This document shows positions 1 to 64,000 of a stretch of DNA of 64,000 nt, piece after piece. The stretch comes from Marchantia polymorpha subsp. ruderalis (Eukaryota > Streptophyta > Marchantiopsida > Marchantiales > Marchantiaceae). The DNA is taken from positions 10,250,001-10,314,000 of the forward strand of contig AP031357.1 in the NCBI GenBank assembly GCA_037833965.1, in the 5' to 3' direction. The notes below the pieces were generated by a model. That model made no database searches and was not told where the DNA came from. It saw nothing but the letters and a program-made list of their open reading frames with translations. How positions within the stretch are numbered: position 1 is the stretch's first letter; each line of letters opens with the position of its first letter. The position numbers and the translations under genes were made by a program.

Positions 1-233
1 GAGGAATGTTCCTCAGCTTGTATCAGAACGCGATGAACTTGTTTGTCAACACAGAACGAAACTGATCGATCCTTCGGCTCACCGAGTTTTTGGGGATGCG
101 AGTCTATATACTTCAATTCGGACTACACCAAAGCGCCTAACATGATTCATGCACATGGACCCGCTCAGTGGCCAAACAGAGACTCGGACCACAGACAGCT
201 CAATATACAAGACCCGTGTCAGAGTTGCACCTG

Positions 234-254
234 CAGGCAGGCAGGCAGGCAGGC
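234..254. repeat. (GCAG)n microsatellite
   Basis: About five uninterrupted copies of the tetranucleotide GCAG/GGCA. Confidence 0.85.
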
Positions 255-630
255 GAAGGTGTATAGAGTACGTACGTACCTCTCGTATGAGCAGTGCACA
301 TGAAGCCTTCCCGGTCCTCGAGACAATGCATTACTTGGCGTGATCCGCTCATCCGAGAAGAGTGCCAGAGCTCAGCTCAGACCGGTAGAACACTCATGCC
401 CTCACTCATCGCATCTGCTCGTATGAAGAAGCGAAATTGATCCCGCTCGCTGCTTCAACGCGATCGTTCGGTCGATCGGATCGGGAGGACATGGAGTGAT
501 CAGACACAAGTGGGTTCAGAACCTCAATTGTGACCCGATTGTGCTGATTATCTCGTCGAGGCTTTTCTTCGGCACTTGCTCGCACTTGCCAGCGCTCGTG
601 GTCGTGCTCTTGCTCGTGCTTGTCTTCTCC

Positions 631-694
631 AGAGAGGGAGGGAGAGAGAGAGGGAGAGGGGGAGAGACACAGAGAGAGATGGAGAGAGACAGAG
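631..694. repeat. GA-rich simple repeat
   Basis: Imperfect (GA)n/(GGGA)n purine tract of about 64 bp. A shorter (GA)n tract lies at about 1,259-1,282. Such tracts are common in plant promoters and leaders, but no gene is tied to this one. Confidence 0.85.
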
Positions 695-1076
695 CACGAA
701 TTCCGAATCGAGGAATCCTGGGGAGGGGGCTTGTAGTTCGGTTGGCGTATCCACAAGCCTCTCGGATCGATCGGCGGTGTGCGTTTTTTTTCCTCCCCGT
801 CTTTCTTCGTGGCGCTAGCAGTCAAAAGCAGCAGTAATGAAGGGGGAACGAGGGCTGTGGGTCGGGGGGGATCACTCGACAGCCACGTGGCGTTAGCCTC
901 TCGCCCCGACGGTCTCACGTCCCCCTTCGTGAAAAGGATGGGAGCGAGTTTGACGTGCAGACAAAGTCTCTTCGTCCCCGCCCTTCCTAATTTGGCCGGA
1001 CCATCTCCCCGACCCCCCTCCCACTCGCTTTGTCCAGCGACAGCGACCTACCGAAAGAACCTACTTGCCCGCGGGC

Positions 1077-1118
1077 ATCCATCCATCTATCCATCCATCC
1101 GACCGCTCGTCCGTCCGT
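1077..1118. repeat. (CATC)n/(CCGT)n tetranucleotide repeat
   Basis: A run of CATC/TATC units followed by CCGT units, slightly imperfect. Confidence 0.8.
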
Positions 1119-1855
1119 CTACACCGAGCGGAGGAACGGAGGACGCGACTCCCATCCAAATCGTCCGTTACACTCGACCGTTTCATTCTCTGGGCGGTGC
1201 GTCGATGTGACGCGAAACAGCTTTCGGTCTACGGAGTCCAAGGGGAGGACCGACGGACCGAGAGAGAGAGACAGAGAGAGAGCCACTGTTGGCAGTCCTG
1301 TGGGTCGCTTTCAGTTTCGGGCTGGAAAATATCTTTTCGGGCTGCTACCAACTGGCGCTCGAGATGTGACCCTCATTCATTGTCTTTGACCGCCGAGAAC
1401 TCGACGAGGAGCCTCGGTACGACATGCGCAGACGAACAGGTCCCGATTGCTCGAGCATCGCAGCGGCATGCAACGAGAGTTTCTTTATGGCCTGCCGCAT
1501 CTCGATCCGAGCATGTGCAGGATCTTTCGGAGAGCGTGGACTCGCATGCGACACAACAGCCTCCGTCCCCTGCCTCTCTCGTCTCTCTCCCCCGCACCAG
1601 TCCGAAGCGAAAGGTGAAGCGAGCCGGATGACATGAGCTGAGTTTAGGGAGATTCGCTTCGGGCTTGCGTCTGAGGTCAAACCCACGATCTCAGAATTAG
1701 TAGTCGCTTGCTGTTGATGCCTTCTATGATCAATCCCCCCTCCCCCCATCCATTTATATAGATAATAAAGCGGGATGTGAAAGGCTGCCTATATTTATTC
1801 ACCTGAACCAACAAATCGTGGCACTGAAGCCCGAGCAGCCATTGCATATCTTGAA

Positions 1856-1893
1856 GGAGGAGGAGGAGGAGGAGGAGGAGGATGATGATGATG
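1856..1893. repeat. (GGA)n then (GAT)n trinucleotide repeat
   Basis: About nine GGA units run directly into four GAT units. On the minus strand this gives a poly-Ser stretch in an unsupported open frame. Confidence 0.9.
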
Positions 1894-2376
1894 CTCGTGG
1901 GGGCGGGCGGGCGAGAGAGAGAATGAATAAACCGAGGACGAGTGGACTGAGGGGCCGATGGTGGTTGAGAGAATGCGCGAGGGAGGAGGTAAAAGTCAAT
2001 ACGAGCAAGTCCTGGACGACACCACTATTCTGAGCCACATGAATGAACAAAAGCAAAAGATGGTGGATGCGTCTGGAGATGAGTGTCCCCGACCCAGACT
2101 CCCATTGTCTGCGTGTGTGTGTGAGAGAGAGTGAGCTGTACGAGACGACATCTCGTCGCGGTCGAAATGTAAATGTAAGTCCCACTCCGATGATGGAGAG
2201 AGGGAGCCGCCGCCCACATGCAACTTGGATCCGGCGAATCATCAACCTGCCCCGTCAGCCACTTATCGTACGTCATACTTCGTCTTCATCGTCGTCACCA
2301 TCACCATCTTACTCTTTACGGTACAGTGGTAAGATTTTCCCTCCCCTCCCCCAGCTCGCCTATCTATGATCTGTTT

Positions 2377-2416
2377 ATCCATCCATCTATCTATCTACTA
2401 TCTACTATCTATCTAC
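2377..2416. repeat. (ATCC)n/(ATCT)n tetranucleotide repeat
   Basis: Imperfect ATCC, ATCT and ACTATCT units over about 40 bp. Confidence 0.85.
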
Positions 2417-4740
2417 TCACTCGATGCATCCATCGATCCGCCCGACCGACCAACCAGCCTTGAAGCTTTCGATTCCCACTCCGCCACAAAGTCTTGCTTT
2501 CTCACGTAAGCCGTTCAATCGACTGGAGGCTCTCGTAGACTTGACTCGAGTTGAGTCTCTGCCTACTGGCTGGACATGCAACTACACGAGAGACACAATT
2601 GTGTAGCCCACCTTTACTTCCCTCGGACAGTGTGGTCGTGTTACATGCTCGTTACAGCTCGTCGACTGTGACTGTGCATGGTTTTGTTCTGGCATTTTGC
2701 TTTATGTTTTGCGGTTTCGAGTCTGTGATTCATGATACCGCTCTTCGCTTGCATGCAAGAATTAAGACCCAGCGTCAGACATATCTGATAACCGTGTTCA
2801 AGAGTTGTTCTGATCAGGGAGTGCCACCCTGAAGATGTATTTTATGTTCATTTCATCGACTCGGCAGATTTGTGTGATGGAAAGAACACGAATTGTCAAT
2901 TATCAACAAAACCTTCCCGAGAGGAAGAAGAATCCTCGAGGACAGAATCCGATGGTAGATGGTCACGGCAGACACCGAACAGTTGGATTGAATTCGGAAT
3001 CTATCGCTAAAGCACAAGAAATCTCGCGAATCAAATCTCGTGCTGACGGATGGGATGAACCTATTGTCATGCATGCGTGCCCACGGTTACCGAGGCTTGT
3101 TCGAGGTTGCTTTGGTCTTGTATGGAATACATGTCTTCATTATGCGCCAGAAATGCAAAGTGATAGGAGCATTCTGACGAATGAGAATTTTGGGAATCCA
3201 GGGGAGGAAGAGACATGGAACTTGCTGTACACGACACGGACGAAGTTTACGCTTCGTCTATAGATTTTGTTTGGGTCCCATGTAGAGTAGCTAGGGACCG
3301 TCTTATCGATGGGGGGGCTTCAACTTTCGACTCGTGTCCCTCCGGACACGTGAATGGCCTGACGTCGTTCGTTCGAAATGATGCTCTGAGCCAGATCAAA
3401 GCAACTTCAATGCAGCTCTCCGAGGACTGCTGGCAGAGAATTCGCATAATCTGATGATCATCAGCAGTACGTAGCCACTGATCGAGGTTCGAAAATTTCG
3501 GCACAGCCAAATGCAAGAGAATCTCACGTGACGTGCAGACGGAAGGAATGAGGTGCAGTTCGACCTCAGGCGAGCCTCCCGTCAACACGATGGAGTGAGC
3601 GAGAGCAAGAACCAGGTCTATCTACCTTGAACAAGCTCTCAAAACCATGGGATCGGTCGGAACTCCGGAACCCCACATCGCCACATCCAGTCGCAAAGCA
3701 TGTGAGATGCAGACTCGGCGTGTGCGCTCACCGAGCAGCCGTTTCAGATTGGACATAGTTTTGCCGCATTCGACAAACACTTTGAGCTTCCGCCTTTCCC
3801 TGAATGAGGATTTTGGGATATGGAAAAGCAGAGGCTCATAATAGCAGCTGAGCAGAGGAGCACCATACAAGAAGCCCCACATGCACCTTTCGGCCTTTCA
3901 CTTTCTTCACATGCAATGAGGAAGAGGTATACTCATGACCTTGTGTCTCTTACTGACATCTGCTTTTCATTTGCTGTTTTCCAGAAATCAATTTGAATAT
4001 TACTATACATATATAAATCTGTGTGTGTTTGTGTATGTATGCTATTCTCATCAGGGAACAGTTTCGAGGAAATCATTGATGCTAAATTCATGGGATTCGA
4101 CCTTGCTCCTGAGACCTTGCTCCCCTATTTTTCTGCGTCTTTGTGAACGGTAATATGTTATAAACGGCGGCACTAAGAATGGAAAACTCAAACCTACACA
4201 AGGAAACATGCACAGTTAGCAACTGGACGACGGTAGGTCCGAAAGTCAGCTATGCAACAGATGCAGCTGGACAAGGAGCATGCTTCATTCTGAAGAGATA
4301 AGAAGAGGGCGAAGAAAAGCAGAAGGGAAAAAGTTGAGGCTTTGTCTCCATGGCTGACAATCCGGTTATACTGGACCTGTCAGCTCGAGGGGATGGCAAA
4401 TTGGGCACCAAGTCAGATTGTGGAGAGATGCAACATCACCTCAGCCATCGTCAACGGCTTTGTCTGCAAACGGAATATATCCGTGCTCGTCCTTTCCCCC
4501 TATGAGTCAACACATTTCGCTGGGAAATATCGTCACCCCCTCTTCGGCATGCTCGATTTCATCTCGGATCTTCAACAATCAGCCGCAAACTGCACCCTCG
4601 AGTAAAGCAAAAAGGATGAGGAGCCCCCATCGTGCTCTCCTCCAGAGACAAAAGCAAAGGGGCTGGATGGGGCTGGCCCCAAATGTCACAAACCCACACG
4701 ACCAAACTCATCTAAAAGTTTTTGAGCACTTGTATTGGTA

Positions 4741-5063
4741 CTAGGGTTTGCCCTATACCACCTATACATGTAAAGTAAATTATACACTTTATACATATAT
4801 AATTTGTATAATGAAATGCATTATACATGTATACTTCGGAACAGGGAAGGTTGGTATAAAAAAAGACAGAAGGTCTTGTAGTGCTGTATGCAAATGGAAG
4901 ACTGCGTGAAAAGGAGGGGAATATGGTGGCAGTCATGATTGGAGAAGAGAGTGACCATGATGTAGATGCTTCTGGAGAAGAAAATGAACAGGAATAAAGT
5001 TTTTTGACAGTGTATAATAAACATGAAATGAAATGGATTATACATGTATACTTCCGAACCCTA
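4741..5063. mobile_element. MITE-like non-autonomous DNA transposon, present only in X1
   Basis: X2 and X3 have an empty site here: their sequence runs straight from TGTATTGGTA to the downstream TGATCATG. In X1 the 323 bp insert is flanked by ATTGGTA on both sides (4,734-4,740 and 5,064-5,070), a 7 bp target-site duplication, or 8 bp with one mismatch. The ends are inverted: CTAGGGTTTG at the left, CGAACCCTA at the right. An internal copy of the right-end motif (ATTATACATGTATACTTC) lies near 4,820. A short TIR starting TAGGGTT with a 7-8 bp duplication suggests a hAT-type MITE. No transposase frame is present. Confidence 0.7.
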
Positions 5064-5137
5064 ATTGGTAATATGATCATGTTGGTCATGTATTAGCTAC
5101 AACAATGATTTTTGGATTTGTCTGAATGAAGGGTGTT

Positions 5138-5172
5138 TACACTTCTGGTACAAGAGTCTTGTCCCAGAAGTG
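5138..5172. repeat. 10-bp-arm hairpin, X1 only
   Basis: Perfect arms ACACTTCTGG and CCAGAAGTGT are separated by 15 bp. X3 lacks the left arm and loop at the matching site, so this is part of an X1-specific change next to the MITE. Confidence 0.75.
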
Positions 5173-6938
5173 TCTTGTCACAAGACATAGACAAATCAAG
5201 GTTTCTCCCGATGCAGAGAGCTACATACATGAAAATGAAAATAAGCAAAGAAGTGAAAGAGAAGAAAGGAGTGGAAGAGAGAACCGGGAGTTATTCTGAC
5301 ATGAAAGTGGCTATCGTAGGCCTCGGGAAGCTATGGTTAGACCAGATATGTTGAAGAGATTTGTCATTGGGGATTGGTTTTGTATGTAGCGAAGGAGGTT
5401 TGGGTTTGTCTGTGTTGTGACAGGTTAAATTGTTAAAATGCTGACATGTCGGAGCTGGGGATATGGTCGAACTGGTAAGGTCAATCTCAGGTTCTGTCAA
5501 GGCTTCTGGCACAATCCCAAGCACATGTACGTGAATGACGTCAGTCATTCGATTCGTGGGGTTTGCTTCCAACCGAAGGCCATGAGGCGACCTGATCAAC
5601 ATCTCTCGCTCATGTACCAGCGAGCTCTGAAATGCTTGCAGTGTCCCACGCCTGCTGCCCTTGCACTCGATTCACAAGTCCTCGAGACCGCGAAGGGGGC
5701 AAGCATTCCTCGAGGACGACATTGTGCACATCGTCGCTGCGGAGTCCCCTCGCCAGGTCACCCCACGCCTGCCAACGTGGAATGTGCAGCGATGTCGACG
5801 TGTCGGTGGACCTGATGACGGGACTCGAATGCACTGCGCGACATCCTACGAGACTAGGAGTCCGAGCTCTCAGTCCACGGGACTAAGCGTCTGTCTGCCG
5901 GACCGGAGCGCAAGATGGCCCACGCTCAGAGATGTGCACATGCGCTCGGATCATCTGATCCGAACCCATTCTTGTTCCCCCTTGCAGGGGAACGAATTCG
6001 TGCTGGACGGTGGGGCCCGGACAGAAAGGCTATGGCGGAGGGGGCGATCGATGATTTTTCGCCCCCGGTCGGTAAGAGCAACGACGGAGAACCTCCTGCG
6101 GATCGAGTGCGAGTGCATGTCCACCACGGCTGATCGCTTTTGGACGAGGCCTCGGGACCTCTCATTTCCAGATGCCCTCCCTCCCCTCTCCACAACCCGT
6201 CGACAATTATTTCTTCCTCAAGGAGAGGTCGGATCGTCCAACCCTCACCCCATGGCTGCAAATGCTCATGCAGTCCGCGTGGGGTTCATCGGCGAGCGCT
6301 CGAAAGTATCGGAGAACTTCGAGCGCTTGGCGCCTGCCTCACATCGTACGCCACATCGAGGACCCGATGTCATAAATGTCAAAGAATTTATGAGCGACCC
6401 TCGAAGAATGTATGGCCCGAGAATAGAGGTAGCGTTTTTGCACGACCTTGGGAGGTCTCGTGTCGAGTCTGCGCATATGGTTGAGGAGCTGGTCCACTCA
6501 CTCCCACAGCAGCCTGCAAAGAGAAGCGCAAACCGATTAACGTGTGATTCCCCAGATCCTTTTCCCGAGCCATTTGTGGGTCTCGTAACTGATTTCCGAT
6601 GGAATCCAATGGACTCTGAAGACGAGCGAGAGAGAGAGAGCATATACGATCGATACGTACGGTCGTCTTTCGGTGGCATCGAGTCAAGCTTTCGGGTGAT
6701 GATAAGTAGGAATTGGCCGTGCATGATGCCCGATCCAGTGAAGCGCAGGTCCGAAGTTAGAAGCAGAGATGCTTTATTGTCATGGCAGGAGGCACTAGAG
6801 AGAGACAAGTGCATGTCCAGGAGATAGAGCCACATTTCACATAGACGAGTACTCCCCGAACTCACAACTTTCCAACAAAATAGGCACTGGATGCTGGAAA
6901 TGCAGATAATTTCTTACACCTTTGGCACAGTCGGAAGG

Positions 6939-7310
6939 TCACAGCCGCAGCTCAGGGCGAGCAAATGTTGTTGGACAGACGTCTGGACAGTGTGTACAGA
7001 GTACACTCAGAACTGCAATGAGTGAAGGGAGGGAAGTGTGTCCAGTTGCGCAGTCCCGACATATTGTCAACGCAGCTCTACAATAATTAGCATCTGTTCG
7101 AAACTGAAGTCCATGTAGTTGTGTCAGAGGATCTCCACTGTGGCGAGACGGATTACATGAAGAGAACAGACTGTCAGACAGATGGACAGAGCAGTTACCT
7201 GTCCTGACGACTAAGCTTCCTAACACCTCTGCTGCTAATTTGTCACTCTCTCGGTAGACTGGGTGCAAAGGATCTGAGAGTACGATTCTGCTGGATCTTT
7301 GCAACATCAT
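6939..7310 (-). CDS. conserved open frame of unknown function (low support)
   Basis: A 123-codon minus-strand frame starts with Met-Met. Its counterpart in Y2 (45,054-45,428) has the same frame with about 14 substitutions and no indel over some 370 bp, although neighbouring DNA has many indels. It is Cys- and Ser-rich with no family I recognise. A second shared minus-strand stretch lies upstream (about 7,440-7,590 in Y1, 45,555-45,720 in Y2; fragments such as KIDLKWIRKQQ and FGEVQKMS). The two could be exons of one unrecognised gene. No ribosomal, signal or membrane pattern is visible. It may equally be chance open DNA. Confidence 0.22.
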   Translation of the reverse strand: MMLQRSSRIVLSDPLHPVYRESDKLAAEVLGSLVVRTGNCSVHLSDSLFSSCNPSRHSGDPLTQLHGLQFRTDANYCRAALTICRDCATGHTSLPSLIAVLSVLCTHCPDVCPTTFARPELRL

Positions 7311-7599
7311 GGGCTGTTTTTCTCAGACATTTTTATGCGTGACAACTCGGTTCCTTGCATTGTGCTTCACCCAGGAGAGACAAACGACGATCTCCCGACG
7401 CACAGACAGTATCCTCTCATCCACGTCCTCATGCCTTCTCCTGAAGCAGCAGCCCTGTTACGAATCTCGCGCCATGTAACAGACATCTTCTGAACTTCTC
7501 CAAAGACTGTGGTGCTCGCGAGTTGCTGCTTCCGGATCCATTTGAGGTCGATCTTGTTTCCCTGATTCGGGCTATCTGAGCAACTTAGTTACAGTAGTG

Positions 7600-9500
7600 G
7601 CTAGTTCCCAAGAAGCAAGCAAGAAGACAAATCTGGAGCATGAGATCCACATGGTAAGGAAAATTGGACATATCAGTCTCCAATTTTCCACTGAGCTCCG
7701 AGACAAGACCCCCTTCCAATGTTACTGATGCTTTTTCAGCATTCTGGCAGAGTTTTAACTGCTGCAGAGCGTTTCACCTGAATCGTTGAGTTCAAAGTTC
7801 GTCCTTTCTCCGCTTCTTCACTGTCGAAATATCATGATCGGTCGACATCACCCAATTACTCTTGAAAGCCGCAGCGAGTTAATTCAAGGAGGCGAGAAAC
7901 AGGATCACAGCATGACACAGAAGGGAGCAGTATTGCCTGCAGAAAATTGAATTATTTGAAGAAAAGATCAATTTCATCGGATCAGAGGGACGAGCGCATA
8001 GCTGTAAACGTCTCGACGAATCTTAAATTTTAGTCAGGAAAACTACATTCCCATCTTTCTCCAATCCGCCACGTGAAAGGGTCATCATATTGACAATCAT
8101 CTTACAAGCGCTGCTTTAGTCTCGGACCGACAACCGCGGTGAAGTCATAGAACAAGTTGTGAATTTAACTGTTGAAGACACAGATGACGGCGTAAGACCT
8201 GATCTTTACTCGAACTTCGATTTAGATTTCGTCACTAGGGAAATATATCTGCCTTCGAAACCCCTCGAAATGTCCAGTCTTGACCTCGGTCGTGAAGGCA
8301 ATATTCCTCAGACCCTATTTTCTGACACATGCATGGAGGAGGCCGGACTTACTCTGACTGATCGAGCTTTAACCTTCTCCTTGGACGTTCATAAGCACAA
8401 ATTCAGAAGAGATGGACTACAGTTCTGTCTGTCGTCACCTCTGCGGATGTGATCATTCTGAAAGTTGAAATCTCTGTAATGGGCTTTCGATCGTTAAATT
8501 CAGTTTCACTGATTGATGAAAAAGTCTGCCTTATGTCTTCATCTTCTTGAATGACTTACACGGCTGACTAAGTTGTCGTCACTGAAACCTGAGAAGCAGT
8601 CTGACAAGTCTGAACGTACGAAATACTTGTCACGTAATATCACTCTGTATTTCAACAGTAATTGGAGCAAGACCAAGTGTCAATTCAAAACATGCTTCGG
8701 CATCGCAGTTATGCATTTGCACTTCCTAACCGTCCAGTGCTTCAATGAGATGTTTTCCGCTCCAAATAACCGAGTGGGCATCAGCTGTGCAGTCACTTTA
8801 TGTGTGCATGTCAGTTCTTTGGAAGAGAATGCACAGCCGTGGTGCATCGTGACAAATTGATTTAGGTGCAAAAGACCCCATCAACTATATCAACGAAGGA
8901 TGTCTTGTTACAATGATGCTAAGAACTCCTCGCTAGTTTCTGCCTGTAGCCACGGATCGTTTGATTCGTCTTAGGACTCTAAGGGGTTGAGTCCACAATT
9001 GCGTCCGCCTGGAACTGTTGGGAACAGACGAATCGGACTTTCTCAAATCCATTTGCTTCTGATCGGTGTAGGTGGACGACTATTACGAGGAAAGGCCAGT
9101 ATGAACAGACAGAGCCTCTTCGGTAAGTATTAATTTACTGGATTATCGAGGGTTTCCCGTCCCTTCAAACATACAGAGGAGAGAGATCTGGAAGGTGTTA
9201 TCCAGATCTCTCTGACCGGAGAAATCATCTCACACTCTGTCGATGCATTCTGCACTCCAATCAGTCCACGAGAATGGCAAACAAGGTCGGTGAAAGATCA
9301 TGAGTAATGACTTCTATCTGGAGTTTGATATTTTCCTGATTGTCGTACTCCACTTTCTACTAACCTGTACGGTTTCAGTACCAATATACATAAAAGAGAT
9401 TTCAGTCCTTCCCTGTTAATTATATTACTCCCACACTCACGTACCTGCAGGTAGCAAGCTGATGATAAGCATTGCTGACAGCTGGGGACTTGGAAACATA
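7600..9500. other. no gene recognised in Y1
   Basis: Only short open frames. One of 97 codons on the plus strand (8,159-8,452) opens with GTG and is broken by indels in Y2, so it is not supported. The stretch includes the hairpin at 9,180-9,213. Confidence 0.5.
9180..9213. repeat. 13-bp-arm hairpin (Y1)
   Basis: Perfect arms AGAGAGATCTGGA and TCCAGATCTCTCT with an 8-base loop. Fully conserved in Y2 at 47,649-47,682. Confidence 0.85.
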
Positions 9501-9519
9501 TTTACCGGTGTAGCACGAT

Positions 9520-9783
9520 ATGAAAGGTCGTCCCTGAAACGCATGTACAGAGATGATACACGGTACGGAGGAAGCTCAGACCTCGACTTTTCCATGAAAG
9601 ATTTATTGAGGCTGCAGTCTTATTATATATGAACAAACTCCGAAAATTAGAATGAAAGGTCGTCCCTGAAACGCATGTACAGAGATGATACACGGTACGG
9701 AGGAAGCTCAGACCTCGACTTTTCCATGAAAGATTTATTGAGGCTGCAGTCTTATTATGTATGAACAAACTCCGAAAATTAGA
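9520..9783. repeat. 132-bp tandem duplication, Y1 only
   Basis: Two nearly identical 132 bp units (9,520-9,651 and 9,652-9,783) begin ATGAAAGGTCGTCC. Y2 has one unit at about 47,985-48,118. Because 132 is a multiple of three, an overlapping minus-strand frame reads the same peptide twice; that frame is not otherwise supported. Confidence 0.9.
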
Positions 9784-9799
9784 ATGGTGCTAAGAATAT

Positions 9800-11800
9800 A
9801 ACGAAGTAGAATCAAGATTGTAGACATCAGAAGGATCATCGACTGTTAGGACATCTGTCGTTGACAGGAAAGCGACGAGGATTTTGAGATGGATCAATGG
9901 AATTAGAGGAGGAGGAGAAGTACTATGAGGTCCAACCTGGACATGATGTATCCAAGATATCATGAGTTTTGTTGAATACCTCATGCCAGTAGAGCAGGTC
10001 TAAACCCGATCACATGCCTGGACATAAGTTACCACCTACAGAGACAAGCCCTCAATCAAAATCTCCTACAAGAATGACTCTGTGAAGAACAAAGACGATG
10101 GTTAGAATTAGTAGCAAAGATGGGCGTCATCGAACGGCTCCAGGCATGAGATGAATCTGACTTCTTCGACATGATTCTTGTAGATTCTTAGATAGCCCCT
10201 CGGTAGATAAATCTTCTCGAGTTTTCCAAGCACATCTCTTACCATCACACTCTGCGCTAAGTGAGTAACGGCAGAAGGCAGTGCATGAATTCCATTCAGA
10301 AAACTGCAGCAATTCGAACAGGAGTGTGTGGTTTTCGAGTTCAAGCTCGACTTCGACAAAGTTATGCGGACTGATATCCAGAGGAACAAGACTGAAATTG
10401 ATAATGAACTGCAGGCAAGTACCTTCATCAGCCTCTGAGCAGCACAACAAAACAGGACAAAATGGCGTCTCTCTGAAACCGAAACCCCCGAGTCCAAGCG
10501 GAAAAGGAGAGCAGGAGCTTGGCTCTGACAAGTCTCCTGTACATATTCAGGGCGGAGCGACAAGGCTACGACGTCCGGTGCCGACGTTGTCCCACAATAG
10601 TTCGCGAGCATCATCTGTGCAGTGGCAACAACTGGCACAAGCTTTCAGGCCCCACCTGCGAAACAATCGACAAGGCATAAAGCCCTCCTCGGCACTCTGA
10701 TTGCGTCGATAAAGATGAAAGCTTGCAAACAGTTGCGAGCGAGGCGGGACCCGCAGTCGATCGACGATGCCAAGGAGCCGGAAGGTTCTCTCCGTGGGGC
10801 GGGACCAGCATTTTCCTCTTGTGGACCCAACAAATTCTCCGTACTTACTTGCAGTCTACGCAGCTCAAAAGCATCGAAAGGGAGAAAGGAAGAAGAGGAG
10901 AGAAATTCCGGACGAGAAAGTTCTTTTGCACAGGAGAAATTTGCCTTCCCTGCAGCCAGAGCCAGAGCTAGAGCCAGCCGCCTGAAATGAATGTGCCATG
11001 GTAGTAATCCAGAAGCTCCAGATGCTCACAGCTCACAGCTCAACACTTATCTTCAACCACAACCGCATTTCAGCCACCAGCCGGAACCAACATCGAGCTC
11101 ACAATGTGCTCTGCATGGCACTACACTGCGGCCTACGAGTCACGGCACCCATCGGCATTGGCATTGGCATTCCCGTTTTCGTTTTCGTACGACCGATCGG
11201 CACGCTGGATTCTGCCGAGCATGCGAGCTTTCGGTTGTGCTTTGCTGCGCTGAGGCTGCGTTGCCAGCTGAATATTCGTTGAATACCTTCGTCGATAAAA
11301 AAAACACACCGAGAGAGAGAGAGAGTGAGAGATGCCGAGTGGCCTATCCATTTTTTGGGACGCCCCTTGATCTAAAACTCGTCGAGCTGAAGTGTATCTT
11401 ACGAAGTTCTTCTCTCTTTCATCTCCATTCGGGAGTGTGTCCACCCAGGTGGACAGACGGGCATGCATTGGAGTAGGCATGCCCGCTTCTTTCGACTTCT
11501 TCCAGTCAACGAGGGGATGCAGTTGAATATTGCTGATCCACTTTCCCAGAGCAATCGTAATCGCTTTCGGCATCCCGACTCGCGAAAGGCGATCATTTCT
11601 CCGCTGTGCCAGACGGATTGTATTTGGCCCTCAAAATAAATCATGGATGCTGATCTCTGTGCAGTCTACTCCATGAAGGAACTCGACGGCATGAGCGTTG
11701 TAGATTCTTCCGGTGGATCCCCCGAACCCGAAGCACGAGGTACTGACTTGTTACGGCAAATCAATCGTCAATCAGTCATCCACTACCGCAAATGCTCTTA
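9800..11800. other. no gene recognised in Y1
   Basis: Overlapping frames of up to 176 codons occur on both strands, but their Y2 counterparts are interrupted by indels. A short plus-strand stretch at about 10,540-10,660 reads a Cys-rich peptide (RCRRCPTIV...) that is kept in Y2 and could be an exon. I cannot identify it. Confidence 0.45.
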
Positions 11801-11801
11801 C

Positions 11802-11935
11802 TAACGAGTCATCGACGATCCGATTCGCAGGGAGAATTCAGACCGGGCGCGACCGCGCTATTGCATCATGTACGAGTTCGCTTCGGTATCCCGCAACTTG
11901 CTCTTGATCCGCAAGTGGTTCATCCATCATCAATA
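11802..11935. repeat. short dispersed repeat, copy a of four
   Basis: A stretch of about 130-190 bp beginning near CTAACGAG with TCATCGACGATCCGAT, a GCGCGACnGCGCTATTG core and a CCGCAAGTGGTT end. It occurs here, at 20,337-20,526, 50,838-50,975 and 60,058-60,248, so twice per Y block. Copies b and d extend the end into a palindrome. Confidence 0.75.
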
Positions 11936-11946
11936 AACCCTGATCC

Positions 11947-12414
11947 ATGGGGCAGGAAACATTTTATACATTGATTGCACGGGCGAACTTATTTCCAAAA
12001 GTTGCTTCAGTAAGGCTTATTATTACACTTCGTACGTGTGTCTCTGTACCTTCTCGACTCCCACGTGCCTTGTGGATTTCTCTTCGACAGTGGTCCTTCA
12101 ACAGTCAAATATATGGATATAATTCGAGAACACTGATGTCGAGAAATTTGTTCGTTAGAGGAGATCGGCTGAACGCCAAGTGGGAATTTTATCAGGTAAC
12201 GAACCTTCTACTTCTGATATTATTCCATAGCACTGAGAGAAAGTCGAGATTCCAAGTTGCTGAAATTGCAACTTGGACTCTCGACTTTCTTTTCGTTCGT
12301 CACAATATTGTTTCATTTTTCCGTCCATGTTCTTCTCGAGGAATTAAGAATCTGGGTTATATCCGAGTCCATATAACAGTCCAGTTCGTTGGTTGTGAAG
12401 AGAAACTTGAATGA
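11947..12414 (+). CDS. 155-codon open frame in the near-identical island (uncertain)
   Basis: It starts with ATG and ends with TGA. The Y2 copy (51,003-51,470) differs by one residue (Leu/Phe). The surrounding DNA is about as conserved as the frame, so this is not evidence of protein selection. Composition is ordinary, with no signal peptide, no clear membrane segment and no known domain. The frame also contains the 51-base hairpin at 12,239-12,289, which would be read as FQVAEIATW. It may be a small gene or simply open DNA in a recently homogenised block. Confidence 0.25.
   Translation: MGQETFYTLIARANLFPKVASVRLIITLRTCVSVPSRLPRALWISLRQWSFNSQIYGYNSRTLMSRNLFVRGDRLNAKWEFYQVTNLLLLILFHSTERKSRFQVAEIATWTLDFLFVRHNIVSFFRPCSSRGIKNLGYIRVHITVQFVGCEEKLE
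12239..12289. repeat. 22-bp-arm hairpin (Y1)
   Basis: Two 22-base arms (12,239-12,260 and 12,268-12,289) pair with one mismatch around a 7-base loop, TGAAATT. The Y2 copy at 51,295-51,345 is identical. See findings. Confidence 0.9.
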
Positions 12415-12969
12415 CAGTTTCAAATAGAGGCCTTGGCGTCTCGCGGAGTTCCATGCACCTGTTTCGCGAAGACTGTGCTTGGTATTAGCTATATTAAGGA
12501 GTCGATAAGGAGTAGATATGTGTTGCGTTAAGGTTGTAGACTAGAAATGTGTGCTTGTTATTAGCTATATTGAGGATGTCGATTATCGTCGATGATAACC
12601 CTCCGCAACGACCTAAGTCCACCCATGTTATACAAATTACACCAATTCTTGGTTGGATTTTGACCAACACTGCCATTAGCATTACTTGTGCCCACCGATG
12701 GAATAATAGTGTCACCCAAAATCCACAGGCATGGATGCGTTTGGGCATGGGTTGTTGACTAGAAGAGAGTCTAGGCTGTAGTAGATGTGTGTCGAAGTAA
12801 GGTTGTCCAGAACAGAGTATAGACAGGCTATAGTAGATGTGTGTGTGGAGTTAAAGGTTATCGACTAGTATAGAACAGAGTACAGAAAGCCTACATTGTG
12901 TTGCTATTTACTAATAGCCATGGTCTTGTGGTTTTCTTAACCACCCGTATGGGTTTTCTACAATCTAGT

Positions 12970-15300
12970 TACTTCTGCCGTGTTTTCTTTGCAGTTACAT
13001 CCTCTTTACACATATAATCTCTCCCAAATGATAGTTGGTAAATAGATTCATTCTCCATCCAAAAGAGAAACCTAAAGAGCCATCTCGCTGGTGGCTAGAA
13101 CGAAGACTAATAACATCCCTATATATAACAATCAAATTCATGCGGTAGTGAAGAATAGAAATGATATGTAACAACTTTATGAGCAACTCTAATATATATA
13201 AATCTAGTAAATATAATAAACACACGTTCTTCATCCTCAACATTTCTTACTTCACATAAACTACAAAACCGTTGACTTTTATAAATATTATGCCAACGTC
13301 TTTCCTCAATCTCTAGACTATGAGAACCGATTATATGACGTGAAATAATATGAGGTAAAAATGTAGAATTACTTGCAAGTAGATATCATTGTTGACAATA
13401 AACAAGCATAGGATGAACATGAAATCAACTTTGGTGCTAGACTTGCTCCAAGAATGTAAAGAATTCTTTCCTATAGATGTTGGTAAAGTGCCATTGGTTG
13501 CAAATTCCAATCCAGTCCCGTCACATTTCACTTCAAATGAATCAAATAACCACTCTTTGGAGCGTGTGTCTTGCAAAGCTTGGTGAGATGCGAAACATTA
13601 AGAAATCTCATCCATGTAATGTAAGTGATGATCAAGTCAAGAATTTGAGTTTTGACAGAAAAACAAACTATTTTTGCAAGGAGAATGACATAGGAAGTTT
13701 TCTTTTTCATCTTCAATTCTTCTAGTAAAAATATCTTCTAAACTATCTCCAAGTGACTCCAACTTGTCTTCTTACAACCAAGATCTCACACTTGGATACC
13801 TTATAAAACCACTACCAACACTAAACTGTTAAATAAAAATTTTCTTAGGTTCCAAGACACAAGATGAGCTTTTCTAGATTAGCTTAACAATGAATATAGA
13901 GCTTTGTACGCAATGTGCCTAACTATAATCATGGAAGAAATTGAAGTCTAAGTATTTGTAAAACTTCACTTCCAACTTTGAATCTTTGTATTAGAAAGAA
14001 AACTTGGATCTAATTTCCATCATAATGATTTTTGATTTGTCCAAGTTGAACTTCATCTAATTTTGGATTAAAAAACTTGCCAAAGTGTCAAGGTATCTCT
14101 GTAAACTAATGGCATCAAGTGCTAGTGATATGATATCATCTGCATACAAAAGAGCTTTGATGACAAAGTCTTCAAGTTTGACATCTCCAGTTTTACATTC
14201 TTGCAATCACCTTTCTATATCATCTATGAAAATTCCAAATAGAGAAGGAGAGAAAGTATAACTTTGAAGAATCCCGATAGTACTTGAGATTTCTTGAGGC
14301 GGAAAACTTTGATTTGGTCCAAATTGAACTGTATAACGTGAACACTGCTCCAAGAAGATTAGACAATATTTCAAGGTCTTATAATCTTTTTTGTAAAAGG
14401 TTACAAGAAACAGTGTCAAAAGCTTCATTGAAGTCAATGAAGTCACAAAACAAAGCTTTATCATTGACATTAGATTTTTTTCATAATACATGTGTTTTCT
14501 TTCTAAGTTTTCTTTTGCAGCCATCAAGTTGGAGTAAAATCATAGATGGTACATCTTTCAAAACTTTGTTAAAAATAGATTCAATACAATCTCCTATCTA
14601 CTTGAAAAGTTAAGTGGACGAATCATCTAAATCCTCACATTTCCCATTTGCTAGTCTTGTAAGTAGAGTCATCAATTTTTCTTCAAAGAAGAAACTAGGT
14701 ATTGATTTGCAATATGATATAGAGTTAACTTCACAAAAGAAATAAAGCTTTTCAAAAAAAGCTTTCAAAAACTTGAAATTCAAAGAAAAAATTGAAAATG
14801 GTAGAACTAAACGTTTTCAAAAAGACTCAGGATCCTTCATCAGCTTCTTAGTCAAGGAATCTTGCTTTTGCCTCAAAAAATATAGTATCTTAAACTTCAC
14901 CATATCTTTGTATATTCTTGATTTGTCTTTGGATATTCAAATATCTATCAACATATGTCATCCATGCTAGCTTGCACTCAATGTCAAATCATCCATTACA
15001 AGGTCCTAGTACTCCAATTCCTATGTTGCAAAAAGAATTTAGATGTAGAGTTTTTGAACAATATTGTGAATTGCAAATTGGCGCGAGTCAATAGATCATG
15101 TAAATGTAGCGCACAAAGATTTATTTTACAAGGAATTAAGTGGAACTCGGAAGAAGCTAAAATAAATTGACAGAGTAAAGGAGTGAATGGCTTTAACATT
15201 GAAACTATAAAAAAAAGAGGTGCATAATTTGATTGATGTTGAGGATTAAAAAGATCAAAAGTAAAGATAAGAGAGTTGTTAATTGAGGAAGACAATAAAA
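12970..15300 (-). pseudogene. decayed LINE (non-LTR retrotransposon), Y1 copy
   Basis: The minus strand encodes fragments of a LINE reverse transcriptase in several frames. Reading 5' to 3' on that strand: CDFIDFNEAFDT (about 14,465-14,415), PSLFGIFIDDIE (about 14,258-14,214), the catalytic YADD box inside LLYADDIISLAL (YADD at 14,135-14,146), then LDKSK (about 14,030). Near 13,320-13,150 lies the C-terminal Cys-containing tail typical of plant LINEs (RRWHNIYKSQRFC-LC). Multiple stops and shifts separate these blocks, so it is dead. The 5' limit is uncertain; I saw no endonuclease domain. The same element with the same breakage pattern lies in Y2, so it inserted before the segmental duplication. 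Confidence 0.8.
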
Positions 15301-15379
15301 AATCTATTGTGCTAACACCGATATAGAAGAAAGATATATTGGATTGAGAGTTGAAAAAGCGAGAGGTTACTGTAACACT

Positions 15380-15790
15380 AGGGTAGAGAGAAATTCACTC
15401 AGAGATGTAAACATAAACTCTGAAGATGAGAGGTCCAAACAATGGTTCTCCTCTCCCTTATATAGCTTTCATTAACAACTACAATGAGATAATGTCTTAT
15501 TTCCACCATCCATCCCACTACTAGTGGATGTATTACGTGGCGGATAACCATAACAAGCACACTGATTGCTGACGTGGCGCTACCAACTAGCACGCTCAAT
15601 CCTTACCTAACAAGCACATGGATCGCTGACATGGCGTTGTCAACTAACACACCTACTCTCTACTTACAAAGCGCGCGGATCGCGCTTTCTAGTGACTAGT
15701 GCACGCTCAAGTGTTTTTATCAACATTTAGAGTAACCTCTACTTTAGATCTAACTAACTAAAGATGGTTACAGTTACATTTTAAACTTTC
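15380..15790. repeat. dispersed repeat with tandem TGACGTGGC boxes (Y1)
   Basis: A block of about 400 bp related to 54,640-55,040 (its Y2 duplicate) and to 40,870-41,235 in the retroelement nest. It has a TATATAG box (about 15,460) and repeated units containing ACGTGGC or TGACrTGGCG at 15,532, 15,570 and 15,628, followed by CAACTAnCACnC. These ACGT-core motifs resemble plant bZIP sites. It is probably a retroelement promoter or LTR piece; ends are undefined. Confidence 0.55.
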
Positions 15791-17670
15791 AAGTTACGAA
15801 TGTCTTCAAAATTTAAAAAAAGTTATGTCATAGAATTTATAGATTGATTACAAGAGATTCTAGATCACAAACTATCTTGAATTTCTTGAAAAAGAAAAGA
15901 AGCCAAGGAGTTACTAAATTGAACACAACGTATACAATAACATTGAAGAGTTTAGCTAGAAGGACATTTCTTTTGCGCTGATATTTGAGAATATCTCTAA
16001 TGAGTCGATGGATTGATTGATTTTGTTTGCAAAAACATGTTGAGTAGATATGTATGGACTATGATGCAAAATAACAAATTGCCAAATAAAAATAAGATTC
16101 TTCAACCAAACCAAGATAGAGCCAATGATATTGGTCGTCGATATCTTCAATCATCTAGATGTATGAGAGGTAGAAATTGAAAACTGATGAAAGTAGCAAT
16201 AACTCTATTGTGTTGTCTTATCTGGTTCCATGTTGATACCACCCAGGTTAATCGGGGCAATTCAGTACTAAGTATAATTTTCATGTTTTCAAATCTCCAC
16301 AATGTTGATGATGTTCAACATCTCTCAAATTGAAACAATAGTCATAAATTCTATTGTTGAAAGTTTTTGGATATTCCACATCAACATACTTAGTTTCTTG
16401 GATTTCTAAGTTGATAATTTTCTTATTTTTTGGATAACGATTATGAACATACAGTGTGTAAACTAACTACTTGGTGACAACAATGTTCACATCTTCATTC
16501 TGTGTTTTTTTATTAACAAGATATTCTAACATTCTTTATATAGGTATTGTAGATTGGTTGGCGTTTTTTATTTATTGCTCTTCACAGTAAGAGATATGAG
16601 GAATCTTTGTAATTTCAACATACAATTTGAATTTTGGTACAAAAGTGTCTTTCATATTATGGATTACTCCACTATTGAGATTAGTCATTTGTGACATTGT
16701 TTAGGCTTGAACATACGTGATAGCTTCGGAAGTATGAAACATAACGCTAGAATTCTCTTGCATCTCTGTTCTAAAAACATCTTGTCAATTTTTCAACTTC
16801 CAAATTTGAATATATGCAAGAGTAATTTGAGAGGTTTGTACCTTGATTCTTGCAAAAATCCATTCAACTCACTTAAAATTTGTGTATACAAGTTCGAAGA
16901 TTTCATATTGAGAAATCATTCTATAATCACAACTTCAAAGTTCCAGTTCCGTTTCGGCTTCTGGCTTTCTTTTGTATATTTAAGTTACGTTCGGCTCCTT
17001 GGCTTTCTTTTGTATATCTAAGTTAGGCTTGTTTGCACTGGAAACGTGATCTCCTGATTTAGATGCATGCCCGGCTTAGTATCCCACATAAGTGCAAGCG
17101 GTGTCTGCCGCTTTGCAAATTTGACGTCTCAAGTTTAGTATAATGAGGTTAGATGCAACGGATAGAATAGACAAGTACAAAATAAGTACAATCTGCTAAA
17201 GAGTGTTACAATGTAAACCACTCAAGAAAATTTCACCGACAAGAATTTGTTACACATGTACTACAATACTCTCCTTCCATCCACGATTGCCATCCCCGTA
17301 ATCTTTGCTACACAAAATATACCTTCCCCCATGCTACATACACCTGGTCATTGCAACTGGTAGCAAAGGCTCCATAGTAGGCCGTCGAGCTCAGCCATTC
17401 CGAGCAATTTAACCCTAGCTTTCCTCGCGTTCCGTCCACGATTGGGATTTCTGTTCCACAAAATTTACCTCCACACTCCTCTGAATCTATATCGTTGCTG
17501 CCAATGTTTGTTATAATATTCGCAACTTCATCAATTCCTCCTTTCTTATTTCTATCATCTCGCAGTAATTAGTAGGACTTGCTTCTGGCTCTTGCTGCAC
17601 CGAAACCTAGCCAGCAGGACATGTACACGGGGAGTACGAATTAGTAGTACGAATTAGGATTCGTTAAGGA
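15791..17670. other. AT-rich stretch, no gene recognised
   Basis: Highly AT-rich DNA with only short frames, matched almost base for base in Y2 (55,040-57,000). A minus-strand TGGTATCAAC at about 16,235-16,250 resembles the copia primer-binding site, but no flanking LTR could be confirmed. I see no other structure. Confidence 0.5.
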
Positions 17671-18322
17671 TACGCTGTTAGGATAATAACTCCTGTCTGC
17701 TGACAGCTCGCCCACTGCTACCTCCTCCAGCCCAGTAGGAAAGGTCGAAGAAAATCCCTGAAGTTGTGAACTTTTCAGTTCCGGAAAGGGTCATCAAGGC
17801 CAAGCTCATCGAGAAGAGGAGGCTGTGAGTACCCGAGTCGAGTCGAAAGTTTGAAGAGTCCAAAATTCTGTACTCCCAAAAATTGATACATATACACGAA
17901 GGAATGTCAGCCCAGCATGATCTGGAAAGTGATCCCGGCTTCATTCCGTGCCTGCCTTGGAAGCAATGAAGCGATTATAGAACATGCCACTTATAAATAG
18001 ATCAATCAATGTAGATCGCACTCGTGACGGTGTGTCGCACAAATGCTCTTCACGGGATTGAAGAAATGGCAAAGGTATAAAGTGCCTTTGTCAAGAACTC
18101 GCTTGGATCCGCCAATGACGTCGAGGATATAGATGCAAACGTTTAATGATCAATGCATATGATCAGGAAACACGGTCTGCTACTGAGGATGGTCGGAAGA
18201 GTTTGCTCGATCGAAGGGAAGTTGCAGCGTGAAGAATCGTCCGTCCGTAAAACACAATATTTGCCAAATCCCAAATCTCTCACGGATAAAAAACAGAATG
18301 TCCAATGCTCTGAGGAGCAAGT

Positions 18323-19987
18323 TTACACGTTCCACTCGTCGAAAGTGCTGACCGAACTGTAAAACAACATGTTCTCGTTTAGGAGGGATGTCTCCTTATC
18401 GCAAAGGCTGCTTGAGATGAACTTCCGCACCGCCGTGTCCTTTCGACGGGCGCGCTCGCGGCACTGCATCGTAGCAAAGTGGGCATGGTCAGTTTTGAGG
18501 TCGAGCAGGTGCTCGTCCACCTGCTCGACATCCAACTGCTTTAGGCTGCGCCTGCGGATCGACCTCATGGGCAGCCGCAGGCGAGCAAAGAGCAGCAGGA
18601 AATCGGCGAGCGCGCGGATCTTTGACATGCGTTCCAGAAACAGGAGCCCGATCACGCAACAGACGACGGTGCCGATGCAGGTGGTGGTCACCATGTTGAC
18701 GTGCAGCCGGGGGACGGCCGGGAGCGAGGCGAACCCGGCCGCGGCGAAGGCCCCCAGCACGAGGACGACGGAGACGAGGAGCAGGCAGGAGGTGAGCGCG
18801 AGCCAGCGCCGAATGCTGGTGACGGAGTGGCCGATGTACACGTCGGACATGGGCAGCACGGTGCCGGCGCCGGCCGTGACGGTGGCCAGCGAGAAGAAGA
18901 AGGAGAGGCTGTTGAAGGCCCAGAACACGCGCATCTCCTGGTCGTCGCCCTGCGGGGGCTGCAGCCAGCCGCCGAAGGAGACGCTGGCAATGAGCGCCGC
19001 GCCCACCAGGATGGCGTTGGCCGCGTCCACGAACACCTGCCGGTCGCGGTACAGGCGCTCCACTTCGTCCTTCACCTCGGGCACCGTCTGCAGCATCTTC
19101 TGCAGGTCGCGCCCGACCTTAGGGTCGGCGAAGCGGTTCTCGATGGCGATCTGCAGCACGGCCCGGCCCTGGCAGTCCTCCTCCGTAGTGCGGATTCTTT
19201 TCTTCGTCGCGCGACTGATGAAGTGCTCCACGGACTCGGCCGCGCCCATCAGCACGGCCCAGTGCAGCGGCGTGTAGTCGCAGCAGTCCACGGCGTTGGG
19301 GTCCACGCCCGTCGCGTCCAGCAGCTCGGCCACGACCGCGCCAACGTTCGCGCCGGGGAAGGAGCAGGCCATGTGCAGCGCCGAGCGCCGGAAGCTGTCA
19401 ATTTCGTTGAGGTGCGCGCGGAAGGTCTCGGATTTCGCCAGCGTGCTCACCACGTCGCGCCTGTGGTCCAGCACGGCGTACTGCAGCGGCGTCATCAGGA
19501 ATGTGTCTTTGAAGTCGTATTCATGGAAGCGGAAGTCGTCTGTCTCGTACCACGCGAGCAGCAGCTCCACCATCTCCACGTTGTTGGCGCACACCGCCAG
19601 GTGCAGCGCCGTCCACCCGCCCCGCGTTTTGGCGTGCAGCATCGGCACCAGGTTGAAGGCCAGGCGCGACAGCAGCCGCGCCACCTCCAGGTGCTTGCCC
19701 ACCACCGCCCGGTGCAGCGCCGTGTACTCGTCGTCGTCGACCGCCGTGTTCACCAGGCTATTGAGCGGCGAGTTGTTGAGGAACTCGGCCACGAACTCCA
19801 CCTGCCCCGCGGCGCAGGCCCAGAGCAGCGCCTTGCGCCAGACCTCCTCCGGCACGTCCGCCCCCCTCGCCACGAATTTGCTCAGCTTCGCTGAGTCTCC
19901 CAGCGCCAATTTGAACTCGTCCATCAGCTCCCTCCCCGCCGTGCTCACGTCTTCCTCTTCGCCCTCTGCTAAAGCCATGCTTCCCAT
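18323..19987 (-). CDS. ankyrin-repeat protein with C-terminal PGG-type membrane domain (paralogue 1)
   Basis: A single-exon GC-rich gene of 554 codons from the first in-frame ATG; a second ATG three codons later is also possible. The open frame reaches upstream to a GTG at 20,068, with a TAG further up, but no ATG precedes 19,987. Residues about 51-303 form five or six ankyrin repeats with the TALHxAV signature (YTALHRAV, WTALHLAV, SALHMAC, TPLHWAV). Residues about 322-451 give four hydrophobic segments. The first is followed by PPQGDDQ, a variant of the PPGG motif that names the PGG domain. A basic C-terminal tail follows. Plant ANK-PGG proteins (the ACD6/ITN1 type) are membrane proteins linked to defence and salt signalling; here the role is inferred from architecture only. 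It is closely paralogous to 57,647-59,302. Confidence 0.92.
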   Translation of the reverse strand: MGSMALAEGEEEDVSTAGRELMDEFKLALGDSAKLSKFVARGADVPEEVWRKALLWACAAGQVEFVAEFLNNSPLNSLVNTAVDDDEYTALHRAVVGKHLEVARLLSRLAFNLVPMLHAKTRGGWTALHLAVCANNVEMVELLLAWYETDDFRFHEYDFKDTFLMTPLQYAVLDHRRDVVSTLAKSETFRAHLNEIDSFRRSALHMACSFPGANVGAVVAELLDATGVDPNAVDCCDYTPLHWAVLMGAAESVEHFISRATKKRIRTTEEDCQGRAVLQIAIENRFADPKVGRDLQKMLQTVPEVKDEVERLYRDRQVFVDAANAILVGAALIASVSFGGWLQPPQGDDQEMRVFWAFNSLSFFFSLATVTAGAGTVLPMSDVYIGHSVTSIRRWLALTSCLLLVSVVLVLGAFAAAGFASLPAVPRLHVNMVTTTCIGTVVCCVIGLLFLERMSKIRALADFLLLFARLRLPMRSIRRRSLKQLDVEQVDEHLLDLKTDHAHFATMQCRERARRKDTAVRKFISSSLCDKETSLLNENMLFYSSVSTFDEWNV

Positions 19988-20336
19988 TCCGCCCGATCTC
20001 TCCCCGCCCCTGCGGTGTCGCGGCGCGATGAATCCCGGGCCAATCCTCTGATTCTGCTTCCAAGGCACTAATATTTGACTTTGCAGAGCCGAAACCCTGA
20101 CGAGGAGGTCTGCTTCCTAATCGGACCGACCTGGCGCCTTGGTCCGGCGACCCACACACAAAGCGCACATTGCTCCGAGCTGCGGAGCTTATCAGCTTAT
20201 TCGATCGGGGCGCCGGCGAGAAAATTTCTCTCGATCCATACTTATACGGAGCGGCCGACCCAAGGCGATTTCTGAGAGCCTCAGCTCCAGGAAATCGAGC
20301 CATCTCATCTCGCTCTTGCGATATATCTCAAATTAA

Positions 20337-20526
20337 CTAACGAGCTTGCCTTTTCTTCTAAGTCATCGACGATCCGATCCTCTGCGCGAGCATAATTCTG
20401 TCCTTATTCATCCGCAGAGAGAATTCAGACCTGGCGCGACTGCGCTATTGCATCGTGTACGAGTTCGCTTCGGTGTCCCGCATCTTGCACTTGATTGGGA
20501 ACCACTTGCGGGCCGCAAGTGGTTGC
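20337..20526. repeat. short dispersed repeat, copy b, ending in a palindrome
   Basis: Second copy of the repeat at 11,802. Unlike copies a and c it has an extra piece, and at 20,500-20,524 a perfect palindrome with arms AACCACTTGCGG and CCGCAAGTGGTT around a single G. Confidence 0.75.
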
Positions 20527-20619
20527 CGATCTCGATCTGGTGTCGCTCCAGCAAAAGGTGCTCGTCATTTGATCCTCGACGAATCAAAGCACGGTCGCAC
20601 AGTCACACTTGGCAATCGT

Positions 20620-20874
20620 TGACTTTTTTTTTGTTTTTTTCAGTCTGCTTGCGCCTAGCAGCCCTCAGACTTGCTTCGACCTCATTGTGCTGAATGCCGC
20701 CCCAAGTCAGTGTTTTTCGGTTCCGGGAGCACTTTCAGTCCAACTTCAATGAGTGTTGTCCATCTGTCATGACATTGTCCGACGACTGATTCCCTATTCG
20801 TCCAAACTGCACGAGTGGATTCCATGTTCATGAAACCTCCGCTCCAGACGGGGAGGAGTGCTACTCTTGGACAT
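20620..20874. other. junction spacer between units 1 and 2
   Basis: About 255 bp with no match to the corresponding junction of units 2 and 3 (60,341-60,480). It begins with a T-rich tract. No gene seen. Confidence 0.6.
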
Positions 20875-22811
20875 TGTGGTCGTGTTACAAGCTCGTAACA
20901 GCTCGTCGACTGTGACTGTGCATTGATTTGTTCGGGCATTTCGCTTTCGATTTTGGTGTTTCGATTCTGTGATCTATGATACCGCTGTTCGCTTGCATGC
21001 ACGAATAATGACCCAGCGTCAGACAAATCTGATATTCGTGTTCAAGAGCTGTTCTGATCAGGGAGTGCCACCCTGAAGATGTATTTTATGTTCACACGAC
21101 TCGGCAGAATCGTGTGAAGGAAAGAACGCGAATCATCAATTATCAACAAAAACTTCCCCAGAGGAAGAAGAATCCTCGAGGACAGATGCCGACGGTAGAT
21201 GGTCAACGCAGACACAGAACAGTTGGACGGAATTCCGAAACTATCGCCTAAACACAAGAAAACTCGCGAATCGAATCTCGTTCGTGTCAAGTTTGGGTCC
21301 CACGTAGAGTAGGTAGGGACCGTCTTATCGATGGGGGGCTTCAACTTTCGAATCGTGTCCCTCCGGACACGTGAATGGCTAGACGTCGTTCGTCCGAAAT
21401 GATGCTCTGACCCAGATCAAAGCATGCTCAAAGCACTTCTCTGGCATGGAATTCGCAAAATCTGATGGTCATCATCAGTACGTGATCGAGTTTCGAAAAT
21501 TTCAGCACAGCCAAATGCAAGAGAATCTCACGTGACTTTCAGACAGAAACAATGTGGTGTGGTTCGACCTCAGGCCACCATGAACGAAGACCAGGTCTAT
21601 CTACCTTGAACAAGCTCTCAAAACCTTGCGATCGGTCGGAACTCCGGAACTCCACATCGCCACATCCAGTCGCAAATCATGTGAGATGCAGACTCAGGCG
21701 TGTGCTCTCACCGAGCAGCCGTTTCAGAGTGGACATAGTTTCGCCGCATTCGACAAACACTTTGAGCTTCCGCATTTCCCTGAATGAGGATTTTGGGATA
21801 TGGAAAAGCAGAGGCTCATAATAGCAGCTGAGCAGAGGAGCACCATACAAGAAGCCGCACATGCACCTTTCGGCCTTCCACTTTCCTCACATGCAATGTG
21901 GAAGAGGTATGCTCACGACCTTGCATCTCTTACTGACATCTGCATTTCATTTTCTGTTTTCCAGAAATCAATATGAATATTAACATACATATATAGATCT
22001 GTCTGTGTTTGTGCATGTATGGTATTCTCACGGAACAGTTGCGAGGAAATCAATGACGCTAAATACGTGGGATTGGACCTTGCTCCTGAGGTTTAACCCC
22101 ATATTTTTCTGAGTCTTTGTGAACGGTAATATGTTTTAAACGGCGGCCCTAAGAATGGAAACCTCAAACGTACACAAAGGAAACATGCATAGTTAGCAAC
22201 TGGACGATGGTAGGTCCGAAAGTCAGATATGCAACAGATGCAGCTGGACAAGGAGCATGCTTCATTCTGAAGGAAGAAGAAGAGGGCGAAGAAAAGCAGA
22301 AGGGGAAAAAGTGGAGGCTTTGTCTCCTTGGCTGACAATCCGGTTATACTGGACCTGTCAGCTCGAGGGGATGGCAAATTGGGCACCAAGTCAGATTGTG
22401 GAGATATGCAACTTCACCTCAGCAATTTTCACGGCTTTGTCTGCAAATGGAATATATCCGTGCTCGTCCTTTCCCCCTCTGTGTCAACACATTTCGCAGG
22501 GAAATATCGTCACCTCCTCTTGGGCATGCTCGGTTTCATCTCGGGTCTTCAACAATCAGCCGCAATCTGCACACTCGAGTATAGCAAAAAGGATGAGGAG
22601 CCCCCACCCAGCTCTCCTCGAGAGACAAAAGCTAAGGGGTTGGCTGGGGCTGGACCCAAATGTCACAAACCCCCACTACCAAATTCATCTAAAAGCTTTT
22701 GAGCACTTGTATTGGTATTCTGATCATATGTTGGTCATGTATTAGCCACCACAATGATATTTGGATTTGTTTACAAGATTTTTATAAACTATTTTCTATT
22801 TACACTTTCAT
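20875..22811. repeat. X2: left part of tandem duplication, copy 2 (interrupted)
   Basis: Collinear with X1 from 2,631 and with X3 from 60,481. It resembles X3 more than X1. Homology stops abruptly at about 22,811 within TTTACACTTT. In X1 and X3 the block continues for about 0.8 kb more up to the X/Y boundary. In unit 2 that part is absent and replaced by the 21.4 kb retroelement-rich region. Confidence 0.88.
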
Positions 22812-24640
22812 GTAGTTTTTGGTTTTACTAAAAATAGTAGTCGCTTAGGGTTTCAGTTCGTAGGGTATAGCGTCGAAGGAGACTCGAAGAAGACGTCAAT
22901 TCTTCGAGTCGAGCCTAGCGCGTTGGGAGTAGTGCCCGTGAGTGTCAGATCTGGAATCTCCGAGTGTGGAGTGGGTTGGGCTTGACTTTGTTTGTGTCGG
23001 TGACGGTTTTGTTTCCAGTAGGGTAATAAGAATGACGGGAATTCCAGTGGGGAATGTCTTGTACTTTTCACTCGAAGAACTCATTGACGTTCGGGTTTAG
23101 TTAGAAGCTCAGGCGAGTTTTTGATTGTTTACAGTAATTTGAAGTCCTGGTGATTTTGATTGGTGATTTCGATCTTGTTTGTGGTAATCTCGACTAGAGA
23201 TTTGAAGTGTATTGATTTTCAGCGGGGCTCAATCCTGCAAGGTTTGTTCTGAAGAGTCTAGGGTTTGAGGTCACACTCGGGCCCGTTTCTTCAGCCTGAA
23301 AAATCATTCGTGTCGAGTTTGAATTTCACATGCCATATCTTTGTTGTCTTGCAAGTGGTGCATGCTTCTTTCTTGGCGAATACGATTACAGAAGCTAAAG
23401 AAATCTCCGTGCATGGCTACCATTGTGTGAGCATAGATCGTTGACAGTGAACTTTGAATCGATTGGAGCTTGGCTGAGCTCTGGTGACAAGGAGAGAGGC
23501 CGGCGGGTGAAGGAAGATTCAACTGAGTAGAAAGCAAAGATCATGGGTTTGTAGGCCGCTGGTCTTGTGTTACGGAGAGACGTGAATTTCTCTCGGTCTT
23601 TGGGGTAGCAGTTCTTCTGCAATGGCAATGAAAGAGGAGTTTGTGGTTTGCTCCAGGCACATGTAGGGTACGGTTAGAACATTGCTTTGGAAAGGAGACT
23701 GCCAGGGCTGGAGAATGGCCTTAAGTGACAGCATATGTTGCGAGCAAACTGTACGCTTGCGTTAGAAAAGCAACAAGGTATGACTCAAGTGGAGTGAAGG
23801 TTTTCTTATGCCGGCTTTTACGAACCAGGATTGCCACTTCGGGGAAATTAGGTTGAAGCTTTACAGAAACTCTAAGTGAAGTTTTTCCGAAACTTACTGT
23901 GGGTTCGAAAACCAGGGTCATCTTCCATCAACTCAAGCTTACGTGGATTTCTTTTCCGAGTCTCGAAGACCTGCTCTAAGTTATTCACCTCGAGAAATGT
24001 GTCCAAATGACTGAACCTCTCTCTCTGTGTACCATCTGAGGTCGAAGTCTATCAGCTGCGGAGTGTGCCGAGAGTAGTCTTCCTGAACGGAATATGCATG
24101 AGTAGGACCCACGGAGTCCCATGATGAATACATGTACCGAGAGAAGTCCGTTCCAGTATGAAGTGAAGCTACGCCGAAGTAGAGTATGATCGATAATGTG
24201 TTGCGAGAGAGTTTACAACGGTGACTATTGGTCACTGGTGCTAGTAAATGTAGGGTGAAAAGTTACTTAAGACGGTTTGCAATCCTCCGAAACAACAATT
24301 TCAGCATTACATTCTCCACCTCATACGCATTAGTTGGTAGCTGAGGACATGAGTATTGCTTTTACTATCTACGGCCGAGCTAAACTCATCGCTGCAACAG
24401 ACGTATAAGAGAAGAATAACCGGATCAGAAGAGGGCTAAGTTTGTGAGGATCAAAATTTTGATTACAGGAAGATAGACTATAGTGGAGCATTTCAGGTTT
24501 GAAGGAGAGCAGAAGACTGGTAACCTTGTGATAGCTCAGGTTTTTTGTTTTATCGGAATTAGAATAGAAGGTTGGGAAATTGCGGTCGGTTTTAACCTTT
24601 GAAAGTAGAAGTAATTAGATTAGAGTAGAATAGCAACGTA
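22812..24640. other. start of the 21.4 kb insertion, no gene recognised
   Basis: Moderately AT-rich sequence without repeats shared elsewhere in the window and with only short frames. It could be the untranslated leader or LTR of the element that carries the coiled-coil frames downstream, but no second copy was found to show this. Confidence 0.4.
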
Positions 24641-24749
24641 ACGGGCTAGATGAGGTAGTGGTAGTACTCAGGAGGGAACCTCAGACGTTGCGTTGGCCCT
24701 CAAGAGGGCGGTTATGTCCGAACCTGTGAGAACAAAAGAAGAACTACCT

Positions 24750-24779
24750 CACTTGAGTACCCAGACAGGTACTCAAGTG
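24750..24779. repeat. 12-bp-arm hairpin upstream of element copy A
   Basis: Perfect arms CACTTGAGTACC and GGTACTCAAGTG around CAGACA. It lies about 55 bp before the first open stretch of the element, so it may be part of its leader. Confidence 0.8.
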
Positions 24780-24804
24780 GGGAAAGGGTACTCAACCAGA
24801 GTAC

Positions 24805-27236
24805 GTGAGGACATCGAAGCTTCAGGGTCACAAAGGGGTGACGGGTACCGGATATGTTAAAGATAGTGCCGACCGGGAAAGAATTCGAATGGCGGCACCT
24901 TCAATTCGCACGCATGGGAGATTGTTGCGACGGCGGGGAGTACCCAAGGAGTCTGGTGCTCGTCGCTCGCATTTCACGAACACATTGAGACATCGACGCG
25001 GGATAGAGGCGCGCGGACGAGAAGAGCGAGAATTAGCGATGGCGCGGCCGATCAAACTCCACGCTCTACGAGTGATCGAGGTTGGCTTACGAGCTTATCG
25101 TCGTGATTTGATGCTCGTGAAGATGGAGTTCTTATTGTGAGGATGGAATTGGACAAGCAACGCAATCATACAAGAATGGGACAACAATGGATTGCCGAAA
25201 CCGCCGGGTTACAAAGGCCATCCTGACACCTGGGAAATCTGGGACTGGAAGAAGGTCTGGGGACGAAGTGCAGGTGACGACGGCGATCTCACATTCGATG
25301 CCGAGAGTGTGCGAGTGACGAGAGAAGAGGAGAGAGCTTACGTTGACCTGTTCAAGCATCCCCACACTGGGAAGAACGGGTACCGCACAGTGTGGTATCA
25401 AGATCGAATGCGGCGGAACATCGCGATGGCTTTGATGCAAATCCTTCAGCCGCAGCGACCCATCTACATGATGACTTGGCAGGTGGGGTTTATCGAGAGA
25501 GCTTTGGGCGGAGATCGTATTCATTGGGCGCGGATTTTCTGGACTGTAACCTAACAGCACATTGGGCTATTCGCTGGAGTGTCGCCTAGTTACTTATCCC
25601 TGTTTTTGATCAATTTCTATCGAGCCATGAACTTGTTGACTGCTGAAGAGAGCTAAGCGTTCCAGATGCGGAATGTTGAGCAGGAAGGAGAGTAGGTAGT
25701 GTTAGCCAACGAGGTCAATTTGGACCTAGAAGGCAAACCACGGAGTTCTCCTCAGCAGGGGAGGAAGCGACCTCGAGGTCGGCAGGACTCCTAGCCAAGA
25801 AAGAAGCGTCGAATTGACGAGGCTGCAGTAGAAAAGGAGCGATTACAACGCACCGCCCTCATCACGATGCAAACACCCGACTTTAGGGCCCGGTTGAAGA
25901 TGAAGGCCAAGAGATTGGTCATAGACGACGATAGAAGTCTTGAGAGTAGAAGTACAGTCCTAGTCAAGAAGCACAATCAGTGGAGAAAACGGCTAGGGGA
26001 AAGGATGAACCAATCAGGAAGAAGCCATGCTCTGAAAAAGGCCGGCCGACCTTTGTCAAGAAGTCGCAGGCTTCAAGGAGAGATAAAGGGAAAGTCATTT
26101 TGATTGAGTACGTTCCCTTAAAGCGGAGAGATGTTCATGTGGAAAGAACCTAGCGGAAGGGACCTCGGGACGAGGCCGCTGAGGTCTTAACGGTGTCCTC
26201 AGATACTAAGGAGGACCCAATGGCGTTAGAAGAAGCCGCGGCGAAGGCCGTGGAAGACGTGGCAGCAGCCGAGAGTGAACCGCAGAAGGTGACATCACCT
26301 CGGACCTCCACGGACATCATCATATTGGAGAAGGGTGAGGAACCCTCAGCGGGAGAGACATAGTCGGCAGCCTTGGGTGCCGTCGATGTGTTGAGTGTGC
26401 AGGTGCTACCGTTGCTTCAGTACCTCAACCGGAAGCGGGAGAAGTACGCAGAGGGCAACCCCACTGAATCCTACGTGGAGATAATGCGCAACCGGACGCG
26501 AGTTAAGCGAGAACTGGCTGTTGAGGTCACTGCTAAGGAACGAAGAAGTCAGCCGACAGAAGTGAAGTACCAGGCACTTCAAAGGAAGCTGACTGAGGAA
26601 GTTGAGAAGCGACGGAAGGCAGAGCAAGCCGGTGACAGTCTTCGTGAGGATGTGGAGAGAGCTAAGTGCGCCAACGTAGACCTTTTGAAGAGATTAGAAG
26701 CCTGCAGAACCGCATACGACGTTGAGTCCTCAAAGGTAGATGAATTGCAGGCTACCGCGGAGGAAGCAAAGCGAGATTACCAGACCGAGTTGGCGGTAAA
26801 GACGAAGAAGATATCCGAGTATGAAGCTGCGCGGATTGCAGATTTGGAGTTAATTGAGAAATTGAAGACGGAGTGTGGCGAGTTCAGGACGCAACGATCG
26901 CAAGCTGAAGAGCAATTATGCGAGGTGGAGGCGAAATTGATGGAGGCCGAAGGGAAGAATCGGCCGTTATCGAAAGAGACGCGTGAAGCCTTAACTGCGC
27001 GCGTGGAGCGATGTTTGCGCGGGTACACGTTGTGGCAGATCAAATCTCACAACGGGCTTCGGTTACGTGAAATTGAACATCGTGCTGCTGAGTGGATCAA
27101 GAGGAGCGGACGCAAGCACCGTCGGCTATCCAAGAAGCTAGGATCGTATCTTACCAGATCGCGCGACGTGGTAGCAAAGTTAGAAGTAGAATTAGTAGGC
27201 GTTTTGCAAAGATTAGGTTTAGAGCTGTGGTAACCC
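24805..27236 (+). mobile_element. unclassified retroelement-like coding region, copy A (broken)
   Basis: Several open stretches on the plus strand match those of copy B (28,413-31,516) in the same order, so the two are paralogues of one multi-kilobase coding region. The first part (about 24,800-25,660) encodes a Trp/Arg-rich globular region with boxes KNGYRT, RRNIAMA, LQP and HWARI. A low-complexity charged linker follows. The last part (about 26,370-27,233) is a long heptad-type coiled coil with many Glu/Lys/Arg/Ala, ending in a basic tail with CLRGYTLWQ. No reverse transcriptase, protease or integrase is visible. It lies in a nest of LTR elements and is probably an element-encoded accessory or Gag-like protein. 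Broken in several places; family not assigned. Confidence 0.5.
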
Positions 27237-27419
27237 ACTTTTGGTATTTTTGCAAAATTTAAAACATTTTTGGAAAACTGTACCGCAGCAGCAGTGTATA
27301 TAGCGATCGGTACATTTAAATAGAGTGAAACTGGAGAATCTCGTAGAATCCAAGAGTTGGGCGCAATGTCCGGAACAGGCGCCGCTCTGAACGATGGGCT
27401 CTGAAGTAGTTCCCCTTCG

Positions 27420-28260
27420 GCGCAAGGCGCATAATCCGCCTTCGGCGGTACGCCTTCGGCGCTAGAGGAATCCCTCAGAATCTATGCAATTCCCGAAGCC
27501 TTGACTTGGTTAGGGTTTCGTTGGAAAGAGCTTGACGCGCTAGTTCTAACGAGCCTAGGAACGGATCAGGACTCAGGGAGTTGTGACGGTCGAAAGATAC
27601 GAAGACTTTTGCCTACGCATAGGCGAAATGGGTTTGACGTCGGCAGGGAGTCTGCCGAGAATGCCGCCTACGCATAGGCGGGAGGACTTGCACCTACGCA
27701 TAGGCGGACGGAAATCGCCTACGCATAGGCACTTTGTCGTCGGCGGGAAATCCGCCTTCGGCCCTAGAAATCCGCCTTCGGGGTTGGAACTTGTACGGCG
27801 CCTTCGGCGCCAGCGCATCACGGTTAGGTGAGGACCCAACGGAGTAGCGAATCCGTACGGACCGTACGGACGGAACGGACGAGTGCGCCTTCGGCCGGTC
27901 GGGATTTCGGAGACAAGAGCGGTGACGGAGAGGCGAGAGAGTTGGACAGACTGGACAGAGTCCGTTGACTGCGGTCAACGCCTTCGGCGCTGCGCCTACG
28001 GCGAGGGACCTACGCGGACGAGCGTCTTGTGTGCGGACGGATTTGGCCTACGCATAGGCGAGCGCCTAAGCATAGGCGGATGGAGTTCGACGCCGGCGGA
28101 AACTCCGCCGGGAATTCCGCCTACGAGAAGGGAGTTCGGCTTTTGTCCTGTGCGCGGACGAACGACTTCGGCGGAGCGGGACTAGCCGAGTCAAAGTACG
28201 GATGAGTGTAGCGCGTCGGCGAGAAATATGCCTTCGGCGCTGCGCGACCATGGCTGCGGC
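27420..28260. repeat. palindrome swarm, left cluster
   Basis: GC-rich spacer between element copies A and B, studded with two hairpin types. Type 1 has the core GCCTACGCATAGGC (27,611; 27,665; 27,692; 27,716; 28,046; variant 28,062). Type 2 has GCCTTCGGC, often as GCGCCTTCGGCGC (for example about 27,440, 27,452, 27,770, 27,800, 27,890, 27,980, 28,230). Each is a perfect or near-perfect inverted repeat. Flanks between hairpins are not repeated, so this is a set of short dispersed palindromes and not a tandem satellite. Confidence 0.85.
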
Positions 28261-28412
28261 GTGGTACGCTGGCGCAGTTCAAATTGCCAATTCGAGCGTG
28301 TGAGTGAAGGCGCGTCGGCGGAGCGTGAAGCCGCGCGTGAGAGAGAAGGCCGTTATACCTCCGAGCCGTCGCAGCCATCAAGTGATTCGACTTTCACGAC
28401 CGAGAGCCGACC

Positions 28413-31400
28413 ATGACACCCTGCGAGCGAACAGAGGACACCTCATTCTTGAATTTGCGATTTCAATTCCTTGTGCGAGCTGCGCGCGTCCACCTTCTAG
28501 AAGAGAGACGTTCTAGACACCACCGCGCAAAGAGTTACCCGGTGGCAGAGAGAGAATTGAGTGCGCGACATTTGAAATTGAGAGAGATTAGAGTTTGCAG
28601 AGGAAACAGAACCGCGAGCAAGAGGCTTGAGCATAGCACAGAGAGAGGTGCGCAAATCAATTTCAAGAACGCGATGTCGACATCGGTTAAGCTGCGGATG
28701 GTTCCACTCAAGCTCCCGCAGAATGGGTTGCGTGCTTTTCAGGACCGGCTGATCGCGAGGAAACTTGATTTCTTGCTGTGGGGATGGAATTACGTGTGCG
28801 CAGACATGGTGCGCGAATGGCTGGACGAGGAACGGCAACCTACGCGCGGATTCCGTCCGCACGTAGATCGATGGACTTTCCACGATTGGGTACAAGCATT
28901 GGGAAGGTGTGCAGGCGAGGACGGGTACCTTCTGTTCGACAGTGAGAGCGTCAAGGTAACGAAGGCGGACGAAGCCTCCTTTGTGGAATTGTTCAAGCGG
29001 GAGAGGTCCTCCAAGAACGGGTACAGGACCCGGGACTACAAAGATCGTTTCCGTAGGACCGTAGCAATGGCGGTGCTGCAACTTTTGCAGCCGCACCGCA
29101 CTACGTATATCACGTTGTGGCAGGTGTCCTTCGTGGAGCTCACTTTGGCTGGAGCTCCAGTTCACTGGTCGCGTATCCTACATAGGGTAATGCGACAGCA
29201 TGCGTTTGAGAAGCGGGGAGGTTCGCTCAATCACCTCTCCCCCTTCTTGATAAACTTTTATCGGTCGATGAATTGCTTAACCGCGGCCGAGCGTGTTTGA
29301 TTTCCGCCATTGTCAGTCGACCATCCCGGGAGGTATGTGCGGGATAACGAAGTCGACACCGACGCGGAGGATTCTCCGACTTCCACTCCACCGGCTCAAC
29401 AGGATGCGGGGAGGATAGCAGCACGAGTGCCGCGCAAGCGGAGATGGAGAGAGGAACCGGAGAAGGAGCAACAGCAAGAATCAGCTGCTCTCACCCAGAA
29501 GCGGCCACTGCACGAGATCTGCAACCGGCCGAAGCAGAAGGCGCGCAGGCTAATATTACCTGCCAGCAGCGCGGAAACGGCGACGATCGCCACGGAGGCA
29601 GGAAGTCCATCCCTTGAGAAGGGTGAGACTGCGCGGACGGTCGGAGGGTCAGTGGACCACCCTACGCCCTCGGCGGAGGTGACACAACCTTCGGGTCAGG
29701 AGCAACAACGCGCGGCACGGATGAGTGTGCCGTCTACGCATAGACGACTCCCTGTAGATAGGCGACCCCTTGCAGAAGAAGACTTTCGCCTACGCATAGG
29801 TGGAGAAAGTTCGCCTAAGCATAGGCGAGCGCCTACGCATAGGCAGGACTCACCCCCGGTGCAACGCAGGAAAGGGAAGGAGCCGGCGGATCTTCCGCCT
29901 TCGGTTCAAGGGGCTTTGGGGCAAGGCCCTTCGGCGGTGAGATCGCCGAGATATGCGCCTTCGGCGCCAGGGCCTTCGGGGCACCGAGTTACGAATGGAG
30001 AACCGGCGGGAGGCCGGAAGTGCGGAAGGTATGAAGGCCGGAAGGCCGGAAATGCGCCTTCGGCAGAAAATCCGCCGGAAGGTGCGCCTTCGGCGGAAGA
30101 GCCTTCGGGCCAAGGAACATCGGGCGGGCCGCCTTCGGCGCTGCGCCCTCGGCGGAAGAAGCGCCGGGAATTGCGCCTACGCATAGGCCGGACGCATCCC
30201 TGGCGCAGGACCTAATGGAGGAGCGGGACCGATCGGTGGAGCGGGACCTAACGGAGGAGTGGATTGACTGTCCGTAGGGTGATATTCGTGCGCGCGATGC
30301 ACAATTACACTCCGCGCAGGTACATTCCGCACGATCGCCTTCGGCGGTAGACGCCGGCGGCGAGGAGATTACAGTCGCAGCGGGACAGGCGGACGATGTG
30401 AATTCGGCACGGCCGCATTCACCCACCGCCTTGGACATTTTAGCAGGGAGCAGCGAGGCTGCAAGAGCGCCAGCGGCGGCAGAGCACGCAGACATCTCGC
30501 AGCCCCGCACAAGCCAGTCGCCGACGAATTCAATGGCGACCGAAATCCTCGAGTCGGAGGATGACGAAGAAGGAGGATCCACGGAATCGGTGTCAGGATC
30601 GGAATCCACCGAGGAGGAGGAGCAGGAAATGGTAGGCGCGCCGACGGCGGCGCTCTGTGAGCAGGTAGTACCTCTGTTGAGGTACCTAGATCGCAAGGTA
30701 TAGAAGTACGCGGACCCTCGCCAGCCTGGATCCTACGTCGAGTTAGTGCGTAGGCGAACTCGCACTAAAGTCCACACCAGCAAATTGTTGGCCCGTGTGG
30801 ACCTGGAACTTAAGGATCTGCGGGAGAGGCATGCGTGCCTGTGGGGTCAATACAACCTCAATAGGAAGTTGTACAAAGCCTTCGACAAGACGAAGGATGA
30901 GAAGCTGGAGGAGTTCGCCAAGAAGAAGGCGAAGCTCGCAGAGGAGCTGGATTCTGAGCAGGCTGAGAATCGAATTTTGTCAGAGGAGCTCGTGCAACAG
31001 ACACGGTTGTTAGAGCAGTGTCAGCTCGCACGATAGGCGGATGAGGAATTAATCCGCAGACTTCAATCCGAGTGCGGGGAATTGAGAGCGCAGCGTGCGG
31101 AGGCCAAATTGCAGTTGGTTGTTGTTGAAGACGATCGCCGGCGGGAGGCAGATCGCACGAAGGAAGAGATGGCGAGGCGAGTAACCCACTGTCTCAGGGG
31201 CTACGCCCACTGGGAAGTGGCGGCGCAGGAGAAACTCACACTGCGCGAGTTAGAGCTTCGTGCAGCGGGGTTGTTGACAGGTGACAGTCGGAGTCGGCGG
31301 CGAGTGGCGAAGAAGCTGGATTCTATCCTGTCGAGGTCGCGGGACACCATGGCCACCCTCGAGTCGGAGGTTTCCGCGGTGTTGCAGCGATTGGAACTGC

Positions 31401-31516
31401 GCAGTCGAGCTGAGGACTGGCAGGGTAGGGAGTTAGTGCGCGGCAGTCCGTCGCGCAGGAGGCGAAGCACAGGTTCTGCGGAGTGTAGTGTAGCGTGGTT
31501 CCGTGCAGGCGTGTAG
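28413..31516 (+). mobile_element. unclassified retroelement-like coding region, copy B (broken)
   Basis: The best-preserved copy of the family seen at 24,805-27,236. An ATG-started stretch of 295 codons (28,413-29,300) holds the globular region: a hydrophobic LLWGWN box, then KNGYRT, RRTVAMAVLQLLQPHR and HWSRIL. A charged, low-complexity linker (29,310-30,215) contains in-frame palindrome-derived peptides such as LRIG and PTHR. Further stretches (30,398-30,703; 30,746-31,036; 31,082-31,516) encode acidic residues, then a coiled coil, then a basic tail with CLRGYAHW and RRRVAKKL. No polymerase domain was seen. A third fragment of the same tail lies inverted at 38,254-38,487. Several breaks are present. 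I do not recognise the family. Confidence 0.5.
29727..30370. repeat. palindrome swarm, right cluster (inside copy B)
   Basis: More of the two hairpin types found at 27,420-28,260, here inside the linker of element copy B. Type 1: 29,731 (a variant with both stem sides changed), 29,787, 29,812, 29,829 and 30,174. Type 2: about 29,900, 29,930, 29,957, 30,057, 30,085, 30,130 and 30,340. Confidence 0.85.
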
Positions 31517-31519
31517 CGT

Positions 31520-32575
31520 AGTGCAATGTAGTGTTAGTTAGGACTTAGAAGGTATAAAGGAGTTCAAGGCGTCTTGCCTTGGGATTTTTCCAGTTTCGGA
31601 AGTGCAGATCAGGAACTCATTTTCTCTGCGTGTTTGTGTCCTTAGTTTTGTCACCACGCGAGAGGAGCTACACCTTAGCGATCCGCATTGTGTAGCTGAA
31701 GGCCTTCGGCCGAATGTTCAGAGCTAGTACATTGGTTAGAGACTTGAGTAGTTCGGATCTACACCTGCGGCTGACTGCCGATGCTCAGAGCCAGTGACGA
31801 GTTAGATACTTGAACAGTTTCCCCCTTACACTTTCGAGTGACTGTTCTTGATTGTACTCCTTCGGGATTTTCCCCTAAATGCCAAAGTGAAGTTTTGCTA
31901 CTTCGTGTAAGCCTTGGTTGTAAATTCAGGTTACGCTGCAGCAGGTGACTTCGGGGTAACCCCTGTAGTATTTCTGGGAATGACAAGTGCCTGAGAATTC
32001 AAACTCTTCAATAGACTGTTATGGTGTGTTACTGGAACGTTTCTCAGTGAGTCCTTCCGTGCGGACCTGTGTTCTCTGCGCGATTTGTGAGTTGAGAGTG
32101 TTGTTCACCGCGTGTGACTGACTTCGATCTGAAGTAGGAATTTCAACCCGGGTTCCCTACGCTAGCAGAAAGCTAGTGGAAGGGTTGTAAAAGCCGGAGT
32201 TGGGAGCCACTACCCGCAGCTTCGCTGAGTACTCTCGAGAGACTTTCCCCCTGAAATCTTGAGTGGAGGTCCTAACCGATCTCTGGGTTGTGTTTCTGTA
32301 GTTTCAGGTGTGGATGTGTGTGTGTGTTGTACGCTGCACTGTGCGACCTCCGAGTGAGCTCCGAGTGAACACTTGTAGTATTTCTGGGAGTGACAGTCGC
32401 CTGAGAATTCAAACTCCTCAATAGTTTGTTAAATGTGACACTTTGTACCCTGTGTGTTCCTCTGTCCCTGTGGATTCGACCTTTCTACCACTATATTGCA
32501 GTTTTAGCCTTTAGTGGGTTTTTACAAAAGCGGAGGTTAGAGGGGGCGGCAGCTGCCGACTCCGGAGATGTAGTG
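31520..32575 (+). repeat. LTR-like non-coding repeat, copy 1
   Basis: Follows element copy B. It has a TATA box (TATAAAG at 31,553) and a hairpin CAAGGC/GCCTTG at 31,565-31,581. Two imperfect units then end in GTATTTCTGGGAGTGAC and a CAAACTCyTCAATAG box (about 31,969 and 32,380). It closes with CCTGTGGATTCGACC, a form often seen just upstream of the end of plant Ty3/gypsy LTRs of the Athila/Tat type. That family assignment is tentative. Related to 32,576-33,185. Confidence 0.5.
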
Positions 32576-33185
32576 CCTGTTCGCTGCTTGCATCGCAGCG
32601 GGTGATAGTTTAGGGTTAGTTAGGAATAAAGTAGTCCAAGGCGTTGGCCTTGGTGGATCTTTTTTCAATTTAGTTTCTCAGTTCGGACTTCTGTGATCTC
32701 TGCGCGTTTTGTGAGTTGAGTGTGTTGTTCACCGCGTAAGAGTGACTTCGGTTTGACGAAGGTACCGCATCCAAAGTAGGAGCCCCAATTCGAATGTTCT
32801 AATTTAGCGTTTGGCTAGTCACAGGATTTAAGCAAATTCGTAATTGGCCGATAGCTACAAGTATTCTGAGTGTACGTCTTGGGAAATTTCCTCCCCTGAA
32901 TCTGAAGTTGAGGTCCTGATCAACCTCTGAGTTTTGCATTTACTTGTTTTAAGTGTGTGTGTGTGTGTGTGCGCGCGCGCTTTACGCTGCTTTGTGTGTC
33001 CTCCGAGTGACTTCCGAGTCGAACTCCTGCAGTATTTCTGGGAGTGACATTAGCCTGAGAATTCAAACTCCTCAATAGAGTGTTAAGAACGTGACAATTG
33101 GTACTCTTTGTGTTGTTTCTGTCCTCGTGGGATCGGATCTTTACCATTATGCTCCATTTTGATATTTATCTGTCATTACAAACCT
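32576..33185 (+). repeat. LTR-like non-coding repeat, copy 2
   Basis: Same order as copy 1: AATAAAG at 32,624, hairpin CCAAGGC/GCCTTGG at 32,636-32,653, the TCTCTGCGCGTTTTGTG box, the CAAACTCCTCAATAG box near 33,062, and CGTGGGATCGGATC near 33,127. It also carries the alternating GT/GC tract at 32,952-32,980. Probably a second LTR or a partial tandem copy. Confidence 0.5.
32952..32980. repeat. (GT)n(GC)n alternating purine-pyrimidine tract
   Basis: About nine GT units run directly into five GC units; such tracts can adopt Z-DNA. Confidence 0.9.
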
Positions 33186-34240
33186 TATCTTTTAATTGTT
33201 GAGGAGATCAATTCTCTAGCATTGTTTGTACCGGGCACTATTCTCGAGGTGGAGGAAGTACACTAGGTGGAAGAAAAATCAGGCAGTCATGGAAGTGTGG
33301 CTTTTCTTGGGACTTTTCGGTTGCTCATCATCGTGGTAGCAAATTAGAGAGCGGGTAAAACACATCGACATGCCAAGGGAAGCTTTTAACATCCTTGTTG
33401 TTACATATTGCTCATAACCTGCCTCGGAAGGACAAGGAAGCAAAGTCGCTCAGAAAGTTATATTCTTATTGGGACCACCACTGTTGGAAGCCACGCTTTT
33501 AGGGTAACTCATGAGGAGCCGTGAGTTTTTGAGACGAAAGTGAGTCCAGTTGACTGATGCATATCACAGTTGAGGAGTATTTGTTGGAGAGCACTCATGA
33601 ATGGCATGATAAACGAAAACAAAAATTTGTTGCAAAAATCTTGTTGGTTTAAGCTGCTGGTTGCAATCTACAAAATGAGTACAATGGAAGGCTGCCACTT
33701 ACAAGTAACAAGGCGAAGTTCTGAGAAGGGCACTCATGTAACGATGTGATCTGCAAAGAGTTGCTTTCGAGCTGTATTCTCATACAATCCTTTGGTCTAC
33801 CTGACAGTAGAGGAAAAGATATCTCTATAATACATTCTGATTAGAGTTATCATTCGCTTGAAGTACATTGAAAGTGAAGGCAAATGTAGTTAGTGAAGGC
33901 TTGAATGAAGATGAAGTTCCATAAGCTCATGTGTACGATGTTGTTCAGCTTGTGACTACCTACGATGGTAAAATACAACAATATTACCTTACAGTAGGAA
34001 GTTTTTGATTTATGCTCCTTACAAGTTACTATAGTTTTGAATTTGCTAGTCAGAGTAAACTCCTTCATAGTCAGTTTCTCAAGACTATTAAAACTTTCTG
34101 ATAGTTTTATAGTTCAACTCTTGTTAGTTCCCATTTTAGTGATTTAGTTTACACAGATACCTTGTAAACGGCCCTAGTACCCAATGAAGTTTTCAGTTTT
34201 CCCTTCACATTTAGTTTGCAGATACTGTGTAAAGAATCCT
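33186..34240. other. no gene recognised
   Basis: AT-rich, probably internal retroelement sequence worn beyond recognition. No frame above about 75 codons, and none resembles a known domain. Confidence 0.45.
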
Positions 34241-35036
34241 TGTACTGCAACCTCCGGGCTGACTCTCACTCAGGTTTACCTCAGATGGCTTTTCGGTAGC
34301 TCATCATGATTCCAGAAGACTAGGATTCCGCATCATACTCATAACCTAAACACCCTCTCACACAATCTCTCAAGGTATCACTCCAACTCATACACTCATC
34401 GACACTCCAAGGTACTGAAAATTCGTCACTCTTTCATATATGAAACAAGTCTCTACATATGAACTCTCCAAACTTGCTTGAGAGTCTCTTCCCTACCTCT
34501 ATATATATACTACTTGAGAATTTACCATAATAACAAATGGTAATTTCTATCTAACTTACTTTTACGAAGATAAACCATAGTAAGGTTGACTAGTTATCAA
34601 TATGTGGCAACATGCCATTGGCCCCCTAAACCTTCTAGATGTTTACTAATCCCTAGATTGAGGTGGCGACATACCATTTGTGTCTTTCCCACTTCTAGAA
34701 CTTCCACTTTCCACTAAGTCAACATTGGACTTAGTCTCACCAATGGAATACTCCTTACTTTAGTCAAACCAATCAAAACTAAACATGAAGTTCAAAAGTC
34801 TTTTCTCTTGGAATCTAGACTTTTGTACAAGACAAAATAGAAGTGCTCACTCAAATCTTCTAGAACTTCTCTAGTTATTCCGCCAAGTATAGACATTATA
34901 GCTAAATTAGCTAGACTTAGTCATAACTAGCTAGATTTAGTCATCACTAGCTAGATTTAGTCATCACTATCATAACCATGATTAACTTCTTGGCTAATTC
35001 TAGTTTTATTTCACATATGCAATATCTGGTCTTACA
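34241..35036 (+). mobile_element. LTR-like repeat, left member of a 0.8 kb direct pair
   Basis: About 796 bp starting TGTACTGCAA and ending GGTCTTACA, so it has TG...CA ends. A diverged copy lies in the same orientation at 42,773-43,546 (TGCCGTACTGC...GAGCTTACA). The right quarter contains repeated CTAGATTTAGTCAT units. The pair spans about 9.3 kb that includes a copia RNase H fragment next to the right copy, which suggests a Ty1/copia element that was later invaded. Old, well diverged. Confidence 0.5.
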
Positions 35037-36560
35037 GTACACAATGAAGTGTTGATGTATGAAGGGAAAGTGCCACTTGGAGAAAAAGCGGACGATAGTG
35101 ATATACTAGAAATCCAGACAGTGAAGGTCGTCAGCAGCAAGGAACGTGATCGGGAGCAGGAGGTGACGGTGCAACCTCAAGTAGAAAAGAATCCGGTGAA
35201 CACTGCTGTGGTAGAAGAAAAAAATTCGGAATTAGATTGGGAAGAGGCACTAGCCGTAGAAAAACTTCTAGAGGAATCTGGCCTATAGTATAGGATATGT
35301 GAGGATGAGTTACTATACCTTCCGAAAGATATTGCTGATCATTTGCGAGATGTACAGAATGTTCAAGACTGTCTTTCAGAAGAAATTTTTGTACTAGAGA
35401 AATTTCTTGATAGTCTTAAAAAGGATTGATAGCAAATACCTGTAGCGTTTAGAAAGGAGGCATTGAAGGTATCGGGAGTTTGCACCCAGTCTCACTGCCT
35501 TTAAACTTGATGTTTTGAAAGCATTATAAATATATATATGACGTGATCAAGAATATATTGAGCTTTCAATGTGTAGTGTGTTTGTTGAGGTGGAGTGTGA
35601 GCCAAGTGTGAAGGAGAAAAAAAAAAGAGAAAAAAAAGGTAAAAGTTTTCAAACATTTTTTGTTTGCAATTTGGTGGAAGAGGGCATCGTGGGCGCTGGA
35701 GGCCGAAGTTGATGGCGGGCAATGGAGATCAAATCGGGATTGCGAAGCGATGCGATGTCTTGTGTGTGTTGTCTTGTTTCGTGCTGTGTTTCTTTTAGAC
35801 TGGAGAGTCGTTGCTAGATGTTTGCTTGTGTTTGGATCCTCTCTAGTCTTGCTTCCTGGTGCACGCCCGTGTTGGGTGACGATGATTTCCGGAGTAGTTT
35901 TACTCCTGTGTGCTGTCGATAGGGGGCTGGACTTGATCAACGGCCGGCCTATCTATGTTTCTCTCATGATGAGATTTGAGTGATGACCAGTAGACCGTGA
36001 AAGTCTTCTTGTGGTGATGATAGGTTAGGTTGCCCATACCCCTTAGCTAGAAGGGCTAGAATAGCTTAGTGCGGCACCACGTCAGGTGTAGACAGGGTTA
36101 TTGGGTGGAGATCTAGCAGTGACGCCAGTTGAGTTTTCGTCATCACGGAGCAGTCTAGTGGTCCTGTTGAGGACTGCGGTGGATTTACGCGGAGTGGGTT
36201 GAGGTATCGGCTACCTTCATCTATCTCGCCAGTTGTTGCGAAGGAGTACCAAAGTGTTGTAGACACAAAGTCTTCGGTGGTGATATCGTCCAGTGTTCCA
36301 ACTCCATTGATTTGGGACATGGACGAGATGTACGGGGCCGTGAAGGGCCCTTGACGGTACTCTTGTGCAGTGGGCATCATCGAGTTTGATGATTTTATTC
36401 GGGAGTTTGACACGTGATGTGATATGCAGTTTCTGCGTAACCCCACGTTGTTTACACCCGTGGAAGGGGTTATTTCAGCATTTGGAGGGGCCTCCTATGG
36501 ACGATTATCATGAGTTTGGGAGAGATTATGCTGCAGAGATTGATGCATGGAGACGTCATT
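35037..36560. other. no clear gene; worn element interior
   Basis: A 79-codon acidic frame (35,049-35,288, Glu/Val/Lys-rich) follows the LTR-like repeat directly but resembles nothing I can name. The rest has short frames on both strands. A poly-A/purine tract lies at about 35,615-35,640. Confidence 0.35.
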
Positions 36561-37470
36561 GATCTCTGAACTACTTATTCATTACCCAGGGTGGTGTGGG
36601 TACCAGTGGAGGTGCGAGTATTGGCATCAATGGAGGTGTGTGTAGTAGCATCAGCGAGGGTACCAATGGAGCAGTTGGCGCAACTAGTACTAGTACCAGT
36701 AGCGTTACTATTAGCATTGTTGGTGGCAACACAAGGGGAGATGCTAGTGGCGTACCTTCGTTTAGCCCCATTCGTGAGTTCTTCCAGAGGTTGAGGAAGA
36801 ACTATCAGGGGGTGAAGACAGAGAAGTTGAGGAGACTCCAGGAGTTCGAGCGGAAGACTTGTGAGAGTCTTCGTGAGGCATACACTCGTATGCGACGTCT
36901 GATCTAAGTTACTCACGGTGTGACTAAAGCACAAGCTGTCCAATATTGATATCGGACTCTGGACAGAGAGTTGTGGAGGAGAGTTTGTGATGCTACTCTG
37001 ATGAGCGACGCATCACGCACATTAGCCCATGTGTTTGCTCTTTCTGAGAAGATTGAGCTTAACATGGTGGAGGAGAGGATGGTGACGTTTACATTTGCGA
37101 GGGACACAACCACTACCTCGCGTATCCCACAAAGCATAGCAAAGTCTCGCCCCATGGGTGGTGGTAGTGGAAGTCGTGGAGTTCATACACGACATCCTTC
37201 AGGTCACAGACAACCTAGTGCGCGACCATCACTACCTTCATTTTCGGGCCAGCCACAGGGACCATCATGTTGGACATGCGAAGGTGTTCATATGAAGAAG
37301 GATTGTCCTCAAGAGAAGGGGGAACAAACTTCACAGGCTAGGCCATAGCCGGCACAGATGATGTGTGATCATTGTGGTCGAGCTGGTCATTCTCGAGAGC
37401 GTTTTTTTGACCTTCATCCGGAGTTGAGATTTGGAGGTAGAGGTCGTGGCGGTGATACTTCACAAGGCTG
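36560..37470 (+). mobile_element. Gag fragment of a Ty3/gypsy-like LTR retrotransposon (fossil)
   Basis: Plus-strand open stretches at about 36,596-36,907 and 36,971-37,348 read a Gag-like order: a Gly/Thr/Ser-rich start, a helical region with SPIREFFQRLRKNY, then a basic Gly/Pro-rich tail with a CCHC zinc knuckle (CWTCEGVHMKKDC near 37,270) and a related knuckle-like motif soon after. This is the usual nucleocapsid layout of plant gypsy elements. No protease or polymerase follows; the next sequence is an unrelated inverted piece at 37,560. Broken in several places. Confidence 0.6.
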
Positions 37471-37559
37471 AGATGGTCGAGATAGTCATTCCCAGAAATT
37501 AGTCATTCCCAGAAATACTGCGGAGGCTACTCCCAAGGCGCCTCAGGCAGCATACAACC

Positions 37560-38490
37560 TGAATTGTTAACCAAGGTTTCCACGAAGTAACGAAACTTCA
37601 CTTTGGCATTCAGGGGGGAAAATCCCGAAGGAGTACAAACAGGAACAATCACCCGAAGGTGTAAGTCCGAACTGCTCAAGTATCTAACCAGTCACTAGCT
37701 CTGAACATTCGACAATCACTCCAAAGGTGAAAGTCCGAACTGCTCAAGTATCTAACCAATACACTAGCTCTGAAAATTCGACAATCACTCCAAAGGTGAA
37801 AGTCCAAACTGCTCAAGTATCTAACCAGTCACTAGCTCTGAACATTCGACAATCACTCCAAAGGTGAAAGTCCGAACTACCCAAGTATCTAACCAGTACA
37901 CTAGCTCTAAACATTCGACAATCACTCTAAAGGTGAAAGTCCGAACTGCTCAAGTATCTAACCAGTACACTAGCTTTGAACATTCGGCCGAAGGCCTTCA
38001 GCTACAAAATGCGGTAACTTCGTCAAGTTGTAGCTTCTCTTGCGCGATGACAGAACTAAAGACACAAACGCGCAGAGAAAATGAGTTCCTCAACTACACT
38101 TCCGAAACTAGAAAATCCCCAAGGCAAAACGCCTTGAACTACTTTATACCTTCTAAGTTCCAACTAACACTCTACTCTACGCTACACTCCATGTCATCTG
38201 ATATGCCTCCTGTGCATAGGACAACCGCGCACTGCGTCTCTACCAGACCAGTCCTATGCTCTACTGTGCATTTCCAGCCGCCGCAACACCGCAGTCACCT
38301 CTGCCTCGAGGTTCGCGATGGCGTCTCGCAACCTTGCCAGGAAGGCATCCAACCGCTTCGCCACTCGCCGCCGGCTCCGACTGTCACCCGACAACAAGTT
38401 CGCCGCACGGTCCTCTAACTCGCGCAAGATGATTCTCTCCTCCGCAGCCACTTCCCAGCGAGTGTAACCTCTCAGACAGCGGTTCACTCA
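37560..38490 (-). mobile_element. inverted fragment of the copy A/B element with its LTR-like end (fossil)
   Basis: On the minus strand, 38,487-38,254 encodes the basic tail of the coiled-coil family (CLRGYTRWEVAAEE, RRRVAKRLDAFL), matching copy B at about 31,190-31,410. Next come the hairpin CAAGGC/GCCTTG (38,120-38,136) and TATA box (38,142-38,148) also found after copy B, then a 68-69 bp tandem repeat. So it is an inverted piece covering the tail and downstream region of one such element. Confidence 0.7.
37665..37995. repeat. 68-69 bp tandem repeat, about five units
   Basis: Units begin GTCCGAACTGCTCAAG at 37,665, 37,733, 37,802, 37,870 and 37,939 and include CTAGCTCTGAACATTCG. The counterpart after copy B (about 31,710-31,850) has only about two diverged units in the opposite orientation. 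Confidence 0.88.
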
Positions 38491-38519
38491 ATGTTTGTCT
38501 TAAGCGCAATTTCTTAGGT

Positions 38520-38650
38520 GGTAATCGGGACTTTACATCTTAGGTTAGTAATTAGGACCATTGATGTACATATGCAAGGCGCTTACTTAAGCGCCTCGCC
38601 ACCCTGAGTGAAGCAATTCATTCTTAATATTCTATGAACATGGTATCAAA
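38520..38650 (+). mobile_element. Ty1/copia LTR 3' end with primer-binding site (fossil)
   Basis: A hairpin AGGCGCTTA/TAAGCGCCT (38,577-38,596) of the kind seen in LTR R regions is followed by TTCTATGAACA and TGGTATCA at 38,641. The last is the standard plant copia primer-binding site complementary to initiator Met-tRNA. The LTR start is not defined. Confidence 0.55.
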
Positions 38651-40869
38651 TTTGTGTTTACAATACTTCTAGCATGCACGTTTCGCAGTAGATAATTTGA
38701 TTCACACTCGTTTGGCACTAGCAGTTGTCAATGCCCTTCTACTATCTTTCCGTACCATTTAGCAGAGCTCTGCCTAATATTGTGGTGTCCCCACTCTAAC
38801 TTTTTCACGAGCTAATCATTGCCTCTTCCATGAACCAAATTCTCCACTTTTCAATTAACAAAAAGTTGACCGTGCGCGACACATATTTGAACTGGTCCAC
38901 GCGCCTTAAGACAACAAAATGTATCAAAGATTACTGCAATATAATCAAAAACATGAAAATGTGATAAATGAATATTCATCTTTATTATCCATTCCTCTAA
39001 AACTCCCATCGCTTTACTTTCTTTGTGAGCTTTCACCTTACATGACTTACCCATGTGAACAAAAGATTTGCTCGATCTTCAATCTCTTGAAGACATATCC
39101 TATTTGTCTCTGCTGCATCAATATGAATTGGTTTGGATTGAACTTGGGAAACTTGAACTTCAGGTTTAATATCTATCTCTCTAACTCTTTGTCTCTCTTC
39201 CTCCTATCACTATTCCTTTCTTACGCTCTCTCCTTCTCTTCCCTCCCCCCTAAATGATGCTTGTAATTTTCGGGCCTAAGCATATGAACCCCTGCTCTCT
39301 CGCTTTTTCAGTTGTGTGTCTAGTCAGATGGTGTGCAGGTTATGGATCTAGATGATTGCCAAAGGGTTGGATCTCCTCATCCCCCTTCGGTTGATGTTGC
39401 TTGGATTGGCTCTCGTACGGCCGTTGGTGCGTCATAGTAGTTTGCTTCCCCCGGATTTGTTGCGCCTCTGCGTCCAACTGGGGAATGATGTATGTGTATA
39501 TCACTCTTTCCGCGCGTTTTGCGTCCCAAAATGGATTCGCCTGCTGTTCATCTGCGGTATTCACTTATTCATTACTTTTTCACTTTCCAATGCAAATATT
39601 TTATCTTCCATAGCTTGTTGCTTGATATGCTCATCTGTGAGATATCAGCTTCAGTTGTTTGTCTTCTTCTTTTTAGATTATTTGTCGTTTAGTATTAGCT
39701 CGCAGATGGGTCTATATCCTATGGGCTGTGTAGGAGTTTACGGTTTTGATTCATTCTGATCTTTACCGTTTAAGGTACCGTTAGAAGTCGGGATGATATA
39801 AGGCCAGTCAGCAAACTAGAGCGGGTGGCATTACAGAGATAAGGTTTTCAAGAATAGTCGAGAGTGAAAACGGGGAGACACCTACGGGAGGGAATCAACT
39901 GTGAGGAAGTGTTAGTCTTGCTCGGGAGACAGTAGTGATTTCTCGTGTGTAGTTCTCATTAGACTGAAACCTTGTAATGGCAGATAGGAAGATCAAGTCT
40001 GAAGAAACTGATCTTGGATATATATATTCGAACTGCCTTCATTGAGGAGTTCGCGGGGAGTAGGCTTTCAAGCTGAACCTCGTCAACAAATGCTTGTGTT
40101 TCTATGGTGTGTGGACTGTGATTTTCTGTAGGTTATGGGGATTGAAATCCCTACATCATCTATTATAGCTTTTCTCAACTCTTTCATCTTTGCCATGATT
40201 GCATTAAGAATCTCATTTATATGTATTGATGTTCCCATGCTTTCTTACACTCTATCTTATACAAGGGAATGTATTATAAGTATATGACCCATCAACAAAG
40301 GAGTCATTAAAGGTATAGATGATTCTATAACTACTCTAAAATTCTTTTCTCCACAGTTTCTCACAACTCTTCTTAATCTCCTATATGTAAACAATGTTTT
40401 ATATTCTGTTTGATATACTATTCTAAACTCTACATATGTGTTGAATCAAAGTGAAGCAGGTGGTTAGTGATTCAGATCCATCAAACATTCAATATAGAAT
40501 TCATATAGGTATAATTTCATGTCTCTTCATAACTAACTATTGGAAATCTCAATGATATTTTGACTTCATCACTCTTGTCAAAAAGTTTGCACCCGAACAC
40601 ACCACAAGGTGGATCTAAAAATGATGTTTCTCTATGCAACAAAGATGAATATCGAATAGGTTTGAAATCGGCCAATGCGGTATTGAATTCCTGCCAAACA
40701 TCTCTAAATTTGCAAAAACCACAATTTTTCTTTTTCCTTCTCTTTCTAAATGCAGATCAATGAACTCTGCAAGCTTCTATACACCGTAAAAAACTACACT
40801 TCCTCATCATTCTAATATCATTGTAACATTGGGGTTTAGATAGAATCTGAATTGAAGATGAAACATAAA
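38651..40869. other. no gene recognised; probable worn copia interior
   Basis: AT-rich, T/C-rich in part. The longest frame is 135 codons (39,352-39,759), hydrophobic and unlike any family I know. Position between a copia LTR end and a copia RNase H fragment suggests decayed gag-pol DNA, but I see no domain. Confidence 0.4.
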
Positions 40870-41235
40870 TTGTGAAGATATGATACCTTGAATGATTCTA
40901 CTCTTCCTCATATAGATATTTCAAACATATACACAAAGATAAGATCTTCTCTCCATCATCCAATTCACTCCTAGTGGATTGATGACATGGCGGATATACC
41001 TAATGAGCACACGGATTGCTGACGTGTTGTATCCAACTAACACATCAACTAGCATATTCATTCTTTACCCAACAAACACATAGATTGATGACGTGTTGTT
41101 CCCAACTAACACACTAATTAGCAACCGGATTACTGACGTGACAATAAAAGTATTCCACTACCGACTACTCTACTCAATCTTGAGTAACGTGTACTTTAGT
41201 TCTAACTAAATAAAGATGATTACACTCATTTTTGG
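40870..41235. repeat. dispersed repeat with TGACGTG boxes (nest copy)
   Basis: Diverged relative of 15,380-15,790. It keeps the order of TGACrTGGCGGAT (40,983), then TGACGTG boxes at about 41,020, 41,088 and 41,133, each followed by CAACTAACACA, and ends with the shared TAACTAAnTAAAGATG. It abuts the copia fragment. Confidence 0.55.
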
Positions 41236-42205
41236 CAATAGCAACTCTAGAGTTGCATAAATCAAACTTCAGTTGGGTGCTAATATAAGATGAAAGACCT
41301 CGATTTGCTAAGTCGTTATCTTGGAATCAATTTTATCCGCTTAGCCAATGGTGATCTATTTCTACATAAATAAAAGTACGCAATCGACTTGATGTTTAAT
41401 GCAGCCATCTCTGATGATGTGATCAAGATCATTCACTAACATTGAATATTGATCTCGAGGCTGACAACTTAGCGCCCTCAGTTCAATGCATCCTAGTAGC
41501 GTCATCTGGTTGGTAAACATATCTACTTATGTAAAACTAGACTCGATCTCTCATATGATGTTATTCTGGTTAGTCGATTCATGCATTTCCCTAAGAAATT
41601 GCAATGGCTAGCTCTGACTCACATACTTAAAAAACTTAATTTTACAAAGTACTATGGCATTTTGTACCAGCGTGGCACTCCTTCACAGCTCCAAGGTTTC
41701 ACACATGCAAATTATCTCATTTGCAAAAACATTGGCAGTCAATTGATGCCTACCTATTTCAACTCGATTCTGGATCTGTTGCTTGGGCAAGCAAGCAACA
41801 TCCCACTGTCTCCGACGGTCAAACCAAAGCGGAATATAAAGCTCTTTTTGAGACTGTCAAGTAGGTTGTCTACATCCGACGTTTGCTTCAGGAGCTCAAT
41901 GTTCTATCTCCAACTAAAGTTTCAATCGACGGTGCCAACAGCCAACTTCATCAAGATTTCAAGATTTTTTGCTACTCCTACCGAGACTGACATCCATCTA
42001 TTCTGCGATAATCAAGGTGCAGTCAAACTTGCTCAAAATCCAGTTTTTCATGCTAAAATCAAGCACATTGAAGCAAAACATCACTTTATTAGAGTACGTG
42101 TTTTAGAGGGGGATATAGCACTTGATTATATTCACACAAACAATAACCTAGTTGATTTATTAACTAAATCATTGCCTAATTTCACGTTTGAGTATGACAG
42201 ATAGT
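41236..42205 (+). mobile_element. Ty1/copia pol fragment: end of reverse transcriptase and RNase H (fossil)
   Basis: Plus-strand reading shows the copia pattern: a LSRYLGINF box typical of the end of the reverse transcriptase near 41,315, then RNase H with DNQGAVKLAQNPVFHAKIKHIE and a VDLLTKSLP end within the 207-codon open stretch 41,581-42,204. These match the C-terminal part of plant copia polyproteins. Gag, protease, integrase and most of the polymerase are not recognisable nearby. Clearly broken. Confidence 0.85.
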
Positions 42206-42479
42206 CGGTTTGATTGAGGCAAGAACTATAAGATCGACACTAGTTTCCAATGATGGTTGACTTCAGCTAGTTCACAAATATATCTCTACCTACCTATTTT
42301 CTTATCATCATTATCTAATTGAGAAATATCACACTCGATAACTAGTTACATAGATTATTCCATTATGGAACAAAGAGCTAGGTTTACACCAGCAAAATTC
42401 TTCTACACATCATCTGAATGTTTATAGATCTGCGCATGGGCAGATCTATAACATGACCTGTGAGATCGAATGTTACACA

Positions 42480-42725
42480 CGTGTACTAAGTTGTAGAAGA
42501 AGCCAAATGATTAATGATGATTAGCCAAAACAAAGTTAACTCTAGCTAGTTATGACTAACTAGTTAATTATAACTAAGTTTAGATATTCATGACTAAGTT
42601 TAGCTATAATGTCTATAATTGGCAAAATAATTAACGGAGTTCTAGAAGATTGGGGTGAGCACTTCTATTTTGTCTTTTACAAAGTTCTAGATTTCAAGGG
42701 ACTAGGCTGTCGTTAAGCGAGCATG
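42480..42725 (-). mobile_element. inverted fragment of the 0.8 kb LTR-like repeat
   Basis: The reverse complement matches the right end of the 34,241-35,036 repeat (its 34,790-35,020 part). With the direct copy that begins 50 bp later at 42,773, this makes a fold-back arrangement with arms of about 230 bp. Confidence 0.65.
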
Positions 42726-42772
42726 AGAATAATTTTTATAATAACTTTAACATGATAGTAACCAGATTTTTA

Positions 42773-43546
42773 TGCCGTACTGCAATCTCCGGCTGAATTT
42801 CACTCAAGTTTATCTCAGATGGTTTTGCGGTATCTCATCATGGTTCTAAAAGACTAGGATTATCCCTCATGTTCATGTTCCATACACACTCTCACACAAT
42901 CTTTACACTCATCACACACATCCACACTTCAAGATACTAAATACTTCATTGCTTCATTGATGAAACAAATCTATACACAAGAAACTCTTTAAATCTCTGT
43001 ACTTATGCTACTTGAGAAATTACCATAGTCTCATGTGGTAATTATCTTCCAATTTACTTTCACTAAAATAAATCTAGGTAAATTTGATTAGTTCTTTATA
43101 CTTGGCAACATGTCATTGACATACCTAAACCTTCTAGAAGCTTTTCAATTCCAAGGTTAAGGTGGCGACATGCCATTGGAATCTTTCAAACCTCTAGAAG
43201 TTTCACTTGCCTCTAAGTCAACATTGGTTTTAGTGTAATCAATGATCTTCCATACACTAAATCAAACCAATCAAATCTAATATTGTAATCATAAGTCTTT
43301 TGTCTTGGAATCTGAACTTTTATAAAAAATATAAAGTAGAAATGTTCACTACAATCTTCTAGAACAACTCTAATTATTTTTTCAAGTATAAACATTATAA
43401 ATGAATTTAGTCTTGGCTAGATAAACTTAGTTATAATTAGCTAAACTTGGTCAAAACTAGGTAGATTTAGCTATGTCTAGATTGATCATACTACACTCTT
43501 TGCTTATTTCTAAAACTATAACAAACATACAATAACCGAGCTTACA
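42773..43546 (+). mobile_element. LTR-like repeat, right member of the 0.8 kb direct pair
   Basis: About 774 bp, collinear and in the same orientation as 34,241-35,036 but well diverged. It follows the copia RNase H fragment, where a 3' LTR is expected. Confidence 0.55.
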
Positions 43547-44169
43547 TACACATGAATTTGTAACACCAGCAAGAAAAGTAACTCCAATATATGAATTATA
43601 GGGAATTTCATGACTAAATCTTATGATGATCTTAAACATAGTACACTTTACAAGTGAGTCAACTGCAACAACAATTTACACTATCAACTAACAAAAGTAC
43701 TTTATTATTGATAGTATTAGTTTACTTTGGATCCCATAATCCAACTAGCGTGATTGAATTTAGGAGTAATTTGGCCAATTTTCTTTCTCTATCAGGTTAA
43801 TTTTATCACAAAGTATGTGTCAAATAGGTCACTATGAGACAAATCTTCAAAAGAATTTGCAAGATTATCAATTTTTTCACGAGTTGTCATTATTGGATGA
43901 TAGATATCAAAACATGACATAAGAAAACAAAACTCGCAAACTTTTACCAACTAAAAATGAAACAATATGGTATTCAACAATAATCCTATATATGGATTTT
44001 CCATCATATCACAAAACTTTGAACCTCTCATCTTCCTTTTTATTCTTTTCACTTCTAAGTGCTTTATTTTCATAAAAATATATTTTTTGATTAGTCAAAT
44101 GTCCGTATTGTAATAGGGTCATGCCTTTTTACCTTGAAAGGGGTCATAAGCATGACTCGAAAAAATTTG
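43547..44169. other. AT-rich tail of the insertion, no gene seen
   Basis: Very AT-rich, only short frames, ending where homology to Y1 starts. Confidence 0.5.
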
Positions 44170-46852
44170 TTCTGCAGGGGGTCGAATTCGTGCTAGACGA
44201 TGACACCCGGACCAAAAGTCGTTTGCGGATGGGGGGATCCGTTGCAACGACGATGAACCTCCTGCGGATCGAGCGCGAGTGCATGTCCATCACGGTCTAC
44301 TTTTCGATCTACCTCTCTCTCTCCACAAACCGTCGACAATCATTTCGTCCTCAAGGAGAGGTCGGTTCGTCGTCCTCATGGCTGCAAATGCAGTCCGCGT
44401 GGGTTTCATCAGCGCTAGAATGCATCGGAGGACTCGGCGCCTGCCTCACATTGTACGGCACATCGAGGACCCGACGTCATAAATGTTTTAAGAATTTGTG
44501 AGCGACCCTCGAATAATGATAGAGTTGTTGCACGACCTTGGGAGGTCTCGTGTCGAGTCTGCGCATTTGGTCGAGGAGCTGGTACACCCACTCCCACGAC
44601 AGCCGGCAAAGAGAAGCGCAAACCGATTAAGTGTGATTCCCCAGATCCTTTTCTCGAACCATTTGTGGGTCTCGTGTACATAGACTTCACAAACGTGACT
44701 GATTTTGGATGGAATCCAATGGACTCTGAAGACGCGAGAGAGAGCATATACGATCGATGCTTACGGTCGTGTTTCGGTGGCATCGCGTTAAGCTTTCCGG
44801 TGATGATAAGGAGGATTTGGCCGTGCATGATGCCCCATCCAGTGCAGTACAGTGAAGCACAGTTCCGAAATTAGAAGCAGAGATGCTTTATTGTCATGGC
44901 AGGAGGCACTAGAGAGAGACAAGAGCATGTCCAGGAGATAGAGCCACATTTCACATAGACGAGTACTCCCCGAACTCACAACTTTCCATCAAAATAGGCA
45001 CTGAATGCTGGAAATGCACATAATTTCTTACACCTTACGCTCAGCTCGGAAGGTCACAGACGCAGCTCAGGGCGAGCAAATGTTGTTGGATAAACGTCTG
45101 GACAGTGTGTACAGAGTACACTCAGGACTGCAATGAGTGACGGGAAGGAAGTGCGTCCAATTGCGCAGTCCCGACATATTGTCAACGCAGCTCTACAATA
45201 ATTAGCATCTGTTCGAAACTGAAGTCCATGTAGTTGTGTCAGAGGATCTCCACTGTGGCGAGACGGATTACATGAAGAGAACAGACTGTCAGACAGATGG
45301 ACAGAGCAGTTACTTGTCCTGACGAGTAAGCATCCTAACACCTCTGCTGCTACTTTGTCATTCTCTCGGTAGACTGGTTGCAAAGGATCTGAGAGTACGA
45401 TTCTGCTGGATCTTTGCAACATCATGGGCTGTTTTTCTCCGACATTTGTATGCATGACAACTCGGTTCCTTGCATTTTGCTGCACCCAGGAGAGACAAAC
45501 GACGATCTTCCCGACTGACAGACAGTATACTCTCATGCACGTCCTCATACCTTCTCATACCTTCCCCCGAAGCAGCAGCCTTGTTACCAATCTCGCGCCA
45601 TGTAGCAGACATCTTCTGAACTTCTCCAAAAACTCTGCTGCTTGCGGCTTGCTGCTTCCGGATCCATTTGAGGTCGATCTTGTTTCCCTGATTCGGGCTA
45701 TCTGAGCAACTTCGTGACAGTAGTGGCTAGTTCCCAAGAAGCAAGCAAGAACACAAATCTGGAGCATGAGATCCACATGCTCTGAGGAACATTGGACATA
45801 TCAGTGTCACCACTGAGCTCCGAAACAAGACGCCCTTCCAATGGTCCTGATGCTTTTTCAGCATTATGGCAGAATTTTAACTGCTGCAGAGCATTTCACC
45901 TGAATCGTTGAGTTCAAGGTTTGTCCTTTCTCCGCTTCGTTACTGTCGAAATATCATGATCGGTCGAAATCACCCAATTACTCGTGAAAGCCGCAGCGAG
46001 TTAACTGAAGGAGGCGAGAAACTGGATCACAGCAGGACACTGAAGGGAGCAGTATTGCCTGCAGAGAAAAAAATCTCGGATTACTTGTACCTTCTGATAT
46101 CTGAAAGAAAGTATCAATTCCATCGGATCAGAGGCATGAGCGCAGAGCTGTAAACCTCTCGACGGATGTCTAATTTTAGTCCGGAAGACTACATTCCCAT
46201 CTTTCTCCAATCCGCCACGTGAAAGGGTCATCATATTGACAATCATCTTACAAGCGCTGCTTCAGTCTCGGACCGACAACCGCGGGTTCTGAAGTCGTAG
46301 AACAAGTTGGAAATTTAACTGTTGAGGACACAGATGACGGTGTAAGACCTGATCTTTACTCGAACTTCGACTTAATTTCGTCTCTAGGGACATAGATTTG
46401 CCTTCGAAACCCCTCAAAATGTTCACTCTTGACCTCTGGTTTCTGACACATGCATGGAGGACGCCGGACCTACTCTGACTGATCGAGCTTTTAACCTTTC
46501 CTTGTACGTTCATAAGCACAATTTCAGAAGAGATGGACTACAGTTCTGTCTGTAGTCAACTCTGATGTGATCTTTCTGACCCTGAAAGTCGAAGATCTCT
46601 GTAATGGGAGTTCCATCGTAAGTTCAGTTTCACCTATTGATGAAGAAGTATGCCTTATGTCTTCATCTACTTGAATGACATACACGGCTGACAAAGTTGT
46701 CCTAACAGAAACCTGAGAAGCAGTCTGATGGATCTGAACGTACGAAATACTTGTCTCGTAATATCACTTTGTATCCTCATCCTCTTCAGGACAATTTCAA
46801 GAGTCAGTGGAGCAAGACCAAGAGTCAATTCCGAACATGCATCGGCAGCACA

Positions 46853-47510
46853 GGGATGCATTTGCACCTCCTAACTACCCAGTGCTTCAAATTTATCTGC
46901 TCCACATAACCGAGTGGGCATCAGCTGTGCAGTCACTTGATGTGTGCATGTCAGTTCTTTGGAAGAGAACGCACAGCCGTGGTGCAATCGTGACAAATTG
47001 ATTCAGGTGCAAAAGACCCCATTAACCATATCAACGAAGGATGCCTGGATGTCTTGTTCCAATGATCCTAAGAACTCCTCGCCAGGCTCTGTCGCCACGG
47101 CTCGTTTGATTCGCCTCAAGACTGTCAGGGGTCGAGTCCACAATGGAGTCCTCCTGGAACTGTTGGGAATCGGCCTTTCTTTGGGATGCATTTGCACCTC
47201 CTAACTACCCAGTGCTTCAAATTTATCTGCTCCACATAACCGAGTGGGCATCAGCTGTGCAGTCACTTGATGTGTGCATGTCAGTTCTTTGGAAGAGAAC
47301 GCACAGCCGTGGTGCAATCGTGACAAATTGATTCAGGTGCAAAAGACCCCATTAACCATATCAACGAAGGATGCCTGGATGTCTTGTTCCAATGATCCTA
47401 AGAACTCCTCGCCAGGCTCTGTCGCCACGGCTCGTTTGATTCGCCTCAAGACTGTCAGGGGTCGAGTCCACAATGGAGTCCTCCTGGAACTGTTGGGAAT
47501 CGGCCTTTCT
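46853..47510. repeat. 330-bp perfect tandem duplication, Y2 only
   Basis: Two units of period 330 bp (from 46,853 and from 47,183) look identical by eye. Y1 has one copy (about 8,710-9,045, diverged). The lack of differences implies a recent event. Confidence 0.92.
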
Positions 47511-47648
47511 GAAATCCATTTGCTTCTGATCGGTGTAGGTGGACGACCATTATTAGGAAAGGCCAGTGGATGAACAGACAGAGCCTCTTCAGTAAGTATT
47601 AACTTACTGGATTATCAAGGGTTTCCCGTCCCTTCAAACATACAGAGG

Positions 47649-47682
47649 AGAGAGATCTGGAAGGTGTTATCCAGATCTCTCT
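47649..47682. repeat. 13-bp-arm hairpin (Y2)
   Basis: Same arms and loop as 9,180-9,213. Confidence 0.85.
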
Positions 47683-49456
47683 GACTACAGAAATCATCTC
47701 ACACTCGGTCGATGCATTCTGCACTCCGATCGGTCCACGAGACTGTGGAACAAGGTCGGTGAAAGATCATGAGTAATCACTTCTATCTGGAGTTTGATAT
47801 TTTCCTGATTGTCGTTCTCCACTTTCTACGAACCTGTACGGTTTCAGTACCAATATACACAACAGAGCTTTAACTCCCTTCCTGTATATTTGTTACTCGC
47901 ACACTCACGTACCTGCAGGTAGCAAGCTGATGATAAGCATTACTGACAGCTGGGCACTTCAAACATATTTACCGGAGTAGCGATGTGAAAGGTCGTTTTC
48001 ATAACGCATGTACAGAGATGGGACACGGTACGGAGGAAGCTGAGACCCCCACTTTTCCATGAAAGATTTATTGAGGCTGCAGTCTTCTTATATATGAACA
48101 AACTCTGAAAATTAGAATGGTGCTAAGATTTTAACGAAGTAGAATTAATATTGTAGACATCAGAAGGATCATCGTATGTTTGGACATCTGTCGTTGACAG
48201 TAAAGCGAAGAGGATTTTGAGATGAACCAATGGAAGTAGAAGAAGAGAAGTACTATGGGGCCCAACCTGGACACGATGTATCCAAGATATCATGAGTTTT
48301 GTTGAATACCTCATGCCAGTAGAGCAGGTCTAAACCCGACCACAGCCCTAGACGTAAGTTAGCACGTACAGAGACAAGCCCTCAATCAAAATCTCCTACA
48401 AGAATGACTCTGTGAAAAACAAAGACGATGGTTAGAAGTAGTAGCAAGGATGGGCCTCATCGCACGGCTCCAGGCATGAGATGAATCTGAATTCTTCGAC
48501 ATGATTCTTGTAGATTATTAGATAGCCCCTCAGTAGAAAAATCTTCTCGAGATCTCCAACCACATCACTTACCATCACACTCTGCGCTAAGTGAGTGACG
48601 GCAGAAGGCTGTGCATGAGTTCCATTCAGAAAACTGCAGCAATTCGAACAGGAGTGGGTGGTTTTGGAGTTCAAGCTTGACCTCAAAAAAGTTTTGTGGA
48701 CTGAGATCCAGAGGAACAAGACTGAAATTGATAATGAACTGCAGGCAAGTACCTTCACCAGGCTCTGAGCAGCACAACAAAGCAGGACAAAATGGCGTCT
48801 CTCTGAAACCCCCGAGTCCAAGCGGAAAAGGAGATCAGGAGCTTGGCTCTGACAAGTCTCCTGTACTCTACATATTCAGGGCGGAGCGACAAAGCTACGA
48901 CGTCCGGTGCCGACGTTGTCCCACAATAGTTCGCGAGCATCATCTGTGCAGTGGCAACAACTGGCACAAGCTTTCAGGCCCCACCTGCGAAACAATCGAC
49001 ACAAAGCCCTCCTCGGCACTCTGATTGCGTCGATAAAGATGAAAGCTTGCAAACAGTTGCGAGCGAGGCGGGACCCGCAGTCGATCGACGATGCCAAGGA
49101 GCCGGAAGGTTCTCTCCGTGGGGCCGGGACCAGCATTTTCCTCTTGTGGACCCAACAAATCCTCCGTACCTACTTGCAGTCTACGCAGCTCAAAAGCATC
49201 GAAAGGGAGAAAGGAAGAAAGGAAGAAGAGCAGAGAAATTCCTGACGAGAAAGTTCTTTCGCTAGGGAGAAATGTGCCTTACCTGAAGCCAGAGCCAGCC
49301 GCCTGAAATGAATGTGCCATGGTAGTCATCCAGAAGCTCCTGATGCTCACATCTCACAGCTCACAGCTCACTACTTATCTTCAACCACAGGTCCGCATTT
49401 CAGCCACCAGCCGGAACCAACATCGAGCTCAGAATGTGCTCTGCATGGCACTACAC

Positions 49457-50205
49457 GTCCGGTCGTCATTGGGCTCCACATTCCCCATCCAGTAGATCCC
49501 GCTTAACCCAACGAGAGATATTCTCAATCATTTCGAGCCTGGAAAATATTGCCTTTCTCGCTGCATGTCGTCTTCCGCTTACCATCCCACGACAGGTCTC
49601 CCGTTGGGACCTCCCACACGTGCTTGTGACTCTGCGTGATCGATCGCAGGGGCCTCCCCACAGAATGAATGAGCCAGTGCTCGCTTCTCGCTTCTGTAAC
49701 AAATTCGGAGGATGGTTTGGACGGGTGAGCAGCTCTATCATCTGCTTTTTCACGGATTATGGAAACTTTGTGTTCTTCATGATTGACGCCATTTTCCCGT
49801 CCATGTTCACATTCATGTCTTGGAAGAAATCTCAGCTCTCGAGGATAAGGTCAGACTGTAAAGGACGTCATTGATCTGCTTTGAAGGCCCGCTCGGAACA
49901 AACTCCGTCTGCTCGAGTGGACTCGACAGCTCCGAGCTAGGCTAGGAGTGAATTGGGCGGGGCGAGTGGAGGAAGGCCCAGGGCAACGCCGATCTTCGGA
50001 GAGTGTACTGGAAAGAAGAAGGGGAAAAGGGGCAACCATTATGAGCAGCCATAATGTGGGAGATTCTCGTGCATGCCGCTAGGCAGCGAGCAGGACGAGC
50101 AGTGAAGTCCACCCTCGCCAGCCAGCCCGCCCGCAACAGGGCACGCTCACTTCCCCCTCGTAGCGCTAGCCAGTGGTGCGTCAGATATCTATCTGTATCT
50201 CTGCC
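49457..50205. other. 749 bp present in Y2, absent from Y1
   Basis: Y1 runs directly from GGCACTACAC to TGCGGCCTACGAG at about 11,130; Y2 has 749 bp between these. It contains overlapping frames of up to 146 codons with no known domain, and no terminal repeats or target-site duplication that I could see. It is therefore either a deletion in Y1 or a non-transposon insertion in Y2. Confidence 0.75.
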
Positions 50206-50837
50206 TGCGGCCTACGAGTCACGGCATCCCCATCGGCATTGGCATTGGCATTCCCGTTTTCGTTTTCGTACGAGCGATCGGCACGCTGGATTCAGCCGAG
50301 CATGCTTTCGGTTGTGCTGTGCTGCGCTGGGGCTGCGTTGCCACCAGCCAGCTGAATATTTCTCGAATACCTTCGTCGATAAAAATAACACACCGAGAGA
50401 CGCCCCTTGATCTGAAACTCGTCGAGCTGAAGATTATCTTACGAAGTCTTCTCTCTTTCATCTCCATTCGGGAGTCTGTCCACCGAGGTGTACAGACGGG
50501 CATGCGTTGGAGTACGCATGCCCGCTTCTTTCGACTTCTTCCAGTCAAGGAGGGGATGCAGTTGAATTTTGCTGATCCACTCTCCCAGAGCAATCGTAAT
50601 CGCTTTCGGCATCCCGACTCGCGAAAGGCGATCATTTCTCCGCTGTGCCAGACGGATTGTATGTGGCCCTCAAAGTAAATCATGGATGTGGATCTCTGTG
50701 CAGTCTACTCCATGAAGGAACTCCACGGCGTGTGTGTTGTAGATTCTTCCGGTGGATCCCCCGAACCGAAGCACGAGTTGGTGACTGGCCACGGCAAATC
50801 AATCTTCAATCAGTCATCCACTACCGCATATGCTCTA

Positions 50838-50975
50838 ACTAACGAGATTGCCTTTTCTTCTAAGTCATCGACGATCCGATCCGCAGAGAGAATTCAGACC
50901 GGGCGCGACCGCGCTATTGCATCATGTGCGAGTTCGCTTCGTTGTCCCGCAACTTGCACTTGATCCGCAAGTGGT
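50838..50975. repeat. short dispersed repeat, copy c
   Basis: Y2 counterpart of 11,802-11,935. Confidence 0.75.
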
Positions 50976-51002
50976 TCATCGATCATCAGTAAACCCTGCT
51001 CC

Positions 51003-51470
51003 ATGGGGCAGGAAACATTTTATACATTGATTGCACGGGCGAATTTTTTTCCAAAAGTTGCTTCAGTAAGGCTTATTATTACACTTCGTACGTGTGTCTC
51101 TGTACCTTCTCGACTCCCACGTGCCTTGTGGATTTCTCTTCGACAGTGGTCCTTCAACAGTCAAATATATGGATATAATTCGAGAACACTGATGTCGAGA
51201 AATTTGTTCGTTAGAGGAGATCGGCTGAACGCCAAGTGGGAATTTTATCAGGTAACGAACCTTCTACTTCTGATATTATTCCATAGCACTGAGAGAAAGT
51301 CGAGATTCCAAGTTGCTGAAATTGCAACTTGGACTCTCGACTTTCTTTTCGTTCGTCACAATATTGTTTCATTTTTCCGTCCATGTTCTTCTCGAGGAAT
51401 TAAGAATCTGGGTTATATCCGAGTCCATATAACAGTCCAGTTCGTTGGTTGTGAAGAGAAACTTGAATGA
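51003..51470 (+). CDS. 155-codon open frame, Y2 copy of 11,947-12,414 (uncertain)
   Basis: One residue different from the Y1 frame. The DNA around it is equally conserved, so coding selection cannot be judged. No domain recognised. Confidence 0.25.
   Translation: MGQETFYTLIARANFFPKVASVRLIITLRTCVSVPSRLPRALWISLRQWSFNSQIYGYNSRTLMSRNLFVRGDRLNAKWEFYQVTNLLLLILFHSTERKSRFQVAEIATWTLDFLFVRHNIVSFFRPCSSRGIKNLGYIRVHITVQFVGCEEKLE
51295..51345. repeat. 22-bp-arm hairpin (Y2)
   Basis: Identical to 12,239-12,289: one mismatch in 22 pairs, loop TGAAATT. Confidence 0.9.
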
Positions 51471-51723
51471 CAGTTTCAAATAGAGGCCTTGGCGTCTCGC
51501 GGAGTTCCATGCACCTGTTTCGCGAAGACTGTGCTTGGTATTAGCTATATTAAGGAGTCGATAAGGAGTAGATATGAGTTGCGTTAAGGTTGTAGACTAG
51601 AAATGTGTGCTTGTTATTAGCTATATTGAGGAGTCGATGAGTAGCAGAGTCCAACATTTTACTTCAAATCTGCACCCAGACCATAACCATCCGCAACGAC
51701 CTAAGTCCACCCATGTTATACAA

Positions 51724-51975
51724 ATTACACCAATTCTTGGTTGGATTTTGACCAACACTGCCATTAGCATTACTTGTGCCCACCGATGGAATAATAATGT
51801 CACCCAAATTACACCAATTCTTGGTTGGATTTTGACCAACACTGCCATTAGCATTACTTGTGCCCACCGATGGAATAATAATGTCACCCAAATTACACCA
51901 ATTCTTGGTTGGATTTTGACCAACACTGCCATTAGCATTACTTGTGCCCACAGATGGAATAATAATGTCACCCAA
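51724..51975. repeat. 84-bp minisatellite, three units (one in Y1)
   Basis: Units begin with ATTACACCAATTCTTGG. Y1 has one unit at about 12,637-12,720. As 84 is 28 codons, frames on both strands stay open through the array (plus-strand peptide ITPILGWILTNTA, minus-strand LLFHRWAQVMLMAVL). Confidence 0.92.
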
Positions 51976-52234
51976 AATCCACGGGCATGGATGCGTTTGG
52001 GCATGGGTTGTTGACTAGAAGAGAGTCTAGGCTGTCGTAGATGTGTGTCGAAGTAAGGTTGTCCAGAACAGAGTATAGACAGGCTATAGTAGATGTGTGT
52101 GTGGAGTTAAAGGTTATCGACTAGAATAGAACAGAGTACAGAAAGCCTACATTGTGTTGCTATTTACTAATAGCCATGGTCTTGTGGTTTTCTTAACCAC
52201 CCGTATGGGTTTTCTACAATCTAGTTACTTCTGC

Positions 52235-54560
52235 CGTGTTTTCTTTGCAGTTACATCCTCTTTACACATATAATCTCTCCCAAATGATAGTTGGTAAATA
52301 AATTCATTCTCCATCCAAAAGAGAAACCTAAAGAGCCATCTCGAGAACGAGGACTAATAACATCCCTATATATAACAATCAAATTCATGCGGTAGTGAAG
52401 AATATAAATGATATGTAACAACTTTATGAGCAACTCTAATATATATAAATCTAGTAAATATAATAAACACATGTTCTTCATCCTCACATTTATTACTTCA
52501 CATAAACTACAAAACCGTTGACTTTTATAAATATTATGCCAACGTCTTTCCTCAATCTCTAGATTATGAGAACCGATTATATGACGTGAAATAATATGAG
52601 GTAAAAATGTAGAATTACTTGCAAGTAGATATCATTGTTGACAATAAACAAGCATACGATGAACATGAACTCAACTTTGGTGCTAGACTTGCTCCAAGAA
52701 TGTAAAGAATTCTTTCCTATAGATGTTGGTAAAGTGCCATTGGTTGCAAATTCCAATCCAGTCCCGTCACATTTCACTTCAATTGAATCAAATAACCACT
52801 CTTTGGAGCGTGTGTCTTGCAAAGCTTGGTGAGGTGCAAAACATTAAGAAATCTCATCCATGTAATGTAAGTGATGATCAAGTCAAGAATTTGAGTTTTG
52901 ACAGGAAAACAAACTATTTTTGCAAGGAGAATGACATAGGAAGTTTTCTTTTTCATCTTCAATTCTTCTAGTAAAAATATCTTCTGAACTATCTCCAAGC
53001 AACTCCAACTTGTCTTCTTACAACCAAGATCTCACACTTGGATACCATATAAAACCACTACCAACACTAAACTGTTAAATAAAAATTTTCTTAGGTTCCA
53101 AGACACAAGATGAGCTTTTCTAGATTAGCTTAACAATGAATATAGAGCTTTGTACGCAATGTGCCTAACAGAAGAAAAGGAAGAAAGATCATGGAAGAAA
53201 TTGAAGTCTAAGTATTTGTAAAACTTCACTTCCAACTTTGATTCTTTGTATTAGAAAGAAAACTTGGATCTAGTTCCCATCATAATGATTTTTGATTTGT
53301 CCAAGTTGAACTTCATCTAATTTTGGATAAAAAAACTTGCCAAAGTGTCAAGGTATCTCTGTAAACTAATGGCATCAAGTGCTAGTGATATGATATCATC
53401 TGCATACAAAAAAGCTTTGATGACAAAGTCTTCAAGTTTGACATCTCCAGTTTTACATTCTTGCAATCACTTTTCTATATCATCTATGAAAATTCCAAAT
53501 AGAGAAGGAGAGAAAGTATAACTTTGAAGAATCCCGATAGTACTTGAGATTTCTTAAGGCGGAAAACTTTGATTTGATCCAAATTGAACTGTATAACGTG
53601 AACACTGCTCCAAAAAGATTAGACAATATTTCAATGTCTTATAATCTTTTTTGTAAAAGGTTACAAGAAACAGTGTCAAAAGCTTTATTGAAGTCAATGA
53701 AGTCACAAAACAAAGCTTTATCATTGACATTAGATTTTTTTCATAATACATGTGTTTTCTTTCTAAGTTTTCTTTTGCAACCATCAAGTTGGAGTAAAAT
53801 CATAGATGGTACATCTTTCAAAACTTTGTTAAAAATAAATTCAATACAATCTCCTATCTACTTGCAAAAAATAAATGGACGAATCATCTAAATCCTTACA
53901 TTTTCCATTTGCTAATCTTGTAAGTAGAGTCATCAATTTTTCTTCAAAGAAGAAACTAGGTATTGCTTTGCAATATGATATAGAGTTAAATTCACAAAAG
54001 AAATAAAGCTTTTCAAAAAAAGCTTTCAAAAACTTGAAATTCAAAGAAAATTAAAAATGGTAGAACTAAACGTTTTCAAAAAGACTCAAGATACTTCAAA
54101 GCTTCTTAGTCAAGGAATCTTGCTTTTGCCTCAAAAAATATAGTCTCTTAAACTTCACCATATCTTTGTATATTCTTGATTTGACTTTGGATATTCAAAT
54201 ATCTAACAACATATGTCATCCATGCTAGCTTGCACTCAATGTCAAATCATCCATTACAAGGTCCTAGTACTCCAATTCCTATGTTGCAAAAAGAATTTAG
54301 ATGTAGAGTTTTTGAACAATATTGTGAATTGCAAATTGGTGCGAGTCAATAGATCTTGTAAATGTAGCGCACAAAGATTTGTTTTACAAGGAATTAAGCG
54401 GAACTTGGGAGAAGCTAAAATAAATTGACAGAATAAAGGAGTGAATGGCTTTAACATTGAAACTATAAAAAAAAGAGGTGCATAATTTGATTGATGTTGA
54501 GGATTAAAAAGATCAAAAGTAAAGATAAGAGAGCTGTTAATTGAGGAAGACAATAAAAAA
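52235..54560 (-). pseudogene. decayed LINE, Y2 copy
   Basis: Duplicate of the Y1 LINE at 12,970-15,300, with the YADD box at 53,395-53,406 and the same C-terminal Cys motif near 52,540. It has its own small indels, such as a deletion around 52,345 and an insertion near 53,170, on top of shared breaks. Dead before the segmental duplication. Confidence 0.8.
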
Positions 54561-54639
54561 TCTATTGTGCTAACACCTATATAGAAGAAAGATATATTGG
54601 ATTGAGAGTTGGAAAAGCGAGAGGTTACTGTAACACTAG

Positions 54640-55040
54640 GGTAGAGAGAAATTCACTCAGAGATGTAAACATAAACTCTGAAGATGAGAGTTCCCAACAA
54701 TGGTTCTCCTCTCCCTTATATAGCTTTCACTAACAACTACAATGAGATAAAATCTTATTTCCACCATCCATCCCACTACTAGTGGATGTATTACGTGGCG
54801 GATAACCCCAACAAGCACACTGATTGCTGACGTGGCGCTACCAACAAGCACGTTCAATCCTTACCTAACAAGCACATGGATCGCTGACATAGCGTTGTCA
54901 ACTAACACACCTACTCTCTACTTACAAAGCGCGCGGATCGCGCTTTCTAGTGACTAGTGCACGCTAAAGTGTTTTTATCAACATTTAGAGTAACCTCTAC
55001 TTTAGGTCTAACTAACTAAAGATGGATACAGTTACATTTC
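54640..55040. repeat. dispersed repeat with TGACGTGGC boxes (Y2)
   Basis: Y2 duplicate of 15,380-15,790, with ACGTGGCGG at about 54,793 and TGACGTGGCGC at about 54,829. Confidence 0.55.
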
Positions 55041-57000
55041 AAACTTTCAAGTTACGAATGTCTTCAAAATTTAGAAAAATTTATGTCATAGAATTTATAG
55101 ATTGATTACAAGAAATTCTAGATCACAAACTATCTTGAATTTCTTAAAGAAGAAAAGAAGCCAAGGAGTTATTAAATTGAACACAACGTTTACAATAACA
55201 TTGAAGTGTTTAGCTAGAAGGACATTTCTTTTGCGTTGATATTTGAGAATATCTCTAATGAGTCGATGGACTGATTGATTTTGTTTGCAAAAACATGTTG
55301 AGTAGATATGTATGGACTATGATGCAAAATAACAAATTGCCAAATAAAAATAAGATTCTCCAACCAAACCAAGACAGAGCCAATGATATTGGTCGTCGAT
55401 ATCTTCAATCATCTAGATGTATGAGAGGTAGAAATTGAAAACTCATGAAAGTAGCAACAACTCTATTGTGTTGTCTTATCTGGTTCCATGTTGATACCAC
55501 CCAGGTTAATCTCGGCAATTCAGTACTAAGTATAATTTTCATGTTTTCAAATCTCCACAATGTTGATGATGTTCAACAACTCTCAAATTGAAACAATAGT
55601 CATAAATTCTATTGTTGAAAGTTTTTGGATATTCCACATCAACATACTTAGTTTCTTGGATTTCTAAGTTGATGATTTTCTTATTTTTTGGATAACGATT
55701 ATGGATTATGAACATAAAGTGTGTAAACTAACTACTTGGTGACAACAATGTTCACATCTTCATTCTCTATTTTTTTATTAACAAGATATTCTAACATTCT
55801 TTATATAGTTATTGTAGATTGATTGGCGTTTTTTATTTATTGCTCTTCACAGTAAGAGATACGAGGAATCTTTGTAATTTCAACATACAATTTGAATTTT
55901 GGTTCAAAAGTGTCTTTCATATTATGGATTACTCCACTATTGAGATTAGTCATTTGTGACATTGTTTAGGCTTGAACATACGTGATAGCTTTGGAAGTAT
56001 GAAACATAACGCTAGAATTCTCTTGCATCTCTTTTCTAAAAACATCTTGTCAATTTTTCAACTTCCAAATTTGAATATATGCAAGAGTAATTTGAGAGGT
56101 TTGTACCTTTATTCTTGCAAAAATCCATTCAACTCACTTAAAAATTGTGTATACAAGTTCGAAGATTTCATATTGAGAAATCATTCTATAATCACAACTT
56201 CAAAGTTCCAGTTCCGTTTCGGCTTCTGGCTTTCTTTTGTATATTTAAGTTACGTTCGGCTCCTTGGCTTTCTTTTGTATATCTAAGTTAGGCTTGTTTG
56301 CACTGGAAACGTGATCTCCTGATTTAGATGCATGCCCGGCTTAGTATCCCACATAAGTGCAAGCGGTGTCTGCCGCTTTGCAAATTTCACGTCTCAAGTT
56401 TAGTATAATGAGATTAGATGCAACGGATAGAATAGACAAGTACAAAATAAGTACAATCTGCTAAAGAGTGTGACAATGTAAACCACTAAAGAAAATTTCA
56501 CCGACAAGAATTTGTTACACATGTACTACAATACTCTCCTTCCATCCACGATTGCCATCCCCGTAATCTTTGCTACACAAAATATACCTTCCCCCATGCT
56601 ACATACACCTGGTCATTGCAACTGGTAGCAAAGGCTCCATAGTAGGCCGTCGAGCTCAGCCATTCCGAGCAATTTAACCCTAGGTTTCCTCGCGTTCCGT
56701 CCACGATTGGGATTTCTGTTCCACAAAATTTACCTCCACACTCCTCTGAATCTACATCGTTGCTGCCAATGTTTGTTATAATATTCGCAACTTCATCAAT
56801 TCCTCCTTTCTTATTTCTATCATCTCGCAGTAATTAGTAGGACTTGCTTCTGGCTCTTGCTGCACCGAAACCTAGCCAGCTGGACATGTACACGGGGAGT
56901 ACGAACACTGGGCCTTGAAGCCTATAGAAATACTACTACTATGATTGTATCCAACCGGCCATCGAGTTGGGGGTCCGATATGGATGTTCGGCAAGATACG
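55041..57000. other. AT-rich stretch, no gene recognised (Y2)
   Basis: Duplicate of 15,791-17,670. Near 56,905-56,995 Y2 has about 70 bp that Y1 lacks. Confidence 0.5.
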
Positions 57001-57646
57001 CTGTTACGATAACACCTCCTGTCTGCTGACAGCTCGCCCACTGCTATCTTCCAGCCCAGTAGGAAAGGTCGAAGAGAATCCCTGAAATTGTGAACTTTTC
57101 AGTTCCAGAAAGGGTCACCCGGGCCAAGCTCATCGAGAAGTGGAGGCTGTGAGTACCCGAGTCGAGTCGAAAGTTTGAAGAGTCCAAAATTCTGTACTCC
57201 CCAAAATTGATACATGTACAGCAAGGAATATCAACCCAGCATGATCTGGAAAGTGATCCGGGCTTCATTCCATGCCTGCCTTGGAAGCAATGAAGCGATT
57301 ACAGAACATGCCACTTATCCATAGATCAATCAATGTAGATCGCACTCGTGACGGTGTGTCGCACAAATGCTCTTCACGGGATTGAAGAAATGGCAAAGGT
57401 ATAAAGTGCCTTTGTCAAGAACTCGCTTGGATCCGCCAATGACGTCGAGGATATAGATGCAAACGTTTAATGATCAATGCATATGATCAGGAAACACGGT
57501 CTGCTACTGAGGATGGTCGGAAGAGTTTGCTCGATCGAAGGGAAGTTGCAGTGTGAAGAATCGTCCGTCCGTAAAACACAATATTTGCCAAATCCCAAAT
57601 CTCTCACGGATAAAAAACAGAATGTCCAATGCTCTGAGGAGCAAGT

Positions 57647-59302
57647 TTACACGTTCCACTCGTCGAAAGTGCTGACCGAACTGTAAAACAACATGTTCTC
57701 GTTTAGGAGGGATGTCTCCTTATCGCAAAGGCTGCTTGAGATGAACTTCCGCACCGCCGTGTCCTTTCGACGGGCGCGCTCGCGGCACTGCCTCGTAGCA
57801 AAGTGGTCATGGTCAGTTTCGAGGTCCTCGTCCAACTGCTCGACATCCATATGCTTTAGGCTGCGCCTGCGGATCGATCTCATGGGCAGCCGCAGGCGGC
57901 CAAAGAGCAGCTGGAAATCGGCGAGCGCGCGGATCTTCGACATGCGTTCCAGAAACAGGAGCCCGATCACGCAACAGACGACGGTGCCGATGCAGGTGGT
58001 GGTCACCATGTTGACGTGCAGCCGGGGGACGGCCGGGAGCGAGGCGAACCCGGCCGCAACGAAGGCCCCCAGCACGAGGACGACGGAGACGAGGAGCAGG
58101 CAGGAGGTGAGCGCGAGCCAGCGCCGAATGCTGGTGACGGAGTGGCCGATGTACACGTCGGACATGGGCAGCACGGTGCCGGCGCCGGCCGTGACGGTGG
58201 CCAGCGAGAAGAAGAAGGAGAGGCTGTTGAAGGCCCAGAACACGCGCATCTCCTGGTCGTCGCCCTGCGGGGGCTGCAGCCAGCCGCCGAAGGAGACGCT
58301 GGCAATGAGCGCCGCGCCCACCAGGATGGCGTTGGCCGCGTCCACGAACACCTGCCGGTCGCGGTACAGGCGCTCCACCTCGTCCTTCACCTCGGGCACC
58401 GTCTGCAGCATCTTCTGCAGGTCGCGCCCGACCTTGCGGTCGATTTCGCGGTTCTCGATGGCGATCTGCAGCACGGCCCGGCCCTCGCAGTCCACCTCCG
58501 TGGTGCGGATTCGTTTCTTCGTCGCGCGACTGATGAAGTGCTCCACGGACTCGGCCGCGCCCATCAGCACGGCCCAGTGCAGCGGCGTGTATTTGCAGCA
58601 GTCCACGGCGTTGGGGTCCACGCCCGTCGCGTCCAGCAGCTCGGCCACGACCGCGCCAACGTTCGCGTCGGGTAAGGAGCAGGCCATGTGCAGCGCCGAG
58701 CGCCGGAAGCTGTCAATTTTGTTTAGGTGCCGGCGGAAGGTCTCGGATGTCGCCAGCCGGTGCACCACGTCGCTCTTGTGGTCCAGCACGGCGTACTGCA
58801 GCGGCGTCATCAGGAATGTGTCTTCGAAGTCGTATTCAGTATTGCAGAAGTCGTCTCTCTGGTACCACGCGAGCAGCAGGTCCACCATCTCCACGTTGTT
58901 GGCGCACACCGCCAGATGCAGCGCCGTCCACCCGCGCCGCGTTTTGGCGTGCAGCATCGGCACCAGGTTGAAGGCCAGGCGCGACAGCAGCCGCGCCACC
59001 TCCAGGTGCTTGCCCACCACCGCCCGGTGCAGCGCCGTGTACTCGTCGTCGTCGACCGCCGTGTTCACCAGGCTATTGAGCGGCGAGTTGTTGAGGAACT
59101 CGGCCACGAACTCCACCTGCCCCGCGGCGCAGGCCCAGAGCAGCGCCTTGCGCCAGACCTCCTCCGGCACGTCCGCCCCCCTCGCCACGAATTTGCTCAG
59201 CTTCGCTGGGTCTCTCAGCGCCAAGTTGAACTCGTCCATCAGCTCCCTCCCCGCCGTGCTCACGTCTTCCTCTTCGCCCTCTGCTAAAGCCATGCTTCCC
59301 AT
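57647..59302 (-). CDS. ankyrin-repeat protein with C-terminal PGG-type membrane domain (paralogue 2)
   Basis: A single exon of 551 codons from the first in-frame ATG (an open lead-in reaches a GTG at 59,383). Same order as paralogue 1: ankyrin repeats at residues about 51-303, then four hydrophobic segments starting ILVGAALIASVSF with the PPQG motif, then a basic tail that is three residues shorter. The four-helix part is almost unchanged between the paralogues, with one replacement (Ala/Val) up to the last helix. Replacements cluster in two ankyrin segments and in the tail. The frame is intact, so it is probably functional. A partial duplicate of its first exon lies directly upstream. Membrane-anchored defence or stress signalling is a family-based inference. 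Confidence 0.92.
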   Translation of the reverse strand: MGSMALAEGEEEDVSTAGRELMDEFNLALRDPAKLSKFVARGADVPEEVWRKALLWACAAGQVEFVAEFLNNSPLNSLVNTAVDDDEYTALHRAVVGKHLEVARLLSRLAFNLVPMLHAKTRRGWTALHLAVCANNVEMVDLLLAWYQRDDFCNTEYDFEDTFLMTPLQYAVLDHKSDVVHRLATSETFRRHLNKIDSFRRSALHMACSLPDANVGAVVAELLDATGVDPNAVDCCKYTPLHWAVLMGAAESVEHFISRATKKRIRTTEVDCEGRAVLQIAIENREIDRKVGRDLQKMLQTVPEVKDEVERLYRDRQVFVDAANAILVGAALIASVSFGGWLQPPQGDDQEMRVFWAFNSLSFFFSLATVTAGAGTVLPMSDVYIGHSVTSIRRWLALTSCLLLVSVVLVLGAFVAAGFASLPAVPRLHVNMVTTTCIGTVVCCVIGLLFLERMSKIRALADFQLLFGRLRLPMRSIRRRSLKHMDVEQLDEDLETDHDHFATRQCRERARRKDTAVRKFISSSLCDKETSLLNENMLFYSSVSTFDEWNV

Positions 59303-59465
59303 TCCGCCCGATCTCTCCCCGCCCCTGCGGTTTCGCGGCGCGATGAACGCCGGGCCAATCCTCTGCTTTTGCTTCCGAGGCACGCAGATTTCACTTTGCA
59401 GAGCCTAATCCCTAACGAGGAGCTCTTCTTCCTAATCGGACCGACCCGACGTCGTTCTGCGCAGG

Positions 59466-59688
59466 TTCGCTGGGTCTCTCAGCGCCAAGCCGAACTCGTC
59501 CATCAGCTCCCTCCCCGCCGCCGTGCTCACGTCTTCCTCTTCGCCCTCTGCTCGATCTCTCCCCCTGACCAATCCCCGAACCCCGGACCAATCCCCTGAT
59601 TCTGCTTCCAAGGCACGAATATTTGACTTTGCAGAGCCGAAACCCTAACGAGGAGGTCCTCTTCCTAATCGGACCGACCTGGCGCCTC
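59466..59688 (-). pseudogene. partial duplicate of the ankyrin gene 5' end, without start codon
   Basis: This repeats 59,206-59,449: TTCGCTGGGTCTCTCAGCGC, the codons for the first residues of the protein, and then the upstream flank down to CCTAATCGGACCGACC. About 25 bp around the initiating ATG are missing in this copy. Its flank resembles that of paralogue 1 (20,041-20,125) more than the proximal copy does, so the proximal flank may be the derived one. It cannot encode a protein itself but could supply promoter sequence. Confidence 0.85.
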
Positions 59689-59765
59689 GGTCCGGCGACA
59701 CACACACAAAGCGCACATTGCTCCGAGCTGCGGAGCTTATCAGCATTCGATCGGGGCGCCGGCGA

Positions 59766-59940
59766 CATCCAAAGCGCAGCTAGTCTGCAGAATCGTGCGC
59801 ACGAACCAACTTACTCGAACTGACACCAGCGACTTACCAGAACCGCAGCGAACGTAGGCCCCCCGACAGGAGTCAGCCCTCCCTCAGAACGTCCAATCGC
59901 CCGGTCTTCGGGTCCCACTCCATCGACCTCTCTCCAGCCA
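59766..59940. other. about 175 bp present in Y2 only
   Basis: Y1 passes straight from CGGGGCGCCGGCGA to GAAAATTTCT at about 20,218. Y2 has extra C-rich DNA here. No repeat ends seen. Confidence 0.7.
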
Positions 59941-60057
59941 AGAAAATTTCTGGCGCTCCATACTTGTACGGAGCGGCCGACCCGAGGCGATTTCTGAGAG
60001 CCTCAGCTCCAGGAAATCGAGCCATCTCATCTCGCTCTTGCGATATATCTCAATTTA

Positions 60058-60248
60058 ACTAACGAGCTTGCCTTTTCTTCTAAGTCATCGACGATCCGAT
60101 CCTCTGCGCGAGCATAATTCTGTCCTTATTCATCCGCAGAGAGAATTCAGACCTGGCGCGACTGCGCTATTGCATCGTGTACGAGTTCACTTCGGTGTCC
60201 CGCATCTTGCACTTGATTGGGAACCACTTGCGGGCCGCAAGTGGTTGC
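60058..60248. repeat. short dispersed repeat, copy d, ending in a palindrome
   Basis: Y2 counterpart of 20,337-20,526, with the same 12-bp-arm palindrome at 60,222-60,246. Confidence 0.75.
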
Positions 60249-60340
60249 CGATCTCGATCTGGTGTCGCTCCAGCAAAAGGTGCTCGTCATTTGATCCTCG
60301 ACGAATCAAAGCACGGTCGCACAGTCGCACTTGGCAATCG

Positions 60341-60480
60341 TACTTGGCAATGCTGGGCTCCCCTCCAGGTATTTCTGTAGCGCCGCAGGCGAAAATTTTT
60401 TTCTCGACCGCATTTTCAAAATCTGTAGCTCACAATCTGTGGACCCTTCCTGGGCTTGGGCCCTGTAGCTCCGCCACTGT
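60341..60480. other. junction spacer between units 2 and 3
   Basis: About 140 bp unrelated to the 20,620-20,874 spacer. It repeats CTTGGCAATnn at its start, as if the end of Y2 had been re-joined. Confidence 0.6.
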
Positions 60481-61755
60481 CTATGATACTGCTGTTCGCT
60501 TGCATGCACGAATTATGACCCAGCGTCAGACAAATCTGATATCCGTGTTCAAGAGCTGTTTTGATCAGGGAGTGTCACCCTGAAAATGTATTTTATGTTC
60601 ATCTCATCGACTCGGCAGAATCTTGCCGACGATAGATGGTTAACGCAGACACAGAACAGTTGGACGGAATACCGAAACTATCGCTAAAACACAAGAAAAC
60701 TCGCGAATCAAATCTCGTGCGTGTCAAGTTTGGGTCCCACGTAGAGTAGGTAGAGACCGTCTTAGCGATGGGGGGCTTCAACTTTCGACTCGTGTCCCTC
60801 CGGACACGTGAATGGCTTGACGTCGTTTGTCCAAAATGATGCTCTGAGCCAGATCAAAGCATGCTCAACGCAGTTCTCTGGCATGAAGTTCGCAGAATCT
60901 GATGGTCATCATCAGTACGTGATCGAGTTTCGAAAATTTCAGCACAGCCAAATGCAAGAGAATCTCACGTGACTTGCAGACATAAAGAATGTGATGTGGT
61001 TCGACCTCAGGCGACCATGAACGAAGACCAGGTCTATCTACCTTGAACAAGCTCTCAAAACCTTGCGATCGGTCGGAACTCCGGAACCCCACATCGCCAC
61101 ATCCAGTCGCAAATCATGTGAGATGCAGACTCGGCGTGTGCTCTCACCGAGCAGCCGTTTCAGAGTGGACATAGTTTCGCCGCATTCGACAAACACTTTG
61201 AGCTTCCGCATTTCCCTGAATGAGGATTTTGGGATATGGAAAAGCAGAGGCTCATAGTAGCAGCTGAGCAGAGGAGCACCATACAAGAAGCCGCACATGC
61301 ACCTTTCGGCCTTCCACTTTCCTCACATGCAATGTGGAAGAGGTATGCTCACGACCTTGTATCTCTTACTGACATCTGCATTTCATTTTCTGTTTTCCAG
61401 AAATCAATATGAATATTAACATACATATATAAATCTGTCTGTGTTTGTGCATGTATGGTATTCTCACGGAACAGTTGCGAGGAAATCAATGACGCTAAAT
61501 ACGTGGTATTGGACCTTGCTTCTGAGGTTTCACCCCCTATTTTTCTGCGTCTTTGTGAACGGTAATATGTTTTAAACGGCGGCCCCAAGAATGGAAACGT
61601 ACACAAGGAAGCATGCACATTTAGCAACTGGACGATGGTAGGTCCGAAAGTCAGCGATGCAACAGATGCAGCTAGACAAGGAGCATGCTTCATTCTGAAG
61701 GGATAAGAAGAGGGCGAAGAAAAGCAGAAGGGGAAAAAGTTGAGGCTTTGTCTCC

Positions 61756-62130
61756 ATGGCTGACAATCCGGTTATACGGGACCTGTCTGCTCGAGGGGAT
61801 GGCAAATTGGGCACCAAGTCAGATTGTGGAGATATGCAACTTCACCTCCGCAATTTTCACGGCTTTGTCTGCAAACGGAATATATCCGTGCTCGTCCTTT
61901 CCCCCTCCGAGTCAACACATTTCGCAGGGAAATATCGTCACCTCCTCTTGGGCATGCTCGGTTTCATCTCGGGTCTTCAACAATCAGCCGCAATCTGCAC
62001 ACTCGAGTATAGCAAAAAGGATGAGGAGCCCCCACCGAGCTCTCCTCGAGAGACAAAAGCAAAGGGGTTGGCTGGGGCTGGCCCCAAATGTCACAAACCC
62101 CCACTACCAAACTCATCTAAAAGTTTTTGA
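61756..62130 (+). CDS. 124-codon open frame, possible small gene or exon
   Basis: Starts ATG GCT with an in-frame TGA five codons upstream, and ends at TTT TGA. X2 keeps the whole frame (22,328-22,702) but has TTG in place of ATG. X1 has the ATG but a 1-bp length difference shifts it. Between X2 and X3 I count about ten differences, six at third codon positions and silent, a mild hint of constraint. The peptide has a hydrophobic middle (LLLGMLGFISGL) and a Pro/Lys-rich C-terminus. No family recognised. It may be a gene remnant kept intact by chance in X3. Confidence 0.25.
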   Translation: MADNPVIRDLSARGDGKLGTKSDCGDMQLHLRNFHGFVCKRNISVLVLSPSESTHFAGKYRHLLLGMLGFISGLQQSAAICTLEYSKKDEEPPPSSPRETKAKGLAGAGPKCHKPPLPNSSKSF

Positions 62131-62828
62131 GCACTTGTATTGGTATTCTGATCATGTTGGTCGTGTATTAGCCACCACAGTCATATTTGGATTTGTTTGG
62201 AATTTTATTTACTATTTTCTATTTACACTTTTGTCACAAGACATAGACAGATCAAGGTTTCTCCCGAATTTCTACTTGCAGAGAGCTACATACATGCACA
62301 TGAAAATAAGCAAAGAAGTGAAAGAGAAGAAAGCAGTGGAAGAGAGAACTGGGAGTTATTCTGACATGAAAGTGGTTGTCATAGGCGTCGGGTAGCTATG
62401 GTTAGACCCGATATGTTGAAGAGATTTGTCATTGGGGATTGATTTGTCTGTAGCGAAAGACGTTTGGGTGTCTTTGTTGTGACAGGTGGTCGGAGAGGAG
62501 AATTGTCAAAATGCTGACATGTCGGAGCTGGGGATATGGTCGAACTGGTAAGGTCAATCTCAGGTTATGTCAAGGCTTCTGGCACGATCCCAAGCACATG
62601 TAAGTGAATGACGTCAGTCATTCGTTTAGTGGGGTTTGCTTCCAACCGAAGGCACTGAGGCGACCTGATCAACATCTCTCGCACATGTTCCAGCGAGCTC
62701 TTCGAAATGCTTGTAGTGTGCCACGCCTCCTGCCCTTGCAGTCGTTTGCCAAGTCCTCGAGACAACGAAGGACGAAAGCTTTCTCTCGAGGAGAGACTTT
62801 TGTGCTCGTCCAGCAACCACAACCAACA

Positions 62829-63076
62829 CATCGCACCTGCGGAGTCCCCTCGCCAGGTCATCCCAGCGCTCTGACTCCTACGAGACTAGGAGCCCGACCG
62901 CTCGATCTACGGGACTAAGAGTCTGTCGGCTGGACCGGAAGGCAAGATGGCCCATCGCACCTGCTGAGTCCCCTCGCCAGGACACCCAAGCGCTCGGACT
63001 CCTTCGAGACTAGGAGTCCGACCGCTCGGTCCACGGGACTAGGAGTTTGTCGGCTGGACCGGAAGGCAAGATGGCC
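62829..63076. repeat. 124-bp tandem duplication, X3 only
   Basis: Two units starting CATCGCACCTGC (62,829 and 62,953), with about 10% differences. X1 has one unit (about 5,740-5,915). Confidence 0.85.
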
Positions 63077-63141
63077 CACGCTCAGAGGAGTGCACATGCT
63101 CTCGAATATCTGATCCAAACCCATCCATGTTCCACTGCAGG

Positions 63142-63290
63142 CTAGAACAACCCCGACCGTATGACTGTGGGACGACGGCATACGGTCACCATCGTGACGG
63201 TTTCTCCTTTGACACCGTCGCGTCAAGACGGGTGACTTCTTGACGCGACCCTCTGGAATTCAAATTCGACACATGGACACGTGTCGGAGC
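63142..63290. repeat. cluster of hairpins just beyond the X3 end
   Basis: Successive inverted repeats: GACCGTATG/CATACGGTC (63,155-63,187), GTCAC/GTGAC (63,185-63,198), GTCGCGTCAAGA/TCTTGACGCGAC (63,217-63,249, perfect, 9-base loop) and CGACAC/GTGTCG (63,267-63,286). None has a match elsewhere in the window. Confidence 0.85.
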
Positions 63291-63615
63291 ATGGAACAAT
63301 GTGCGCGCCACAACAGCCTTCGGCTGGTATTTTCATCAGCCGTGTGTTCAGCCCAGAGCGAACTATCTTTCGCCTTTTACTACAAAATTCCGTGTGCGGG
63401 ACACAGAAGCGACTTAAAATTCAACTGTTAAAATTTTTGGAAACCTCCTTCGTTAGATCACCCATCCAACGAAACCAAACAAGGAAATCAAAGCTTTTGA
63501 GTAGAAAGATTCATGAATCAACACAGTTCGCGTACTAGTCCGGATCTTGTTCTCAATGACACAGTAGCTTAATACGTTTCACTCTGGGAGTTGAAAGAAT
63601 CAAAAGAACTGTTTA

Positions 63616-63850
63616 TTAAAGAAGTATCGATCTCGAGGCTGCAGTTACAGAGTTCCATAAGTTCTTACATATGCCCACGCTGAGATCAGGTACGGGAAAG
63701 TCTTCCTTAGTACATTTTGAGACATTTAGCTCGCTGAACCTTGGCAATTCCTTGGAATCGGCGTGCCTGGCAAGGTGCTGCAGAATTGGCAGAATGGCAG
63801 CAGACCTGTTTCTGGTCGCAAGATTGATGATGTGGTGGGGTTTAAACTGT
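63616..63850 (-). CDS. possible last exon of a minus-strand gene leaving the window
   Basis: Read on the minus strand, about 78 codons stay open from a CAG (acceptor-like TTCACAG at about 63,850) to a TAA at 63,616-63,618. An AATAAA poly-A signal overlaps that stop. The peptide has ordinary composition (HHIINLATRNRSAAILPIL, then ELPRFSELNVSKC). ELPRFSELNVSKC is somewhat like a leucine-rich-repeat segment, but I cannot assign a family. Upstream of the acceptor the frame is closed, as expected for an intron. No copy exists in the duplicated units. Confidence 0.3.
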
Positions 63851-64000
63851 GAATAGTCTGTAATCTGAGTACCACGAACTCAGCATGCTCTTTCTTAATT
63901 CAGGTTCTTTCATTTCAGCTTCGCAAATTTAACAAAATCATCCAGTCTGCCATGGATTGCCAGAAAGTCAAAACACAAAAGTGTCATGAAGATTCGAGAG

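Follow-up and report, generated by a model that had tools for sequence, protein, structure and literature searches.

How do two families of short palindromes come to be scattered through one stretch of a liverwort nuclear genome, and what, if anything, do they do there? The stretch (the window, 64,000 bp of Marchantia polymorpha subsp. ruderalis) was first described as holding a swarm of palindromes within and beside a retroelement-like coding region. Dispersed mini-palindromes include the Rickettsia palindromic elements and the double-hairpin elements of organelles. The original prediction named self-spreading units, transcript hairpins, and protein-binding sites as possibilities; the last two stay among the readings weighed below, and the first does not fare well.

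Two Clustered Palindrome Families

The cluster is real. Family A has the symmetric consensus GCCT-RYGCRY-AGGC, and a search of both strands of the window with CCTACGCATAGG, allowing up to two mismatches, gives 24 rows against 2.28 expected, a number reached in none of 100 shuffles. Most of these rows (21 of 24) fall within 27612–30187, where they correspond to 11 sites. Family B (GCGCCTTCGGCGC, up to two mismatches) gives 19 rows in the window against 0.69 expected, again matched by none of 100 shuffles, and 16 of the 19 are on the + strand at 27411–30347. Its CCTTCGG core occurs 21 times on the + strand of 27226–32526 and not once on the − strand, compared to three and eight occurrences, respectively, in the remaining 58,699 bp. 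As originally described, these are two palindrome families and not a satellite. The genome-wide search of both cores that had been proposed as a check found them strongly repeated: GCCTACGCATAGGC has 1058 + 1108 matches (reversed control, 0) and GCGCCTTCGGCGC has 2022 + 1907 (control, 306 + 334).

Further inverted repeats, such as CGGCGG-N5-CCGCCG, lie in the same region. The majority sequence of the leader has 13 hairpins (4.2 expected; maximum of 100 resamples, 11) and that of the linker has ten (3.9 expected; maximum of 100 resamples, nine). Hairpin counts above the maximum of 30 resamples are reached in the 500-bp stretches at 27501, 29501, and 30501 and, outside the LTR described below, at 35501, 36001, and 36501; from 22501 to 27000 there is no such stretch. 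Rfam at gathering scores returned no match on the array.

A Giant LTR as Carrier of the Array

The proposed location in a retroelement stands and can now be made exact: the palindromes occupy the 5′ leader and the linker-coding part of a gene that is itself carried by a single LTR (Table 1). A BLAST comparison of 20000–40000 of the window with 20 fetched loci located a single unit whose repeated ends fall at 27225/27226 and 32526/32527. Most other copies start with TGTGGTAACCCAC and finish with GTGGGTTATTACA, and identical ends are found in 28 five-prime and 29 three-prime rows (window included). The unit has the TG...CA ends and 5-bp target duplications of an LTR, the duplications being exact around copies L011 (AGGTA), L012 (TTTCT), and L013 (CATAT) and imperfect in the window.

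Table 1. Features of the palindrome-bearing LTR, numbered by position in the window
Feature	Position	Strand	Remarks
Giant LTR, 5301 bp	27226..32526	+	Here probably solo; begins TGTGGTAACCCAC, ends GTGGGTTTTTACA
Left target-site copy, AGAGC	27221..27225	.	4/5 match with AAAGC at 32527-32531
Right target-site copy, AAAGC	32527..32531	.	Pairs with AGAGC on the left
Leader array	27411..28250	+	A sites, B, and other inverted repeats, between LTR start and LTR gene
A site	27611..27624	+	Leader
A site	27666..27679	+	Leader
A site	27692..27705	+	Leader; ACCTACGCATAGGC
A site	27717..27730	+	Leader
A site	28046..28059	+	Leader
A site	28064..28077	+	Leader; AAGCAT core
N-terminal domain of LTR-encoded protein (208 aa)	28674..29297	+	Aligns with 17 other copies open there
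Variable linker-coding region	29310..30215	+	Holds B cores and A sites
A site	29732..29745	+	Linker; both arms changed (GTCTACGCATAGAC)
A site	29788..29801	+	Linker
A site	29813..29826	+	Linker; AAGCAT core
A site	29831..29844	+	Linker
A site	30175..30188	+	Linker
Coiled-coil-like part of LTR gene	30645..31500	+	By eye; matches the equivalent region in open copies L009 and L029

That this unit is an LTR follows from what lies 3′ of its ends, namely a primer-site junction and then gag and protease. In the palindrome-bearing copy L017 the LTR is followed by TAAGAAGCCGACAACTTCTTTTTGGCGCCGCTGCCGGGG, which resembles a primer site. The exact junction GTGGGTTATTACA-TAAGRAGCCGACAACTTC occurs 608 + 594 = 1,202 times in the genome, related families (e.g., L020 and L029) included, and beyond the LTR end and TAAGRAGCCGACAACTTC both L017 and L029 continue with TTGGCGCCGCTGCCGGGG. 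This primer-site-like sequence presumably matches a plant tRNA. In L020 and in the L029 sister element the junction leads into gag with zinc knuckles, followed in L029 by an aspartic protease (Pfam matches to Retrotrans_gag, 1e-13; Ty3_capsid, 7e-8; and Asp_protease_2, 8e-6). Judged by these domains, the host classifies as a Ty3-type retrotransposon, with gag and protease taken from the L029 sister element and none recovered for the window's own subfamily. A DNA transposon with TGT...ACA inverted ends and 5-bp duplications had been considered and was dropped once the primer site and gag were found after the LTR 3′ ends. The window copy itself is probably a solo LTR, since its flanking 5-mers match at four of five positions and no primer site follows it on the 3′ side, where AAAGCGGAGG stands instead. 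This LTR sits in an older related repeat, in which a stretch homologous to the LTR domain (44%) begins at 25033.

The gene inside the LTR consists of a conserved N-terminal domain (208–209 aa, an open frame in many copies), a variable linker, and a coiled-coil-like part, an order seen in a single 869-aa open frame in L009, a copy from a sister family. In the window copy the coiled-coil-like stretch holds no + strand ORF of at least 150 aa. For the N-terminal domain, dN/dS is 0.08–0.31 in ten of the ten pairs tried, with dS of 1 to 2 for distant pairs, which indicates that the LTR-encoded protein has been under purifying selection. Pfam offers no family for this domain at E-values up to 1, and none for the window member up to 10; the gene as a whole gives nothing above chance-level matches there, and weak matches to coiled-coil families are limited to a related ORF at 26373–27233. 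A comparison of the domain with the PDB gave nothing convincing (best E-value 0.52), and its predicted fold, at a pLDDT of 39, was not used for a fold search. As for the relative age of the two palindromes, the sister LTR of L029 (1933–6476) carries seven B cores but lacks A sites, so that B looks to be the older and A the later gain.

Inheritance and Loss of Sites

The palindromes are fixed parts of the giant LTR, inherited with it, pointing one way, and flanking the N-terminal domain. Most A and B sites are common to the copies at the same place in alignments of 18 leaders (17 of 30 leader rows plus L009) and 17 linkers (17 of 24 rows), from which segmental duplicates, rearranged copies, and copies running off their locus were left out. 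Orientation was counted in 31 sequences, some of them segmental duplicates of one another, with a fully symmetric A core scored on both strands; 174 of 181 A sites run in the LTR's own direction and none lies outside LTR homology (30-bp tolerance), most of the loci having been fetched because they carry A. For B (GCCTTCGGC) the same sequences give 379 sites in the same direction and seven in the opposite one, with 47 outside LTR homology.

Losses of sites were counted as deletions of at least six bases within family I (15 leaders and 14 linkers, leaving out the intermediate copies L010 and L017). An A site is contained in 13 of the 35 deletions and a B core in ten, and not one deletion equals a single palindrome. 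Flanking homology of five or more bases accompanies 19 of the 35, and several span the interval between two A sites. The pattern in family I is one of sites lost as repeats slip against each other, and not of units inserting. Two palindromes in many copies, set apart by unrelated sequence, do resemble mini-palindromes of the Rickettsia or double-hairpin type that spread by themselves, as had been suggested, and clean empty sites between copies had been named as the test. None was seen. Because no family-I deletion removes exactly one palindrome, self-spreading insertion is unsupported and was rejected on this test within family I. Sites that are orthologous between copies, confined to LTR homology and pointing one way, also count against it, and we regard it as extremely improbable. 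Unlike those elements, the palindromes here show no clean empty site and no spread outside the LTR, and they run in one direction.

Arms Are Conserved while Cores Change Together

Loci rich in other variants of family A have the same site positions with different cores. Matches to GCCT-N-CGCA-N-AGGC in the genome number 2166 with an A-T closing pair, 6269 with G-C, 4149 with A.C, and 394 with G.T, and the fully symmetric ACGCGT form is found at 1391 further places. Subfamily I, that of the window, has ACGCAT at nearly all sites; subfamily II has ACGCAC, with ACGCGT at some sites; and subfamily III is mixed, mainly GCGCAC or GTGCAC. Subfamily II is represented by three leaders and five linkers and III by three leaders and four linkers; six of the eight loci involved (L039–L044) were fetched for carrying the variants, while L026 and L030 were not. 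The intermediate copies L010 and L017 stand outside all three subfamilies in the arm and core comparisons.

When the majority sequences of I and II are compared at the 11 site positions, II has letters at ten, and nine of these differ. At all nine, I has ACGCAT; the counterparts in II are ACGCAC (five sites), ACGCGT (three), and ACGAGT (one). Linker site 2, for example, is ACGCAT in I and ACGCGT in both II and III. The arms tell a different story: between I and II they differ at none of 80 positions, compared to 247 of 1,421 elsewhere (p-value 6e-7), with the diverged site at 27692 left out, and at five of 87 compared to 230 of 1,264 (p-value 0.0019) with that site put back. The level of difference outside the arms is about 17%–18%. 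Between I and III the arms differ at one of 85 positions, compared to 281 of 1,267 elsewhere (p-value 5e-8). Hence, the arms are conserved between subfamilies, and the six inner bases change together.

The core changes also exceed those in matched contexts elsewhere. C-to-T changes at CAG are seen at five of six core positions compared to one of 19 elsewhere (p-value 0.00065), and G-to-A changes at CpG at three of three compared to 12 of 188 (p-value 0.0004); these core positions were chosen after the table had been seen, and the contrast weakens to 5/10 and 4/26 when every CAG and CpG of the site columns is counted. Within a copy, cores agree at a rate of 0.44 compared to 0.28 on shuffling, with none of 2,000 shuffles as high, and in these as in the other core-change statistics all sites of one copy share ancestry. 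There are exceptions to the joint change. Linker site 5 is split inside family I (seven ACGCAT, six ACGCGT, and one other among 14 copies; in II it is ACGCAC in four of the four copies with letters), and II has no alignable counterpart for one of the 12 family-I sites. The B cores are conserved as well (7/144 and 16/150 differences between subfamilies), and family B shows no concerted shift.

What the Array May Do

Our preferred reading, held tentatively and at somewhat less than even confidence, is that family A forms a cis-acting recognition array. The symmetric GCCT-RYGCRY-AGGC (GCCTRYGCRYAGGC) would serve, most likely at the DNA level, as the target of a dimeric factor with sequence specificity, and that factor would control the element's own expression or silencing. 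Arrays would lose and gain units by slippage between neighboring sites, for which template switches of the reverse transcriptase would suffice, and a core variant would be replaced across the sites within a subfamily. Recognition at the DNA level is favored because the consensus is palindromic, the arms are conserved, A.C is tolerated in the core, and the sites flank a conserved domain. Inheritance in place, a single direction, a position on either side of the gene, and joint change between subfamilies give the sites the look of a recognition array and not of self-spreading units. We counted in its favor arm conservation, the concerted change of cores, purifying selection on the LTR gene, and the Sirevirus and VANC precedents discussed below. 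On the other side we counted a domain without a Pfam or convincing PDB match, the poorly predicted fold, the lack of a concerted shift in family B, the split linker site 5, and the family-I site that could not be aligned in II. Individual A cores in the window are asymmetric, which was also counted against a dimer site, as was the consideration that a dimer site needs no fixed orientation.

The binding factor may be the LTR-encoded protein, although this is the least certain step. In its fullest form, by analogy with VANC, the coiled-coil-like protein would dimerise, bind its own array on both sides of the conserved domain, and oppose silencing, with array and protein differentiating by subfamily; we consider such element-encoded self-recognition decidedly unlikely. 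No tight match between LTR protein and core state was seen among the subfamilies, since II and III share 93% of the N-terminal domain (L040 and L043) with different cores, and L030 is a mosaic of a I-like domain and II-type linker sites.

The main functional rival of DNA recognition, and in our estimate an unlikely one, is that the sites act as RNA hairpins in a long transcribed leader and coding linker, in packaging, dimerisation, translation control, or reverse-transcription pausing. Such a role would suit the fixed orientation of the sites, and the leader folds better than 20 of 20 shuffles (z −5.2), but the domain used as a control also reaches −2.0, and the linker just −2.4 (20 shuffles each). 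Covariation gives a similarly divided picture. The three-subfamily linker alignment has 12 cells changed on both sides compared to 5.4 in shuffled alignments (0/500 as high), an excess that is inflated by shared ancestry, whereas the 18-row leader alignment has none (four cells compared to 2.8; 162/500 shuffles). Among recent copies the linker has a mild excess (seven cells compared to 2.8; 5/500 shuffles). Selection for pairing among recent copies was rejected as an explanation, given no excess in the leader, a mild one in the linker, and a stronger one only where subfamilies are mixed and ancestry confounds. The closing-pair states counted above are associated between the two sides of the palindrome, yet A.C, which is unpaired in sense RNA, outnumbers G.U tenfold, and we infer the transcription of the leader itself. 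A kissing-loop dimerisation, suggested by the self-complementary GTGCAC and ACGCGT loops, was not retained, since neither ACGCAT, the core of the window, nor the common GCGCAC is self-complementary.

It is also conceivable, if somewhat unlikely, that the sites have no function at all, and that hairpins pause reverse transcriptase while template switches copy variants and delete units. Such neutral homogenisation would produce the flanking homology of the deletions, several of them between two A sites, as well as mosaic copies such as L030. It would also fit linker site 5, where both states coexist in family I and the change spans two bases and leads to a state that other sites also show. It is harder to reconcile with flanks between sites that keep their own sequence, so that exchange would be confined to about 14 bp, and with arms that are fixed across subfamilies while cores drift. 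Slippage and core replacement are accounted for, the fixed arms not so easily. A last possibility places the selection on the protein, with B units coding for a Pro-Ser linker and the leader copies as by-products. In the window linker ten of 11 B cores share one frame and therefore encode Pro-Ser, but the leader, ahead of the gene, contains nine B cores, and the A sites of the linker fall in two frames; we consider this very unlikely.

Comparison with Known Systems

Among the open-licence PMC papers found on Marchantia and LTRs, none deals with this array, judged by title and the opening of the abstract. The original prediction had called a nuclear plant case unusual, but palindromic repeated motifs in plant LTRs are in print for Sireviruses. 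PMC2829016 lists 13 of these Ty1/copia elements, whose LTRs each hold a palindrome of their own in eight to 32 copies, with a CGG-CCG core in 12 of the 13 and further copies near the env gene in nine; the Sirevirus primer site is TATCAGAGC. In maize, according to PMC5311732 and PMC10760457, Sirevirus palindrome regions are small-RNA hotspots. The array described here is similar in having short palindromes at high copy (at least eight) in an LTR, beside an extra gene, and with an element-specific motif. It differs in that the arms of A are GCCT-AGGC with no CGG-CCG core (some of the other inverted repeats are CGGCGG-CCGCCG), in that its arrays are in the leader and coding linker and not mainly upstream of the TATA box as in Sireviruses, and in that its sites shift in concert between subfamilies. 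Membership in the Sireviruses is excluded because gag is of the Ty3 type and the primer site is another one, where Ty1/copia with TATCAGAGC would be expected.

VANDAL elements, which are Mutator-like transposons, encode VANC proteins that bind short motifs arrayed one way, according to PMC5735166 and PMC10398659. The former also describes C-type and T-type variants that mark subfamilies, with repeat units diverging together. The dense one-direction motif, the subfamily-specific variants, the units that diverge together, and a protein encoded by the element, part conserved and part variable, all have counterparts here. In contrast to VANDAL, the motif here is palindromic and partly in coding sequence, and its binding is a prediction. 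The LTR structure excludes VANDAL membership; nor, judged by Pfam, which gives the LTR protein no match, is this a Mutator-like element encoding a VANC homologue. On such analogies the present array would seem to work most like those of Sireviruses and VANDAL elements while belonging to neither. Retrosat2-type elements, according to PMC3485330, have LTRs of over 3.2 kb that contain putative cis elements in multiple copies, together with an extra ORF0. The element here shares the great LTR length, an added gene specific to the lineage, and the multicopy putative cis elements, and its gene lies inside the LTR. In endogenous pararetroviruses, according to PMC5491270, regulatory sequences evolve in concert by recombination.

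Palindrome arrays of the Sirevirus sort thus also occur in a Ty3-type element, one whose LTR holds a gene. The subfamilies with ACGCAT, ACGCAC, and GCGCAC form a natural series at the same sites for studying the joint change of short dispersed sites, and this makes co-evolution with a binder and homogenisation by template switching directly testable against each other. If the binder is encoded by the element, a second class of transposon would have evolved anti-silencing like that of VANC.

Sister and Mosaic Copies of the LTR

Two of the loci fetched for comparison, L009 and L029, carry a sister family of the window's Ty3-type long terminal repeat (LTR), each with the gene it encodes in an open frame. 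Seven B cores (CCTTCGG) lie in the L029 LTR, which lacks A sites (the palindrome GCCT-RYGCRY-AGGC). The LTR at a third locus, L030, is a mosaic, in which the protein domain resembles that of subfamily I, the window's own, and the linker A sites are of the subfamily II type (inner bases ACGCAC or ACGCGT). The 18-bp tandem repeat beside the window's linker array differs in unit number among LTR copies.

Coordinates of features in the window and at related loci
Feature	Location	Note
18-bp tandem repeat GGACCTAACGGAGGAGCG	window 30208-30259	directly 3' of linker array
Sister-family LTR gene	L009 7293-9899	minus strand; 869 residues
Sister-family LTR gene	L029 2887-4881	665 residues
Mosaic LTR	L030 1502-3163	
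Inverted relative of LTR 3' part (31179-31984)	window 37502-38489	similarity 77-81%
69-bp unit, five repeats, inside inverted relative	window 37645-37986	
U5 spliceosomal RNA match	window 63337-63459	45.9 bits

Genomic Surroundings

Outside the LTR, three 500-bp stretches (window 35501-37000) contain 4, 5, and 5 hairpins, exceeding the highest of 30 resamples (3, 3, and 4, respectively). Among the matches listed (20 of 55 families), thirteen direct-repeat pairs (D8-D20) link window 6931-21486 with 45046-60923 at a spacing of 38.1-39.7 kb and an identity of 93-98%. These pairs suggest a large segmental duplication flanking the nested retroelement stretch on either side.

On the short contig C1 (5.59 Mb) of the same genome, the exact A sites among the matches listed (100) are confined to the first 2.98 Mb, a density of about 33 per Mb versus 9 per Mb genome-wide. 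This contig may represent a repeat-rich sex chromosome.
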